Assembly: GCF_009755665.1 (NCBI RefSeq) | Contig: NZ_CP046622.1 | Location: forward strand, 4,951,001 to 5,015,000 | Length of the DNA stretch: 64,000 nucleotides | Reading direction: 5' to 3' | From: Variovorax paradoxus | GTDB lineage: Bacteria > Pseudomonadota > Gammaproteobacteria > Burkholderiales > Burkholderiaceae_C | Shown: positions 1 through 64,000 of the stretch, piece after piece | How positions within the stretch are numbered: the first letter of the stretch is position 1 | How the letters are laid out: every line of letters begins with the position of its first letter | Made by a program: the position numbers and the translations under genes | The notes under the pieces: model-generated | Databases searched by the model: none | Seen by the model: only the letters and a program-made list of their open reading frames with translations | What the model was told of the DNA's origin: nothing

Positions 1-1064
1 CGGCCGACCGGCGCCAGCGTGCGGATGCGGCCCTCGCTCGGATGGTCGAGTTCCGGAAAGAAACCGACTGCGCGCAGGTGCGGGTCGTCCAGCAGGCTGT
101 CGGTGCTGTGCAGGCGCGCGACCGGGATGTCGGCTGCTTCGAGCACCGCCATCCATTCATCGCTGCCGCGCGTGGCCATCACCTCGGCCACGAATGCGTA
201 GACCGCACCAATGTTCGCGGCGCGCGCCGTGTGCGTACCGAACATCGGCGAATCGCGCAGCTCGGGCCGGCCGATCACGTCGAAGAAGGCCTGCCAGTGC
301 TTGTCGTTGTAGATCAGCACGCTCAGGTAGCCATCGGCCGTGGCGTAGGGCTTGCGGTGCGGCGCGAGCAGGCGCGCATAGCCGGTGGGGCCGAGCGGCG
401 GCTCGAAGCTGTGGCCACCGAGGTGGTCGCCCATCACGAACTGCGAAAGCGCCTCGAACATCGGCACTTCCACCGCCTGGCCCTTGCCGGTGCGCTGCGC
501 ATGCAGCACGGCAGCCAACAGCGCGATGGCGGCCTGCAGGCCCACGGCGCGGTCGGCCAGCGTGACCGGGGCGTAGCGCGGCGCATCGCCGCTTTGCTGC
601 GCAAAGAGCGAGGCGACGCCGGCCGCGCCTTGGATCAGGTCGTCGTACGCGGGCTTGCCGGCATACGGGCCTTCTTCGCCGTAGCCGAACGCGCCGAGGT
701 AGACGATCTTCGGGTTGGCCGCAGCCACCGCTTCGTAGCCCAGCCCGAGCCGCGCCATCGCCTGCGGCCGCGTGTTGTAGATGAGCGCATCGCAGCCGGC
801 CGCGAGCCGCAGGCAGGCCTCGCGGCCTTCGGGGTGCTTCAGGTCGAGCACGATCGAGCGCTTGTTGCGGTTGAGGTGCAGCGCCATCGCCCCCATGCCG
901 GCATTGCGCATCGGACCGACCGCGCGCAGGTTGTCGCCTGAGGGAGGCTCGACCTTGACGATGTCCGCGCCCAGGTCGCCGAGCGTCTGCGTGGCGTAGG
1001 GGCCCATCACCACCGCCGTGAGGTCGAGGATGCGAATGCCGCGGAGTGGTCCCGTGGTGTTCAT
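1..1064 (-). CDS. Family III CoA-transferase (CaiB/BaiF), 3' end cut off by the window
   Basis: About 354 residues are visible from the ATG at 1064; the frame stays open to the window edge. Family members are about 400 residues, so roughly the last 45 are missing. The N-terminus (LRGIRILDLTAVVMGPYATQ) and the stretch GADIVKVEPPSGD are typical of the family. An Asp at residue 171 (TLADRAVG) sits where formyl-CoA transferase has its catalytic Asp169. Family members move CoA between carboxylic acids in the cytoplasm. The gene lies downstream of a Bug receptor, a cupin and an IclR regulator on the same strand, which suggests catabolism of an imported organic acid. The substrate cannot be told from sequence. 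Confidence 0.9.
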   Translation of the reverse strand, partial: MNTTGPLRGIRILDLTAVVMGPYATQTLGDLGADIVKVEPPSGDNLRAVGPMRNAGMGAMALHLNRNKRSIVLDLKHPEGREACLRLAAGCDALIYNTRPQAMARLGLGYEAVAAANPKIVYLGAFGYGEEGPYAGKPAYDDLIQGAAGVASLFAQQSGDAPRYAPVTLADRAVGLQAAIALLAAVLHAQRTGKGQAVEVPMFEALSQFVMGDHLGGHSFEPPLGPTGYARLLAPHRKPYATADGYLSVLIYNDKHWQAFFDVIGRPELRDSPMFGTHTARAANIGAVYAFVAEVMATRGSDEWMAVLEAADIPVARLHSTDSLLDDPHLRAVGFFPELDHPSEGRIRTLAPVG

Positions 1065-1070
1065 TTCTTT

Positions 1071-1176
1071 GCTCCTTCCCCTTCCGGGGGAAGGTTGGGA
1101 TGGGGGCAGGCAGAGCGGTCGACGGGAACGCCGCTTGCCCCCACCCCTGCCCTCCCCCGGGAGGGGAGGGAGAAAT
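1071..1176. repeat. Intergenic GC-rich repeat, family A copy 1
   Basis: The ends are shared with 11994-12111. The left end has GCTCCTTCCCCT-CCGGGGGAAGG followed by TTGGGATGGGGGC. The right end has CCCCCACCCCTGCCCTCCCC then GGGAGGGGAGGGAGAAAT. The middle about 40 bases differ between copies. Each end contains its own small inverted repeat, so the RNA could form two GC-rich hairpins. It fills the gap between two minus-strand genes. There is no reading frame or transposase; it resembles a REP/MITE-like element. Confidence 0.75.
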
Positions 1177-1185
1177 ACAGATTGC

Positions 1186-2199
1186 TCATTCCGGTTGAAT
1201 GCCCGCAGCCTGGATCAGCTTCTTCCACTTGGCCAGCTCCGCCACAGTGAACGCACCCAACTCTTCAGGCGTGCTGCCGAACGCATCGAAGCCCAGCTTC
1301 GCCACGCGTTCGCGGAACACCGCCCCGCTCGCCATTTCCGACAGCGCCTTGTTGAGCTTCAGCACAACGTCGCGTGGCGTTCCGGCCGGTGCGAACACGC
1401 CGTTCCAGGAGGTGATGTCGAAGCCCTTGAGCTCGGGCGTGTCGGCCAGCGGCGGCAGTTCTGGAAAGAGCTTGGTGCGCTCTTGCGTGGTGACGGCAAT
1501 CGCGCGCATCTTGCCGGCCTTCACCGTCGCGAGCCCCGCGGCAAGGTCGACCACCATCATCGACACCTGGCCGCCGATCAGGTCGGCGATGGCCGGCGGC
1601 GTGCTCTTGTAGGGCACGTGCAGCATCGGCACGCCGCTCATGCGCGACAGCGTGGCGCCGCTCACGATGCCGGTGCTGTTGCCGCTTGCATAAGTGAGCT
1701 TGCCCGGGTGGGCGCGGCCCCAGGCCAGCAGCTCGGCCACGCTCTTTACCGGCAGGTCGTTGTTCACCACCAGCATGAACGGCAGGTTGCCCATGCGGCT
1801 CACGGGCGCAAAATCTTTCACCGGGTCGTAGGGCAGCGACTTCATCAGGCTCGGGTTGGCCGAGTGCGTGGTGTTGGTCGTCATGAAGAGCGTGTAGCCG
1901 TCGGGCGGCGCCTTGGCCACGAACTCGGCGGCAATCACGCCGTTGGCGCCCGCGCGGTTGTCGACGATGACCGAGGTCTTCAGTGCCTCGCCCAGCATCT
2001 GCGCAGTGATGCGCGCCACCGCATCGGTGCCGCTGCCGGCAGCAAAGGGCACGATGAGCTTGATGGGCTGCTTCGGATAGCCCTCTTGCGCAAAGGCCCA
2101 CGGCGCCGCGCCTGCCAGGCCTGCCGCGGCTCCGATGGAAATGAAACGGCGGCGGCTTGCCACCGCGACTGTTTCTGTCGCGTTCTTCGTCGTCTGCAT
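1186..2199 (-). CDS. Bug-family (TctC) periplasmic solute-binding protein
   Basis: 337 residues. The N-terminus has a twin-arginine type signal (SRRRFISIGAAAGLAG, about residues 15-30) ending near AFA, so export by Tat is likely. The mature part follows the Bug pattern: YPKQPIKLIVPFAAGSGTD at the start, then NRAGANG and later LNGVFAPAGTPRDVV-like text. Bug proteins bind carboxylates in the periplasm, sometimes feeding a TctAB permease and often acting only as sensors. No tctA or tctB is present here, so this is an orphan receptor. It is followed downstream by a CoA-transferase gene and preceded by cupin and iclR genes, probably as one unit. Confidence 0.92.
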   Translation of the reverse strand: MQTTKNATETVAVASRRRFISIGAAAGLAGAAPWAFAQEGYPKQPIKLIVPFAAGSGTDAVARITAQMLGEALKTSVIVDNRAGANGVIAAEFVAKAPPDGYTLFMTTNTTHSANPSLMKSLPYDPVKDFAPVSRMGNLPFMLVVNNDLPVKSVAELLAWGRAHPGKLTYASGNSTGIVSGATLSRMSGVPMLHVPYKSTPPAIADLIGGQVSMMVVDLAAGLATVKAGKMRAIAVTTQERTKLFPELPPLADTPELKGFDITSWNGVFAPAGTPRDVVLKLNKALSEMASGAVFRERVAKLGFDAFGSTPEELGAFTVAELAKWKKLIQAAGIQPE

Positions 2200-2226
2200 G
2201 TTGTCTGTCTCCGGGGTTGTTGTCGG

Positions 2227-2610
2227 TCAGGGCCGGATCACGCGCTCCGGCAGTTCCTCGTACGGCGGGCTGTAGATGACCAGCACGCGCACCGGCTCGT
2301 CGCTCACCACCGTGAAGGTGTGCATTGCGTCGGCCGGAAAAAAGCAGCTGTCGCCCGGGTGCAGCTCTTGCCGCTGCCCGCCCACCTCTGCCACCGCCCG
2401 GCCTTCGAGCATGTAGCAGACCTGCTCGATGCCAGGGTGGGCATGGGGCAACGCGCCCTTGCCCTTCTGGATGTGGCCGACCAGCACCTCGAGTTGTTTC
2501 GCGCCCACGGTCTCGGGGCCGATGAGCCGCTTGTTGAGCGTGCCGGTGTGGTTGGCCGGGTGATAGCCGGCAATCTCGCTTTCGCGGACGAAGTAGCGTG
2601 GGGAGGTCAT
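2227..2610 (-). CDS. Small single-domain cupin protein
   Basis: 127 residues, the length of a one-domain cupin. Cupin motif 1 can be read as HAHPGIEQVCYMLEG (His, His and Glu as metal ligands), and motif 2 as HPGDSCFFPADAMHTF with its His ligand. Such proteins are metal-binding isomerases, dioxygenases or ligand-sensing folds. It lies 6 bp after the iclR stop codon and 27 bp before the Bug gene, so it is probably co-transcribed. Its exact reaction is not evident. Confidence 0.85.
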   Translation of the reverse strand: MTSPRYFVRESEIAGYHPANHTGTLNKRLIGPETVGAKQLEVLVGHIQKGKGALPHAHPGIEQVCYMLEGRAVAEVGGQRQELHPGDSCFFPADAMHTFTVVSDEPVRVLVIYSPPYEELPERVIRP

Positions 2611-2616
2611 TGTTTT

Positions 2617-3354
2617 TCAGCCTTTGTGTTCGATGGCCAGGCAGGCCGAGCGCAGCATGGCGGCCACGTCGTCGATGCGGGGCTCCAGCCGGTAGCGCGG
2701 GCCCGCCACAGAGATGGCGTAGGCCTCGCCCCCGATGCGCAGCGGCCATGCAAGGCCGACCAGATCGGGAATGCTTTCGCCGAGGTTGCCGTACCAGCCG
2801 CGAGCCGGTGAGCGCTCGAGCTCTTGTTCGATGGCTTCGGCGGTGGTCAGCGTGGCGTCGGTCAGCGGCACCAGCCGGGTGGCTTCGAGCAGCTTGCGGC
2901 GCGCCTCGGGCGTGAGCGTGGAAAGCAGCGCGCGGCCCATCGAGTTGGCATAGGCCGGGCGGGTTTCGCCCGACTCGGCGGAGTAGCGAATGCTCTGCGG
3001 CGCGCTCAGCACTTCGAGGTAGACGACAGTGTTCGGGTCGCGGAACTTGCCGAACAGCACGGTTTCGCGCGTGCCGTCGCGCAGTTCTTCGAGCGCGGGC
3101 CGCACGCGGTCGAGCACCGGGTCGTGCGCCGCAATGATCTGCGCCATGGCGAGCAGCCGGCCGGTGGGGTAGTAGCCCTGACGGCGGCCGGTTTCGTACA
3201 TGTAGCCCTGCTCTTCGAGCGTACGAATCAGCCCGAGGCAGCTGGACACGGGCATTTCGAGCAGGCGCGCCATTTCGGACAGCGCCAGTGGCTGCTTCTC
3301 CCGGGCGAAGAGCTCGACGATCTCGATTACGCGAAAAGCAGTTTTCACAACCAT
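2617..3354 (-). CDS. IclR-family transcriptional regulator
   Basis: 245 residues. A winged helix-turn-helix occupies about residues 1-65 (FRVIEIVELFAREKQPLALS, then MARLLEMPVSSCLGLIRTLE), followed by the effector-binding IclR domain to the end (VYLEVLSAPQSIRYS, YANSMGRALLS). It is the first gene of the cupin-Bug-CoA-transferase group. An 18-bp near-palindrome lies just 8-25 bp upstream of the ATG, which suggests autoregulation. The effector is unknown. Confidence 0.92.
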   Translation of the reverse strand: MVVKTAFRVIEIVELFAREKQPLALSEMARLLEMPVSSCLGLIRTLEEQGYMYETGRRQGYYPTGRLLAMAQIIAAHDPVLDRVRPALEELRDGTRETVLFGKFRDPNTVVYLEVLSAPQSIRYSAESGETRPAYANSMGRALLSTLTPEARRKLLEATRLVPLTDATLTTAEAIEQELERSPARGWYGNLGESIPDLVGLAWPLRIGGEAYAISVAGPRYRLEPRIDDVAAMLRSACLAIEHKG

Positions 3355-3361
3355 GAAGGAA

Positions 3362-3379
3362 TTTTCGCGTATGTGAAAA
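3362..3379. promoter_or_regulatory. Candidate IclR operator
   Basis: TTTTCGCGTATGTGAAAA is an 18-bp dyad; only two symmetric pairs are broken. It lies directly upstream of the iclR start codon on the minus strand. An AT-rich dyad in this GC-rich sequence, next to an iclR gene, is the usual layout for autoregulation. The assignment is inference. Confidence 0.5.
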
Positions 3380-3452
3380 ACAAAAGCGTCAGGGTTTGCC
3401 CCTGGCTGCGCCTCCTTTCAGCGTAATCGTCGGTAACGCAGGCCGTTCGTTG

Positions 3453-4373
3453 TCAGTAGCCCCGGACCGGATCGACCACGCCGCTGACCGGCAGGCCCTG
3501 CTCCATGGCGCGGATCTTTCCGGCGATCTGGGCAATGGATTCCTCGCGCAGCGTGCGCGCCGAACCGTGCGGCGTGACCGTGATCTTCGGATGGCGCCAG
3601 AAGGCGTGGTCGGCGGGCAGCGGCTCGACCTGGAACACGTCGAGCGTGGCGCCCGCCAGCTGGTCCGCGTCGAGCATGGGGATCAGGTCGTCTTCGACCA
3701 GGTGCGCGCCGCGCGCAATGCTGATGAGATAGCCACCCGGCCGCAGCTTGCCCAGCGTTTGGCGGTTGAGAATCCCGCGCGTGGCATCGGTCAACGGCAG
3801 CAGGTTGACCAGCACACGCGTGGACGACAGGAACTCGTCGAACTGCGCTTCGCCACTGAACACCTTCACGCCGTCGATGGCCTTGGGCGAACGGCTCCAA
3901 CCCAGCACCGGAAACTCGAACTGCGCCACGGCCTTGGCAACCCTCTCGCCCAGCACGCCCAGGCCCATGATGCCGACCGGAAAGTCGCGCCGCAGCCGCG
4001 GCTTGCGGTAGCTCCAGCGCCCTTCGCGCGCGTCGGCCTCGTAGACGTCGAATTCGCGGAAGTGCCGGATCAGCGTATGGCACACGTACTCGGCCATCTG
4101 CACCGACATGCCGGCATCGTCGAGCCGCACGATGCGCGTCTGCGGCGGCACCTTCAGCTTGAGCAGCGCGTCGACGCCCGCGCCGATGTTGAACAGGCCA
4201 CGCAGCCCCGGCTGTTCGTCGAGCAACTGCTGCGGCGGCACCCACACCACGGCATGGTCGGCCTGGGCGGCACCCGGCTGCCAGGTCTCGATCTGCGCTT
4301 CAGGCAACTCGGCCTTGAGGCCTTCGATCCACGGTTCGGGGCGGTTGTCGGTGAGAGAGACGATGATTTTCAT
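3453..4373 (-). CDS. ghrA: GhrA-type glyoxylate/hydroxypyruvate reductase (D-2-hydroxyacid dehydrogenase)
   Basis: 306 residues, the normal GhrA length. The NAD(P)-binding fold shows GIMGLGVLGERVAKAVAQF (GxGxxG). Downstream are SIARGAHLVEDDL and HPKITVTPHGSA, which carry the conserved Arg and the catalytic His of the family. The expected reaction is NAD(P)H-dependent reduction of glyoxylate or hydroxypyruvate in the cytosol. It ends 98 bp upstream of iclR on the same strand and is divergent from the EthD gene. GhrA-like proteins of this subgroup vary in substrate, so the symbol is by family only. Confidence 0.85.
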   Translation of the reverse strand: MKIIVSLTDNRPEPWIEGLKAELPEAQIETWQPGAAQADHAVVWVPPQQLLDEQPGLRGLFNIGAGVDALLKLKVPPQTRIVRLDDAGMSVQMAEYVCHTLIRHFREFDVYEADAREGRWSYRKPRLRRDFPVGIMGLGVLGERVAKAVAQFEFPVLGWSRSPKAIDGVKVFSGEAQFDEFLSSTRVLVNLLPLTDATRGILNRQTLGKLRPGGYLISIARGAHLVEDDLIPMLDADQLAGATLDVFQVEPLPADHAFWRHPKITVTPHGSARTLREESIAQIAGKIRAMEQGLPVSGVVDPVRGY

Positions 4374-4532
4374 GGCTCAATCTTAGAGGGGCCGTTAGAC
4401 GGGCTGCTGCAGGGGCCGGCCACGCCGCGGCCTGCCCGGGCCCATGACCAATGGCCGCTTGTAGCGCCCCGAGCCTTCTTCTATGCTGGTGCGCGACCGC
4501 CGAAGACATCGAAACACCAGGAGACCGAAGCA

Positions 4533-4847
4533 ATGATCAAAGTCAGCGTGATGTACCCCTACACCGAGGGCGCCCGATTCGACCACGCCTACTACCGCGA
4601 CACGCACATGCCGCTTCTGAAGGCACGCATGGGAGACGCCTGCAAGTCGTACACGATCGACAAGGGCCTGGCCGGCGGCGCACCCGGCACGCCGCCGACC
4701 TATGTCGGCATGTGCCATGTGTTCTGCGAATCGACCGAAGCTTTTCAGGCGGCCTTCGGCCCGCATGCCAAGGAGATCCTCGGCGACATCAGGAACTACA
4801 CCGACATCGCGCCTGTAATGCAGATCAGCGAAGTGGTGGTGGGCTGA
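4533..4847 (+). CDS. EthD-family protein
   Basis: 104 residues, a dimeric alpha-beta barrel (EthD) fold by length and motif: MIKVSVMYPYTEGARFD, then HAYYRDTHMPLLKARMGD, the usual 'YY..THMPL' signature. The frame is open far upstream on both sides, but the family N-terminus fixes the ATG at 4533, with CAGGAGA about 11 bp before it. EthD-like proteins accompany various catabolic enzymes; their chemistry is mostly undefined. It is divergent from ghrA and ends 1 bp before the stop codon of liuD. Confidence 0.87.
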   Translation: MIKVSVMYPYTEGARFDHAYYRDTHMPLLKARMGDACKSYTIDKGLAGGAPGTPPTYVGMCHVFCESTEAFQAAFGPHAKEILGDIRNYTDIAPVMQISEVVVG

Positions 4848-4848
4848 T

Positions 4849-6852
4849 TCAAGCTGCTGCAGCGGCCATCCGCAACAATTCGTCGCCTTCGGCCACCTGC
4901 TCGCCGGGCGAGAACATCAGTTCTTCCACGGTGCCGTCGGCCGGCGCGGCGATGGTGTGCTCCATCTTCATCGCTTCCATCACCGCAAGCGGCTGGCCTC
5001 GGCTGACCTTGTCGCCAGCCTTGACCGCGAAAGACACGACCTTGCCGGGCATCGGCGCAGTGAGCCGGCCGCCTTCGGCGTGGGTGTCGCCGGCATGGGC
5101 CAGCCGATCGATGGCCGTGATTTTGGTCGCGCCCTTCGACGCGAACACGTGGGCGGTCGCGCCGTCCAGATGCACGTCGAGCGTCTGCCGCGTGCCCGCG
5201 AACTCGACTTCGAACTCGCCCGACGGGAACTGGCCCACGGCCAGCAGGCCTTGCACGCCACCGGCTTCGAGCCAGAGGCTGCCGTCGCGCTTGTACGTCA
5301 CCAGGGCCGTCTCCTCGGCACCGCGAAACTCGAAGTCGAAGTGGCGCCGGTACTCGCCCATGGCGCGCCAGCCGTCGCGACGCTCGAACGGGTCGGGTGC
5401 GCCGGCCGGCCGTTCGGTGATCAGCGTGCGGGTGATGGCCGCCGCGGCGGCCAGCGGCAGGCCCAGTGCCTCGCGGTCGAACAGCACGGTGCGTTCGCGC
5501 TCGATCAGCGCGGTGTCGAGGTTCGCCTTCGAGAACGACTCGGTCGCGAGGATGCCGCGCAGAAACTGCACGTTGGTCGAAACGCCCACGATCTGCACCT
5601 GCGCCAGCGCCGCATCGAGCCGCGCCAGCGCCTCGTCGCGCGTGCTGCCGTGCACGATGAGCTTGGCGATCATCGAGTCGTAGAACGGCGAGATTTCGCC
5701 GCCCTCGCGCACGCCGTCGTCGATGCGCACGCGGCTGCGCTGGAAAGCCGTGGCCTGCGGTTTGCGGTACACGCGCAGCGTGCCGGTGGCCGGCAGAAAG
5801 TTGTTGTCGGGGTTCTCGGCGCAAATGCGCGCTTCGATGGCATGGCCATGAATCTGCAGCTCGGCCTGCTTGGCCGGTAGCGGCTCGCCCGAGGCCACGC
5901 GCAGCTGCCACTCCACCAGGTCGAGGCCGGTGATGGCTTCGGTCACCGGGTGTTCGACTTGCAGGCGTGTGTTCATCTCCATGAAGAAGAAGTTCATCTC
6001 GCCGCCTTCTCGCTGCTCCACGATGAATTCCACCGTGCCAGCGCCCACGTAATCGACGGCACGCGCCGCTGCCACAGCGGCTTCGCCCATCTGCTTGCGC
6101 ATCGCCTCGGTCATGCCGGGTGCGGGCGCTTCCTCGAGCACCTTCTGGTGCCGGCGCTGCACCGAGCAATCACGCTCGAACAGGTAGACATAGTTGCCGT
6201 GCGTGTCGCCGAACACCTGGATCTCGATGTGGCGCGGGCGCTGCACGTACTTTTCGATGAGCACCGCGTCGTCGCCGAAGCTGTTGATTGCCTCGCGCTG
6301 GCATGAAGCGAGCGCCGCAGCAAAGTCTTCGGCCTTGTCGACCGCGCGCATGCCCTTGCCGCCGCCGCCCGCGCTGGCCTTGATGAGCACCGGATAGCCG
6401 ATGCGGTCGGCCTCGCGCTGCAGCAGAGCCGGCTCCTGGTCATGACCGTGATAGCCGGGCACGAGCGGCACGCCGGCTTTTTCCATCAGCTGCTTCGACT
6501 CCGCCTTCAGTCCCATCGCCTTGATTGCCGAGGGCGGCGGGCCGATGAAGACAAGCCCTGCATCAGCGCAGGCCTGCGCGAATTCTTCGTTCTCGCTCAG
6601 GAAGCCGTAGCCGGGGTGCACCGCTTCGGCGCCCGTGGCCTTGGCGGCCTCGAGGATCTTCTGCCAGCGCAGGTAGCTGTCTTTCGGCGCGCTGCCGCCC
6701 AGGTGCACCGACTCATCGCAGGCGCGCACGTGGTTGGCATGCGCGTCGGCATCGGAGTACACGGCCACGGTACGGATCGCCATGCGACGGGCAGTAGCGG
6801 CCACGCGGCACGCGATCTCGCCACGGTTGGCGATCAGGATCTTCTTAAACAT
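4849..6852 (-). CDS. liuD: Methylcrotonyl-CoA carboxylase biotin-containing alpha subunit
   Basis: 667 residues. Order of parts: biotin carboxylase domain (MFKKILIANRGEIACRVAATA at the start; ATP-grasp with ASAGGGGKGMR near 165; catalytic core MEMNTRLQVEHPVTE near 290), a linker domain, and a C-terminal biotinyl domain with VMEAMKMEH. The biotinylated Lys is residue 629. With LiuB it carboxylates 3-methylcrotonyl-CoA in leucine catabolism. Acetyl-, propionyl- and geranyl-CoA carboxylases share this layout, but the neighbours liuA, liuB and liuC favour methylcrotonyl-CoA. Its ATG overlaps the end of the DUF4126 gene by 8 bp. Confidence 0.93.
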   Translation of the reverse strand: MFKKILIANRGEIACRVAATARRMAIRTVAVYSDADAHANHVRACDESVHLGGSAPKDSYLRWQKILEAAKATGAEAVHPGYGFLSENEEFAQACADAGLVFIGPPPSAIKAMGLKAESKQLMEKAGVPLVPGYHGHDQEPALLQREADRIGYPVLIKASAGGGGKGMRAVDKAEDFAAALASCQREAINSFGDDAVLIEKYVQRPRHIEIQVFGDTHGNYVYLFERDCSVQRRHQKVLEEAPAPGMTEAMRKQMGEAAVAAARAVDYVGAGTVEFIVEQREGGEMNFFFMEMNTRLQVEHPVTEAITGLDLVEWQLRVASGEPLPAKQAELQIHGHAIEARICAENPDNNFLPATGTLRVYRKPQATAFQRSRVRIDDGVREGGEISPFYDSMIAKLIVHGSTRDEALARLDAALAQVQIVGVSTNVQFLRGILATESFSKANLDTALIERERTVLFDREALGLPLAAAAAITRTLITERPAGAPDPFERRDGWRAMGEYRRHFDFEFRGAEETALVTYKRDGSLWLEAGGVQGLLAVGQFPSGEFEVEFAGTRQTLDVHLDGATAHVFASKGATKITAIDRLAHAGDTHAEGGRLTAPMPGKVVSFAVKAGDKVSRGQPLAVMEAMKMEHTIAAPADGTVEELMFSPGEQVAEGDELLRMAAAAA

Positions 6853-7516
6853 TCGGAGTGTCTCCCGGAGGATTCTTTTTCAGTTGAAATGCAGGCGTGA
6901 CGCCCGGATCGGGTCGGCCGCTGAAGATGCGGGCCACGCGGCTGAACAATGCCTTCAGAAAGCGCCAGCTCTTGCGGATGAGCCACACGCTGAGCACAAG
7001 CACCAGCACAAAAAGCACCAGGAAGACCAGCGGATGCGCCACCGCCAGCCACAGGCCGGCCGGCACCATGCTGTCTTCGACCAGCGACGCGCCCACATTC
7101 GAGAAAGGCTCGGGCGATGTATTGATGGCCGCGCGCGTGGTGGCCTTGGCTGCATGTGCGGTGGCCGCAAAGCCGCCGCCAAGCAGCGCCGCAACAACCG
7201 CCATGGCCCCATGGTCGGCGCCGAACACGCTGGCCGCGAGTGCCGCGCCGGCCGGAATGCGAATGGCGGTGTGCACCACGTCCCAGAGCGAGTCGAGGCC
7301 GGGAATCTTGTCGGCGAAGAACTCGATGAACACCATGAAGCCGCTCGCCGCAATGACGACCGGATGCGCGAGCATCTGCAGCCCGCCGGGCAGCGGCACC
7401 CAGCCGAAGTAGCCGGCCAGCCCGGTGAGCAGCACGACCAGGTACAGCCGCACGCCGCTGGCCCAGCCGATAGCGGCGGCCAGGGCAAGCAGTTGGGGCA
7501 TGTCGAGCGCGTTCAT
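6845..7516 (-). CDS. DUF4126 family membrane protein inside the liu operon
   Basis: 223 residues, rich in hydrophobic segments: about residues 8-40 (LLALAAAIGWASGVRLYLVV), 50-65, 100-120, and a strong one near 160-185 (VFLVLFVLVLVLSVWLI). A short basic/proline-rich tail follows. The N-terminal 'GWASGVRLY' pattern is typical of DUF4126, a membrane family of unknown function. The gene overlaps liuD by 8 bp and starts 10 bp after liuC, so it is translated as part of the leucine catabolic operon. No function is assigned. Confidence 0.85.
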   Translation of the reverse strand: MNALDMPQLLALAAAIGWASGVRLYLVVLLTGLAGYFGWVPLPGGLQMLAHPVVIAASGFMVFIEFFADKIPGLDSLWDVVHTAIRIPAGAALAASVFGADHGAMAVVAALLGGGFAATAHAAKATTRAAINTSPEPFSNVGASLVEDSMVPAGLWLAVAHPLVFLVLFVLVLVLSVWLIRKSWRFLKALFSRVARIFSGRPDPGVTPAFQLKKNPPGDTPNV

Positions 7517-7525
7517 GGCGTGCGC

Positions 7526-8317
7526 TCAGCGGCCGAGCCAGGACGGCTTGCGTTTCTGCAGGAAGGCCTGCACGCCTTCGCGGCCTTCGTCGCTTGCGCG
7601 GATGTCGGCAATGCCCTCCACCGTCTTGGCAATCAGCGCGTCGTCGATCTCGCGCCCGTCCACGTCGGCGATCAGCTGCTTGCAGGCCCGTACCGCGGCA
7701 GGGCTGGCACCGGTGAGCGCCTTCACGAGCTCGTCGACCTTGGAATCGAGCGCGTCGGCGCCCGCAACCACTTCGTGCACAAAGCCGATGCGATGTGCCT
7801 CGGCGGCGGTGAAGCGCTCGGCCGTCAGAAAGTAGCGCTGCGATGCGCGCGTGCCCATGGCGCGCAGCACATACGGGCTGATGGTCGCGGGCACGAGGCC
7901 GATCTTCACTTCGCTCAGGCAGTACCAAGCCGTGTCGACACTCACCGCCATGTCGCAGGCTGCGACCAGCCCCATGCCGCCCGCATACACATCGCCCTGC
8001 ACGCGCGCGATGGTGGGCTTGGGGCATTCGGCAATGGTGTGCAGCATGGTGGCCAGCTTGCCCGCATCGGCGATGTTCTCGTCGCGCATGTAGTCGGCCA
8101 TGCGGCGCATCCAGTTGAGATTCGCTCCGGCGCAGAAGGCAGGGCCATTGGCGCCGAGCACGATGGCCTTGACCTGCGGCTGGGCGCCGGCTTCGGTGAA
8201 GGCCTGCGTCAGTTCGGCGATGACGATGTCGTCGAAGGCGTTGCGTGCGTCGGGCTGGTCTAGCCAGATGCGTGCGACTGCGTCCTGGACTGCCAGTTTC
8301 AGTTTAGTGAAGGTCAT
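7526..8317 (-). CDS. liuC: Enoyl-CoA hydratase, probable methylglutaconyl-CoA hydratase
   Basis: 263 residues from the ATG at 8317; upstream in-frame codons lie in the adjoining repeat and are not part of the gene. Crotonase-fold motifs are present: DQPDARNAFDD, GPAFCAGANLNWM (oxyanion hole), VQGDVYAGGMGLVAACD, and FVHEVV. Glu in LSEVKIGLVPATISPYV is at the usual catalytic position. In context it should hydrate 3-methylglutaconyl-CoA to HMG-CoA. It is separated from liuB by a 345-bp gap filled by repeat B. Confidence 0.9.
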   Translation of the reverse strand: MTFTKLKLAVQDAVARIWLDQPDARNAFDDIVIAELTQAFTEAGAQPQVKAIVLGANGPAFCAGANLNWMRRMADYMRDENIADAGKLATMLHTIAECPKPTIARVQGDVYAGGMGLVAACDMAVSVDTAWYCLSEVKIGLVPATISPYVLRAMGTRASQRYFLTAERFTAAEAHRIGFVHEVVAGADALDSKVDELVKALTGASPAAVRACKQLIADVDGREIDDALIAKTVEGIADIRASDEGREGVQAFLQKRKPSWLGR

Positions 8318-8365
8318 GTCATTCGTCCGTAGTGCTGATGCGTGGTTCGCAGTGCTTTCGGGGCG

Positions 8366-8618
8366 TGTGCAAAGGCCACCGGGCACTCCCCTCCGCGAAT
8401 GTCCCCCGGGGCTGCGCCCCTCCTCCTTTATTTCGCTGCGCGGAGCACCCGATGCCCTGTGCACCGGGGCACGCTGCTGGTGTACAGCCGATCAACGACC
8501 GCCGTTCATCACGCACACGTCGATGGGGTGCCTTGCGCAGCGAAATAAAGGAGGAGGCCGCAGGCCGGGGGACATTCGCGGAGAAAGGTACCCCGTCGGC
8601 GGGGGCGCGCCCTGAAAG
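8366..8618. repeat. Long palindromic intergenic repeat, family B copy 1
   Basis: A 253-bp element that nearly fills the 345-bp gap between liuB and liuC. Its two arms of about 70 bp are inverted copies of each other. The left arm contains CTCCGCGAATGTCCCCCGG and CTCCTCCTTTATTTCGCTGC. The right arm contains GCAGCGAAATAAAGGAGGAG and CCGGGGGACATTCGCGGAG. The loop is about 95 bp and holds CCCTGTGCACCGGGGCACGC. A second copy is at 14494-14745. There is no coding potential beyond short frames and no target-site duplication that I can identify. Confidence 0.85.
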
Positions 8619-8662
8619 GCAACGCCCACATCGACCCGAAGCGCAAGAAAGCTGTGCCATGA

Positions 8663-10288
8663 CTACATCCGGAAAATGCCGAACTTCGGCTCCGGAATCG
8701 GAGCATTGCGCGCAGCAGCAAGCCCCAGCGCCAGCACCCGCCGCGTATCCGCCGGATCGATGATTCCGTCGTCCCACAGCCGCGCTGTTGCGTAATACGG
8801 GTGGCCCTGGTCTTCGTACTGCTGGCGAATCGGCGCCTTGAAGGCTTCTTCCTCTTCCTTGCTCCAGCTGCCGCCCTTCAACTCGATGCCGTCGCGCTTC
8901 ACCGTGGCCAGCACGCTCGCGGCCTGCTCGCCGCCCATCACGCTGATGCGCGCGTTGGGCCACATCCAGAGAAAGCGCGGGCTGTAGGCGCGGCCGCACA
9001 TGCCGTAGTTGCCGGCGCCGAAGCTGCCGCCGATGATGATGGTGAACTTGGGCACGTTGGCCGTGGCCACTGCCGTCACCATCTTGGCGCCATGGCGCGC
9101 TATGCCTTCGTTCTCGTATTTGCGCCCCACCATGAAGCCCGTGATGTTCTGCAAAAACACCAGCGGAATCTTGCGCTGGCAGCACAGCTCGATGAAGTGC
9201 GCGCCCTTTTGCGCCGACTCGCTGAACAGAATGCCGTTGTTGGCGACGATGCCGACAGGCATGCCCTCGATCTCGGCAAACCCGCACACCAGCGTGGCGC
9301 CGAAGCGGGCCTTGAACTCGTGGAACTCGCTGCCGTCCACGATGCGCGCGATGATCTCGCGCACGTCGAAGGGCTTGCGGGTATCGGTGGGAATCACGCC
9401 GTAGAGCTCTTCGCGCGGAAATGCGGGTTCGCGTACGGCGGCCTTCTCGTCGCCTTCAGTGGCCGTTTTCGCGTTGAGGTTGGCCACCGCCGAGCGCGCA
9501 AGCGCCAGCGCGTGCAGGTCGTTCTGCGCCAGGTGGTCGACCACGCCCGACAGCCGCGTGTGCACGTCGCCGCCGCCCAGGTCTTCGGCCGTGACAACCT
9601 CGCCCGTGGCTGCCTTCACGAGCGGCGGGCCGCCCAGGAAGATGGTGCCCTGGTTCTTCACGATGATCGACTCGTCGCTCATCGCCGGCACGTAGGCCCC
9701 GCCCGCCGTGCATGAGCCCATGACCACCGCAATCTGCGGAATGCCCTGGGCGCTCATGTTGGCCTGGTTGTAGAAGATGCGGCCGAAGTGGTCGCGGTCG
9801 GGAAACACCTCATCCTGGTTCGGCAGGTTGGCGCCGCCCGAATCGACCAGGTAGATGCAGGGCAGACGGTTCTGTTCGGCGATTTCCTGCGCACGCAAGT
9901 GCTTCTTCACCGTCATCGGGTAGTAGGTGCCGCCCTTCACCGTCGCGTCGTTGCAGACGATCATGCAGTCGACGCCGTTCACGCGGCCGATGCCTGCGAT
10001 AAGGCCGGCACCGGGAGCCGATTCAGTCCCCTTGGCGTCTAGGTACATCGCATGCGCCGCGAGCGGTGCGATTTCCAGGAACGGGGTGCCGGGGTCGAGC
10101 AGCTCGGCGACGCGGTCGCGCGGCAGCAGCTTGCCGCGTGCGGTGTGCTTGGCGCGCGCGGCCTCGCCGCCGCCCTGCTCCACTTTTGCGAACTGCTTGT
10201 GCAGGTCATCCACCAATGCGCGCATCGCCGCGGCGTTGGCCTGGAAGTCGGCCGAGCGCGCATTCAATTTCGTTTCGAGTTTGCTCAT
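8663..10288 (-). CDS. liuB: Methylcrotonyl-CoA carboxylase carboxyltransferase (beta) subunit
   Basis: 541 residues from the ATG at 10288 ([15 protein letters not shown]). The carboxyltransferase domains show [51 protein letters not shown] and [15 protein letters not shown], all typical of MCC beta. The frame is open well upstream, antisense-like within the ligase gene, but the family N-terminus and the 4-bp ATGA overlap with the ligase stop fix the start. It pairs with LiuD, 1.8 kb downstream. Codon use matches its neighbours. Confidence 0.94.
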
Positions 10289-11967
10289 GCTGTCTTTTCT
10301 TGCGTGAGACCGAGCTGCTCGGTCATGGCTTCGCGGATCTTGAATTTCTGGATCTTGCCGGTCACCGTCATCGGAAACTCGGTGACGAACTGGATGTACT
10401 TCGGCACCTTGTAGTGCGCGATCTGTCCCTTGCAGAACTCTCGGATCTCGGTGTCGGTTGCGCTCTGGCCGGGCTTGACGATGATCCAGGCGCAGAGTTC
10501 TTCGCCGTACTTCTTGTCGGGCAGCCCGACCACCTGCACGTCCTGCACCTTCGGGTGGCGGTACAGAAACTCCTCGATCTCGCGCGGGTAGATGTTCTCG
10601 CCGCCGCGGATCACCAGGTCCTTGATGCGGCCGACGATGTTGACGTAGCCCTCGGCGTCCATGGTGGCCAGGTCGCCGGTGTGCATCCAGTGCTCGGCGT
10701 CGATGGCCTCGCGGGTCTTGGGCTCGTCTTCCCAGTAGCCGTGCATCACCGAGTAGCCGCGCGTGCACAGCTCGCCCGATTGGCCGGTCGGCACGATGGT
10801 GCCGGTTTCGGGGTCGACGATCTTCACTTCGATGTGCGGCTGCACGGTGCCCACGGTCGACACGCGCTTGTCCAGCGGCGTGTCGGTGCTGCTCTGGCAG
10901 CTCACCGGGCTGGTTTCGGTCATGCCGTAGGCGATGGTGATTTCGCTCAGGTGCATTTCGTTCACCACGCGCTTCATCACCTCGATGGGGCACGGCGAGC
11001 CGGCCATGATGCCGGTGCGCAGCGTGGAAAGGTCGAACTCCTTGAAGCGCGGATGGTCGAGCTCGGCAATGAACATCGTGGGCACGCCGTGCAGCCCGGT
11101 GCACTTCTCGGCCTGCACGGTCTCGAGCACCGTGAGCGGATCGAAGCCGTCGTTCGGATACACGATGGCCGAGCCGTGCGTGAGGCAGGCCAGGTTGCCG
11201 AGCACCATGCCAAAGCAGTGATACAGCGGCACCGGGATGCACAGCTTGTCGGCAGGCGAGAGCTTCATGCACTCGCCGATGAAAAAGCCGTTGTTCAGGA
11301 TGTTGCGGTGCGTGAGCGTTGCGCCCTTGGGAAAGCCCGTGGTGCCGCTGGTGAACTGGATGTTGATCGGGTCGGTAGCTTTCAGCGTCTTCTGCACCTC
11401 GGCCACGCGCGGGTCGGCTGCATTGCCGCCTGCCAGCAACTTGCTGAAGCGCTGCATGCCGGGCGCTTCGGCATCGGCTGCCGCGTTGCCGTCGATCCAG
11501 AAGGTGTGCTGCAGCTGCGGCAGGCGCTTGGGGCCCAGCTCACGCAGCATGCCGAGGTAGTCGCTGGTCTTGAACCGCGCCATGGTCACCAGCACCTTGC
11601 AGCCGACCTTGTTGAGCGCGTACTCGAGCTCTGAAGTGCGGTAGGCCGGGTTGATGTTGACGAGGATCAGGCCGGCCTTTGCGGTGGCGATCTGCATCAG
11701 CACCCAGGGTGCATTGTTGTGCGACCAGATGCCCACCCGGTCGCCTGCGGCGAGGCCCAGGTTCAGCAGCGCGCTCGCCAGCTTGTCGGATTCAGCTTGC
11801 AGCTCGCGGTAGGTGAAGCGCTTGCCTTCGTGGCGGCTGATGAGGGCTTCACGGTCGGGTTGCCTTGCGACCATGTCGTCGAAGAAGTCGCCGATGGTTT
11901 GTTCGATGAGGGGAACGTCGGTGGCGCCCTTGCCGTAGCTCTCGGTCAACGCAGCAGTCATGCTCAT
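10285..11967 (-). CDS. AMP-forming acyl-CoA synthetase of the liu operon
   Basis: 560 residues. Adenylation motifs: [17 protein letters not shown] (P-loop A3), [10 protein letters not shown] (A5), [18 protein letters not shown] (A7/A8), and a C-terminal Lys in [13 protein letters not shown] (A10). It activates a carboxylic acid to its CoA thioester. Its position between liuA and liuB suggests isovalerate or another short branched acid, which would let the pathway start from free acid; that is inference. Its stop overlaps the liuB start (ATGA). HMG-CoA lyase (liuE), often present in such clusters, is absent from the window. Confidence 0.88.
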
Positions 11968-11993
11968 GTCCTTCCTTGTCTCCGTCTGGTCTT

Positions 11994-12111
11994 GCTCCTT
12001 CCCCTACCGGGGGAAGGTTGGGATGGGGGCAAGCGGCGCTTGTTCGGCGCAGTGCTTCATCGAAGGCCGCCGGCCCCCACCCCTGCCCTCCCCCGGGAGG
12101 GGAGGGAGAAA
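11994..12111. repeat. Intergenic GC-rich repeat, family A copy 2
   Basis: Same conserved ends as 1071-1176, with a middle of different sequence and about 12 bp longer. It fills the gap between the liuA stop and the ligase start, so it lies inside the liu transcript. The hairpin-forming ends could serve as an RNA stability or attenuation element; that is inference. Confidence 0.75.
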
Positions 12112-12117
12112 TGCAGT

Positions 12118-13290
12118 TCAGGCAGTTTCCGCAAACAACTCGCGCCCAATCAACATCCTTCGGATCTCGCTCGTCCCCGCGCCAATCTCATACAGCTTGG
12201 CATCGCGCCACAGCCGCTCGACCGGAAATTCCTTGGTGTAGCCCACGCCGCCCAGCGCCTGGATTGCCTCGCCGGCCATCCATGTCGCCTTTTCGGCCGA
12301 GTAAAGAATGGCGCCGGCCGCGTCCTTGCGGAAGGTGCGCGCATGGTCGTTGCGGTCGCAGGCCTTGCCCACCGCGTACACATAGGCGCGCGTGGCCTGC
12401 CAGGTCGAATACATGTCCGCGAGCTTGCCCTGCATGAGCTGGAACTCGCCGATGCTCTGGCCGAACTGCTTGCGCTCGTGAATGAAGGGCAGCACCGCAT
12501 CCATGCACGCGGCCATGATGCCCAGCGGGCCGCCCGAGAGCACCGCGCGCTCGTAGTCGAGCCCGCTCATCAGCACCTTGGCGCCCATGCCTTCGCCGCC
12601 GAGCACGTTCTCTTCCGGCACTTCGCAGTTGTCGAAGAACAGCGGATAGGTGTTGGAGCCGCGCATGCCGAGCTTGTCGAGCTTGCTGCCGGCCGAAAAG
12701 CCCTTGAAGCTCTTCTCGACGATGAAGGCCGTCATGCCGCGTGCGCCCATCTCGGGTTCGGTCTTGGCGTAGATCACCAGCGTGTCGGCGTCGCCGCCAT
12801 TGGTGATCCACATCTTGCCGCCGTTCAGCACGTAGTAGCCGTTCTTCTTCTCGGCCTTGAGCTTCATGCTCACCACGTCGGAGCCGGCGTTGGGCTCGCT
12901 CATGGCCAGCGCACCCACATGCTCGCCGCTCACGAGCTTGGGCAGGTACTTCTTCTTCTGCGCGTCGCTGCCGTTGCGGTGGATCTGGTTCACGCACAGG
13001 TTGGAGTGCGCGCCGTAGGAGAGGCCCACAGAGGCCGAGGCACGCGAGACTTCTTCCATGGCCACGATGTGCGCCAGGTAGCCCAGCTCGGTGCCGCCGA
13101 ATTCTTCTTTCACGGTCATGCCGTGCAGGCCGAGTTCGCCGAGCTTTTGCCACAGGTCGTGCGGAAACAGGTTGTCGCGGTCGATGTCGGCGGCGCGGGG
13201 CGCGATTTCGTTCGCGGCAAAGTCCTGGATGGCGCTGCGCAGCGAGTCGATGTCCTCGCCCAGGTCGAAGTTCAGGCCGGGATCGTGCAT
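12118..13290 (-). CDS. liuA: Isovaleryl-CoA dehydrogenase
   Basis: 390 residues from the ATG at 13290, preceded by GAGGAG at 10 bp. Acyl-CoA dehydrogenase motifs: [20 protein letters not shown] (FAD/substrate loop), [19 protein letters not shown], and near the end [18 protein letters not shown]. The Glu at residue 247, in [14 protein letters not shown], matches the catalytic Glu254 region of human isovaleryl-CoA dehydrogenase, where other acyl-CoA dehydrogenases have none. It oxidises isovaleryl-CoA to 3-methylcrotonyl-CoA, the substrate of LiuB/LiuD. First gene of the operon, divergent from the araC-type gene. Confidence 0.94.
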
Positions 13291-13380
13291 GTGTCTTGTC
13301 TCCTCTGAGGGGGTCGGCGCGCAGGCGGTCCCACGCGGATTGGCGCTTGGAAGAACGCAGCTTACGCCTCGCCGCGCCGC

Positions 13381-13413
13381 AATTGGCGCCACAATGGTTG
13401 CAAATTGCGCCAC
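13381..13413. promoter_or_regulatory. Direct repeats, candidate AraC-type operator between liuA and its regulator
   Basis: AATTGGCGCCAC (13381-13392) and AATTGCGCCAC (13403-13413) are direct repeats 22 bp apart, about two helical turns, as AraC-family dimers usually require. They lie 18-50 bp before the regulator's ATG and 91-123 bp upstream of liuA, in the only divergent intergenic space of the cluster. Binding is inferred. Confidence 0.55.
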
Positions 13414-13430
13414 GTACCCCTCGCCCGACC

Positions 13431-14459
13431 ATGACCTCGCCCGCCTTCCTGAAACCCGCCCGAGCGGTCACGCCCATGGCCTTTGTGAGAGCCATCGTGA
13501 AGGGCTATGAGCGCTACGGCATCGACCCGGCGGAGGCCCTGAAAGCGGCACAGATCACGCCGCGCGAACTGGCGCGGCCGGGCGCGCGGGTCACGGCGGC
13601 GCAGTTCGAGGCGTTGTCGGAACATGCCATGCAGGAGCTGGACGACGAGGCGCTGGGCTGGTTCTCGCGGCGCCTGCCCTGGGGCAGCTACGGCATGCTG
13701 TGCCGCGCGTCGCTGAGCTCTCCCGACCTGGGCGTGGCCATCAAGCGCTGGTGCCGCCACCACCGGCTGCTGACCGAGGACATCGGTCTTGCGCTCGAGG
13801 TGACGGGTGGCGTGGCCACGCTGCGCATTGCCGAGAACCGCCCGCTCGACGAGGCGTTTCGCGAGTTCTGCCTGGTGACCAGCCTGCGCTTCATGCACGG
13901 CTACATGTGCTGGGCCATCGACTCGCGCATTTCACTGCGGAGCGCCACCTTTCCGTTCGCGGCGCCGCCGCACCGAGACGCCTACGCGCCGATGTTCACG
14001 CCAGAGGTACGCTTCGAAGCACCGCAGGCCACCATCAGCTTCGACGAGCGCTATCTCGCCCTGCCCCTGCAGCGTGACGAGCGGGCACTGCGCGCCATGC
14101 TCAAGCGTGCGCTGCCGCTCACCATCCTTCAGTACCGCCGCGACCGCCTGCTGGGGCAGCGGGTGCGCGAGCTGCTGCGTTCGCGCGCTGGCGAAGCCAC
14201 CACGGCGGAGGCGCTGGCCACGCTGCTGAACGTATCGGGCCGCACGCTGCACCGGCAGCTGCACGAAGAAGGGACATCGCTGCAGGTGCTGAAGAACGAA
14301 GTACGCCACGAGATGGCGGTGGAGCAGTTGCGCCGGACCAATCGGCCTATCAAGCAAGTGGCGCTGTCGGTGGGGTTTCGCAACGAGAAGAGTTTTTCGC
14401 GTGCGTTCCTGCAGTGGACCGGGCACGCGCCGCGTGACTTTCGGGCGCTGGGGTTGTAG
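13431..14459 (+). CDS. AraC-family regulator divergent from the liu operon
   Basis: 342 residues from the ATG at 13431. The N-terminal two thirds match the 'arabinose-binding' domain of the OruR/ArgR type ([20 protein letters not shown]). The C-terminal HTH pair runs from about residue 240: [20 protein letters not shown], then [20 protein letters not shown]. Its divergent position and the direct repeats between the genes suggest it controls liuABCD and itself, possibly in place of a LiuR circuit. The inducer is unknown. Confidence 0.9.
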
Positions 14460-14493
14460 GTTTTCTTGCCGCTGTCGGGGACTTTTCAGGGCT

Positions 14494-14745
14494 TGTGCAA
14501 AGGCCACCGGGTACTCCCCTCCGCGAATGTCCCCCGCCTTCGGCTCCTCCTTTATTTCGCTGCGGGGAGCACCCGATGCCCTGTGCACCGGGGCACGCTG
14601 CTGGTGTACCGCTGATCAACCACCGCTCTTTGCAACGCGCCCGTCGATGGGGTGCCTTGCGCAGCGAAATAAAGGAGGAGGGGCGCAGCCCCGGGGGACA
14701 TTCGCGGAGCAAGGTACCCCGTCGGCGGGTGCGCCGCCCTGAAAG
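14494..14745. repeat. Long palindromic intergenic repeat, family B copy 2
   Basis: 252 bp, collinear with 8366-8618 and differing mainly in the loop and in short tracts (GTCCCCCGCCTTCGGC against GTCCCCCGGGGCTGCG). It has the same two inverted arms of about 70 bp. It fills most of the 312-bp gap between the araC-type gene and the thioredoxin-like gene, which converge, so it could act as a bidirectional terminator there. I see no gene in the gap. Confidence 0.85.
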
Positions 14746-14771
14746 AACCAGCGCTAAAAAACCCCGAGCAA

Positions 14772-15098
14772 TCACCCCGGCTGAGCAATCAAAGCCAGCG
14801 CATCCGAAATCGACTGGCTGTCTTCCGGCCGCACCAGCTTCGCGACTTCCTTGCCGTCCCGCATGAACACCAGCGTGGGCCACAGCCGCACGTTGAACGA
14901 GCGCCCCAAGGGACGACCGCTGCCATCTTCGACCTTGATGCGCGGGATGTCGGGGTACTTGGCAAAAGCCTCTGCGATATTGGGCTGCGCGGCCTTGCAG
15001 ATGCCGCACCAATTGGTACCGAACTCGACCACCGCGGGGCCTTTCAGGGCATCGATTTCGGCGCGGGCCGGTTGCTCGGTCTTGTATTCGGAAGTCAT
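14772..15098 (-). CDS. Thioredoxin-fold protein
   Basis: 108 residues from the ATG at 15098, with AGGAG 10 bp upstream; an ATG 12 codons earlier lacks a good ribosome site. The active site is WCGIC (Cys31, Cys34). cis-Pro is seen in LWPTLVFMRDG. The length equals a single thioredoxin domain without a signal peptide, so it is a cytoplasmic thiol-disulfide protein. The WCGIC centre differs from the WCGPC of housekeeping thioredoxin, which suggests a specialised partner. Confidence 0.9.
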   Translation of the reverse strand: MTSEYKTEQPARAEIDALKGPAVVEFGTNWCGICKAAQPNIAEAFAKYPDIPRIKVEDGSGRPLGRSFNVRLWPTLVFMRDGKEVAKLVRPEDSQSISDALALIAQPG

Positions 15099-15191
15099 GA
15101 CGATCTGGCTCCTTTCTTGGCTTGCTTGGTCCATTGCACCAAAATTTTTCGGGCTTGTTTGCGGCAGGGGCTTGGGTTAGCCGGCTGGTTT

Positions 15192-15884
15192 TCAGGCAGG
15201 CTGCATGCCATGCGCCGCAAGCAGCGCCGGCAGTTCCCGCATGTCGCTGAACACCTGCAGCGCGCCCACACTGCGCAGCGCCTCGGGCCCGCTGTGGCCT
15301 GATTCGCCGGTGCTGTAGCCGAACACCGTGGCGCCTGCGGCCACACCGGCCATGGCGCCCGTCACGGTGTCTTCGACCACTGCGCAGCGTTTCGGATCGA
15401 CGCCCAGAGCCTCGGCGGCGGCAAGGTACACATCGGGGTGCGGCTTGGAGCGCGGCGTCTCGTGGCCGCTGAAGATGCGGCCCTGGAAGCAATCCAGCAG
15501 GCCCACCTTCGCCAGTTGGAGCTCGACCTTGTGGCGGTCGGCACCCGACGCGCAGGCGATGCGGCCCTTGAGCCTTCCATGAATTTCACGGATGGCGGCG
15601 GGGGCGTGGGGAATGGCCGTCAGTTCGCGTTCGAGGGCTTCGTTGCGGCGGGCCCTGAATGCCCTGAGCCACTCCTCGGTGATCCTGACGCCGGTCTTGG
15701 ATTCGATGAGATCGGTCTCGTCCTTCACGGCCTTGCCGGTGAAGGTGTTCATCGACTCTTCGGTGGTGAGATGCCAACCGAGTTCGCCGAGCATTTCGGC
15801 AAGCACGCGATTGGTGATGGGTTCGGAGTCGACGAGAACGCCGTCGCAGTCGAAGAGGACTGCGGCGAAGGGAAATGGGGTCAT
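15192..15884 (-). CDS. HAD-superfamily phosphatase, beta-phosphoglucomutase-like
   Basis: 230 residues. HAD motif I is LFDCDGVLVDSEP (two Asp), motif II CASGA, motif III Lys in RSKPHPDVYLAAAEALG, motif IV VVEDTVTGAMAGVAAG. The helical cap follows motif I, as in the phosphoglycolate phosphatase / beta-phosphoglucomutase subfamily. It hydrolyses a small phosphorylated metabolite in the cytoplasm; which one is not visible. It lies between the thioredoxin-like gene and thiC on the same strand. Confidence 0.88.
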   Translation of the reverse strand: MTPFPFAAVLFDCDGVLVDSEPITNRVLAEMLGELGWHLTTEESMNTFTGKAVKDETDLIESKTGVRITEEWLRAFRARRNEALERELTAIPHAPAAIREIHGRLKGRIACASGADRHKVELQLAKVGLLDCFQGRIFSGHETPRSKPHPDVYLAAAEALGVDPKRCAVVEDTVTGAMAGVAAGATVFGYSTGESGHSGPEALRSVGALQVFSDMRELPALLAAHGMQPA

Positions 15885-15939
15885 TGCGCTGAAGGGGTTT
15901 CGGGGAGAGCCCCCATGGTAGCAACGACCCCGGGCGCGC

Positions 15940-18045
<2,106 letters not shown>

Positions 18046-18049
<4 letters not shown>

Positions 18050-18474
18050 CCAGGAGTCTGCAAGTCGCCTTCGAGGTAGAACCAGCGATCGTCCTCACGC
18101 ACGAAGCGGCTGCGCTCGTGCAGCCGCGTGGCAGTGCCGGTGCTGCTGCGCTGCCGGGCGACGAATTCGACCTCGGCATGGTCGGCGTCGAGCACCGAGC
18201 GCGAGCGGATGTCCAGCCCCAGCCATTTCACGCCGGGCTCGAACTCGATCGAGGCCGGCCGCTTCGATGCATGCCAGGTGGCAAGCAGGTAAGGCCCGCG
18301 TTCCAGTACGAAGGCGGTATAGCGCGACCGCATCAGCGATTCGGCGTCGGGCGCGGGCGCGCCCTCGAAGTCCTCGAGGTAGCGGCCGCAGCACAGGGCA
18401 TAGCCGATGGGCTTGTCTCGACGGTCCGTGCGGCCGCAGGGGCAGGGTCCGGTGGTGGGAACAGTGGCGCTCAT
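18046..18474 (-). CDS. YchJ-family SEC-C motif protein
   Basis: 142 residues from the ATG at 18474. The N-terminal zinc-type SEC-C motif reads CPCG....ALCCGRYL. It is followed by the YchJ domain (LMRSRYTAFVLERGPYLLATW) to the C-terminus. The family is widespread and of unknown role; the NTF2-like fold and metal motif suggest a binding protein. It is divergent from the luxR-type gene. The thiC promoter overlaps its stop codon. Confidence 0.87.
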
Positions 18475-18608
18475 GAAGGCCTCTATTGGAACACCTCGCG
18501 GCCCCGCTCCCGATGGGGCAACCCCGGGGCGTCTCCGGAGATCCACCCTTGGCTCAGTGCTTGCTAGACGTTAGCCTTACTTCTGCACACGAAAAGAGCG
18601 AGGCGGCG

Positions 18609-19343
18609 ATGTACCTGACAGGCTCCGAACAGCAGGCGCTGCGTGGCGTTTTCACGCTGCTGGCGGAAGACCGAGGCGAAGGCGACATTCGCGAGCGCCT
18701 CGGCCGGGCGCTGCTCGACTTGCTGCATGCGGACCAGTTCGCATCCTTCGTCTGGAATGCCGAAAGCGGCCGATTCGACAGCCGCGTGGCCCTGAACATG
18801 GACCCCGCCAACCTGGACCGCTACGGCGAATGGCACCAGCACCACGACCCGATCACCTTCGTGCTGCAGTCGCATCGCCGCGCCACGCGCGTGACCGACG
18901 TGATGCCGCAGCGAAAACTGATGCGCACGGAATTCTTCACCGACTTTCTCTCGCGCGACGGATTGCACTGGGGCATGAACCTGCATGCGTTCGAGGGCAA
19001 CCGGGCGCTGGGCGACCTGCGCATCTGGCGGCGCAAGGGCCGCGGCGATTTCGGCGATCATGAAAAGGCGCTGCTCGACCTGATCGAGCCCGCATTCATC
19101 GGTGCGCTGCAGCGTGCGCAGCGCAAAGCGGCTGCCGCGCAAATGCCCGCCGAAGCGCCGTGGAATGCCCTGAGTGCGCGAGAGCAGGAGGTCGCGCGGG
19201 CCGTCTGCGAAGGCCTGACCGACAAGGAGATCGCACGCCGGATGGCGGTGAGCGTGCCGACGGTGCGCACCTACCTGCGGCGCATCTTCGACAAGCTCGG
19301 CATCGAGCGCCGCTCGGCGCTGGCCGGTTGGGTCCAGCGCTGA
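18609..19343 (+). CDS. LuxR-family transcriptional regulator
   Basis: 244 residues from the ATG at 18609. Residues 1-170 form a sensor-like region without a recognisable receiver Asp motif. The C-terminal GerE/LuxR HTH is clear: LSAREQEVARAVCEGLTDKE, then IARRMAVSVPTVRTYLRRIF. There is no luxI-type synthase in the window, so a quorum-sensing role is not supported. An open frame extends upstream to 18486, but the family-like text begins at the chosen ATG. Confidence 0.88.
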   Translation: MYLTGSEQQALRGVFTLLAEDRGEGDIRERLGRALLDLLHADQFASFVWNAESGRFDSRVALNMDPANLDRYGEWHQHHDPITFVLQSHRRATRVTDVMPQRKLMRTEFFTDFLSRDGLHWGMNLHAFEGNRALGDLRIWRRKGRGDFGDHEKALLDLIEPAFIGALQRAQRKAAAAQMPAEAPWNALSAREQEVARAVCEGLTDKEIARRMAVSVPTVRTYLRRIFDKLGIERRSALAGWVQR

Positions 19344-19359
19344 TACGGCGGAAAGCGCC

Positions 19360-20868
19360 CTACTTCGTCTTCGAAGCCGGCAGGCGGCCCAGCACGTTTT
19401 CCACCGCAAGGCCCACGGCAAGCAGCTTGCGATCGCTGCCGGCGGGTCCGTCGAGTTCCAACCCAACAGGCAGGCCGCTCTCCGCGCCAAGACCCGATGG
19501 CAGCTGCACGCCCGGAATGCCGGCGTTGCTGCCCGGATCGGTGTTCTGGATCAGCGCGCCGAAGTTCTCGGGGCTGCTGGCTTCAGGTGCAGCCAGCGGC
19601 GCCACGCGCGGCACGGTAGCGAACACCAACGCGTCGAGACGGTGCTGCGCGAAGGTGTCGCGATAGAGCTTCTGCAATGCGGGCCGCGCGGCATGCATCG
19701 CGTTGTCGTAGGCCGGCTTGGCGTCGACCGTGCCATTCGGCGCGGGCAGCTTGCGTGGGACCACGAAGGCCTCGAAGGTGCCCTTGACGTCCGGGCTCGC
19801 AATGCCGGCCGTCAGCTGCGCGATGTCGATGCCGGTGCGGTATTTCGCGAGGTACGCGACCATGTCGTCGTGCGCCTCATAGAGCGCGACCGGAAAGCCG
19901 ATGGCGCCATTGAGTTCCATGAGCTTGGGCATCTCCACGTCGACCAGCGTGACGCCTGCCTCGCGCAGCTTGGCCAGCGCTGCATCGGTCGCGCCGCGCG
20001 TGTCGGCGTCGAGGTTGGCGTAGAAAGCCGGCACCACGCCGAGCCGCACGCGCTTCAGATCGGCAGGCTTCAGCGGGGCGCCGCCTGCAATCACGCGGTC
20101 GAGCAGCGCAACGTCGGCGATCGACTGCGCCATCGGCCCGGCGGTGTCGCGGGTGTGGGAGATCGGTGCAATGCCGCGCTGCGAGTAGCGGCCCATGCTG
20201 GGGCGCAGCGAAGCGCAGCCGTTGAATGCGCACGGAATGCGCACCGAGCCGCCCGTGTCGGTGCCCAGTGCCGCCGGCGCCATGCGCGCGCCGAGTGCCG
20301 CGCCATTTCCCGACGACGAACCGCCCGCCACGCGGCTGGCGTTGTAGGCATTGCGCACGCCCACCTCGGCGCCGGTCTGGAATGCGGGGTTGTAGCCCGA
20401 TACGCCGAAGGCCAGTTCGTGCATGTTCGTCTTGCCGAGAATGATGGCACCTGCCCCGCGCAGCTTCGCGACCACCGGCGCATCGGCTGCGGGCACAAAG
20501 CCCTTGAGCGCCGGGGAGCCGGCCGTGGCGGGCAGGCCCTGCACCTGGATGTTGTCCTTGATGACCACCGGCAGCCCGGCCAGCGGCTTGCAGGCGCCGC
20601 CGCGCTTGCGCGTGGCATCGGCGGCGCGCGCCGCCTTCAGCGCGCCGGCCTCGTCAAGCGTGATGAAGGCGTTGAGGTTTGCATTTTGCTTGGCCTGCGC
20701 GACGTAGACCGTTACGAGCTGCTCGCTGGTGAGGGTGCCGGCGCAGAGCTGCTGCACGGCATCGCCCGCGGTCAGCGTGCCGATGTCAACGGCGGCTGGC
20801 TGCGCCTGCGCGGATGCACCGAGGCACAGCAGGCTCGCGGCGAAGAAGAAGGGTTTGGAATTGGACAT
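19360..20868 (-). CDS. Secreted amidase (amidase signature family)
   Basis: 502 residues from the ATG at 20868. The signal peptide is about residues 1-22 (FFFAASLLCLGASAQAQ). The Ser-cisSer-Lys catalytic machinery is present: Lys in LPVVIKDNIQVQG, cis-Ser in GGSSSGNGAALGARM, and the nucleophile region GTDTGGSVRIPCAFNG. It is periplasmic, unlike GatA. The substrate is a carboxamide of unknown identity. It converges on the luxR-type gene, 16 bp away. Confidence 0.9.
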   Translation of the reverse strand: MSNSKPFFFAASLLCLGASAQAQPAAVDIGTLTAGDAVQQLCAGTLTSEQLVTVYVAQAKQNANLNAFITLDEAGALKAARAADATRKRGGACKPLAGLPVVIKDNIQVQGLPATAGSPALKGFVPAADAPVVAKLRGAGAIILGKTNMHELAFGVSGYNPAFQTGAEVGVRNAYNASRVAGGSSSGNGAALGARMAPAALGTDTGGSVRIPCAFNGCASLRPSMGRYSQRGIAPISHTRDTAGPMAQSIADVALLDRVIAGGAPLKPADLKRVRLGVVPAFYANLDADTRGATDAALAKLREAGVTLVDVEMPKLMELNGAIGFPVALYEAHDDMVAYLAKYRTGIDIAQLTAGIASPDVKGTFEAFVVPRKLPAPNGTVDAKPAYDNAMHAARPALQKLYRDTFAQHRLDALVFATVPRVAPLAAPEASSPENFGALIQNTDPGSNAGIPGVQLPSGLGAESGLPVGLELDGPAGSDRKLLAVGLAVENVLGRLPASKTK

Positions 20869-20956
20869 GGCAACGACCTTCGACGAAGAGACCGCCATGC
20901 TGCGCCAAGCGCGCCGCCCTGTCTGTCATCAAAACCGATGACACCGCATCCAGGCC

Positions 20957-21796
20957 CTACTGGAACATCACCCACTCGGGCCGCATGTTGAAACGCACCG
21001 GGAGAATGCTCACGCCCAACCCGCTGGTCACGTACATGCGCTTGCCCTTGTGCGCTACCCAGCCATAGGCCCACTCGCGCGGCGCGCGCCCCGGCACCAC
21101 CAGTGCGCCGTAACCCGGCACGCTGACCTGCCCTCCGTGCGTGTGCGCGGCCACCACCAGCCCGCGGGTGGGCAGCATGGTCGCAAAGCTGAAGGGGTCG
21201 TGCATCATGACCAGCGTGGCGGCGTCCTTCGGCACGCCGGCCAACGCCTTGTCCGGCTGCGAGTGGCCGGTCGAGTCGTCGCCGATGCCGACCACCCAGA
21301 TGTCATGGTCCGGCAGGCGAGCCGAGGCGTTCTCGAGCACGCGGATGCCCGCTGCGGACAAGGCGCGCGCCGTGCGTTCGCCGTCATGCCACCAGTCGTG
21401 GTTGCCGAGCACAGCGTACACGCCCCGCGGCGCTTTCAGGCGTCCCAGCACGGCAGCCATCTCTTCGATGGACAGGTCTTCGTCGCCGCCCGAGCCCGCA
21501 AGAAAGTCGCCGGGCAGCAGGATCACGTCGGGCTGCGCGGCGTTGATCTGGTCGACGCTGCGTGCAGCGCGCTCCACGCTGGTAATGCGCCAGGCCGAGC
21601 GCGTGGTGAGATGCCAATCGCCCGCGACAGCCACCTTGAGTCCGGCGGGCGCCTGCCACTGCGCCGAACTCAGCGGCTCGACGCGTGCCGCAACCCAGCG
21701 CGGTTCGATGGCAACCGTCCAGACGGCCAGCGCCAGCAGCAGGACCGCTACCGCGATCCGGAGCACCGGCGGCCGGCGGCGCGTGCCGGGGTTCAC
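20957..21796 (-). CDS. Membrane-anchored calcineurin-like metallophosphoesterase, GTG start
   Basis: 279 residues. The start is a GTG at 21796 in a GTGA overlap with the acyl-CoA dehydrogenase stop; no ATG fits. A signal-anchor helix spans about residues 12-30 (RIAVAVLLLALAVWTVAI). The metal motifs follow: VAGDWHLTT, LLPGDFLAG, VLGNHDWWHDG, MMHDPFSF and AAHTHGGQ. The domain therefore faces the periplasm. It resembles the YkuE/YaeI type that acts on phospholipid-linked substrates; the substrate is not known here. Confidence 0.85.
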   Translation of the reverse strand: MNPGTRRRPPVLRIAVAVLLLALAVWTVAIEPRWVAARVEPLSSAQWQAPAGLKVAVAGDWHLTTRSAWRITSVERAARSVDQINAAQPDVILLPGDFLAGSGGDEDLSIEEMAAVLGRLKAPRGVYAVLGNHDWWHDGERTARALSAAGIRVLENASARLPDHDIWVVGIGDDSTGHSQPDKALAGVPKDAATLVMMHDPFSFATMLPTRGLVVAAHTHGGQVSVPGYGALVVPGRAPREWAYGWVAHKGKRMYVTSGLGVSILPVRFNMRPEWVMFQ

Positions 21797-22923
21797 GCCA
21801 GCGCGCGTTGAATCAGCAGCTTCTGGATGTCGGACGTGCCTTCGTAGATCTGGCACACCCGCACGTCGCGGTAAATGCGTTCGAGCGGAAAGTCGTTCAC
21901 ATAGCCGTAGCCGCCCAGCGTCTGGATGGCGGCGCTGCACACGCGCTCGGCCATCTCGCTCGCGAACAGCTTAGCCATGGCGGCTTCCTTCAGGCACGGG
22001 CGGCCGGCGTCGCGCAGGCTCGCGGCATGCCAGATGAGCTGGCGGGCGGCTTCAAGCTGCGTGGCGCATTCGGCCAGGCGAAAACCCACGGCCTGCTGTT
22101 CGAATATCGAACCACCGAAGGCTTGTCGCTCCTTGGCATAGGCCAGAGCCACGTCGAACGCGCTGCGCGCCATGCCCACGCTCTGCGCCGCAATGCCGAT
22201 GCGACCACCTTCGAGCGCACCCAGCGCGATCTTGTAGCCCTCGCCCTCCGCACCGATGAGATTCTCCGCCGGAATGCGGCAGCCGTCGAAATTGATCTGC
22301 GCGGTGTCGCTGCTGTGCTGGCCGAGCTTGTCCTCGAGACGCGCGACGCTGTAGCCGGGCGCATCGGTGGGCACGATGAACGCGCTCATGCCGCGCTTGC
22401 CCGCGCCCTTGTCGGTCACCGCAATCACGATGGCAACCTGGCCGTTCTTGCCGCTGGTGATGAACTGCTTCACGCCGTCGATCACGTAGCCGTCTCCATC
22501 TTTTCGCGCCGTGGTGCGCAGGCTCGACGCATCGCTGCCGGCCTGCGGCTCGGTCAGGCAGAAGGCGCCGAGCATCTGCCCTTGCGCCAAAGGCTCGAGC
22601 CATTGCTTCTTCTGCTGCGCGTTGCCGTAGCGCATGAGGATGGCGTTGACCGGGCAGTTGGTCACGCTGATGGCCGTGCTGGTGCCGCCGTCGCCGGCCG
22701 CGATTTCTTCGAGCACCAGCGCGAGCGTGAGGTAGTCGAGCCCCGCGCCGCCATGCTCTTCCGGCACGCAGATGCCGTAGGCGCCCAGCGCGGCAAGGCC
22801 CTGGTGCGCTTCCTTCGGAAAGCTGTGCTCGCGGTCCCACTTGGGGGCGTTGGGCCAGAGTTCGGCCTGCGAAAAATCGCGCACCGCGTCGCGGATGGCT
22901 TCCTGGTCGGCACTGAGCAGCAT
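21793..22923 (-). CDS. Acyl-CoA dehydrogenase
   Basis: 376 residues. Motifs: FCLTEPQAGSDASSLRTTAR and KQFITSGKNGQVAIVIAVTD in the FAD/substrate region, then the C-terminal helix with the catalytic Glu position of short-chain enzymes in RIYRDVRVCQIYEGTSDIQK. It transfers electrons to ETF in fatty-acid or branched-chain acid oxidation. The chain length is not evident. Its stop overlaps the phosphoesterase GTG. Confidence 0.92.
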   Translation of the reverse strand: MLLSADQEAIRDAVRDFSQAELWPNAPKWDREHSFPKEAHQGLAALGAYGICVPEEHGGAGLDYLTLALVLEEIAAGDGGTSTAISVTNCPVNAILMRYGNAQQKKQWLEPLAQGQMLGAFCLTEPQAGSDASSLRTTARKDGDGYVIDGVKQFITSGKNGQVAIVIAVTDKGAGKRGMSAFIVPTDAPGYSVARLEDKLGQHSSDTAQINFDGCRIPAENLIGAEGEGYKIALGALEGGRIGIAAQSVGMARSAFDVALAYAKERQAFGGSIFEQQAVGFRLAECATQLEAARQLIWHAASLRDAGRPCLKEAAMAKLFASEMAERVCSAAIQTLGGYGYVNDFPLERIYRDVRVCQIYEGTSDIQKLLIQRALA

Positions 22924-22955
22924 GGTGTGTCTCCTGTCTTTTTATTCTTGTGCGC

Positions 22956-24206
22956 CTACTTGCCGGCGCCCAGATCCATGATGAGCCGCGCGGCCATGTA
23001 CAGGCGCCGCGGGATCGCGCTGATGTCGACGTATTCGGCCTTGTCGCTGTGATAGCCGAAGCCCGGCAGGCCCAGGCTTTCGATCACCGGCTTGCCAGAG
23101 AGCGCCGCGTAGGCCGCGTCGGTGCCGCCGCCGGTGCGTTCTTCAACGCCCAGCGTGCCGCCGGCTTCCTTGTAGAACGCCACGGCCTTTTCGACCAGCT
23201 TCTTGCCGCCTTCGCCCGCATTGAAGGCGGGGCGGCCGCGCGTGATCAGCACCTTGACGTCGGATTCTGGCAGCTTCTTCTGCTGCGCCTTTTCTTCCAG
23301 CGTCTTCATGGCGGCTTCGAAGTCTTCGTTCTGTGCATAGCGCACGTCGGCGTTCAGCGTGGCACTGGCGGGAATGATGTTCGACACGCTGCCGGCCTTG
23401 GCAATGGTCCAGTTGAAGCGCAGGTGCTTGGCCTTGTCGTCGATGCTCATGGTGCGCAGCACCAGGTCGGACGCTTCCACGAGCGCGTTCACGCCCAGGT
23501 CGGGCGCGGCGCCGGCGTGCGAGGCCTTGCCGGTGATGTTGACCTGCACGTAGGCGATGCCCGAAGTGCCGAGCGAAAGCTTCTCGTCGCCGGCGGCCGT
23601 GGGTTCGAAGGAAAGCACGTAGTCGGCCTGCTTGGCTTCTTCCTGGATCAGGTCGCGCGAGCCGAAGGAGCCTTTTTCCTCGTCGGTGTTGAACAGCACG
23701 GTGATGGTGCCGTAGTCGCGTACGCCGTAGTCCTTGAGCAGCTTCAGCGTGTGCAGGATGACGGCGTTGCCGCCCTTGTCGTCGGCAATGCCGGGGCCGT
23801 AGGCCTTGTTGCCTTCGATTCGGAAAGGCGCCTTCGCAAGCGTGCCTTTGAGGTACACGGTGTCCATGTGCGACATCAGAAGCAGGTTCTTGCCGCCCCG
23901 GCCCTTGATCTTGCCGACGATGTTGTCGCCCACCACGAGGCCGGCCGACTTGCTGCGCGTGACCGTGAAGCCGAGGTTCTTGAGTTCGGCCTCGAGGTAG
24001 TTGCCCGCGGCCGCAATGCCTTCGGCATCGCCCGTGCCGGTTTCGATGTTGACGAGCTGTTCCAGGGTCTTGAGCACCGCGGGCTGCGCATCGGTCGCGG
24101 CCTGGAAGAGCACGTTGTCGCGTTTCTGCGCCCAGCCGGCGGCGGGCGCAAGAAAGGCGCCGGCGAGCAAGGCCGTCATGACGGTACGTTGAATGGATGG
24201 GCGCAT
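22956..24206 (-). CDS. cpg2: Carboxypeptidase G2 (glucarpidase) homologue, M20A metallopeptidase
   Basis: 416 residues from the ATG at 24206, preceded by AGGAGG at 6 bp. A signal peptide (about residues 1-26, ending GWA-QKRDN) sends it to the periplasm. It hydrolyses C-terminal glutamate from folates and methotrexate in the known enzyme. The dizinc site can be read: His113 (LMSHMDT), Asp142 (GIADDKGG), catalytic Glu176 and ligand Glu177 (NTDEEKGS), Glu201 (SFEP), and a His near the end (GFGYHSDK). Each is offset by one from the numbers I recall for glucarpidase of RS-16. Much of the sequence matches that enzyme from memory, differing at scattered positions. Confidence 0.95.
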   Translation of the reverse strand: MRPSIQRTVMTALLAGAFLAPAAGWAQKRDNVLFQAATDAQPAVLKTLEQLVNIETGTGDAEGIAAAGNYLEAELKNLGFTVTRSKSAGLVVGDNIVGKIKGRGGKNLLLMSHMDTVYLKGTLAKAPFRIEGNKAYGPGIADDKGGNAVILHTLKLLKDYGVRDYGTITVLFNTDEEKGSFGSRDLIQEEAKQADYVLSFEPTAAGDEKLSLGTSGIAYVQVNITGKASHAGAAPDLGVNALVEASDLVLRTMSIDDKAKHLRFNWTIAKAGSVSNIIPASATLNADVRYAQNEDFEAAMKTLEEKAQQKKLPESDVKVLITRGRPAFNAGEGGKKLVEKAVAFYKEAGGTLGVEERTGGGTDAAYAALSGKPVIESLGLPGFGYHSDKAEYVDISAIPRRLYMAARLIMDLGAGK

Positions 24207-24288
24207 GAAGAACCTCCTGGCGTCTGCTGTATTCATGAAAAAAGCCGCGAAGCACCCGGGCAGCGGGCGCTTGCGGCGGTCGTTTTTA

Positions 24289-25473
24289 TCAGAGCAATTC
24301 GAGTGCCACGGCGGTGCCTTCGCCGCCGCCGATGCACAGCGTGGCCACGCCGCGCTTCTTGCCGCGTGCCTTCAGCGCATGGATGAGCGTGACCATGATG
24401 CGCGCGCCGCTGGCGCCGATGGGGTGGCCCAGCGCGCAGGCGCCGCCGTTCACGTTGACGATCTCGTGCGACACGTCGAGTTCATGCATCAGCGCCATGG
24501 GCACCACCGCGAAGGCCTCATTCACTTCCCACAGGTCGACGTCTTTCACGCTCCAGCCGGTCTTCTTGAACAGCTTGGCGACGGCGCCGACCGGCGCGGT
24601 GGAAAACCACTCGGGCTGCTGCGCGTGCGTGGCATGGCCGACGATGCGTGCGATGGGCTTGGCGCCGATCTTCGTCGCATGCGACTCGGTCATCATCACC
24701 AGCGCCGCGGCGCCATCGTTGATCGACGAGCTCGATGCAGCGGTGATGGTGCCGTTCTCTTTCTTGAACGCGGGCTTGAGCGTGGCGATCTTGTCGAGCT
24801 TGACCTTGCCCGGGCCTTCGTCGATGGAAATGACGGTGTCGCCGCCGCGGCCCTTCACGGTGACGGGCGTGATCTCGTCCTTGAACGCTCCGGACTCGGT
24901 GGCCGCCTTGGCGCGCTGCACGCTGGCAATTGCAAAGGCATCTTGCTGCTCGCGCGTGAACTTGTACTTGGCGGCGCAGTCTTCGCCGAAGGTGCCCATC
25001 GAGCGGCCCGGCTGGTAGGCGTCTTCGAGGCCGTCGAGCATCATGTGGTCATAGATCTTGTCGTGGCCCATGCGGTAGCCGCCTCGGCCCTTGAGCATGA
25101 GGTAGGGCGCGTTGGTCATGCTTTCCATGCCGCCAGCCACCATCACCTCGTGCGTACCCGCCAGCAGCAGGTCGTGCGCGAGCATGGCGGCCTTCATGGC
25201 CGAGCCGCACATCTTGCTGAGCGTGACGGCGCCCGCGCTGTCGGGCAGGCCGCCCTTGTAGGCCGCCTGGCGCGCCGGCGCCTGGCCCTGGCCTGCCATG
25301 AGGCAGTTGCCGAACAGCACTTCGCCGACGCTGTCAGGCGCAATGCCGGCGCGCTCCACGGCGGCCTTGATCGCAGCGCCGCCAAGGTCGTGCGCGGAGA
25401 GGGAAGAAAAGTCGCCCTGAAAGCTACCCATGGGGGTGCGGGCGGCGCCGACGATGACGATGGATTCGGACAT
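24289..25473 (-). CDS. Acetyl-CoA acetyltransferase (thiolase)
   Basis: 394 residues from the ATG at 25473. Nucleophilic Cys89 lies in TLSKMCGSAMKAAM. The C-terminal His and Cys sit in NVNGGACALGHPIGASGAR and LCIGGGEGTA. Type II (biosynthetic/degradative acetoacetyl-CoA) thiolase layout, cytoplasmic. It could feed acetoacetate from leucine breakdown into acetyl-CoA or the PHB pathway. It stands alone between the glucarpidase and aceK. Confidence 0.93.
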   Translation of the reverse strand: MSESIVIVGAARTPMGSFQGDFSSLSAHDLGGAAIKAAVERAGIAPDSVGEVLFGNCLMAGQGQAPARQAAYKGGLPDSAGAVTLSKMCGSAMKAAMLAHDLLLAGTHEVMVAGGMESMTNAPYLMLKGRGGYRMGHDKIYDHMMLDGLEDAYQPGRSMGTFGEDCAAKYKFTREQQDAFAIASVQRAKAATESGAFKDEITPVTVKGRGGDTVISIDEGPGKVKLDKIATLKPAFKKENGTITAASSSSINDGAAALVMMTESHATKIGAKPIARIVGHATHAQQPEWFSTAPVGAVAKLFKKTGWSVKDVDLWEVNEAFAVVPMALMHELDVSHEIVNVNGGACALGHPIGASGARIMVTLIHALKARGKKRGVATLCIGGGEGTAVALELL

Positions 25474-25523
25474 GGGGGTCTCCTTCGAAAAAGTGAATGG
25501 GGTGACGGTAGACAGTGGCTCTA

Positions 25524-27344
25524 TCAAAAATGCGTCGCGTGCCCGTCGTGCGGAAAGCGCTGCGCTTCTTCGTACGGGAACACATCGAGCATCTGCCCGG
25601 CCTGGATGCGTTCCTTGTGGTGCTGCCAGAAGGCGGCGTCGAGCAGGTCGGCGTGGTGCGCCATGAAGGCTTCGCGCACCGCGTCGTTGCCCAGCAAGAA
25701 AGGGCCGAAGGTTTCGGGAAACACGTCCTTCGGGCCCACTGAGTACCAGACCTCGCCGCTCATCTCGTCTTCCTCGTTGCGCGCCGCGGGCACCTTGCGG
25801 AACTGACAGTCGGTGATGTATTCGATTTCGTCGTAGTCGTAGAACACGACCTTGCCGCCGCGCGTGACGCCGAAGTTCTTCCACAGCATGTCGCCGGGAA
25901 AGATGTTGGCGGCCACCATGTCCTTGATGGCGTTGCCGTATTCGACGACCGCGTGCTCCAGCTGCTCTTGCGCGCGCTTGGCGTGCGCCGGGCTTTCGGG
26001 GTTGGCCAGCGTGTCGAAGGCTTCCTGCAGAAAGATGTTGAGCGGGATCATGCGGCGCTCGATGTAGACGTGCTTGAGCACCAGCTCCATCTCCCCGTTG
26101 CCGTCGCGGTCGGCAATTTCGAGCTGGCTGGGCGCGAACTTCCGGATTTCGTCGATCAGCTCGGGCTCGAAGCGGTCGAGCGGAAAACCCACGTCGCTGT
26201 ACTCCAGCGTGTCGGCCATGCGGCCGACGCGGTCGTGCTGCTTCACCAGCAGGTACTTGCCCTTGATCTGCTCGCGCGTGGTGTCTTTCTGCGGCGGATA
26301 GAAGTCCTTGATGACCTTGAAGACGAAAGGGAACGAAGGCAGGTCGAACACCAGCATGACCATGCCCTTGATGCCGGGCGCAATGCGGAAGCGGTCGCTC
26401 GAATAGTTGAGGTGGGAAAGAAAGTCTCGGTAGAACAGCGTCTTGCCCTGCTTTGCAAGACCCAGCGCGTTGTAGATCTCGGCGCGCGGCTTGCGCGGCA
26501 TGAGCGAGCGCAAAAACTGCACGCAAGCCGAGGGCACTTCCATGTCGACCATGAAGTAGGCGCGGGCAAAGCTGAAGAGCATCTGCAGGTCGTCTTCGCC
26601 GAAGAGTGCCGCATCCACGTAGAACTTCCCATGCCTGTCGTGCAGTATGGGCAGCGAGAACGGCAGCTCGACAAAACCGTTCATGATCTTGCCGACCACG
26701 TAGGCGCCCTTGTTGCGGTAGAACAGCCCCGAGAGCACCTGGATCTGGAAGTTGGCGCGCAGCTTCACCTGGTGAAAGCGCCCCATGATGGCGTGCGCCA
26801 CGCGCTCGGCATCGCGGCGCTTGTTGGCAAAAGTGCCCTGCAGGCCGTAGTCGTCCAGCATCTGCTCGATGGTGTCGGCCAGCGTGCCGTGCGAGGGGTA
26901 GTAGGGCCTGTACGTGGGCGCGCCGCGCGGCTCGATGTATTCGGTGCTGATGGCCGGCCGAACGAAGATGAAGTCGTTCTGGAAGTAGGCGCGGTGCAGG
27001 ATCTTCGTCGTCACCGAGTTGAAGAAACTCTCGGCCAGCTCGGGCTGGTGGTGGTCCACCAACAGGCCGATGAAGTGCAGCTTGACCTGGTGCCACACCT
27101 CCATGGGCTGGTCGCCGGCCTTGAACTCCTTCTCGAGCCGGGCCACGGCCTCGTTCACCCGCAGGTCATAGAACTCGATGCGCTCGCGCTGCGCGCGCTG
27201 CTGGCCATGCCAGTCGGCCGTTTCGAAGCGATGCTTGGCGCGCGCCGATTCGGCCCGGAAGAGGCTGTAATGGCGATTGAAACCATCGATCATCGCCTTG
27301 GCAATGTCGTAAGCCAGCGGCGAATCGAGGCGCTGCGGGAACAT
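25524..27344 (-). CDS. aceK: Isocitrate dehydrogenase kinase/phosphatase
   Basis: 606 residues from the ATG at 27344. One active site phosphorylates and dephosphorylates isocitrate dehydrogenase to divert carbon into the glyoxylate bypass. Family text: [38 protein letters not shown], and the kinase catalytic and metal motifs near [20 protein letters not shown]. The length matches. It starts 4 bp after the carbonic anhydrase stop, so the two are probably co-translated. Upstream codons in frame belong to the shadow of the neighbour. Confidence 0.95.
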
Positions 27345-27348
27345 AGGC

Positions 27349-28113
27349 TCAGCCGGTTTTCGTTTCGTTGCCTGCAGCGGGCTGGACGACCGGGACGGCT
27401 TCGACGGTTTCGGTTCCGTCGGCACCGGCCTGGGCGGACGGCGAGATGCCCAGCGGCTTGCTCCACTTGTAGCGGATGCGTTGCACCGCGGCCTTGTACA
27501 CCGCGTCGAGCGGCTTGGCGCCGTCGACGTCCAGGCCCAGGTCCTGCAGCAGGCCGTCGTGCACGCCGAAGGTCCAGCCGTGGATCTTGACCTTCTGGCC
27601 GCGTCCCCAGGCATCGACCATGACGGTGCTGACGGCCACGTTGACCACCTGCTCGGCCACGTTGAGCTCGCACAGTGCGTCGACGCGCACGTCTTCGGGC
27701 AGGCTGTCGAGCATCACGGCGTGGCGGTCGCGCACGTCCTGGATGTGGCGGATCCAGTTGTCGGCCAGGCCGATGCGCTTGCCGCTGAGCGCCGCCTTGA
27801 CGCCGGCGCAGCCGTAGTGGCCGACCACCATGATGTGCTCGACCTTCAGGTGCTCGACCGCGAATTGAATGGCCGAGAGCGCGTTCAAGTCGGAATGCAC
27901 CACGATGTTGGCGACGTTGCGGTGCACGAACACCTCGCCAGGCTCCAGCCCGGTGATCTGGTTGGCGGGCACGCGGCTGTCGGAACAGCCGATCCACATG
28001 TAGCGCGGCGTCTGCTGCTTCACCAGGCTGGTGAAGAAGCCAGGCCGGTCGCGTTCCATTTGTGCGGACCAGGCACGGTTGTGGGCGAAGAGGTCATCAA
28101 GATTGTCGGACAT
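27349..28113 (-). CDS. Beta-class carbonic anhydrase
   Basis: 254 residues. Zinc ligands Cys43 ([11 protein letters not shown]), His98 and Cys101 ([10 protein letters not shown]), with the Asp45/Arg47 dyad of the beta class. Residues beyond about 215 form a low-complexity tail. It interconverts CO2 and bicarbonate in the cytosol. The biotin carboxylases of this window would use bicarbonate, but co-regulation with them is not shown. It overlaps nothing and sits 4 bp before aceK. Confidence 0.95.
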
Positions 28114-28167
28114 GGCGTGATTGTCGATGAGTCGTGATTCGGATGCGGTGTGTCTGATGCTGCCCTG

Positions 28168-28566
28168 TCAGGCCGCCTTGGCCGACCGCTGGGCCTTGGC
28201 CAGTGCCGCGCGGCCTTTTTTCTCGTGCTCGCGCACTTCGGCCAGGTTGGCCTGCAGTTCGGCAAGCTGTTCTTCCAGCTGGGCGCGGTGAGCGCCCAGC
28301 ACGCCGAGAAATTTCTGCAGCTGCGCCACGGTGTCGCGCGGGCTGTCGTACATGTCGAGGATTTCCTTGGCCTCCGTCAGGCTCAGGCCCAGCCGCTTGG
28401 CGCGCAGCGTGAGCGTGAGCCGCGCCCGGTCGCGCGCGCTGTAAACGCGCTGCATGCCGGCCCGCTCAGGCGTCAGCAGCCCCATGTCTTCATAGAAGCG
28501 AATGGCGCGCGTCGTCAGGTCGAACTCCTTCGCGAGCTGGCTGATGGTGAAGGTTTGCGCGGACAT
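28168..28566 (-). CDS. MerR-family regulator, LiuR-like
   Basis: 132 residues. MerR winged HTH at residues 5-75 (TFTISQLAKEFDLTTRAIRF, YEDMGLLTPERAG), then a dimerisation coiled coil (FLGVLGAHRAQLEEQLAELQ). No effector-binding Cys motif. The sequence resembles LiuR, which in many proteobacteria controls leucine/isovalerate genes. The perfect palindrome at 28662-28681 matches the type of site LiuR recognises. The liu genes here lie 15 kb away. Confidence 0.8.
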   Translation of the reverse strand: MSAQTFTISQLAKEFDLTTRAIRFYEDMGLLTPERAGMQRVYSARDRARLTLTLRAKRLGLSLTEAKEILDMYDSPRDTVAQLQKFLGVLGAHRAQLEEQLAELQANLAEVREHEKKGRAALAKAQRSAKAA

Positions 28567-28661
28567 GTATGTCTGAAATCGGTCGAAGAGCCGTCAGGAG
28601 GGGCGTTGCAGTGGTGACAGCAGGTTTGCCCCGGTCTCCCTACAATGATGTCCTTAACCCA

Positions 28662-28681
28662 TGACGTTTACGTAAACGTCA
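28662..28681. promoter_or_regulatory. Perfect 20-bp palindrome, candidate LiuR operator
   Basis: TGACGTTTACGTAAACGTCA is a perfect dyad in the merR/metallo-hydrolase divergent space. LiuR motifs reported for proteobacteria have a TGACGT/ACGTCA core, from memory. On the minus strand TTGACG, then 19 bp, then TTAAGG gives the long spacer typical of MerR-type promoters, reading toward the regulator. It ends 7 bp before the plus-strand gene's ATG. Confidence 0.7.
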
Positions 28682-28688
28682 ATCTTAC

Positions 28689-29759
28689 ATGAACCTCCTC
28701 GAACGCGAACTCCACTACCCACTGGGCGACACCCTGCCCGCGCCCGGCGAAGCACTGGAAGTCGCGCCGGGCGTGCGATGGATCCGCATGCGGCTGCCGT
28801 TTGCGCTCGACCATATCAACCTCTGGCTGCTGCGCGACAGCATCGACGGTGTCGAGGGCTGGACGGTGGTCGACTGCTGCATTGCGCACGACGAGGCCCG
28901 CGCGCAATGGGAGCAGGTGTTCGAAACGCAGCTGCAGGGCCTGCCGATCCTGCGAGTGATCGTCACGCACATGCACCCCGACCACATCGGCCTGGCCGAC
29001 TGGCTGTGCAAGCGATGGAACGCGCCGCTGTGGATCAGCTCGACCGATTACCACGTGGCCCGCGTGCTGACCTCCGCCGGCGACACGCTGGCCGGCGGCG
29101 ATCAGGCCGCCAGCTTCTTTGCGTCGCACGGCCTGACCGATCCAGACGCAGTGGCCAAGATTCGCGCCCGCACCAACTACTACGCCAACATGGTGCCTTC
29201 GGTGCCCGAGCGCTTCACGCGCATGATGGACGGCGACACTGTCACCATCAACGGCCACGCCTGGCGCTGCATCAGCGGCTACGGCCATGCGCCCGAGCAC
29301 ATCGCGCTTTACTGCGACGAACTGAAGCTGCTGCTGGGCGGCGACATGATGCTGCCGCGTATTTCGACCAACGTGAGCGTGCATTCGGGCGAGCCCGAGG
29401 CCAACTCGCTGCGGCTCTTCCTGGACAGCATCGACAAGTTCAAGGCGCTGCCCGCCGACACGCTGGGCCTGCCTTCGCACGGCAAGCCGTTCACCGGCAT
29501 TCACCGCCGCGTCGACCAGCTGCAGGAGCACCACCGCGACCGACTTGCCGAGCTGCTCGAAGCCTGCACCGCGCGCCCGCTGACCGCGGCCGAGGGCCTG
29601 CCGATCCTGTTCAAGCGCGAGCTCGACCTGCACCAGATGACCTTTGCCATGGGCGAGACCGTGGCGCACCTGCACCTGCTGTGGTTCTCGGGCCAGCTCA
29701 GGCGCGAACTGGGGCCGGACGGCATCTATCGCTTCGGAGCCCGCAGCGCCGCGGCGTAG
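28689..29759 (+). CDS. MBL-fold metallo-hydrolase
   Basis: 356 residues. The metal motif is THMHPDHIGLAD (His94, His96, Asp98, His99), with later ligands in SGYGHAPEH, MMLPR and a GLPSHGKPF motif. C-terminal winged-helix-like residues (about 270-340) are as in the lactamase_B_2 type. Its operator is 7 bp before the ATG, which leaves no room for a Shine-Dalgarno, so translation may be leaderless. Adjacent to the LiuR-like gene and probably controlled by it. Substrate unknown, perhaps a CoA or thioester ester. Confidence 0.87.
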   Translation: MNLLERELHYPLGDTLPAPGEALEVAPGVRWIRMRLPFALDHINLWLLRDSIDGVEGWTVVDCCIAHDEARAQWEQVFETQLQGLPILRVIVTHMHPDHIGLADWLCKRWNAPLWISSTDYHVARVLTSAGDTLAGGDQAASFFASHGLTDPDAVAKIRARTNYYANMVPSVPERFTRMMDGDTVTINGHAWRCISGYGHAPEHIALYCDELKLLLGGDMMLPRISTNVSVHSGEPEANSLRLFLDSIDKFKALPADTLGLPSHGKPFTGIHRRVDQLQEHHRDRLAELLEACTARPLTAAEGLPILFKRELDLHQMTFAMGETVAHLHLLWFSGQLRRELGPDGIYRFGARSAAA

Positions 29760-29776
29760 GGATTTAGACTCACCGG

Positions 29777-31087
29777 ATGGACACGCTGGCTGAGCTGCGC
29801 GCCGGCCGGCTGGCTGGCGCCAAACGAATCGATCTCTCGTGCGGACTCACGGAGTTTCCGCGCGAGATTTATGACTTGGCGGATTCGCTCGAGGTCTTGA
29901 ACCTTTCGGGCAACGCGCTCGATGCGCTGCCCGACGATCTGGACCGGCTGCACCGCCTGCGCGTGCTGTTCTGCTCCGACAACCGCTTTACGCAGCTGCC
30001 AGAATCCATCGGCCGGTGCCAGGGCCTGGAGATGGTCGGCTTCAAGGCCAACCGTATCCGCACCGTGCCCGCTGCGGCGCTGCAATTGCCGTCTTTGCGT
30101 TGGCTGATCCTGACGGACAACCAGATCGAGAAGTTGCCCGACGCTATCGGCCAGTGCACGCGAATGCAGAAGGTCATGCTCGCCGGCAATCAGCTGCGCG
30201 CGCTGCCGGAATCGCTGGTGGCCTGCAACCAGATCGAGCTGCTGCGCATCTCGGCCAACCGCTTCGAGGCGCTGCCCCAGTGGCTGCTCTCGCTGCCGCG
30301 ACTTTCGTGGCTTGCCGGCGCAGGCAATCCTTTCGATGCGCAAGCCGAAGATGCCGCCATTGCCGCGCAATCGGTGCCGCGCGTCGACTGGCGCGAGCTG
30401 GCGCTGGGCGAAAAGCTCGGTGAAGGCGCTTCGGGCGTGATCTACCAGGCGACGCTAGGTGCAGCATCGCAGCCGGTCGCCGTCAAGCTGTTCAAGGGCG
30501 CGGTGACGAGCGACGGCTGGCCGCACAGCGAAATGGCCGCGTGCATTGCAGCCGGCGCACACCCGACGTTGATTGCTGCCCAGAGCCGGATCGACGGGCA
30601 TCCCGAAGGCATCGAAGGCCTGGTCATGGCGCTGGTCGACCCATCTTTTCGCACGCTGGCGGGCCCGCCGAGCCTGGCGTCGTGCACGCGCGACGTCTAT
30701 GCGGCCGATGCGCAATGGACTTCCGGCGTGGCGTTGCGCATTGCGCGCGACATCGCCTCCGCCATGCAGCATCTGCATGCGCGCGGCATTCTTCACGGCG
30801 ACCTGTATGCGCACAACATCCTGTGGAGTGCACAGGGCGACGGACTGCTCGGCGACTTCGGCGCAGCCTGGATGACCGGCGCGCTCGACCCGGCGCAAAT
30901 CGGGGCATTGCAACGGCTGGAGATGCGCGCTTTCGGCTGCCTGCTGGAAGAACTGCTCGACCGCTGCAGCGATGCGCCGCCAGACGCCGTGGCCGTGTTG
31001 AAAGACCGCTGCATGCAGCCCGATGTGGCCGCACGGCCGTCGTTTGCAGAGGCATCGACCCTGCTCCACGGCGAGCTCTCGCAATGA
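29777..31087 (+). CDS. Leucine-rich repeat protein with a C-terminal Hanks-type kinase domain
   Basis: 436 residues. Residues about 15-185 hold seven or so LRR units of 23 residues (LEVLNLSGNALDALPDDLDR and similar). The kinase begins near 210: P-loop GEGASG (215-220), Lys237 in VAVKLF, catalytic loop HGDLYAHN (340-347) and DFG (360-362). All catalytic elements are present, though HRD is HGD. A eukaryote-like module in a bacterial protein; partner and substrate unknown. It follows the metallo-hydrolase by 17 bp. Confidence 0.9.
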   Translation: MDTLAELRAGRLAGAKRIDLSCGLTEFPREIYDLADSLEVLNLSGNALDALPDDLDRLHRLRVLFCSDNRFTQLPESIGRCQGLEMVGFKANRIRTVPAAALQLPSLRWLILTDNQIEKLPDAIGQCTRMQKVMLAGNQLRALPESLVACNQIELLRISANRFEALPQWLLSLPRLSWLAGAGNPFDAQAEDAAIAAQSVPRVDWRELALGEKLGEGASGVIYQATLGAASQPVAVKLFKGAVTSDGWPHSEMAACIAAGAHPTLIAAQSRIDGHPEGIEGLVMALVDPSFRTLAGPPSLASCTRDVYAADAQWTSGVALRIARDIASAMQHLHARGILHGDLYAHNILWSAQGDGLLGDFGAAWMTGALDPAQIGALQRLEMRAFGCLLEELLDRCSDAPPDAVAVLKDRCMQPDVAARPSFAEASTLLHGELSQ

Positions 31088-31995
31088 CAGGGCCGCGCTT
31101 GCCGCTGCCCACGCGCGACGGGGTCGGCCCGAGCTGCGTCGGATTGCCGCAAGGCCGCTGGCCCACCATCGTCGAGTTCTTGATCGAACGCTTTCCGGCG
31201 ATCACTCCCGACGCATGGATGGCCCGCATCGTGGCCGGTGACGTGATCGACGAGCACGGCGTACCGGTGACCGCGCAGCGCCGCTACCAGGCACCGCTGC
31301 GCGTGTACTACTACCGCACGCTCGACGCCGAGGTGCGCATTCCGTTCGACGAGCAGGTGCTGTTCCAGGACGGCCATCTCGTGGTGGTCGACAAGCCGCC
31401 CTTCCTGCCCGTGACGCCCACCGGCAAGTACCTGCAGGAAAGCCTGCTGGTGCGGCTCAAGCGCAAGCTGAAGCTCGACGACCTGGTGCCGCTGCACCGC
31501 ATCGACCGCAGCACGGCCGGGCTGGTGCTGTTTTCGGTGCGTCCCGAAACGCGTGGCGCCTACCAGGCCATGTTTCCCGAGCGCCGCATCGCCAAGCACT
31601 ACGAAGCCGTGGTGCCTTGGCAACCCGGCGTGTCGTCGGTGCCCGGCACCTACCGCAGCCGGCTGGTCGACGACGAGCATTTCATGCGCGTGAAAGAAGA
31701 AGCCGGCGAGCCCAATTCGGAAACGCGCATCGCCGTGCAGCAGGCGGCCAACGGCTACGCGCTGCTGAAGCTTTCGCCGGTGACCGGCCGCAAGCACCAG
31801 CTGCGGGTGCATTGCATGGCGCTGGGCATGCCGATCGTCAACGACCCGATCTATCCCACCCTGCTGCCGCCCGACAGCGACGACTTCGACAAGCCCTTGC
31901 AGCTGCTGGCCAAGTCGGTAGCGTTTCAAGACCCCGTGAGCGGCGAGCTGCGCAGCTTCACGAGCCCCCGGAGCCTGGCGCTGCCGCCAAGGTGA
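31084..31995 (+). CDS. RluA-family pseudouridine synthase
   Basis: 303 residues from the ATG at 31084 in a 4-bp overlap with the kinase gene. The catalytic Asp is in HRIDRSTAGLVLFS. Further family text: VVVDKPPFLPVTPTG, YALLKLSPVTGRKHQLRVHC. It lacks a clear S4 domain, and uses an N-terminal extension instead. It isomerises uridine in rRNA or tRNA; which site is uncertain. A Variovorax-like 'pseudouridine synthase' next to a kinase is common in this family. Confidence 0.9.
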   Translation: MTGPRLPLPTRDGVGPSCVGLPQGRWPTIVEFLIERFPAITPDAWMARIVAGDVIDEHGVPVTAQRRYQAPLRVYYYRTLDAEVRIPFDEQVLFQDGHLVVVDKPPFLPVTPTGKYLQESLLVRLKRKLKLDDLVPLHRIDRSTAGLVLFSVRPETRGAYQAMFPERRIAKHYEAVVPWQPGVSSVPGTYRSRLVDDEHFMRVKEEAGEPNSETRIAVQQAANGYALLKLSPVTGRKHQLRVHCMALGMPIVNDPIYPTLLPPDSDDFDKPLQLLAKSVAFQDPVSGELRSFTSPRSLALPPR

Positions 31996-32062
31996 CGCGC
32001 TGCGCGCACGCGGCGCACTAAGCTCGTTTCCTGAAATCTTTCATTCAGGAGACACCTGCACC

Positions 32063-32833
32063 ATGGACACCACCCAACTCTTCTCGCTGAAGGGCCGCAG
32101 CGCCCTGATCACAGGCGGCTCGCGCGGCATCGGCCGCATGATCGCCGAGGGCTTTCTGGCGCAGGGCGCGCGCGTGTACATCTCTGCCCGCAAGGCAGCC
32201 GCATGCGACCAGACCGCCAAGGAGCTTTCGGCCTTCGGCCATTGCGTGTCTCTGCCGGCCGACGTGTCGACGCTGGAAGGCGCGCAGGCGCTGGTCGATG
32301 CCTATGCCAAGCATGAAGACTCGCTCGACATCCTGGTCAACAACGCCGGCGCGGCATGGGGAGCGCCGTACGACGAGTTTCCAGAGAGCGGCTGGGACAA
32401 GGTGGTGGACCTGAACCTGAAGACGCCCTTCTTCTTGACCAAGGCGCTGACGCCGATGCTCAAGAAGGCGGCGACCGATCACCTTGCGAAGGTGATCAAC
32501 ATTGCGTCCATCGACGGAATTTCAGTGAATCCGCAGGAGACTTATTCGTATGCGGCGAGCAAGGCCGGGCTGATTCAGCTGACTCGGCGCATGGCGCTGC
32601 GGCTGGCGCAAGAGCGGATTGTGGTGAGTGCGATTGCGCCTGGGGCGTTTGCTTCGGACATGAACAAGCTGGCGCGGGATCATGGCGATGAGGTGAAGGA
32701 GCGGATTCCTGCGGGGCGGATCGGGGTGCCGGAGGATATGGCTGGGGCGGCTATTTATCTTGCCTCTCGGGCGGGGGACTATGTGATGGGGTCTACGTTG
32801 GTGGTGGATGGGGGGGTTACGCACGCGCGTTGA
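32063..32833 (+). CDS. Short-chain dehydrogenase/reductase
   Basis: 256 residues. Cofactor motif TGGSRGIGR at about 18-26, NNAGAAWG at about 93, and the catalytic Tyr-x3-Lys in ETYSYAASKAGL. C-terminal GSTLVVDGGVTHAR is typical. Start at 32063 with CAGGAGA upstream. The 3' half uses more G/T-ending codons than its neighbours, so the base composition shifts toward the adjoining 580-bp repeat. Substrate unknown. Confidence 0.9.
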   Translation: MDTTQLFSLKGRSALITGGSRGIGRMIAEGFLAQGARVYISARKAAACDQTAKELSAFGHCVSLPADVSTLEGAQALVDAYAKHEDSLDILVNNAGAAWGAPYDEFPESGWDKVVDLNLKTPFFLTKALTPMLKKAATDHLAKVINIASIDGISVNPQETYSYAASKAGLIQLTRRMALRLAQERIVVSAIAPGAFASDMNKLARDHGDEVKERIPAGRIGVPEDMAGAAIYLASRAGDYVMGSTLVVDGGVTHAR

Positions 32834-32852
32834 GTCTTTAGCTTCGTTTTTT

Positions 32853-33432
32853 CCCGAGGCCGGGTGTCGCCCCGGCGGGCGACTCACTTTCTTTGCTTCG
32901 CCAAAGAAAGTAAGCAAAGAAAGGCGACCCCTACTGTCTGCGTCCCTGCGCTGCGCTACGGGCAACCTGCGGTGCTCGACTCCGGCGGGGGTCCGCAGAA
33001 CTCGCTTCGCTCAAACAGCTGCGGCCCTGATCCCGCCTCCATCTGCGCTCCTCGGCGCATACAGAAGGGGTGGGAGCGGGCAGCCTTCGCTCTCGCTCGG
33101 CTCCAACAGCCAACCCCAACTGCCAACATTCAACTCAATTCCAACCACTGCGGCGCGCAGCGCCGCGGTGGCTTGGTGGCCGAGCAAAGCAAAGGCCCGG
33201 ATGGGTTGCACTCCCCTCTGTATGCGCCGAGGAGCGGAGGGTTTCGCGGATCAGGGCTCGCAGCTGTTTGAGCGAAGCGAGTTCTGCGAGACCCCGCGAA
33301 ACCTGAGCCCCGCAGGTTGCCCGCAGCAAAGCGGAGGGTCGCAGACAGTGGGGTCGCCTTTTCTTTGCTTACTTTCTTTTGGCGAAGCAAAAGAAAGTGA
33401 GTCCGCCGCCGGGCGGAATCCCGGCCTCGGGA
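32853..33432. repeat. 580-bp giant inverted repeat, family C
   Basis: The left arm (about 32853-33076) and right arm (about 33209-33432) are imperfect inverted copies, about 224 bp each. Landmarks are CCCGAGGCCGGG / CCCGGCCTCGGG at the outer ends, TTTCTTTGCTTCGCCAAAGA nested near each end, and CGCATACAGA / TCTGTATGCG at the inner ends. The 132-bp centre has no inverted partner. It lies between convergent SDR and ygjP-like genes. No transposase frame is present. The nested 'CTTTCTTTGCTTCG' hairpin is a repeat I recall from other Burkholderiales. Confidence 0.88.
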
Positions 33433-33449
33433 AGCAAACATCCCAGAAA

Positions 33450-34433
33450 TCAGCCCCACCGAGGCACAGCCTCATCCTTCAACTGCTGCCGCAGCAAGTC
33501 ATAGTCCGGCACCACACTCTCCACCGTCTCCCAGAACCGATGCGAGTGATCCATCACCCGCAGATGCGCCAGTTCGTGCGCAACCACATAGTCGATCACC
33601 GGCAGGCGAAAGTGGATCAAGCGCCAGTTCAGCCGGATCGACCCGTCCGCACTCGCACTCCCCCAACGAGTAGCAGCATTCGACAACGACAGCTTCTGCC
33701 ACCGCACCCCAAGCCTCGGCGCAAAGTGGTCGAGCCTTTCGATGAACAGCCGCCGCGCCTGCCGCATGAGCCAGGCTTGGGCGGCATCGCGAATCTGCGA
33801 GGGCTCCGCGTTCTGCGCCACGGCCAGGCGCAAGATGCGCGGCCCGGTGCCATCGCCGCCTGCATCATCGAGCGTGCCGCCGACGCTTGCAAACCCGTGC
33901 TTCGGGTCCAGGCGAATCACGACCGGTTCGCCCATGAAAGGAAACTCCGCGCCGTCTTTCCACTCGATGCGCGTGGCCTCGACGCGTGCGTGGCGTTGCC
34001 GCGTTTCGAGCAGCTTGCGGATGATCCAGTCGGCCTTCTCCTGGATGGCGGCGTCCACGTCGCGCAGCGTGACCCAGCGCGGCGCACGCACAGACAAACC
34101 TTCCGGCCCGACCACGAAGCCGATGGTCTTGCGCTTGCCGCGCTTGAACTCATAGGCCACACGGGCCGAGCCCAGCACCGTTTCGCGCATGGCCTGCGGA
34201 TGCACGAAGCTCGCAAGCGTCAGCGTATCGCGCAGCGCAATGGTGGGCAGTGCCGGGCCTGGATGATCGGCCGTGTCTTGTGGGGGCGGCGCGTCGGCCA
34301 CGGGCGCCGCGGCAGGCGGCGGCGCCTTTTTCTTGACCTTTTTTGACGGCCGAGGTACGGGCGGCTTGGGCGGCGCAAACTCGTTGCCCAGCCCTTCGAA
34401 CAGATCCATGGTGAACTGAAGCAGTCCCCGCAT
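33450..34433 (-). CDS. YgjP/SprT-like zinc metalloprotease (DUF45)
   Basis: 327 residues from the ATG at 34433; another ATG at 34409 would drop eight residues. The C-terminal domain has HELAHLRVMDHSHRFW, an HExxH zinc motif, and the DUF45 text VRWQKLSLSNAATRWGSA. Residues 1-70 are Pro/Ala/Lys-rich and probably disordered. Family members are thought to be peptidases; the substrate is unknown. It follows plsC by 17 bp on the same strand. Confidence 0.85.
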   Translation of the reverse strand: MRGLLQFTMDLFEGLGNEFAPPKPPVPRPSKKVKKKAPPPAAAPVADAPPPQDTADHPGPALPTIALRDTLTLASFVHPQAMRETVLGSARVAYEFKRGKRKTIGFVVGPEGLSVRAPRWVTLRDVDAAIQEKADWIIRKLLETRQRHARVEATRIEWKDGAEFPFMGEPVVIRLDPKHGFASVGGTLDDAGGDGTGPRILRLAVAQNAEPSQIRDAAQAWLMRQARRLFIERLDHFAPRLGVRWQKLSLSNAATRWGSASADGSIRLNWRLIHFRLPVIDYVVAHELAHLRVMDHSHRFWETVESVVPDYDLLRQQLKDEAVPRWG

Positions 34434-34450
34434 CTCGGGCTTTCTCTTCT

Positions 34451-35221
34451 TCAGTGCACTTCTGGCGCCGCCTGCAGCGGCGGGCTGTCGCGATAAGCCT
34501 CGGGATCGAGCCGGCGCATCTCCGATTCGATCCAGGCCTCGACCTCGCGCATCAGCTCATCGGGCTTGCGGCCGACACTGGGAATAGCCGGGCCGATCGA
34601 CACGTCGACCACGCCGGGGCGCTTGATGAAGGCCTTGCGCGGCCACACCTTGGCGGAGGTAACGGCCACGGGAATCACCGGCACGCCGGTTTCGCATGCG
34701 AGCCGCGTGCCGCCGCTCTTGTAGGTGCCCTTCTGGCCGCGCGGAATGCGGGTGCCTTCGGGAAACATGATGATCCAGATGCCCTGCGCAAGCAGCTTGC
34801 GGCCCTGGTTCACCACCTTGTTGAACGCCTGCGCGCGCTGGCTGCGGTCGATGTGGATCATGTCGAGCCGGGCCATGGCCCAGCCGAAGAAAGGCACGTA
34901 GATCAGCTCTTTCTTGAACACGAACGCCAGCGGATGCGGCATCAGCGTGGGCATGAGGAAGGTCTCGAACGTGGACTGGTGCTTCACCAGCAGGATCGCG
35001 CCGGCGAGCTTGTCGGTCGGCAGGTGTTCCATGCCGGTGACGCGAGTCTTGATGCCCAGCAGCACGCGCGCGCCGCCAATGGCCCAGCTGAGCCACTGCA
35101 CCGCCATCCAGTAGAGCGGAATGCCGCGCTTCCAGAGCGAACTGACGCACATGATGATGCCCCAGGGCACCACGGTGACGAGCATCCACAGTGCATGGAC
35201 AACGGAACGGAGAAACGCCAT
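34451..35221 (-). CDS. plsC: 1-acyl-sn-glycerol-3-phosphate acyltransferase
   Basis: 256 residues. It adds the second acyl chain to make phosphatidic acid at the inner membrane. Motif I is VKHQSTFET (HX4D position with Thr/Glu variant, HQSTFE), motif III is FPEGTRIPRG. A membrane helix lies at residues 1-35 (VVHALWMLVTVVPWGIIMCV). Starts at 35221 with a 4-bp ATGA overlap with gmhB. Note the HX4D motif reads HQSTFE, as in many LpxL-like relatives, so a different acceptor is possible. Confidence 0.88.
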   Translation of the reverse strand: MAFLRSVVHALWMLVTVVPWGIIMCVSSLWKRGIPLYWMAVQWLSWAIGGARVLLGIKTRVTGMEHLPTDKLAGAILLVKHQSTFETFLMPTLMPHPLAFVFKKELIYVPFFGWAMARLDMIHIDRSQRAQAFNKVVNQGRKLLAQGIWIIMFPEGTRIPRGQKGTYKSGGTRLACETGVPVIPVAVTSAKVWPRKAFIKRPGVVDVSIGPAIPSVGRKPDELMREVEAWIESEMRRLDPEAYRDSPPLQAAPEVH

Positions 35222-35799
35222 CAGACAGCCACCTGCAGTGCGGCCTGCGCTTCGCGCGCAAGCAAGAAATCGACAAAGGCGGCGAGGTTCTCGTGAACCA
35301 TGGTGTTCGCCGGGTATTCGGGGGGCAGCGGGTCGACGCCGATACAGGCGGCGCCCATGCCCGTGAGCAAGAGGTGCGGCTCGCAACCCGCGGCGGCACC
35401 CGCCTGCAGGTCGCGCAGGCTGTCGCCCGCAGTCGGCACGCCCTGCAGATCGATGCCGTAGCGGTCGCCGATCTGCAGGAACAGGCCCGGCTTCGGCTTG
35501 CGGCAATCGCAGTCCTCGTCGGGGCTGTGCGGGCAATAGAACACGGCATCGACCTTGCCACCCACGGCCGCGAGCATCTTGTGCATCTTGGCGTGCATGG
35601 CGTTGAGCGACGCCATGTCGAACAGGCCACGGCCCAGGCCCGACTGGTTGGATGCGACCACCACGTGCCAGCCCGCATGGTTGAGCTTGGCCACCGCTTC
35701 GAGCGCGCCGGGCAGCGGCGTCCACTCGATGTCGCTCTTGACGAAATCTTCGCGGTGCACGTTGATCGTGCCGTTGCGGTCGAGGATGACGAGTTTCAT
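35221..35799 (-). CDS. gmhB: D-glycero-beta-D-manno-heptose-1,7-bisphosphate 7-phosphatase, unusual catalytic motif
   Basis: 192 residues. The HAD zinc motif CPHSPDEDCDCRKPKPG is typical of GmhB, which makes ADP-heptose for LPS. The nucleophile motif normally reads DxDGT, but here it reads LDRNGTIN: the second Asp, the general acid, is Asn. The codon is AAC, so a single G-to-A change explains it. The rest of the protein and its gene position are normal. Activity may be low unless another enzyme compensates or the base is a sequencing error. Confidence 0.9.
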   Translation of the reverse strand: MKLVILDRNGTINVHREDFVKSDIEWTPLPGALEAVAKLNHAGWHVVVASNQSGLGRGLFDMASLNAMHAKMHKMLAAVGGKVDAVFYCPHSPDEDCDCRKPKPGLFLQIGDRYGIDLQGVPTAGDSLRDLQAGAAAGCEPHLLLTGMGAACIGVDPLPPEYPANTMVHENLAAFVDFLLAREAQAALQVAV

Positions 35800-35831
35800 G
35801 GCGTTGGCAAAAAAGCCCGTGCTGCTGCGCT

Positions 35832-37988
35832 TCAGACTGCCAGCCGCTCGAGCTGCGCCACGCGGTTCATTGCGGCGTGCAGCGACATCAGCAAGCCCAG
35901 ACGGTTGAGGCGCAGGTCGGCCTGCTCGGCATTGACCATCACGCCATCGAAGAAGGCATCGACGGGCTCGCGCAGCGCAGCCAGGGTCTGCAGCGACGCG
36001 GTGTAGTCGCCGGCGTCGAACTGCGCATTGGCCGCGGGCACCACTTCGGCCATGGCGGCGTGCAGCGCCTTCTCGGCGGGCTCCTGCAGGAGCAGCTCGC
36101 TGACGTGGGCGTCGGCCTCGGGCGCCTTCTTGAGGATGTTGCCGATGCGCTTGTTGGCAGCGGCCAGCGCGGCGGCCGCCGGCAATGCGGCAAAGGCGCG
36201 CACTGCCGCCAGCAGCTTGGGCACTTCGCCCAGGCGCTGCGGGCGCGGCGCCAGCACGGCATCGACCTCTTGCGCACTGGCGCCCTGCTCGCGCAGGCTG
36301 CCGGCCAGGCGGTCCAGAATGAAGTCTTGCAGCTCGACCGTGGCCTTGCCGCTGTCGAAACCCTCGATGTCCTTGAACTGCGCGGCGGCGTCCTGCAGCA
36401 GCGCGTCGAGCCCCAGCGGCAGGTCTTTCTCGATCAGCATGCGGATCACGCCCAGCGCATGGCGGCGAAGCGCGAACGGGTCGCGGTCGCCCGTGGGCAG
36501 GTTGCCGATGCCGAACATGCCCACCAGCGTCTCGAGCTTGTCGGCCAGCGCGACCACGAGGCCGACGGTGTTGCGCGGCAGTTCGTCGCCGGCGAAGCGC
36601 GGCTTGTAGTGGTCTTCGATGGCGTCGGCCACCGCGGCGGACAAGCCGTCGTGCAGCGCGTAGTAGCGGCCCATGGTGCCCTGCAGTTCCGGGAACTCGC
36701 CGACCATGTCGGTCACGAGGTCGGCCTTGGCGAGCTGGGCCGCCTGCACCGCCTGCGCGGTGAGCGTGGCATCTGCCGATTGCCCCGGTTGCGCCAGCTG
36801 CGCCGCAATGCCGCGCGCAATGCGCATCACCCGCTGCACGCGCTCGCCCTGGGTGCCCAGCTTGTTGTGATAGACCACCTTGCCGAGCGATTCGACGCGC
36901 GAGGCCAGCGATTTCTTGCGGTCCTGGTCGAAGAAGAACTTGGCGTCGGCCAGGCGCGGGCGCACCACGCGCTCGTTGCCGCCGACCACCGCGCTCGCGT
37001 CCTCTGGGCTGATGTTGCTGACCACCAGGAACTTGTTGGTGAGCTTGTTCGAGGCGTCGAGCAGCGGAAAGTACTTCTGGTTGGCCTTCATCGTGAGGAT
37101 GAGGCACTCCTGCGGCACTTCGAGAAACTCGCGCTCGAAGCTGCAGACCAGCACATTGGGCCGCTCGACCAGCGCCGTGACTTCGTCGAGCAGCGCGTCG
37201 TCATGGATGGGCACCGTGCCGCCGCCCACCCGCACGGCCGCAGCCGCAAGCTGGCGCGCAATTTCGGTGCGGCGGGCTTCGAAACTGGCGATGACCGCGC
37301 CGTCGTCCTGCATCTGCAGCGCGTAGCTGTTGGCATCGCGCAGCACCACGGGGTCGACCGCCGCCTCGAAGCGGTGGCCGTGCGTTTCGCGGCCCGCATG
37401 CAGGCCCAGCGCCTCGACGGGTACCACGGTGTCGCCATGCAGCGCCACCAGCCCGTGGGCGGGGCGCACGAAGCTCACGCTGCTCCAGCCGGGCAGCTCG
37501 CAGCCGCTTTCCAGCTGGTAGCTCATCACCTTGGGAATCGGCAGCTTGGCGATGGCTTCGGCCAGCGCCTTCTGCAGGCCTTCGGCCAGCGTGGCGCCCT
37601 TGGCGGTGCTTTCGTAGAACAGGGCTTCGGCCTTGCCGTCCATCGCGCGCTTCAGGCCGGGCACGGCCGAGGCATCGGCGCCGAGTGCGGCCAGCCGCTT
37701 GAGCAGCGCGGGCGTGGGCTGGCCCGACGCGTCGAGCCCCACGGCCACCGGCATGAGCTTTTGCGACACGGCCTTGTCGGCGGCGCGCTCGGCCACGTGC
37801 GTGAGGTGCGCGGCCAGGCGGCGCGGCGATGCGTAGGCAGTGAGCACCGAGCCCGGCTCGGCGAGCCCCTGCGCCACGAGCTGGTCGCGCAGGCCGTTGG
37901 CGAAGGCATCGCCGAGTTTCTTCAACGCCTTGGGAGGCAGCTCTTCAACGAAGAGTTCGACCAACAGATTCTTTTGCACGCTCGTCAT
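35832..37988 (-). CDS. glyS: Glycyl-tRNA synthetase beta subunit
   Basis: 718 residues. The bacterial alpha2beta2 enzyme charges tRNA-Gly. N-terminal NLLVELFVEELPPKALKKLG is the family mark. The rest follows, with the HD-like and anticodon-binding regions to the end (FFDGVMVNAEQADLRLNRLG). It starts 3 bp after the glyQ stop and is followed by gmhB 32 bp later. Long open frames on the opposite strand are antisense artefacts of the high-GC code. Confidence 0.97.
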   Translation of the reverse strand: MTSVQKNLLVELFVEELPPKALKKLGDAFANGLRDQLVAQGLAEPGSVLTAYASPRRLAAHLTHVAERAADKAVSQKLMPVAVGLDASGQPTPALLKRLAALGADASAVPGLKRAMDGKAEALFYESTAKGATLAEGLQKALAEAIAKLPIPKVMSYQLESGCELPGWSSVSFVRPAHGLVALHGDTVVPVEALGLHAGRETHGHRFEAAVDPVVLRDANSYALQMQDDGAVIASFEARRTEIARQLAAAAVRVGGGTVPIHDDALLDEVTALVERPNVLVCSFEREFLEVPQECLILTMKANQKYFPLLDASNKLTNKFLVVSNISPEDASAVVGGNERVVRPRLADAKFFFDQDRKKSLASRVESLGKVVYHNKLGTQGERVQRVMRIARGIAAQLAQPGQSADATLTAQAVQAAQLAKADLVTDMVGEFPELQGTMGRYYALHDGLSAAVADAIEDHYKPRFAGDELPRNTVGLVVALADKLETLVGMFGIGNLPTGDRDPFALRRHALGVIRMLIEKDLPLGLDALLQDAAAQFKDIEGFDSGKATVELQDFILDRLAGSLREQGASAQEVDAVLAPRPQRLGEVPKLLAAVRAFAALPAAAALAAANKRIGNILKKAPEADAHVSELLLQEPAEKALHAAMAEVVPAANAQFDAGDYTASLQTLAALREPVDAFFDGVMVNAEQADLRLNRLGLLMSLHAAMNRVAQLERLAV

Positions 37989-37991
37989 CGC

Positions 37992-38897
<906 letters not shown>

Positions 38898-39119
38898 GAA
38901 GCTGGCCGGCGTGGGCCGGACATTTGGACGGTAGCGCGGCAATGCGCCGCGAAAGCGGACGATTTTACGGTCGGAGGGCAACTCTCCCACAGCAAGCCGG
39001 GATGCCGGCTGCCGGCACGGCGCCCGGGGCGGTGCGACAAAGGCGGGCCGGTTGCATGCAATCGCCTTTTATCGGTCTTTTTTCGCCCTCCGCGCGTCCT
39101 TCCCCCTGCCTCCACCGAC

Positions 39120-40085
39120 ATGCTGCCGCCCCAAATCGGTCCGAATTCGCCTCTGTTCATCGTTCTCAACGCCGGTTCAGGCAGCGCGGACACCGCCGAA
39201 ACCCGCCGGATCATCGAGGAGGGCTGCACCGCGGCCGGCCGCAAGCACCGCATCTTTCTTGTGGACGAGCGTGCCACGGTGCAGGCGCTCGCGCGTGAAG
39301 CCGTGGAGCGGGCCCGCGCCGTCGGCGGCGTGGTGGTGGCCGCGGGCGGCGACGGCACCATCAACGCGGTGGCGCAGGCCACGCTCGGCAGCGGCCTGCC
39401 CTTTGGCGTGCTGCCGCAAGGCACCTTCAACTACTTCAGCCGCGCGCATGGCATTCCAGGCGATACGACCGAGGCGCTCCAGCTGCTGCTCACCGGGCAG
39501 CCGCAACCCGCGCAGGTGGGGCTGGTGAACGACCGCGTGTTCCTGGTCAACGCAAGCATGGGGCTGTACGCCGAGCTGCTGGAAGAGCGCGAAAGCTACA
39601 AGGCGCGCTACGGCCGCCATCGGTGGATCGCGTTTTTCGCGGGGCTTCTGACCGTGATGCGCGGGCACCGGCTCTGGAACCTGCGCATGGCCTGGCGAGG
39701 CCAGGAACGCGACGTCCGGACCCCGACGCTTTTTGTCGGCAACAACCCCTTGCAGCTGCTGCAGGTGGGCATCGAACATGCCGACGCGCCCGAAAACGGG
39801 CAGCTGGCGGCCGTGGTGCTGAAGCCGACGGGGGTGCTGGCAATGCCCGGCCTGCTGGTGCGCGGCGCGCTGGGCCGCCTCGGGAGCGCCGACGAGGTGC
39901 TGAGCTTTCCGTTCGAGTCGATGACGGTGAAGACCGGCCGGCTGCATTCCCCGCGCCGCGTGAAGGTGGCCACCGACGGCGAGATCGCCTGGACCGAGAT
40001 GCCGCTGCTGTTCCGGGTGTCGCCCGAGCCGCTGTGGCTGGTGCGGCCCGATTCCGCGCCCGAACTGGAGGCCGCGAAGCAATGA
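39120..40085 (+). CDS. Diacylglycerol kinase-family lipid kinase (YegS/BmrU type)
   Basis: 321 residues from the ATG at 39120. Family motifs: FIVLNAGSGSAD at the start, GGDGTINAVAQ near 75, LPQGTFNYFSRAHGIP and the C-terminal dual-domain text. It uses ATP to phosphorylate a lipid hydroxyl. It lies divergent from glyQ, and its 3' end overlaps the next gene by 4 bp (ATGA). The lipid substrate (diacylglycerol or other) is not evident. Confidence 0.88.
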   Translation: MLPPQIGPNSPLFIVLNAGSGSADTAETRRIIEEGCTAAGRKHRIFLVDERATVQALAREAVERARAVGGVVVAAGGDGTINAVAQATLGSGLPFGVLPQGTFNYFSRAHGIPGDTTEALQLLLTGQPQPAQVGLVNDRVFLVNASMGLYAELLEERESYKARYGRHRWIAFFAGLLTVMRGHRLWNLRMAWRGQERDVRTPTLFVGNNPLQLLQVGIEHADAPENGQLAAVVLKPTGVLAMPGLLVRGALGRLGSADEVLSFPFESMTVKTGRLHSPRRVKVATDGEIAWTEMPLLFRVSPEPLWLVRPDSAPELEAAKQ

Positions 40086-40906
40086 GCTGCCTGCTCCAGA
40101 TTTCAGATACGCATTTCGGCACCGAGCAAGCCCACGTGATGGAGGCGCTGGAGCGGCTTGCGCACTCCCTGTCGCCGCAGGTGGTGGTGCTCTCCGGCGA
40201 CATTACCCAGCGGGCCACGCGCGCGCAGTTTGCGGCGGCCAAGGCCTTCGTCGACCGGCTCGCGCCGCCCGCGTTGGTGGCTATTCCCGGCAACCACGAC
40301 ATTCCTCTCTTTCACATGGCGGCGCGGCTGTTCTCGCCTTATGAAAGGTATACCGAAGCCTTCGGCACCGATCTGGAACCGATGTTCGAATCCGCCGAAT
40401 GGCTGGTGCTTGCGGTCAACACCACGCGCTGGTACCGGCACGAGGACGGCGAGGTCTCGCCCGAGCAGATCGAGCGGGTCGCGGCCCGGCTGGCGTCCGC
40501 TTCGCCTTCGCAGTTGCGCGTAGTGGTGACGCACCAGCCGGTGATGGTCACGCGCCAGGAAGACATGCACAACCGGCTGCGCGGCCGCGAAACGGCTGTG
40601 GCGCGATGGAGCCACGCGGGCGCAGACCTGATTCTTGGGGGCCACATCCACCTGCCCTTTGTGCGCTCGCTGCACGACGCCTATGCGGGTTGCCCGCGCA
40701 CGACCTGGGCGGTGCAGGCCGGCACGGCCGTGTCGTCGCGCGTGCGGGCGGGGCATCCCAATTCGGTGAACGTGCTGCGTATGGAGAACATTGGTGGTAC
40801 TCGCGTTTGCCAAGTGGAGCGGTGGGACCATTCGGCGGTTCACAAGGCCTTTGTGTGCGGCAAAGTATTGCGGCTTCGGCTTGCCACCGGCGCGGCGCTC
40901 CCTTAG
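40082..40906 (+). CDS. CpdA-like metallophosphoesterase
   Basis: 274 residues. Motifs of the calcineurin-like family: ISDTHFG, LSGDITQRA, IPGNHDIP and GGHIHLPF. No signal peptide or membrane helix, so it is cytoplasmic, in contrast to the phosphoesterase at 20957. Starts in the ATGA overlap with the lipid kinase. A cyclic nucleotide or phospho-lipid substrate is possible. Confidence 0.88.
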   Translation: MSCLLQISDTHFGTEQAHVMEALERLAHSLSPQVVVLSGDITQRATRAQFAAAKAFVDRLAPPALVAIPGNHDIPLFHMAARLFSPYERYTEAFGTDLEPMFESAEWLVLAVNTTRWYRHEDGEVSPEQIERVAARLASASPSQLRVVVTHQPVMVTRQEDMHNRLRGRETAVARWSHAGADLILGGHIHLPFVRSLHDAYAGCPRTTWAVQAGTAVSSRVRAGHPNSVNVLRMENIGGTRVCQVERWDHSAVHKAFVCGKVLRLRLATGAALP

Positions 40907-40916
40907 GGTGCCCCGC

Positions 40917-41735
40917 ATGCCAACGGAAGCCCCTGCCCTCGTTCTTCTCGCGCGCCAGCTCGGCGAGCATGCCCTTGCCTGGTTCCTGTGTGTTTTCGCG
41001 GTGTCGGTGCTGGGCGCCGGCCTGGCCTGCCGGTTGCTGCAGCGCCGCCGCGCCAGGATTTCGTCGAGCGACGAGCCTGACGAGCCGCGCGTGGCCGCCG
41101 GGCTGGCCCTGGGCTTCGTGCTGATCCTTGCGGCGGCGAGCCTGGTGGCCTACATCGCATCGATGCTGGGCGACGGGCGCCTGCTCGGCCTGGCCGACCA
41201 GGCGCTGGCCGACGCCATCGGCGAGCATGTGCCGTGGGCGGCCCTCGTGGTCTTCAGCTGGCTCACGCACCTGGGCGACGCCGAATTGCTGGCGCCTGTT
41301 TGCGTGGTGCTGGCTCTTGTGCTGTGGCGCAACGCGCACCGCGGGCTGGCCCTGGGCTGGGTAATGGCGCTCGGCGGCATCGTGCTGCTGAACCCCGCGC
41401 TCAAGCGCATCTTCGCGCGGGCAAGGCCGCTGCACGACCATGGGCTGGCGCTGGAGACGAGCTTCAGCTTTCCGAGCGGCCACAGCGCGGGCGCGATCGT
41501 GAGCTACGGCATGCTGATGTATTTGGCGCTGCGCCTGTTGCCGGCGCGCTGGCATGTGCCGGCGGCCATGGCGGCCGCCGCAGCCATCGTCACCATTGCG
41601 TGCAGCCGCGTCTTTTTGCAGGTGCATTTCGCAAGCGACGTGGTGGCCGGCCTGCTGACCGGCCTGGGCTGGCTGCTCGTGTGCGTGAGCAGCCTCGAAT
41701 ACGCGCGGCACCGCAAGCGGCGGGCCGCGCGCTGA
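40917..41735 (+). CDS. PAP2-family membrane phosphatase
   Basis: 272 residues from the ATG at 40917. PAP2 signature: KRIFARARP (motif 1), PSGHSAG (motif 2), and SRVFLQVHFASDV (motif 3). About six hydrophobic segments fit the family. A hydrophobic anchor opens the protein (LAWFLCVFAVSVLGAGLACR). With the lipid kinase and phosphoesterase it forms a lipid phosphate cycling group. The exact lipid is not known. Confidence 0.9.
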   Translation: MPTEAPALVLLARQLGEHALAWFLCVFAVSVLGAGLACRLLQRRRARISSSDEPDEPRVAAGLALGFVLILAAASLVAYIASMLGDGRLLGLADQALADAIGEHVPWAALVVFSWLTHLGDAELLAPVCVVLALVLWRNAHRGLALGWVMALGGIVLLNPALKRIFARARPLHDHGLALETSFSFPSGHSAGAIVSYGMLMYLALRLLPARWHVPAAMAAAAAIVTIACSRVFLQVHFASDVVAGLLTGLGWLLVCVSSLEYARHRKRRAAR

Positions 41736-41741
41736 ACGGGA

Positions 41742-43653
<1,912 letters not shown>

Positions 43654-43661
43654 GGCGCCGA

Positions 43662-44603
43662 CTACGACGCCCCAGCTTCCCAGGCGCGGCCCGTCGGGTC
43701 GGCCAGCGCGAGCCGCATCATCTCGATGAAGCGGCGCAGCCGCGCCGGCTGGAACCGCGCATGCGGATAAGTCAGATAGACAGGTAGCGCCGCCACATGC
43801 CACTGCGGCACAAGCTGCACCATGCGGCCAGTGGCAATGTCGTCATTCATGAGCCAGGCCGAACCCATGCAGGCGCCAAGACCCATGCGCGCCGCGCTTT
43901 GCAGCGCATAGAGGCTGTCGGTGCTCATGCGCGGCCGGATGGGCACATGCGCAATCTCGCCGGACGGACTGTGGGTGAGCACCACCTCGTTTCGATAGAA
44001 GGTGCGCAGCGCGATCCACGGCAGTTCGGCCAGCTCCGATGCATGCGTGGGCGGCTTGCGCCCGACCAGCACCGAAGGGGCGGCCACCACCACGCGCGGC
44101 ACCTCCGAAAGCTTGATGGCCACGGCCATCGTGTCCGTCACTTCGCCCACCTGGATGGCGCAATCGACGCCTTCGGCGATGAAGTCGGGCCGGCGGTCGT
44201 TCAGCAGCCATTCGACGGACACCCGCGGGTACGCGCGCAGGTAGTCGGCCAGCGGCCCGACCAGCAGCAATTGCCCCAGCGCATGCGGCGCCACCACGCG
44301 CAGCGTGCCCTCGGGCTCGTCGCCCACGCCGCGGAGGTCGGCCTCGAAGGCGTGCCAGTCGGCGATCAGCTCCCGGGCCCGCTCGTAGCAACGCTCACCG
44401 TCTTCCGTGAGCTTCATGGCGTGGGTGGAACGGCGCAGCAGCCGCACACCGAGCGAGCGTTCCAGCGCCTGCAGCCGCCGGCTCACGGTGGGCTGGGTGG
44501 CGCCCATCTGCTGGGCGGCGGCCGAGAGGCTGCCCGCTTCGACGATGTGAATGAAGGTCTGCATCAGTTCGATGCGGTCGGCGGCGGGGGAAGAGGTCGA
44601 CAT
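43662..44603 (-). CDS. LysR-family transcriptional regulator
   Basis: 313 residues from the ATG at 44603. N-terminal winged HTH: AGSLSAAAQQMGATQPTVSRR, then LQALERSLGVRLLRR. The substrate-binding domain is complete. It is divergent from the MFS gene, 110 bp apart, with two palindromes between them, so it probably controls that transporter. It ends 8 bp past the tetR-type stop on the opposite strand. Confidence 0.9.
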   Translation of the reverse strand: MSTSSPAADRIELMQTFIHIVEAGSLSAAAQQMGATQPTVSRRLQALERSLGVRLLRRSTHAMKLTEDGERCYERARELIADWHAFEADLRGVGDEPEGTLRVVAPHALGQLLLVGPLADYLRAYPRVSVEWLLNDRRPDFIAEGVDCAIQVGEVTDTMAVAIKLSEVPRVVVAAPSVLVGRKPPTHASELAELPWIALRTFYRNEVVLTHSPSGEIAHVPIRPRMSTDSLYALQSAARMGLGACMGSAWLMNDDIATGRMVQLVPQWHVAALPVYLTYPHARFQPARLRRFIEMMRLALADPTGRAWEAGAS

Positions 44604-44613
44604 GGACTGTCTT

Positions 44614-44674
44614 ATGCGTGTGGCGTATAGACATTGTGCGGTCTTCAGGGCTACCAAGTTACGCCTCATAGGCG
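44614..44674. promoter_or_regulatory. Palindromes in the lysR/MFS divergent space
   Basis: ATGCGTGTGGCGTAT (44614-44628) is a 15-bp dyad with one mismatched pair. CGCCTCATAGGCG (44662-44674) is a perfect dyad with a 3-bp centre. Both sit between the lysR and MFS start codons, as LysR regulatory and activation sites often do. The assignment is inference. Confidence 0.4.
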
Positions 44675-44713
44675 CACATTTCAACCCTCGCTCAGTATTC
44701 AAGGGTTAACGCC

Positions 44714-45937
44714 ATGTCTTCCATTCAACAAACGCATGCCTCGGATGCCGCTGCACCGGCGACACGCGACCTGCCGGCCTCGCTGGTGCTGCTGCTCGCC
44801 ACGGGCGCCGGGCTGTCCGTGGCCTCGCTCTACTACGCCCAGCCGATGCTCGGCGTGCTGGGCGCGGACATCGGCGCCTCCGCGCGGTCGGTTGGGTTCA
44901 TTCCCACACTTACTCAGCTTGGCTACGCGCTCGGCATCCTGCTGCTGGCACCGCTGGGCGACCGCTACGACCGGCGCCGCATCGTGCTGGCCAAGGCGGC
45001 CGCGCTGTGCGCCGCACTGCTGGTGGCCGGGGCCGCACCGTCGATCGGCATGCTGCTCGCGGCCAGCCTTGCCATCGGCCTCGCGGCCACGATGGCGCAG
45101 GACATCGTGCCCGCCGCCGCCACGCTGGCGCCCGAAGCCACGCGCGGCAAGACCGTGGGCACGGTGATGACGGGGCTGCTGCTCGGCATCTTGCTGTCGC
45201 GGGTGGTGAGCGGCTTCGTGGCGGAGCACTTCGGCTGGCGCGCGATGTTCATTGCGGCGGCAGCCAGCATCGCGCTCATTGGCGCGGCCGCCTGGTGCGG
45301 CCTGCCGCGCTTCAGGCCAACCACGCACCTGGGCTACGGTGCGCTGCTCGGATCGCTGGGCACGCTGTGGTCGCGCCACGGCGCCCTGCGCCGCGCTGCG
45401 CTGGCACAGGCACTGCTGGCAGTGGGCTTCAGCGCCTTCTGGTCGACGCTGGCGGTCATGCTGCACGGCGAGCCGTTCCACCTGGGCAGCGCGGCTGCGG
45501 GTGCCTTCGGCCTGGCCGGTGCGGCCGGCGCGCTTGCGGCGCCGCTGGCCGGAAGGCTGGCCGACCGCCGCGGGCCCGAACTGGTGACGCGGCTCGGCGC
45601 GGGGCTGGTGGTGGTGTCGTTCGCGGCCATGGGGTTTGCGCCGCTGCTGCCGCCGCATGCGCAACTCTGGCTCTTGGCGCTTGCCGCAATCGGTTTCGAC
45701 CTGGGCATGCAGGCGGCGCTGATTGCGCACCAGACCATCGTCTACGGCATCGAGCCCGGTGCGCGCAGCCGGCTCAACGCGGTGCTGTTCACCAGCATGT
45801 TCATCGGCATGGCGGCCGGCTCGGCGCTGGGCGCGCTGGCGCTCGCGCAGTGGGGCTGGGCGGGTGTGACGTGGCTGGCAACCGGCACGGCCGCGGCGGG
45901 CCTGGGCGTGCGGCTCTGGCGAGGCAAGGCGGCGTAG
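44714..45937 (+). CDS. MFS efflux/uptake transporter
   Basis: 407 residues with about 12 hydrophobic segments. The loop 2-3 motif reads APLGDRYDRRRIVLAKAAAL, typical of MFS. It resembles the drug:H+ antiporter type by length and the YYAQPMLGVLGADIG start. Divergent from the LysR gene that probably regulates it. It ends 60 bp before the sigma-54 promoter of the next operon and is not part of it. Confidence 0.87.
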   Translation: MSSIQQTHASDAAAPATRDLPASLVLLLATGAGLSVASLYYAQPMLGVLGADIGASARSVGFIPTLTQLGYALGILLLAPLGDRYDRRRIVLAKAAALCAALLVAGAAPSIGMLLAASLAIGLAATMAQDIVPAAATLAPEATRGKTVGTVMTGLLLGILLSRVVSGFVAEHFGWRAMFIAAAASIALIGAAAWCGLPRFRPTTHLGYGALLGSLGTLWSRHGALRRAALAQALLAVGFSAFWSTLAVMLHGEPFHLGSAAAGAFGLAGAAGALAAPLAGRLADRRGPELVTRLGAGLVVVSFAAMGFAPLLPPHAQLWLLALAAIGFDLGMQAALIAHQTIVYGIEPGARSRLNAVLFTSMFIGMAAGSALGALALAQWGWAGVTWLATGTAAAGLGVRLWRGKAA

Positions 45938-45972
45938 CCGCCAACCTCTGAGCCGCGGGACAAGACTCCCGC

Positions 45973-45989
45973 CTCACCACTCCGGTGCA
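45973..45989 (+). promoter_or_regulatory. NtrC-like site upstream of the sigma-54 promoter
   Basis: CTCACC-ACTCC-GGTGCA matches the NtrC consensus TGCACC-N5-GGTGCA at 10 of 12 positions (the first two differ). It lies 7 bp before the -24 element, closer than classic enhancers at -100 or beyond. The pairing with a sigma-54 promoter supports nitrogen control. Confidence 0.5.
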
Positions 45990-45996
45990 TCCGGAT

Positions 45997-46012
45997 TGGC
46001 ACGCCGCTTGCA
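45997..46012 (+). promoter_or_regulatory. Sigma-54 (RpoN) -24/-12 promoter
   Basis: TGGCACGCCGCTTGCA contains TGGCAC-N5-TTGCA, a perfect match to the consensus TGGCACG-N4-TTGCW. The predicted start is near 46023, 28 bp before the ATG at 46051. It drives the seven-gene operon that follows, and lies after the MFS stop. Confidence 0.8.
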
Positions 46013-46050
46013 TAACCTGACCACTTGCTCTGATTAAGCGGTCAAACACC

Positions 46051-46638
46051 ATGCGCGTGCTCGTCGTCTACTGCCACCCGGTCGAAACCAGCTTCCATGC
46101 GGCCCTGCACCAGGAGGTGCTCAAGAACCTGCGCGCGGCCGGGCACGAGGTGGACGACTGCGACCTGTACGCGGAAGGCTTCAACCCGGTGCTTTCGCGC
46201 GAGGAGCGGCTGGGCTACCACGACGTCCCGCACAACCACTTGCCGCTCAAGCCCTATGTGGAGCGCCTGCAGTGGGCGGAGGGCATCGTTTTCTGCTTTC
46301 CGACCTGGTGCTTCGGCCTGCCGGCGATGCTGAAGGGCTACTTCGACCGGCTCTTCATGCCCGGCGTGGCGTTCGACATCAGCGACCCGGCCAACGTGAA
46401 GCCGATGCTCACGCACATCAAGCGCATCAGCGCCGTGGTCACCTATGGCCGCCCGCGCTGGATGGCCTGGTACATGGGCGATCCGCCGCGCAAGATCGTC
46501 ACGCGCTACATGCTGCGGCTCACAGGCCGGCGCGCCAAGGTGGACTACCACGCCCACTATCACATGAACGTGGCGACCGAGCCCCAGCGGAGGCGCTTCA
46601 TGGCGCGGGTCGGCACCGCAATGGCGCGCTTCGCATGA
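46051..46638 (+). CDS. Flavodoxin-fold NAD(P)H-dependent oxidoreductase
   Basis: 195 residues, flavodoxin_2 type. MRVLVVYCHPVETSFHAALH at the start is the FMN-phosphate loop of the family, and FPTWCFGLPAMLKGYFDRLF is the second flavin-binding stretch. It carries FMN or FAD and transfers electrons from NAD(P)H. First gene after the sigma-54 promoter and overlapping the next gene by 4 bp (ATGA). It may supply electrons for reductive or oxygen-using steps of the pathway. Confidence 0.88.
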   Translation: MRVLVVYCHPVETSFHAALHQEVLKNLRAAGHEVDDCDLYAEGFNPVLSREERLGYHDVPHNHLPLKPYVERLQWAEGIVFCFPTWCFGLPAMLKGYFDRLFMPGVAFDISDPANVKPMLTHIKRISAVVTYGRPRWMAWYMGDPPRKIVTRYMLRLTGRRAKVDYHAHYHMNVATEPQRRRFMARVGTAMARFA

Positions 46639-47909
46639 TGGCGCCCGCTTTTCTCGACAACGCGCGCCTGCCGCGCTGGCTGCTGCCCGCTGACTGGCCG
46701 CAGCAAGGCGGCGTGCCGGTGCTGGCCCGCATTGACCTCGACGCCGGGAACGTGCAGTCGGTGCGGCCCGCATCCGATGGCATGGCACCCTCCCCGCAGG
46801 GCTGGGATCTTGCCGGGACGCTGGTGCTGCCCGGTTTTGTCGATGCGCACACGCACCTCGACAAGGCGTTCACGCTGCCGCGCATGAAAGAGGTGCGGCC
46901 CGGCCTGCTTGGCGCCATTGACGTGATGCTGAACGACCGCGTGCACTGGAGCGCCGCCGACGTGCGCGAGCGCGCCTCTCGCGGCCTGCAGTGGGCGTGG
47001 GAATGCGGCACCACGCATGTGCGCACGCATGTCGACTGGTGGGAGCCCGATGCGGTGCCGCTCGCCTGGCCGGTGATGGCCGAACTGGCGCAGGAATGGG
47101 CAGGCAAGGTGCGGCTGGAGCAGGTCAGCCTGATCAAGCTGCCGCTGTTCGAAGATGCCGCGCAGGCGATGCGGCTCGCGCAGCAGGTAAAGGCCACGGG
47201 TCCGCAGGCCGTGCTGGGCGGATTCGTGCATTCCACCAACTGGAGCGAACGGGCGCTGCGCAACCTGCTGGTGTCGTCGCAGGCCTGCGACCTGGACGTC
47301 GACCTGCATGTCGACGAAGAACTGAATCCCGCAGCCGTCGGCTTGCAGACGGCCGCCCGCATCCTGCGAGAGATCGGCTTCGAAGGCCGCGTGGTGTGCG
47401 GCCACATCTGCGCGCTGGCCGCCCAGCCGGAGGCCCAGGCCTTTGCCACGCTCGACGCGGTGGCGCGCGCGCCGATCACCGTGGTGTCGCTGCCCGCTAC
47501 CAACCTGCTGCTGCAAGACGCCGTCACAGGCCGCACACCACGCATGCGCGGCATCACGCTGGTGAAGGAGGCGCGCGAACGCGGCATTCCGCTACTGTTT
47601 GCGAGCGACAACGTGCAAGACCCGTTCTGCCGGCTCGGCAGCTTCGACCCGGTCGAGGCGCTGGGCACCGCCGCATTGGTGGCGCAGTTGGACGAACCTT
47701 TCGACAACTGGTCGCAGGCGCTGTGCCGCGGCGACTGGCTTCAGCGCGGGCCGGCCACGGCGGCGCCCACGCTCGTCGGCGCCAAGGCCGACCTGGTGCT
47801 GTTCACCCAGGCCGACCGCCACGGCTGGCCCTCGCGCAGCGCGGCCCGCTTGGTGCTGCGCGACGGCCACGTCACGCACGGCGACGCGTCGCTTTTTCAT
47901 TCCCGCTAA
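46635..47909 (+). CDS. CodA-like amidohydrolase (cytosine deaminase family)
   Basis: 424 residues from the ATG at 46635. Metal motifs: VDAHTHLDKAF (HxHxD), HVDEELNP (His and Glu), VVCGHICAL (His), and SDNVQDPF (Asp), the pattern of cytosine deaminase and related N-ring deaminases. The chosen ATG overlaps the previous stop codon. It would deaminate or open an N-heterocycle. The true substrate is not known. Confidence 0.87.
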   Translation: MMAPAFLDNARLPRWLLPADWPQQGGVPVLARIDLDAGNVQSVRPASDGMAPSPQGWDLAGTLVLPGFVDAHTHLDKAFTLPRMKEVRPGLLGAIDVMLNDRVHWSAADVRERASRGLQWAWECGTTHVRTHVDWWEPDAVPLAWPVMAELAQEWAGKVRLEQVSLIKLPLFEDAAQAMRLAQQVKATGPQAVLGGFVHSTNWSERALRNLLVSSQACDLDVDLHVDEELNPAAVGLQTAARILREIGFEGRVVCGHICALAAQPEAQAFATLDAVARAPITVVSLPATNLLLQDAVTGRTPRMRGITLVKEARERGIPLLFASDNVQDPFCRLGSFDPVEALGTAALVAQLDEPFDNWSQALCRGDWLQRGPATAAPTLVGAKADLVLFTQADRHGWPSRSAARLVLRDGHVTHGDASLFHSR

Positions 47910-47926
47910 AGAACCAAGGACCTCCC

Positions 47927-48790
47927 ATGCTCCACGGCTACATACCGCCCCATCGCTTTCTGCCCTATCTGAGCTGGACAGAAATTGCCGCGTTGCCCGA
48001 CCGCGAGAACACGGTCATCGTGCTGCCCTGCGGCGCCATCGAGCAGCATGGCCCGCACCTGCCCTGCTCGGTCGACAGCGTGATCGCCTCGGGCGTGATG
48101 GGCAAGGCGCTCGAGAAGCTGCCGGCCGAGGTGCGCGCCTTCGCGCTGCCGACCATTACCTACGGCAAGTCGGAAGAGCACCTGCACTTTCCGGGCACCA
48201 TGACGCTCACCGGCACTACGCTTTTGTCCACCGTGACCGAGATTGGCGAATCGGTTTACCGCGCGGGCTTTCGCAAGCTGCTGTTCGCCAACGGCCACGG
48301 CGGCCAGCCGCAGGTGCTGGAAATGGCGGCGCGTGAACTACGCCTGCGCCATGGCGACTTCGTGGTGGTGCCGCACGGCGTGTCGCGCCTGCCGAATGCA
48401 TCCAGCAAGCAGATCAGCGAGCAGGAAAAGCGCCTTTCTATGCATGCCGGCCATTCCGAGACCGCACTGATGCTCGCGCTCGCGCCCGACACGGTGCACA
48501 TGGAACGCGCGGCCGCCAACTTTCCGCCGCCGTTCCCGATCAAGCTGCTGTCGGCCGATGGCCGCCCCGCGTGCGCATGGACAGCGCGCGACTTCGGCCC
48601 GAGCGGCGTGATCGGCGATCCGACCAATGCCACGCGTGAGCAGGGCGAAGAGATCCTGGACACGCTGTCTGACAGTTGGGTGCAGGCGCTGACGGAACTG
48701 CATGCGCTGCGCTGGCTTGTGCGCGACGAGCCGACCTGGGAGCGCGGCCACCAGCAGGGCTTCATCCAGCAGTCGTTCGAGCCCGCCTGA
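47927..48790 (+). CDS. Creatininase-family protein
   Basis: 287 residues. Motifs: LPCGAIEQHGPHLPCSVDS (metal-binding Glu, His and Asp), FANGHGGQPQVLEMAAREL, and GHSETALML (Glu). This family opens cyclic amides such as creatinine or the formamide of pterin/flavin precursors. Start 47927 with AAGGA 9 bp before. In this operon it is the candidate ring-opening enzyme. Confidence 0.87.
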   Translation: MLHGYIPPHRFLPYLSWTEIAALPDRENTVIVLPCGAIEQHGPHLPCSVDSVIASGVMGKALEKLPAEVRAFALPTITYGKSEEHLHFPGTMTLTGTTLLSTVTEIGESVYRAGFRKLLFANGHGGQPQVLEMAARELRLRHGDFVVVPHGVSRLPNASSKQISEQEKRLSMHAGHSETALMLALAPDTVHMERAAANFPPPFPIKLLSADGRPACAWTARDFGPSGVIGDPTNATREQGEEILDTLSDSWVQALTELHALRWLVRDEPTWERGHQQGFIQQSFEPA

Positions 48791-48867
48791 GGCGCGCTAC
48801 TTGCATCGCACCCGCTTCCTTCCTTCTTCTTCAACCGTTCTTCCACCAGCCTCGAGAGGTTCCCACC

Positions 48868-49854
48868 ATGCGTTCTTTCGCTCTTTCCATGGCCGGCGCC
48901 GCCGCGCTCGCACTGTTCTCCGCCGCCGCGCCGGCCCAGGCGCAAGACAAGTTCACCTACATGACCAACTGGTACGCGCAAGCCGAACACGGCGGCTTCT
49001 ACCAGGCGGTGGCACAGGGCATCTACAAGAAACACGGACTCGACGTGACCATCAAGATGGGTGGCCCGCAGGTCAACATCACGCAGATGATGGCCGCGGG
49101 CCAGGCCGACTGCATCATGGGCTCGAGCGACATCCAGATGATGCAGGTGCGCGAAGGCGGCGTGCCGGTGGTCAACGTGGCGGCCTTCTTCCAGAAAGAC
49201 CCGCAGGTGCTGATTGCGCATGACGACGTCAAGAAGTTCGAGGACCTGAAGGGCAAGACGCTGCTGATCGGCGCGCAGGCCAATCGCGGCTACTGGCCGT
49301 GGCTCAAGGCCAAGTTCGGCCTTACCGATGAGCAGACGCGCCCCTACACCTTCAACATCCAGCCCTTTGTGGCCGACAAGAACACGGCGCAGCAGGGCTA
49401 CCTGACCTCGGAGCCCTACGCCATCCAGAAGGCCGGCGTGAAGAGCACGGTACTGATGTTCAGCGACCACGGCTTTCCGGCGTACGCCACGACGGTGTCG
49501 TGCATGGAAAAGACCGTGAAGGACCGCAGCAAGCAGGTGGAGGCCTTCGTGAAGGCTTCGGCCGAGGGCTGGAAGAGCTACCTTGCCGACCCCGCGCCCG
49601 CCAATGTGCTGATCAAGAAGGACAACCCCAACATGACCGACGACCAGCTGGCCTACAGCGTCGCCAAGCTCAAGGAGATGGGCATGATCACCGGCGGAGA
49701 CGCAGCCAAGCTCGGCATTGGCGTGATCACCGACGCACGCTCGAAGGCGAGCTACGACTTTCTCGTGAGCGCCAAGCTGCTCGACCCGGCCAAGGTGGAA
49801 CTTGCGAAGACCTACACCACCGAGTTCGTGAAGGACGCGAAGGTACTGCCCTGA
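48868..49854 (+). CDS. ABC transporter periplasmic substrate-binding protein, NMT1/THI5-like
   Basis: 328 residues. Signal peptide at about 1-26 (ALSMAGAAALALFSAAAPAQA), mature domain begins with QDKFTYMTNWYAQAEHGGFY. It has the SsuA/THI5-like fold of receptors for pyrimidine or sulfonate-type solutes. No lipobox, so it is free in the periplasm. It serves the ATPase and permease that follow. Confidence 0.9.
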   Translation: MRSFALSMAGAAALALFSAAAPAQAQDKFTYMTNWYAQAEHGGFYQAVAQGIYKKHGLDVTIKMGGPQVNITQMMAAGQADCIMGSSDIQMMQVREGGVPVVNVAAFFQKDPQVLIAHDDVKKFEDLKGKTLLIGAQANRGYWPWLKAKFGLTDEQTRPYTFNIQPFVADKNTAQQGYLTSEPYAIQKAGVKSTVLMFSDHGFPAYATTVSCMEKTVKDRSKQVEAFVKASAEGWKSYLADPAPANVLIKKDNPNMTDDQLAYSVAKLKEMGMITGGDAAKLGIGVITDARSKASYDFLVSAKLLDPAKVELAKTYTTEFVKDAKVLP

Positions 49855-49864
49855 GTCTCGCGCC

Positions 49865-50695
49865 ATGAATCGCATCGAACCCCACACCCTTGCGCCCCCC
49901 GCGGTGCCTGCCGTGCCCGCGGTGGAAGTGCTCTCGGCAGAGAAGACTTACCCGAACGGCACGCAGGCGCTGCTGCCGGTGGACCTGTCGATCGCCGAAG
50001 GCGAATTCGTCACGCTGCTGGGGCCTTCGGGCTGCGGCAAGAGCACGCTGCTGAAAATGGTGGCGGGCATGCTCGAGCCGAGCGACGGGCGCCTGCTCGT
50101 GTGGCGCAAGCCGGTGGCGGAGATCCACAGCTGCCCGCACAAGCTGTCCTTCGTGTTCCAGTCGGCCACGCTGATGCCGTGGGCCAGCGTGCGCACCAAT
50201 GTGCGGCTGCCGCTCGACCTGGCCGGCGTGCCGCGCAAGGAGGCCGACGCGCGTGTGATGGAGTCGCTCGCGCTGGTGGGCCTGGAGAAGTTTGCCGATG
50301 CGCTGCCGCGCGCGCTCTCGGGCGGCATGCAGATGCGCGTGTCGATTGCGCGCGGACTCGTGACGCAGCCTGACCTGCTGCTGATGGACGAGCCCTTCGG
50401 CGCGCTCGACGAGATCACGCGGCACAAGCTCGACGCCGACCTGCTCGACCTCTGGCGCAAGAAAAAGCTCACGGTGATCTTCGTGACGCACTCGATCCAC
50501 GAGGCGGTGTTTCTCTCGACCCGCGTGGTGATGATGGCCGCGCGGCCCGGCCGCGTGGTCGAGCAGTTCCACATCGACGAGCCCTATCCGCGCACACCCG
50601 ACTTCATGGTGACGCCCGAATTCGCGCGCGACGCCAAGCGCCTGCAGGACAGCCTGCTGCGCGCCAGCCAGGGCGACGAGGAGCATGCGCAATGA
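49865..50695 (+). CDS. ABC transporter ATP-binding protein
   Basis: 276 residues. Walker A GPSGCGKST, Q-loop FVFQSATLMPW, signature LSGGMQMRVSIARG, Walker B LLLMDEPFGALDE and the H-loop TH. Sub-family of nitrate/taurine/pyrimidine importers. Overlaps the permease gene by 4 bp (ATGA). Confidence 0.93.
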   Translation: MNRIEPHTLAPPAVPAVPAVEVLSAEKTYPNGTQALLPVDLSIAEGEFVTLLGPSGCGKSTLLKMVAGMLEPSDGRLLVWRKPVAEIHSCPHKLSFVFQSATLMPWASVRTNVRLPLDLAGVPRKEADARVMESLALVGLEKFADALPRALSGGMQMRVSIARGLVTQPDLLLMDEPFGALDEITRHKLDADLLDLWRKKKLTVIFVTHSIHEAVFLSTRVVMMAARPGRVVEQFHIDEPYPRTPDFMVTPEFARDAKRLQDSLLRASQGDEEHAQ

Positions 50696-51498
50696 AGAAA
50701 AGCACCCCCCTTTTTAGCCAGCCGCGCGTGCAGCGCGTGCTCTACCCGGTACTCATCGGCATGGTGCTGGTGGCGCTGTGGCAATGGATGGTGGTGGCGA
50801 TGGAGCTGCCGCCCTACCTGGTGCCCTCGCCCATCCTGATGGTGCAGACGCTCGTCACCGACTGGGCGCCGCTCGGCAACGCGCTGCTCGTCACGCTCAA
50901 GATCACGCTGCTGTCGTTCGCGCTGGCCACGGTGGCGGGCGTGCTGATCTCGTTTCTTTTCGTGCAGAGCAAGCGCATCGAGACTGCCCTCTTTCCGTAT
51001 GCGGTGCTGTTGCAGGTGACGCCCATCGTGGCGGTGGCGCCGCTCATCATCATCTGGGTGAAGAACCCGGTGGCGGCGATGACGGTGTGCGCCGCACTGG
51101 TGGCGCTGTTCCCCATCATCAGCAACACCACGCTCGGATTGCGCAGCATCGACCCCGACCTGCAGAGTTATTTCAAGCTCAACCGCGCGACACGCTGGCA
51201 GCAGCTGGTGCGGCTGCGCATTCCGAGCGCGCTGCCTTACTTCTTCGGCGGGCTGCGCATTTCGAGCGGCCTCGCACTCATCGGCGCCGTGGTGGCCGAG
51301 TTCGTCGCCGGCACGGGCGGCTCGGGTGCAGGGCTGGCGTACCAGATCCTGCAGGCCGGCTTTCAGCTGAACATTCCGCGCATGTTCGCGGCCCTGCTGC
51401 TCATTTCGCTGACCGGCGTCGCGCTCTTCGTGCTGATGGCCTGGCTCACCAAGGTGGCGCTGGGCTCATGGCACGCGAGCGAACTTTCCCAGGATTGA
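50692..51498 (+). CDS. ABC transporter permease
   Basis: 268 residues with about six membrane helices (RVLYPVLIGMVLVALWQWMV at the start). The coupling loop is seen in RIPSALPYFFGGLRISSGLA, where the EAA-type motif would be. BPD_transp_1 / TauC-SsuC family. It forms the membrane channel for the receptor and ATPase just upstream. Confidence 0.92.
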   Translation: MKKSTPLFSQPRVQRVLYPVLIGMVLVALWQWMVVAMELPPYLVPSPILMVQTLVTDWAPLGNALLVTLKITLLSFALATVAGVLISFLFVQSKRIETALFPYAVLLQVTPIVAVAPLIIIWVKNPVAAMTVCAALVALFPIISNTTLGLRSIDPDLQSYFKLNRATRWQQLVRLRIPSALPYFFGGLRISSGLALIGAVVAEFVAGTGGSGAGLAYQILQAGFQLNIPRMFAALLLISLTGVALFVLMAWLTKVALGSWHASELSQD

Positions 51499-51508
51499 AA
51501 CCTTGACC

Positions 51509-52882
51509 ATGAACGCTTTAATTTCCGCCATAGAACAGCTGCAGCTCGAACTGCCCGAGCTCGACTGGATCACCGATGAAAGCCGCGTGACGCGGCTGTC
51601 GCAAGACTTCTCATGGTTCAGCCCGGTACTGACCCGCCAGCTGAAAGACAAGCGCGCCGACGTGGTCGTGCGTCCGCGCACCGAGGAGGAGATTCGCGCA
51701 GTGGTCGGCGCCTGCGCACGGCGCAATGTGCCGATCACCCTTCGCGGCAGCGGCACCGGCAACTACGGCCAGACCACGCCGCTCGCGGGCGGCGTGGTGC
51801 TCGACATGACGGGCTACAACGCCTTTCTTTGGGTGAAGCCCGGCGTGGCGCGCGCGCAGGCCGGCATTCGCCTGGGCGAGCTCGAGAAGCAGACCAAGCC
51901 TTCAGGCCAGGAGATGCGCTGCCTGCCCTCCACCTACCGCAGCGCCACGCTGGGGGGCCTGTTCGGCGGCGGCTTCGGCGGCGTGGGCTCCATCAACTAC
52001 GGGCCGCTGGGTGCGCCCGGCAACGTGCTCGGCATTCGCGCGATGACCATCGAGGCGGAGCCCCAGGTGGTCGAGTTGCGCGGCGCCGACGCCATGCGCA
52101 TGCACCACCTGTGGGGCACCAACGGGCTGGTGCTCGAAATCGAGGTGGCGCTGGCGCCGTCGCATGCCTGGCTCGAAACACTGGTGACCTTCGACAAGTT
52201 TGAAGACGCGCTCCATTTCGCCGACAGGCTGGCCAATGCACCCGGCATCGTGAAGCGGGAGATCGCTTTTTTTGCCGCGCCCATTTCCGATCATCTGGCA
52301 CAGCTCGCGGCGCACCTGCCCAAGGGCTGCCACACGGTGCTGTCGCTCGTGGCCGAGTATTGCGAGCCGGCCATGCTGCAGCTGGCCGAAGCGCACGGCG
52401 GCACGGTGAGCTACCGCAAGACAGCGGCCGAAGTGCAGAAGAGCAATCGCACGCTGATGGAGTTCACCTGGAACCACACCACGCTGCATGCGCTGAAGGT
52501 CGACCCGACGCTGACTTACCTGCAGAGCGGCTTCATTCCGGGCCGGCAGGTCGAGCAGATCATCGAGATGGAGAAGCTGCTCGGCGGCGAGGTGATGATG
52601 CACATCGAGTTCATCCGTAACGTGGCGGGGCTCATGACCTGCAGCGGGCTTCAGCTGGTTCGCTTCAGCACCGAAGAACGGCTCTCGGAGATCATCGACA
52701 TTCACCGCGCCCACAACGTGCACATCAACAACCCGCATGTGAACATTGTGGAGGACGGCAAGGCCGGTGGGCCGCTGCCGCCCGAGGTCATCGAGGTGAA
52801 GAAGCGCTTCGATCCGATGGGGCTGCTGAACCCGGGCAAGCTGCGCGACTGGCCCGTGAAGGCGGTGCCGGCAACAGCCTGA
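51509..52882 (+). CDS. FAD-linked oxidase (GlcD/PCMH type)
   Basis: 457 residues from the ATG at 51509. A TTG at 51503, two codons earlier, has better spacing to AGGA (8 bp against 14), so the start is uncertain. The PCMH FAD-binding domain reads VVVRPRTEEEIRAVV and PITLRGSGTGNYGQTTPLAG. The C-terminal FAD_oxidase_C-like part ends in KKRFDPMGLLNPGKL. It oxidises a hydroxy acid or N-ring substrate to a keto or imine. Last gene of the operon. Confidence 0.87.
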   Translation: MNALISAIEQLQLELPELDWITDESRVTRLSQDFSWFSPVLTRQLKDKRADVVVRPRTEEEIRAVVGACARRNVPITLRGSGTGNYGQTTPLAGGVVLDMTGYNAFLWVKPGVARAQAGIRLGELEKQTKPSGQEMRCLPSTYRSATLGGLFGGGFGGVGSINYGPLGAPGNVLGIRAMTIEAEPQVVELRGADAMRMHHLWGTNGLVLEIEVALAPSHAWLETLVTFDKFEDALHFADRLANAPGIVKREIAFFAAPISDHLAQLAAHLPKGCHTVLSLVAEYCEPAMLQLAEAHGGTVSYRKTAAEVQKSNRTLMEFTWNHTTLHALKVDPTLTYLQSGFIPGRQVEQIIEMEKLLGGEVMMHIEFIRNVAGLMTCSGLQLVRFSTEERLSEIIDIHRAHNVHINNPHVNIVEDGKAGGPLPPEVIEVKKRFDPMGLLNPGKLRDWPVKAVPATA

Positions 52883-52899
52883 TGACGATCCGCCCTGCG

Positions 52900-54489
52900 T
52901 CAGCCCTTTCGGCGGCGCAGCGCGAAGGCAATGGCGACGACAGCCAGCGCCGAGATCCACAATGGCCAGAGCCCGAACGGCGCCACCCAGCGCGCATAGG
53001 GCGTGAGCCCCTTGCGGCCTTCGACCGGGGCTTCGAGCACGCCGCGCGTAAGGCGCGGCAGCTGGTGCGTGACGCGGCCTTCGGCGTCGATCACCACGGT
53101 TGCTCCGGTGTTGGTGGCCCGCACCATCGGCCGTGCGAATTCGAGCGAGCGCATGCGCGAGATGGCCAGGTGCTGGTCGATGGCGACCGAGTCGCCGAAC
53201 CACGCGATGTTGCTCACGTTGAGCAGGATGGTCGGCGCCGTAGCCTCGCTCTTGAAGTTGGCGCCGATCTCGTCGCCGAACAAGTCTTCGTAGCAGATGT
53301 TCGGCGCGATGCGCTGGCCCTGCCAGGCGAAAGGCGCCTGCGCCAGGCCGCCACGGGCGAAGTCGCCGAGCGGAATGTTCATCATGCGGATGAACCAGCG
53401 AAAGCCCGGCGGAATGAACTCGCCGAAGGGAACGAGGTGGTGCTTGCTGTAGCTGTAGGGCTGCGCGGCGCCGGGCTGGAAGCCGAGCACCGCATTGCTG
53501 TAGGTGCCCTGGCCGCCCATCGGAAGCCCGACGATGGCGGCCTGCGTGCCCTGGCTGTAGCGCGCCTGGATGGCTTCGAGGTAACCGGCGGGCAGTTGCT
53601 GCGGCAGCAGCGGCAATGCGGTTTCGGGCGTGACCACGAGTGAGGCCTTGGCGTCGCGCAGCTGCTCGCCGTACCAGCGCAGCGCCAGGTCGATACCGCC
53701 GCCCGGAATGAATTTTTCGTCTTGCGGGATGTTGCCCTGGAGCAGCGCCAGCTGCAGCTTGCCGCTCGAGCCCTTGTCGCCTTGTGCATCGGCGGGCAGC
53801 GGATTGACCAGGTGCGGCGCCGCGAACACGGCGACGATCACTACCAGCGACTGCGCCAGTGCCGCGGTGCGCGCGGGCCGCGTGAGCGCGACGAGTGCGG
53901 CCGCGATGGCGGCGACTGCGCCGATGCCGTACACACCGATCCACGGTGCCCAGGCTGCCAGCGGTCCTTCGACATGCGCGTAGCCGCCGGCGCCCCACGG
54001 AAAGCCGGTGAACCAACTGCCGCGCACGAGCTCGGCCAGCGTCCACAGCGCGGCGAAGACCAGCGCACCGGCCACGGGCCCGCGCGGCCCGCGAACCACG
54101 AACCAGGCACACGCCGCCGCGTAGTACAGGCCGAGCGCCGCCGCAAGCGCGAGCACTGCGATGGCCGCGAGCGGCGCCGGAAGCCCGCCGTAGGTATGCA
54201 TCGAGATGAAGAGCCACCAGAAACTGCCGGTGAGCCAGGTCGTCGAGAAAAGCCAGCCATGCAGGCCGGCGCGGCGCCAGCCTGCTCCTTCGGCGCGCAG
54301 CCGGTCCAGCAGACCGACGAGCACCGCCAGCGAGATCAGCTGCAGCCACCACAGCGGCTGGCCGTTCGAGGGCCAGGCAATGGCGGCAGCCTGCGCAAGA
54401 CCCGCGAAAGCAAAGCCGAGAAGGCGCAGCAGGCCCACGGCGGAAAGGAGGCGCGAGGTGCGGAGCGTGGCCGCTGCGGGCAATGGCAT
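52900..54489 (-). CDS. lnt: Apolipoprotein N-acyltransferase
   Basis: 529 residues. About six N-terminal membrane helices, then a nitrilase-like domain. The Glu-Lys-Cys triad is visible: VTPETALPLLPQQLP (Glu), a Lys further on, and NICYEDLFGDEI (Cys). It finishes lipoprotein acylation at the inner membrane. Overlaps corC by 1 bp (TGATG). In other Comamonadaceae lnt is usually next to glyQ; here they are 14 kb apart. Confidence 0.95.
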   Translation of the reverse strand: MPLPAAATLRTSRLLSAVGLLRLLGFAFAGLAQAAAIAWPSNGQPLWWLQLISLAVLVGLLDRLRAEGAGWRRAGLHGWLFSTTWLTGSFWWLFISMHTYGGLPAPLAAIAVLALAAALGLYYAAACAWFVVRGPRGPVAGALVFAALWTLAELVRGSWFTGFPWGAGGYAHVEGPLAAWAPWIGVYGIGAVAAIAAALVALTRPARTAALAQSLVVIVAVFAAPHLVNPLPADAQGDKGSSGKLQLALLQGNIPQDEKFIPGGGIDLALRWYGEQLRDAKASLVVTPETALPLLPQQLPAGYLEAIQARYSQGTQAAIVGLPMGGQGTYSNAVLGFQPGAAQPYSYSKHHLVPFGEFIPPGFRWFIRMMNIPLGDFARGGLAQAPFAWQGQRIAPNICYEDLFGDEIGANFKSEATAPTILLNVSNIAWFGDSVAIDQHLAISRMRSLEFARPMVRATNTGATVVIDAEGRVTHQLPRLTRGVLEAPVEGRKGLTPYARWVAPFGLWPLWISALAVVAIAFALRRRKG

Positions 54490-55367
54490 CAGTCGGCTGC
54501 GTCGCTGCCGCGGGCCGGGGACACCTTGAACCAGCGCACCGCGCCGCCCTTGGTGTGCAGCACGACGAAGTCGAAGCCGCCGATGGCGTGGTGTTCGCCG
54601 CGCTTGGGCACGTGGCCCATCTCATGCGCGATGAGGCCGCCGATGGTGTCGAAGTCTTCGCTCAGCTGTTCTTCGTCGAAGACGATGCCGAAGGCCTCGG
54701 CCACGCGCTCGATCGGTGTATCGCCCGAGACCCGGTAGGTGTGGTCGGCCAGGCCGAAGATGTCGCCTTCGTCCTCGGCAATGTCGAATTCGTCTTCGAT
54801 CTCGCCGACGATCTGCTCGAGCACGTCTTCGATGGTGATGAGGCCGGCCACGCGGCCGAACTCGTCGATCACGATGGCCAGGTGGTTGCGGTTGCCGCGG
54901 AACTCGCGCAGCAGGTCGTTCAGGCCCTTGCTCTCGGGAACGAAGGTGGCCGGACGCAGCAGTGCGCGAATGTTGAGACCCGGCGCACGCTGCAGCTTGA
55001 GCAGGTCTTTCGCGAGCAGGATTCCGATGATGTTTTCTTTTTCGCCCTCATACACCGGAAAGCGCGAGTGCGCGGTGTCGATGACGAGGTGCAGCAGCGC
55101 GTCGAAGGGCGCATCGATGTTGACCAAGTCCATGCGCGGGGCGGCAACCATCACGTCGCCGGCCGTCATGTCGGCCATGCGCAGCACGCCTTCGAGCATC
55201 ACGCGCGACTCCGCGCCGATCACCTCGTTGTCCTCGGCGTCGGCCAAGGTTTCGATCAGCTCGTCGCGCGAGTCAGGACCGGGGTGGATGAATTCGGCCA
55301 GTTTCTGGAGAAAGCCGCGCTTGTCTTCCCGTTCGACGGGTGCGCGTTCAGGGTGAGGTTCGGCCAC
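54489..55367 (-). CDS. corC: CorC/HlyC-family CBS-domain protein
   Basis: 292 residues, the length of E. coli CorC/YbeX. Two CBS domains at about 65-190 (SRVMLEGVLRMADMTAGDVM, IGILLAKDLLKLQRA), then a CorC_HlyC transporter-associated domain. No DUF21 membrane region, so it is soluble. Its known partner gene lnt follows directly, as in E. coli. Possible role in magnesium/cobalt balance. Confidence 0.92.
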   Translation of the reverse strand: MAEPHPERAPVEREDKRGFLQKLAEFIHPGPDSRDELIETLADAEDNEVIGAESRVMLEGVLRMADMTAGDVMVAAPRMDLVNIDAPFDALLHLVIDTAHSRFPVYEGEKENIIGILLAKDLLKLQRAPGLNIRALLRPATFVPESKGLNDLLREFRGNRNHLAIVIDEFGRVAGLITIEDVLEQIVGEIEDEFDIAEDEGDIFGLADHTYRVSGDTPIERVAEAFGIVFDEEQLSEDFDTIGGLIAHEMGHVPKRGEHHAIGGFDFVVLHTKGGAVRWFKVSPARGSDAAD

Positions 55368-55499
55368 TGCGGGAGGCGTAGTTGAAGAGATACAAGGATA
55401 CCGGATTGCGTGTGACAGGCTCTACCCCTGGCACGCGGCCCCTCGGCAATTCGGCTACAGGACGAAACAGGCGCGGTTGGCGCAGGCGCCGCTCGAAGG

Positions 55500-55532
55500 A
55501 AGCCCGGGCGCATGCCGCGGCACGCCCGGCTT
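55500..55532 (-). terminator. Hairpin after the GNAT gene, possible terminator
   Basis: AAGCCCGGGCG (55500-55510) and CGCCCGGCTT (55523-55532) form a GC-rich stem of about ten pairs with one bulge and a 12-base loop. It lies just after the GNAT stop codon on the minus strand. The T-run expected for an intrinsic terminator is missing, so the call is weak. The rest of the 170-bp gap shows nothing. Confidence 0.4.
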
Positions 55533-55537
55533 GCTGC

Positions 55538-56266
55538 TTACTGGGCCGACTTGCTGCGGGCGTCGCGTATGCCGCTGCGCACTTCCTGCAGGCTCGCGAG
55601 AAAGGCCCAGAACTGCTTGGCGCGGGTCTTGAGGTGGTAGTCGACTGCCGCGTAGTGCTCGAGTGCGATTTCGCTCATGCGGCTGTCGAAGGTGGCGCTC
55701 GGCAGCTGCAGATGCGCCTCGGACTCCGAGCCGCTGCGCACCACGGTGGCGCCGGCGTTGCGGGCGATCTTCAGCATGGCGGCGTTTTCGCTCAGCGCAT
55801 GAATAAAAAGCATGCCCACGCCTTCGTTGCGTGCGACCACCACTGCGCGCTCGAACAGGCGGGCGCCGTAGCCCCGGCCGCGCGCATGCGCTGCCACGGA
55901 CACGCCGAACTCGGCGCAGTCGCTGTGCTGGTCGTCCGGCGCGAACGCTAGGTGCGCCATGGCGATCAGGTCGAGGCGGCGGTTGTAGATGCCGAAGAGC
56001 TCGTCGCGGTCGAAGTCGAGACCATCGACATAGCGCTGCACCTGCTCGTCCGACGCGGCATAGCCGAAGCGCAGGTAGCGGTCATGGGGGGTCAAGGCCA
56101 GCAGGTGGCGCGCGATGCGGTCGCGTTCGCGCGGGCCGATCGAGCGGATCGGCACCATGACGGGCTGGGGCGCGGAGGTCGCGCGCGGTTGCGCCTCAAC
56201 CATCGGCGCCTTCAGGAAAGAGCCGAGGCCGAGAGACGCTTGAATAAGGGTCTTGGCGGTGAGCAT
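55538..56266 (-). CDS. GNAT-family N-acetyltransferase
   Basis: 242 residues from the ATG at 56266. The acetyl-CoA loop is in FGVSVAAHARGRGYGARLFE (R/Q-x-x-G-x-G/A type). A second ATG at 56203 has GAAGG about 6 bp before it, and the promoter at 56273-56300 would put the first ATG at the transcript start; the shorter form (221 residues) may be the real one. The first 21 codons still have coding-like GC at third positions. Acceptor unknown. Confidence 0.83.
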   Translation of the reverse strand: MLTAKTLIQASLGLGSFLKAPMVEAQPRATSAPQPVMVPIRSIGPRERDRIARHLLALTPHDRYLRFGYAASDEQVQRYVDGLDFDRDELFGIYNRRLDLIAMAHLAFAPDDQHSDCAEFGVSVAAHARGRGYGARLFERAVVVARNEGVGMLFIHALSENAAMLKIARNAGATVVRSGSESEAHLQLPSATFDSRMSEIALEHYAAVDYHLKTRAKQFWAFLASLQEVRSGIRDARSKSAQ

Positions 56267-56272
56267 GGTTCA

Positions 56273-56300
56273 AATATAAGGGTTTCCCCTTAATCAACAA
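56273..56300 (-). promoter_or_regulatory. Candidate sigma-70 promoter with an internal dyad
   Basis: On the minus strand TTGTTG (56295-56300) and TATATT (56273-56278) are 16 bp apart. The spacer contains the dyad TAAGGGGAAACCCTTA, which could be a repressor site. It reads toward the GNAT gene. Confidence 0.5.
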
Positions 56301-56376
56301 GTCCGAACGGGTACTTCCGCTTGTCATTTGTGAACCAATACCAAAAGCGCGTGTGATTCGAGCAACGAATTCGTTG

Positions 56377-56850
56377 CTAAACCGGTACAGCCGTTGTGGC
56401 CTTGACACGGTCGAGGACGAAGCTGGTCTTGCAGTCTTCAACGCTCGGGTGCTTGAGCAGGGTGTCCATGATGAAGCGGCTGTAGTGGCCCATGTCGGCG
56501 ACCACCACGCGCAGCAGGTAGTCCATTTCACCGGTGAGCGCCGCGCATTCGACCACCTCGGGCCAGGTCTGCACGCTGGCGCGGAACAGGTCCATGGGGT
56601 TGCGCTTGTGGCTCTCGGTGTGCTTTTCTAGGCGCACATTGAGGTACGCGGTAAGGCCCAGGCCGATGACTTCGGGGCGAACAAGAGCGACGTAGCGGTC
56701 GATGACGCCGCTTTCCTCCAGCCGCTTGACCCGCCTGAGCACTGCACTCGGCGAAAGGCTGACCTGCTCTGCGATCTGGTCGTAGGTGGCACGCCCGTCT
56801 GCTTGCAGCGTGCGCAATATGAGCCGATCAATCTTGTCGAGTGCTTCCAT
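56377..56850 (-). CDS. Lrp/AsnC-family regulator, divergent from hppD
   Basis: 157 residues. N-terminal [43 protein letters not shown]. The C-terminal RAM domain ([20 protein letters not shown]) binds amino acids in this family. Divergent from hppD, 164 bp apart. A plausible regulator of tyrosine or phenylalanine degradation by that position; the effector is inferred. Confidence 0.92.
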
Positions 56851-57014
56851 ATTGCTATTTTTGCAGTTTTTCTGCGTCTTTGCTATCTATGGCGCCCAAC
56901 AACGCTGAAAACATGAGCGGCATCCGCCCTACATTGCAGCAAAGGCCGCTTAGGTGCGCTTTTTCTCAATTTCTCTGCTTTTTATCTTTCGAACCCCCAC
57001 CTCTGGAGACCCCT
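56851..57014. promoter_or_regulatory. Lrp/hppD divergent control region
   Basis: Next to the lrp-type start are T-rich blocks at about 10-bp steps: TTGCTATTTTTGCAGTTTTT then CTGCGTCTTTGCTATC. Such phased AT tracts favour Lrp wrapping. On the hppD side GGAG sits 7 bp before the ATG. No exact operator can be fixed by eye. Confidence 0.4.
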
Positions 57015-58142
57015 ATGAGCCACACCGACGCCCCTGCCTTCACGCCCTGGGAGAACCCGATGGGAACCGACGGCTTCGAATTCATCGAGTACGCGGCGCC
57101 GGATCCGGTGGCGATGGGCCAGGTGTTCGAGCGCATGGGCTTTACGGCAGTGGCCAGGCACCGCCACAAGAACGTGCTGCTGTACCGCCAGGGCACGATC
57201 AACTTCATCGTGAATGCCGAGCCTGATTCTTTTGCGCAGCGCTTTGCACGCGAGCACGGCCCGAGCGTCTGCGCCATTGCTTTCCGTGTGCAGGATGCCA
57301 AGCAGGCCTACGAGCGTGCGATTTCTCTCGGTGCCTGGGGCTTTGCCGACAAGGCCGGCCCGGGCGAGCTGAATATTCCCGCCATCAAAGGCATCGGCGA
57401 CAGCCTCATCTACCTGGTCGACCGCTGGCCCGGCAAGAACGGCGCGAAGCCGGGCGACATCGGCAACATCGGCTTCTATGACGTCGACTTCGAGCCGCTG
57501 CCGGGCGTGGCCTCTCAAGATGCCTTGGCGCCCAAGGGCAACGGGCTTACCTACATCGACCACCTCACGCACAACGTGTATCGCGGCCGGATGAATGTGT
57601 GGGCCGGCTTCTACGAGAAGCTCTTCAACTTCCGCGAGATCAAGTACTTCGACATCGAAGGCCAGGTGACGGGCGTGAAGAGCAAGGCCATGACCAGCCC
57701 CTGCGGCAAGATCCGCATTCCGATCAACGAAGAGGGCAAGGAGCAGGCGGGCCAGATCCAGGAGTACCTGGACATGTACCGCGGCGAAGGCATCCAGCAC
57801 ATCGCGATGGGCTCGGACAACCTGTATGAAACAGTCGACGCGCTGCGCGCCAAGGGCGTGACGCTGCTCGACACCATCGACACGTACTACGAGCTGGTCG
57901 ACAAGCGCATTCCGGGGCACGGCGAAAGCGTGGCCGAGCTGCAGAAGCGCAAGATCCTGATCGACGGCAAGAAAGACGCTTTGCTGCTGCAGATCTTCAG
58001 CGAGAACCAGCTCGGCCCGATTTTCTTCGAGTTCATCCAGCGCAAGGGCGACGATGGCTTCGGCAACGGCAACTTCAAGGCGCTGTTCGAAAGCATCGAG
58101 CTCGACCAGATGCGCCGGGGCGTGTTGGCAGGCCCAAAATAA
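57015..58142 (+). CDS. hppD: 4-hydroxyphenylpyruvate dioxygenase
   Basis: 375 residues from the ATG at 57015 ([20 protein letters not shown]). It turns 4-hydroxyphenylpyruvate into homogentisate in tyrosine breakdown. The Fe(II) ligands are in [16 protein letters not shown] and [12 protein letters not shown]. Two vicinal-oxygen-chelate domains span the chain. A GGAG lies 7 bp upstream. Downstream come the PheC-like and phhA genes. Confidence 0.95.
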
Positions 58143-58170
58143 GCGCTTCTTTCACCGCCCAGGAGCCTCC

Positions 58171-58965
58171 ATGCGCAGCACGTTTTCGATCGGCCTGACC
58201 CTCATCGCGGCCGCCGCCGTTCTTTCCGGTTGCGCAATGGCACCGGCCAGTGCCCCGGCCGTATCGCACCTGGACACGGTGCAAAAGGCCGCCGTGCTGC
58301 GCATCTGCACGCCGGGTGACTACAGGCCGTTCAGCTTTCACAAGACGGACGGCACGTTCGAAGGCATCGATGTCGACTTGATGGCGGGCTTCAGCACCAG
58401 CCTGGGCGCCAAGCCCGAGTGGGTGAAAACCACGTGGGCCAACCTGCTGCCCGACCTCACGGCCGGCAAGTGCGACATCGCGGTTGGCGGCGTTTCGGTG
58501 ACCACCGACCGGCAGAAGCGCGCGTTCTTCAGCGCTCCCTACATGGTGAACGGCAAGGCGCCCATCGCACGCTGCGCCGACGTTGCCAAGTACCAGAGCG
58601 TGGCCGACATCGACAAACCCTCCACCCGCGTCATCTTCAATCCGGGCGGCAGCAACGAGCGCTTCGCACGCGCCAACTTCAAGCAGGCCAAGCTCACGCT
58701 GCACGGCGAGAACGTGACGATCTTCGACGAGATCCTTGCCAACCGCGCCGATGTCTTCGTGACCGAGTCTGCGGAAGCCATCACGCAGCAGAAGCTCAAG
58801 CCCGGACTCTGCGCCATCAACCCCGAAAAGCCGCTGCAGTACGGCGAAATGGCCTGGATGCTGCCGCGCGACGACGTGGCCTTCAAGGCCTATGTAGACC
58901 AGTGGCTGCACCTGCAGCAAGCCGGCGGCGACTTCCAGCGCGTGATGAACCGCTGGCTCAAATAA
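58171..58965 (+). CDS. Lipoprotein cyclohexadienyl (arogenate/prephenate) dehydratase homologue
   Basis: 264 residues from the ATG at 58171 after AGGAG. Signal with lipobox LSGC (Cys21, then Ala, so outer-membrane sorting). It is a solute-receptor fold, but the text matches Pseudomonas PheC, from memory: TPGDYRPFSF, NPGGSNERFARANFKQAKL, NVTIFDEILANRADVFVTES. Glu202 (TESAEAI) aligns with the reported catalytic Glu of PheC. PheC makes phenylpyruvate or phenylalanine in the periplasm. It lies between hppD and phhA. A true amino acid receptor cannot be excluded. Confidence 0.8.
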   Translation: MRSTFSIGLTLIAAAAVLSGCAMAPASAPAVSHLDTVQKAAVLRICTPGDYRPFSFHKTDGTFEGIDVDLMAGFSTSLGAKPEWVKTTWANLLPDLTAGKCDIAVGGVSVTTDRQKRAFFSAPYMVNGKAPIARCADVAKYQSVADIDKPSTRVIFNPGGSNERFARANFKQAKLTLHGENVTIFDEILANRADVFVTESAEAITQQKLKPGLCAINPEKPLQYGEMAWMLPRDDVAFKAYVDQWLHLQQAGGDFQRVMNRWLK

Positions 58966-58982
58966 CCCGAGAGCAATTTCCC

Positions 58983-59867
58983 ATGGACACCCCTGCCGCC
59001 GCCACTGCTGCCGCCGTCAAACCTGCTGTTTACGGCGCTTCGGATCGCCCGCCGCGCGGCGACTACTCGCGCGGCGGCGCGGTGCATGCCGACTACACCT
59101 GTCCGCAGGACTGGGCCAGCTACACGCCGGCCGACCACGACACCTACAAGCGGCTCTACGAGCGGCAGGCGGCCCAGTTGCCCGGGCTGGCTTGCGATGC
59201 TTTCATCAAGGCCCTGCCTTCGCTGGGCGTGAAGGACCACATTCCGCGCTTCGAGGAAATCAACGAGCGGCTGCATCGCGCCACCGGCTGGGAGATCGTG
59301 GCGGTGCCAGGGCTGATACCCGAGCTGCCGTTCTTCACCTTGCTGGCAAACCGCCAGTTTCCGGTGACCGACTGGATCCGCAAGCCCGAGGAGTTCAACT
59401 ACATCGTCGAGCCCGATGTGTTCCATGATCTGTTCGGCCATGTGCCGATGCTGTTCGACCCGACCTTTGCGGACTACGTGCAGCGCTATGGCGAGGGCGG
59501 AATCAAGGCGCACGAACTGGGTGCCGGGGAAAAGCTGGCCAGGTTGTACTGGTACACGGTGGAGTTCGGCCTCATTCGCCAGCCGGACGGCCTGCGCGCA
59601 TACGGTGCCGGCATCTTGAGTTCGGTGGGCGAGCTGCAGCATGCGGTGCGCAGCCACGAGCCGCACCGGCTGCCGCTGGATCTGCTGCGCACCATGCGCA
59701 CGCGCTACAAGATCGACACGTACCAAGCCAACTATTTCGTGATCGAGAGCTTCGCGCAGCTGTTCGAACTCACGGCACCCGATTTCACGCCGCTTTACCG
59801 GGCGCTTGAGGTCGAGCCCGACATTCCGGCCGGGGTGCTGCTGCCGGGCGAAACCGGCAAGTCCTGA
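58983..59867 (+). CDS. phhA: Phenylalanine 4-monooxygenase
   Basis: 294 residues from the ATG at 58983. Pterin-dependent, converts phenylalanine to tyrosine. The iron ligands are seen in PDVFHDLFGHVPML (two His) and YTVEFGLIRQ (Glu). It lacks the N-terminal regulatory domain of animal enzymes, as in bacteria. The pterin recycling gene phhB is not in the window. Supports a Phe-Tyr-homogentisate route with hppD. Confidence 0.95.
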   Translation: MDTPAAATAAAVKPAVYGASDRPPRGDYSRGGAVHADYTCPQDWASYTPADHDTYKRLYERQAAQLPGLACDAFIKALPSLGVKDHIPRFEEINERLHRATGWEIVAVPGLIPELPFFTLLANRQFPVTDWIRKPEEFNYIVEPDVFHDLFGHVPMLFDPTFADYVQRYGEGGIKAHELGAGEKLARLYWYTVEFGLIRQPDGLRAYGAGILSSVGELQHAVRSHEPHRLPLDLLRTMRTRYKIDTYQANYFVIESFAQLFELTAPDFTPLYRALEVEPDIPAGVLLPGETGKS

Positions 59868-60019
59868 GAACGCTCGTTCGGGAGGCGCCACCACGCCCAT
59901 CCAGGAGCGATGTTGTTCGCGTGGCTATCGCGCGCGCGACAGTGCTTCCCGTCCCCCTAGGACAAGCCCGCTAGTGGTCGGGCGCATCTGGCTCCCACAA
60001 TCCGCGCAAAGGAGCTTGC

Positions 60020-61711
60020 ATGCAGACATCCGCGCGACAGAACTATCCGGCCGACGTGCCGCACGAGATCAACCCGGAGCAGTACCGGTCTCTGACCCAC
60101 ATGTTCGACGAGGCTTTCGGCCGCTACGCCGATCGGCCGTTCTCCGTCTGCATGGAGCGCTGGATGTCGTACGGAGAGCTCGACACGCTTTCCAAGGCGC
60201 TGGGCGCCTGGCTTCAATCGCTCGGTCTCGAGCCGGGTGCGCGGGTGGCCATCATGCTGCCCAATGTGCCGCAATTTGCCGTCACGATGTGCGGCGTGCT
60301 CCGGGCGGGCTATACCTGTGTGAATGTCAATCCGCTCTACACGGCACGCGAGCTCGAGCATCAGCTCAAGGACTCCGGGGCCACGGCCATCGTCATCCTC
60401 GAGAACTTCGCCTCCACGCTCGAGCAGGTGATCGAGCGGACGCCCGTCAAGCACGTCGTCGTCACTTCCATGGGTGACTTGCTGGGCGGCCTCTATGGCG
60501 CATGGATCACCATCGCGGTTCGCCACCTGGCCAAGATGGTCCCGCCCTACAAGCTGCCGCTGAGCGGCGGCCGCACGGTCACGGAGTTTTCCAAGGCCAT
60601 TGCCGAAGGGCGCGGCCGGCCCCTCGGGCCAGACCAGAGCACGCTCGACTCGATCGCATTCCTGCAATACACCGGCGGCACGACGGGTCTGTCGAAGGGC
60701 GCGGTGCTGACCCACCGCAACATCGTTGCGGCCACCCTGCAGGCGGAGGCGTGGTTCACGCCTGCGCTGTCCCGGGCTGGCGACCTGTCGAAGGTCAACA
60801 GCATCGCGGCCTTGCCGCTGTATCACATCTTCGCGCTGACGCTGTGCCTGCTGGTCATCCGCCAGGGCTCGCACATGACGCTGATTCCCAATCCGCGCGA
60901 CTTCGACAAGTTCATCGCGGTGCTCAAGAAGCGTCCGTTCCACATGCTGCCGGCGGTGAACACGCTGTTCAATGCGCTGCTGATGCATCCGCAGTTCAAG
61001 TCGATCGACTTCTCGACGTTGTTCGTGTCGCAGGCCGGCGGCATGGCCGCCTCGGAAGGCACGGCACAGCGATGGTTCGAAGCCACCGGCTGCCCGATGA
61101 TCGAAGGTTGGGGCATGAGCGAGACCTGTGCGATCGGTACGAACAATCCGGTGTCGAACACGAAGTTCACGGGCACCATCGGCTTGCCGCTGCCGAGCAT
61201 AGAGATTGCCATCAAGGACGATGAGGGCAACTCCCTGCCCGTTGGCACGGCAGGCGAGCTTTGCATCAAGGGCCCGAACGTGATGACCGGCTACTACAAC
61301 CAGCCGGCAGAAACCGCGGCAGCCTTTACCGCTGACGGGTTCATGCGCACCGGCGACGTCGCCGTCATGCAGGAAGACGGCTACAGCCGCATCGTCGACC
61401 GCAAGAAGGACATGATCCTGGTCAGCGGCTTCAATGTCTTCCCGAACGAGCTCGAGAACGTGATCTCGCTGTGCCCAGGCGTTGTCGAATGCGCCGCCGT
61501 GGGCGTGCCGGACGAAAAACAGGGCGAGGCGATCAAGGTGTTCGTCGTGCGCAGGGATCCGACGCTGACGGAAGAGGCGGTGCTCCAGTACTGCAACGGC
61601 CAGCTCACCGGCTATAAACGTCCCAAGCACATCGAGTTCCGCGAAACCCTGCCGAAGACCAATGTCGGGAAGATCCTGCGTCGTGAGCTTCGAACCAGCG
61701 CGAGCGTCTGA
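60020..61711 (+). CDS. fadD: Long-chain-fatty-acid-CoA ligase
   Basis: 563 residues with AAAGGAG before the ATG. Adenylate-forming motifs: LQYTGGTTGLSKGAVLTHRN, EGWGMSETCAIGTNNP and the FadD signature FMRTGDVAVMQEDGYSRIVD with RKKDMILVSGFNVFPNELEN. Membrane-associated; activates fatty acids for beta-oxidation. The next gene starts right after its stop codon. Confidence 0.94.
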   Translation: MQTSARQNYPADVPHEINPEQYRSLTHMFDEAFGRYADRPFSVCMERWMSYGELDTLSKALGAWLQSLGLEPGARVAIMLPNVPQFAVTMCGVLRAGYTCVNVNPLYTARELEHQLKDSGATAIVILENFASTLEQVIERTPVKHVVVTSMGDLLGGLYGAWITIAVRHLAKMVPPYKLPLSGGRTVTEFSKAIAEGRGRPLGPDQSTLDSIAFLQYTGGTTGLSKGAVLTHRNIVAATLQAEAWFTPALSRAGDLSKVNSIAALPLYHIFALTLCLLVIRQGSHMTLIPNPRDFDKFIAVLKKRPFHMLPAVNTLFNALLMHPQFKSIDFSTLFVSQAGGMAASEGTAQRWFEATGCPMIEGWGMSETCAIGTNNPVSNTKFTGTIGLPLPSIEIAIKDDEGNSLPVGTAGELCIKGPNVMTGYYNQPAETAAAFTADGFMRTGDVAVMQEDGYSRIVDRKKDMILVSGFNVFPNELENVISLCPGVVECAAVGVPDEKQGEAIKVFVVRRDPTLTEEAVLQYCNGQLTGYKRPKHIEFRETLPKTNVGKILRRELRTSASV

Positions 61712-62641
61712 GTGAGCGGGCGCGCCGCAGCTGGGCTGCCGGCGAACCTCGTCGTCTTCGAGCGCGGCTGGCTTTCATCGAACAACATTCTGTTTGTCGG
61801 GGCCGACGAGACCGCGCTTGTCGATACCGGGTATGCCACGCATGCCGATCAAACCTTGGCGCTTGTCGAATCGGCGCTGGGGACGCGGCCACTCGACCGG
61901 ATCCTGAATACCCATCTGCATAGCGACCACTGCGGCGGCAACGCGGCGCTGCAGCGGCGCTATCCGAAGGTGCAAACGGACATTCCGCCGGGGGAAGCGA
62001 GCCTGGTTGGACGCTGGGACGAAAGCGGATTGAGTTTTCTTGCGACAGGACAGACGTGCCCACGGTTCGGATTCACCGGCCTGCTGCGACCTGAGACGGA
62101 ATGCGAGCTCGGGGATAGGGCCTGGCAGGTGTACAGCGCGCCTGGCCATGATCCGCATTCGATCATCTTGTTCGAGCCCGTCTCGCGAACACTGATCTCG
62201 GCAGATGCTCTGTGGGAGAACGGCTTTGGTGTGGCCTTTCCCGAGCTAGCAGGTGAGCCGTCGTTCGGAGTTATCGCTGCGACGCTGGATCGCATCGAAG
62301 CGTTAGCGCCACTTCAGGTGATCCCGGGCCATGGACGCGTCTTCACGGACGTCCGCAGTTCGCTGGCTACAGCACGCCGCCGGCTTGACGGGCTTCAGCG
62401 GGACCCGGTGAAGCATGCACGGCATGCCATAAAAGTGCTGATGAAGTTCAAGCTGCTCGAGGTGCAGTCGATCGCGCTGGACGAATGGGCCGACTGGCTT
62501 CGGGGCACGTCGTATTTCAGTGTTGTCCGCGAGCGCTTCTTCGCGGACACGGAGTTGGATCAATTGGCCGGAGATATCTTGGCGGAATTGATCGCCGCCG
62601 GTGCGGCCGAGATGGATTCGGCATCCATTCGCAATATTTGA
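61712..62641 (+). CDS. MBL-fold metallo-hydrolase, GTG start
   Basis: 309 residues. The GTG at 61712 follows the fadD stop codon directly, and no ATG is better. Metal motif NTHLHSDHCGGN (His68, His70, Asp72, His73), later ligands in SAPGHDPHS and VIPGHGRVF. Co-transcribed with fadD, so possibly a thioesterase-like or lactonase enzyme; substrate unknown. Followed by a hairpin shared with the rRNA operon. Confidence 0.87.
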   Translation: MSGRAAAGLPANLVVFERGWLSSNNILFVGADETALVDTGYATHADQTLALVESALGTRPLDRILNTHLHSDHCGGNAALQRRYPKVQTDIPPGEASLVGRWDESGLSFLATGQTCPRFGFTGLLRPETECELGDRAWQVYSAPGHDPHSIILFEPVSRTLISADALWENGFGVAFPELAGEPSFGVIAATLDRIEALAPLQVIPGHGRVFTDVRSSLATARRRLDGLQRDPVKHARHAIKVLMKFKLLEVQSIALDEWADWLRGTSYFSVVRERFFADTELDQLAGDILAELIAAGAAEMDSASIRNI

Positions 62642-62662
62642 CGCTTGCCACTCGGCAATAAC

Positions 62663-62696
62663 AAAAAAGCGCACCACCTGAGATGACGCGCTTTTT
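62663..62696 (+). terminator. Intrinsic terminator of the fadD operon
   Basis: AAAAAGCGC (62664-62672) pairs with GCGCTTTTT (62688-62696) around a 15-base loop, followed by ATTA. A T-run in both directions makes it usable from either strand. It is 22 bp after the metallo-hydrolase stop. Confidence 0.75.
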
Positions 62697-62711
62697 ATTA
62701 AATCCAAAAGG

Positions 62712-62742
62712 AAAAAGCCCAACACGCTGTGTTGGGCTTTTC
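62712..62742 (-). terminator. Intrinsic terminator of the rRNA operon
   Basis: AAAAGCCCAACAC (62713-62725) pairs perfectly with GTGTTGGGCTTTT (62729-62741) over a 3-base loop. On the minus strand it follows the 5S gene by 13 bp and ends in a T-run. Its symmetry makes it work on both strands. Confidence 0.85.
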
Positions 62743-62754
62743 CTGGCTGTAAGA

Positions 62755-62869
62755 GCCTGACGATGACCTACTTTCACACGGGAACCCGCACTATCATCGG
62801 CGCTGACGCGTTTCACTGTCCTGTTCGGGATGGGAAGGAGTGGTACCACGTCGCTATGGTCATCAGGCA
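62755..62869 (-). rRNA. rrf: 5S ribosomal RNA
   Basis: On the minus strand it begins near TGCCTGATGACCATAGCGAC and ends near GTAGGTCATCGTCAGGC. Conserved inner text CCATCCCGAACAGGACAGTG and GATGATAGTGCGGG matches betaproteobacterial 5S. Length about 115 bases. The 5' and 3' ends pair as the closing helix. Downstream of the 23S gene, as in a normal rrn operon. Confidence 0.96.
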
Positions 62870-62884
62870 TAACTTGTTGTCTGG

Positions 62885-62900
62885 TTGATCACGTGATCAA
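62885..62900. other. 16-bp palindrome in the 23S-5S spacer
   Basis: TTGATCACGTGATCAA is a perfect dyad in the 140-bp spacer between the 23S and 5S genes. It could form a processing hairpin or be chance. The remaining spacer shows no tRNA. Confidence 0.4.
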
Positions 62901-63009
62901 TCAAACGAATTCATAGAGTTTGGAATCAGCACGCAATGACTGCGCTGCTTGAATGTATTTTGAATGCGTCAACTTGGCATAACACCTTGATCTGATCGAT
63001 CAAAGTTAT

Positions 63010-64000
<991 letters not shown>

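Follow-up and report, generated by a model that had tools for sequence, protein, structure and literature searches.

A widespread seven-gene operon of Variovorax paradoxus, sister to a partly known vitamin B9 breakdown gene set, with a conserved predicted sigma-54 promoter and a palindrome at its predicted start site

Gene content and relatives of the operon

The window analysed here is a 64,000-nucleotide stretch of the Variovorax paradoxus genome, in which seven closely spaced genes (G1 to G7) span positions 46051-52882 of the plus strand (Table 1). Successive genes are separated by −4, 17, 77, 10, −4 and 10 bases, in agreement with the original prediction of a single transcription unit. The operon is widespread and is a sister of a partly known gene set for the breakdown of vitamin B9. 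For G7, an alternative TTG start is possible at 51503.

Table 1. Features of the operon, its upstream region and the regulator gene (window positions)
Feature	Position	Strand	Basis or remark
RutR-like TetR regulator	42901..43653	+	LysR/MFS pair between TetR and operon; start codon provisional
NtrC-like dyad CTCACCACTCCGGTGCA, left half weak	45973..45989	.	2 mismatches to TGCACC-N5-GGTGCA
Sigma-54 −24/−12 element TGGCACgccgcTTGCA	45997..46012	+	perfect TGGCAC-N5-TTGCA
29-bp palindrome, candidate operator of RutR-like TetR	46017..46045	.	overlaps predicted start
G1, flavodoxin-fold NAD(P)H reductase	46051..46638	+	PF02525 (Flavodoxin_2), E 5e-29
G2, PRK07583-group amidohydrolase, candidate deaminase	46635..47909	+	Pfam Amidohydro_3
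G3, creatininase-superfamily hydrolase, no creatininase proper	47927..48790	+	PF02633 (Creatininase), E 1e-75
G4, NMT1/THI5-type substrate-binding protein	48868..49854	+	PF09084 (NMT1)
G5, ABC transporter ATPase	49865..50695	+	PF00005 (ABC_tran)
G6, ABC transporter permease	50692..51498	+	PF00528 (BPD_transp_1)
G7, FAD-binding oxygenase-like enzyme	51509..52882	+	Pfam FAD_binding_4

The Pfam families concur with the gene names given initially. As functional labels, however, creatininase and CodA are not upheld, since G3 and G2 score below the curated cut-offs of the respective families. G2 reaches 320.9 bits against the cytosine deaminase family NF005759 (cut-off 403) and 95.2 against NF006685 (cut-off 483), and was thus rejected as a true cytosine deaminase. 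Six of its residues (H72, H74, H225, E228, H257 and D325), which we take to be the metal and catalytic residues, are invariant across 9 sequences and align with those of solved cytosine deaminases, as expected for the CodA-type amidohydrolase fold. G2 was not found in 23 of the 79 named loci and is therefore not indispensable at that place. G3 scores 105.3 bits against Creatininase (TIGR04448, cut-off 235) and 147.9 against MftE (TIGR03964, cut-off 172); in alignments, the NGHYE of solved creatininases, the Glu of which is a metal ligand, corresponds to HGG in G3 and its relatives. G4 lies well above the PF09084 cut-off (111.1 versus 20.5 bits), and its model is closest to pyrimidine-type receptors. 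In some relatives, G1 is replaced by a PDR/VanB-type reductase. The nearest solved relative of G7 is PDB 6v42, titled as a flavin oxygenase of folate catabolism, with full-length homology (42% identity over 433 residues); G7 shares the fold of the 6v42/6v43 enzyme, its function being predicted. The paralogue of G7 in the sister cluster is about equally distant from 6v42 (366 bits for G7 and 358 for the paralogue), so that similarity to 6v42 does not discriminate between the two.

This sister cluster, located in the same genome, carries homologues of G3, G4 to G6, G7, G1, PDR and TetR together with RidA and a 398-aa PRK07583 deaminase (G000:C1:5399087), to which G2 is 37% identical. Folate degradation by Variovorax sp. 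F1 involves a tested pterin deaminase and carboxypeptidase G (PMC9513972). The 398-aa protein resembles the F1 deaminase in its size, in having RidA next to it and in its 36% identity to the rhizobial PRK07583 protein, and is probably the Variovorax pterin deaminase. The F1 system shares with our operon the genus and a PRK07583-type amidohydrolase, but its probable gene sits in the paralogous cluster, and the seven genes include no carboxypeptidase.

The set had been put forward as undescribed, which was not borne out: it recurs across Proteobacteria, including rhizobia, and has the above paralogue in the same genome. Of 15 stretches examined around G7 homologues, 9 carry the full complement of seven functions, and variants of the module are present in Rahnella, Klebsiella and Pantoea. 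Several relatives carry a RidA-type protein within the unit, whereas in this genome RidA was seen only in the sister cluster. In the largely open-access literature searched, which yielded the papers on Variovorax sp. F1 and on the xanthine riboswitch, no description of the seven-gene set was found, and a word search of a paper on vitamin B2 (PMC12746152) gave neither folate nor pterin.

Predicted promoter and candidate control sites upstream of the operon

The window contains no other perfect copy of the −24/−12 element; with up to 1 mismatch allowed, it has 2 matches, against 1.8 expected, so that the site taken by itself is little proof; genome-wide (5.57 Mb), there are 10 perfect copies compared to 1 for the reversed pattern. 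The case for a sigma-54 promoter is carried by its conservation ahead of nearly all orthologous operons examined: on the sense strand, 76 of 77 upstream regions score as sigma-54-like, versus 9 of 1,540 dinucleotide shuffles and 1 of 77 regions on the opposite strand. The scoring weights were entered by hand, and the sample comprised the regions of at least 350 bases from the 79 loci with G1 (2 were too short), which are related to each other and include five contigs present twice. GG at −24, GC at −12, standard spacing and conservation in orthologues were all found, upholding the predicted promoter.

Sigma-54 control as an ancestral trait of the module was rejected, since no good site was found in the single intergenic stretch scored ahead of the genes in each of Rahnella, Klebsiella, Pantoea, two rhizobia and L205, or in two stretches of the sister cluster; the best scores of these range from 0.1 to 8.9, compared to 19.7 in the window. 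Locus L167 has no −24/−12 site anywhere with up to 1 mismatch, and three Comamonadaceae loci devoid of G1 (L028, L109 and L110) display poor matches only.

The NtrC-like dyad predicted from the sequence is present, although it is degenerate and centred approximately 42 bases ahead of the predicted start, unusually near the promoter. A dyad with up to 3 mismatches occurs within 60 bases before the −24 element in 54 of 80 regions, versus 3% of letter shuffles, and is conserved mainly in its right half; 19 of the 80 regions have no dyad by the set criterion on either side of the promoter. The genome encodes an NtrC above the profile cut-off, and 80 matches to the ntrC profile reveal many related activators or receiver domains. 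None of the examined neighbours (TetR, LysR, MFS and Lnt) is a sigma-54 activator, and local genes therefore do not decide the identity of the activator. The degenerate dyad, its position, its absence from some relatives and the multitude of related proteins could be explained if another enhancer-binding protein activated the promoter, or if TetR mainly limited transcription. We consider this a minority possibility, because 63 of 80 regions have the half-site GGTGC upstream at a distance of up to 60 bases (7.6% of shuffles) and 10 of 80 regions carry an NtrC-like site downstream of the promoter.

The palindrome at the predicted start is a candidate second control site which, like the RutR-like TetR, is absent from the earlier description of the operon. 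Allowing up to 2 mismatches, 76 of the 80 upstream regions contain it, 21-24 bases past the first T of the −24 element. Its arms covary; on three of the five measures used, none of 500 shuffles reached the observed extent. It has a single genomic site at up to 1 mismatch and is absent from the sister cluster when searched with up to 4. The palindrome is likely bound by the RutR-like TetR, and the pair likely forms a substrate-specific switch. The solved structures closest to this TetR are those of E. coli RutR (E 4e-28), although it scores 130.4 bits against the RutR family TIGR03613, below the cut-off of 368. All five uracil contacts of RutR (W77, Y97, W167, Q171 and Q179) are retained in the TetR of the window and, with one exception, at Q171, across 62 TetR sequences (the one from the window included and some contigs duplicated).

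The TetR gene was found in the stretch of 68 of the 79 named loci, lying upstream of the operon by no more than 500 bases in 33 and 0.5-7.9 kb away in 35; in the remaining 11, it was not seen. A position immediately before the operon (within 500 bases) was thus rejected as a rule. This scattered distribution and the weak, oddly placed NtrC-like site sit uneasily with the explanation which we favour below. The TetR keeps the tyrosine of RutR, which the TetR of the sister cluster lacks, so that a smaller, uracil-sized inducer would fit, an observation that runs against a pteridine as the substrate.

Predicted pathway and candidate substrates

The proposal that the gene set suits import, oxidation and deamination or ring opening of an N-heterocycle agrees with the predicted families. 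On balance, we lean slightly towards a nitrogen-scavenging operon under double control, which would perform a Rut-like oxidative opening of an imported pyrimidinedione-type ring, most likely that of a pteridine. From these features we infer the activator, inducer and substrate, the binding of TetR to the palindrome, and the catalytic steps and their order. When nitrogen is limiting, the promoter at 45997 would be fired by sigma-54 RNA polymerase with the help of an NtrC-type activator, whereas the RutR-like TetR on the palindrome would block it when no inducer is available. The heterocycle imported by G4 to G6 would contain a 2-amino-4-oxo- or 2,4-dioxopyrimidine ring and would most likely be a pteridine of the pterin or lumazine type; G2 would release its exocyclic amino group as ammonia. 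The FAD oxygenase G7, with electrons supplied by G1, would oxidize and open the ring, as RutA/F do with uracil; G3, a hydrolase of a metal-dependent type, would cleave the resulting amide or ureide, and a RidA-type protein would remove enamine products.

This proposal is based on the conservation of promoter and palindrome, the uniqueness of the latter in the genome, the presence of ntrC, the closeness of the G4 model to pyrimidine-type receptors, the recurrence of the module across Proteobacteria and the affinity of TetR to RutR, given that in E. coli the rutA-G genes likewise depend on NtrC and are repressed by RutR. The rut operon, which is among the listed targets of the RpoN holoenzyme, resembles ours in regulatory logic and in roles, namely, flavin oxygenase with reductase, hydrolase, RidA-type protein and importer, in this order; however, the oxygenase, reductase, hydrolase and importer of our operon belong to other families, and its palindrome is longer than that of E. 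coli (about 16 bp). The choice of a pteridine is suggested by the probable pterin deaminase of the sister cluster and the folate-catabolism title of 6v42; purines or free pyrimidines are less likely substrates.

An oxidized or modified purine, such as 8-oxoguanine, xanthine or methylated guanine, would make the operon the lower half of a purine-oxidation network, with xanthine riboswitches governing the upper half. The xanthine riboswitch (RF03054) is present in 4 of 7 scanned operon loci, and operon and riboswitch co-occur in 10 of 12 genomes, versus 20 of 138 others (Fisher p 1.3e-6, in a test that ignores kinship). Genome G047 has a contiguous block made up of the operon, RidA, the riboswitch, a receptor gene, two Rieske oxygenases and a gene resembling 8-oxoguanine deaminase, and the riboswitch-linked gene types agree with those of the xanthine-riboswitch (NMT1 motif) regulon (PMC7373994). 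The operon is connected to this regulon by linkage in some relatives, co-occurrence and shared accessory genes, but there is no riboswitch in positions 40000-56000 of the window. Furthermore, the riboswitch acts as an OFF switch on genes other than these, the sister deaminase also co-occurs with it by genome, if more weakly (7 of 12, p 0.0026), and the title of 6v42 refers to folate. We consider a purine substrate unlikely. Genes for the degradation of oxidized purines were not observed under the xanthine riboswitch (PMC7373994). The riboswitch neighbours themselves point to purines and so speak against the favoured explanation.

A free pyrimidine, whether cytosine, uracil, thymine or a substituted derivative, degraded via a Rut-like route assembled from unrelated enzymes, is in our view a quite improbable substrate. 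Such a route would account for the retained uracil contacts, and the gene functions parallel RutA/F, RutB, RutC and RutG as described in PMC8113886. Furthermore, the genome has no match to RutA at 1e-30, a threshold at which the E. coli and Caulobacter controls were detected, or to D-hydantoinase at 1e-60. Conversely, G2 does not attain the cytosine deaminase cut-offs, the PDB title links the FAD enzyme family to folate, and the operon is linked to purine riboswitch genes. Catabolism of creatinine or hydantoin, with G3 as creatininase and G2 as creatinine deaminase, is suggested by the Pfam Creatininase domain and the CodA-like G2 but was rejected as highly implausible on the family cut-offs and active-site letters described above; the seven genes also include no member of a creatinase or N-methylhydantoinase family.

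More tentatively than the pteridine-scavenging role, we suggest that with this module the Rut strategy may have been invented a second time, in unrelated form. A VAO-type FAD oxygenase with an exchangeable reductase would, together with RidA and a hydrolase of the creatininase fold, open pyrimidinedione rings (in pteridines, oxidized purines or free pyrimidines), with paralogues across Proteobacteria tuned to different rings and Comamonadaceae possibly re-wired with E. coli-like RutR-type and NtrC/sigma-54 control. If correct, the pteridine-scavenging role would provide a testable function for a widespread module whose genes carry the annotations creatininase, cytosine deaminase and FAD-linked oxidase, reveal recycling of nitrogen from pterin-type cofactors in soil bacteria, and connect a degradation pathway with the network of xanthine riboswitches; the compact promoter with its defined candidate operator could be used for an inducer search. 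The rhizobial clusters (R. etli CIAT 652 pC and R. bangladeshense p4) contain all seven gene types plus RidA but differ from our operon in having a LysR regulator and in adjoining urea carboxylase and allophanate hydrolase genes, to which R. etli adds a biuret hydrolase.

Operon and sigma-54 promoter

The window occupies positions 4951001–5015000 of a 5.57-Mb genome assembled as a single contig (G000:C1). The seven-gene operon and its promoter, as described in the original prediction, were confirmed, with gaps of −4, 17, 77, 10, −4, and 10 bases between consecutive genes from G1 to G7. A single scan of named genomes yielded 253 G3 relatives; the 80 best matches, from 79 loci, were retained, and the nearest come from Variovorax. 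With a 38% identity floor, all 7 genes were present in 44 of the 79 named loci, whereas G2 was not found in 23 and G1 in 9, and 3 short stretches (L036, L090, and L112) lack further genes; contig ends account for some of the gaps. In 4 G2-less loci that were checked, G1 and G3 lie 42 to 50 bases apart. Thirteen more stretches were added, but 5 contigs repeat named ones, so that the counts include duplicates. In one Burkholderiales metagenome genome (L108, also L026/L027), the operon occurs twice in tandem, with G1 not found in the second copy.

Features of the locus (window coordinates unless stated otherwise)
Feature	Position	Strand	Remark
TetR gene	42901–43653		Candidate palindrome binder
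LysR/MFS gene pair	43662–45937		Between TetR and operon
NtrC-like dyad CTCACCACTCCGGTGCA	45973–45989		2 mismatches
Sigma-54 −24/−12 element TGGCACgccgcTTGCA	45997–46012	+	Perfect match
Palindrome CTGACCACTTGCTCTGATTAAGCGGTCAA	46017–46045		Overlaps predicted start
Operon G1–G7	46051–52882	+	In order: flavodoxin-fold reductase, Amidohydro_3 enzyme, Creatininase-domain enzyme, NMT1-type receptor, ATPase, permease, FAD_binding_4 enzyme
Sister cluster (L167)	G000:C1:5390000–5400400		Same genome, paralogous to operon

The sigma-54 element is the only perfect site in the 64-kb window, but 2 sites were found with at most 1 mismatch against 1.8 expected, so this lone match is thin evidence. Genome-wide, there are 10 perfect sites versus 1 for the reversed pattern; one lies approximately 230 bases before the ntrC match, and others stand before reading frames that resemble a receptor gene and an amidase gene, the latter resemblance being read from the sequence letters. 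Two identical perfect sites on opposite strands (L003 and L008; G000:C1:381474 and 2175941) precede 260-aa reading frames sharing the same start, probably a duplicated stretch. The promoter claim was strengthened by comparison of 79 loci with G1 (duplicates included): among the 77 with at least 350 upstream bases, 76 carry a sense-strand sigma-54-like site, the sole exception being L114, which carries TGGCACGCTCTATGCG. Such a site was scored in 9 of 1,540 shuffles and, on the reverse strand, in 1 of the 77. The distance from the site to G1 is 52 to 59 bases in 67 of the 79 loci, 88 to 177 in 10, 26 in L111, and 374 in L033, which has an additional gene in between. Because both this distance and the 5-base spacer vary, the conservation does not merely reflect close kinship. 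In G1-less loci, TGGCAC-N5-TTGC is kept before the unit in L055, L059, L071, L072, and L101 and as a variant in L079, with only poor matches in L028, L109, and L110.

NtrC-like site, palindrome, and TetR regulator

An NtrC dyad with at most 3 mismatches is found in the 60 bases before the −24 box in 54 of 80 regions (3% of letter shuffles), and the half-site GGTGC in 63 (7.6% of letter shuffles). In 10 regions an NtrC-like site lies downstream, and in 19 of the 80 it is found on neither side. The genome encodes ntrC. The dyad is centered near −42, which is unusual for an enhancer site. The operon is a likely, though unproven, target of NtrC.

Counting the window, 80 regions were compared, and 76 of them have the palindrome with no more than 2 mismatches; measured from the first T of the −24 box, it follows at 21 to 24 bases. 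Of the 4 misses, L031 and L107 (one contig) have a palindrome misread by the pattern, L106 has a 3-mismatch version, and L032 has none. The arms covary, with two-sided changes in 26 cells (26 distinct versions) against 14.4 in shuffles, 0 of 500 of which attained 26; the arms pair in 82% of cells, versus 8% to 40% for slid partners. The numbers of pairs and of pair types, by contrast, did not stand out from the shuffles (141 and 105 of 500, respectively). A genome-wide search allowing at most 1 mismatch gave this one site. Its position over the predicted start is where a repressor belongs.

Given its linkage to the operon and the symmetry of the palindrome, we infer that the TetR protein may bind this site. 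The TetR gene is seen in 68 of the 79 named loci: in 33 it precedes the operon by no more than 500 bases and in 35 by 0.5 to 7.9 kb; the stretches of the other 11, some of them cut, do not show it. The LysR/MFS pair, which separates the two in the window (an arrangement shared by 8 of the 79 named loci), has a G+C content of 70% against 66% in the operon and looks as if recently inserted. Escherichia coli RutR provides the closest solved structures, at E = 4e-28, with the next-best family at 7e-9. The protein scores below the curated RutR cut-off (130 versus 368 bits). The RutR uracil contacts given in the consulted part of PMC10891134 (W77, Y97, W167, Q171, and Q179) align with W111, Y130, W199, Q203, and Q211, and among 62 TetR sequences (window included, with duplicates) a single one differs, at Q171. 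In the sister cluster's TetR, Y97 is replaced by Leu. The rutA-G genes of E. coli depend on NtrC, are repressed by RutR, and are listed among the targets of the RpoN holoenzyme. Thus, the operon looks like rut in its control. In L049, a gene resembling periplasmic asparaginase (2926–4026, read from the sequence letters), another nitrogen-scavenging neighbor, is divergent from TetR.

A widespread module and its sister cluster

The gene set had been presented as lacking a described pathway, a claim of novelty that is now reduced: the module is widespread and has a branch linked to folate, and the operon is a new version of it that has a separate control region. G7 homologues (1e-60) occur in 32 of 398 genomes of the phylum, and 9 of 15 fetched stretches encode all 7 functions (PDR counted for G1; one is a sister cluster), the remaining 6 having parts of the set. 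G3 (1e-50) was detected in only 3 of 369 genomes of the class, this one included, and (1e-60) in 13 of 150 in the family draw. Of these 13, G053 was left out (48% identity, with only a 36% G2-like gene beside it), giving 12 operon genomes, in one of which (G101) the genes are scattered. On Rhizobium plasmids the set adjoins urea carboxylase and allophanate hydrolase, and in R. etli additionally biuret hydrolase, above its cut-off. On a Pantoea plasmid (L120, 8141–8216), a TwoAYGGAY RNA motif lies close to the operon's LysR gene.

The sister cluster matches G1, G3, G4, G5, G6, and G7 at 43%, 38%, 44%, 52%, 49%, and 39% identity, respectively, and also encodes a PDR reductase, so that the two types of reductase occur together, as well as a TetR of the RutR-like kind (40%). 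Within it, RidA and a 398-aa PRK07583 deaminase are divergent. According to the part of PMC9513972 consulted, the pterin deaminase of Variovorax sp. F1 has 399 aa, is 37% identical to Agrobacterium Arad3529, and was cloned via a primer in a downstream endoribonuclease gene. Judging from the matching size, the RidA-type neighbor, and 36% identity to the rhizobial protein, the sister deaminase would be the same gene as that of F1.

Candidate substrates

The roles match those of rut step by step (PMC8113886, in the part consulted), from the deaminase, the flavin oxygenase with its reductase, and the amide hydrolase to RidA, the importer, and regulation of the RutR type, but the protein families are different ones. 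RutA (1e-30) and D-hydantoinase (1e-60) had no match in the genome. By this analogy, the ring attacked is probably a pyrimidinedione, free or fused. Within the N-heterocycles originally proposed, we tentatively favor a pteridine, at somewhat less than even chances.

A purine is a less likely substrate, and a free pyrimidine slightly less probable still. The purine reading is raised by the xanthine riboswitch, which accompanies 4 of the 7 scanned loci and occurs in 30 of the 150 family genomes, this one included. It is present in 10 of 12 operon genomes versus 20 of 138 others (p = 1.3e-6; with G053, 10 of 13, p = 4.8e-6; kinship ignored in both). The sister deaminase matches 21 genomes at 1e-60, some via the operon's G2; among the 12 used, with at least 55% identity, 7 carry the riboswitch (p = 0.0026, kinship ignored). 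It is found in 7 of 9 genomes with the operon only (p = 0.0002), 4 of 9 with the sister only (p = 0.08; kinship again ignored), and 16 of 129 with neither. In the portion of PMC7373994 consulted, the riboswitch controls pcbC-like dioxygenases, PRK12393 deaminases, PDR, and tadA genes, the same kinds as the accessory genes here, and the chemicals list includes isoxanthopterin, a pterin compound. In G047, a single run (L163) comprises the operon, RidA, the riboswitch, a second receptor, 2 Rieske oxygenases, and an 8-oxoguanine-deaminase-like gene. Approximately 650 kb from the operon (L152; G000:C1:4331000–4350900), 2 divergent xanthine riboswitches are flanked by a Rieske oxygenase on one side and a receptor/TadA-like pair on the other, with an apparent urease accessory gene, read from the sequence letters, nearby.
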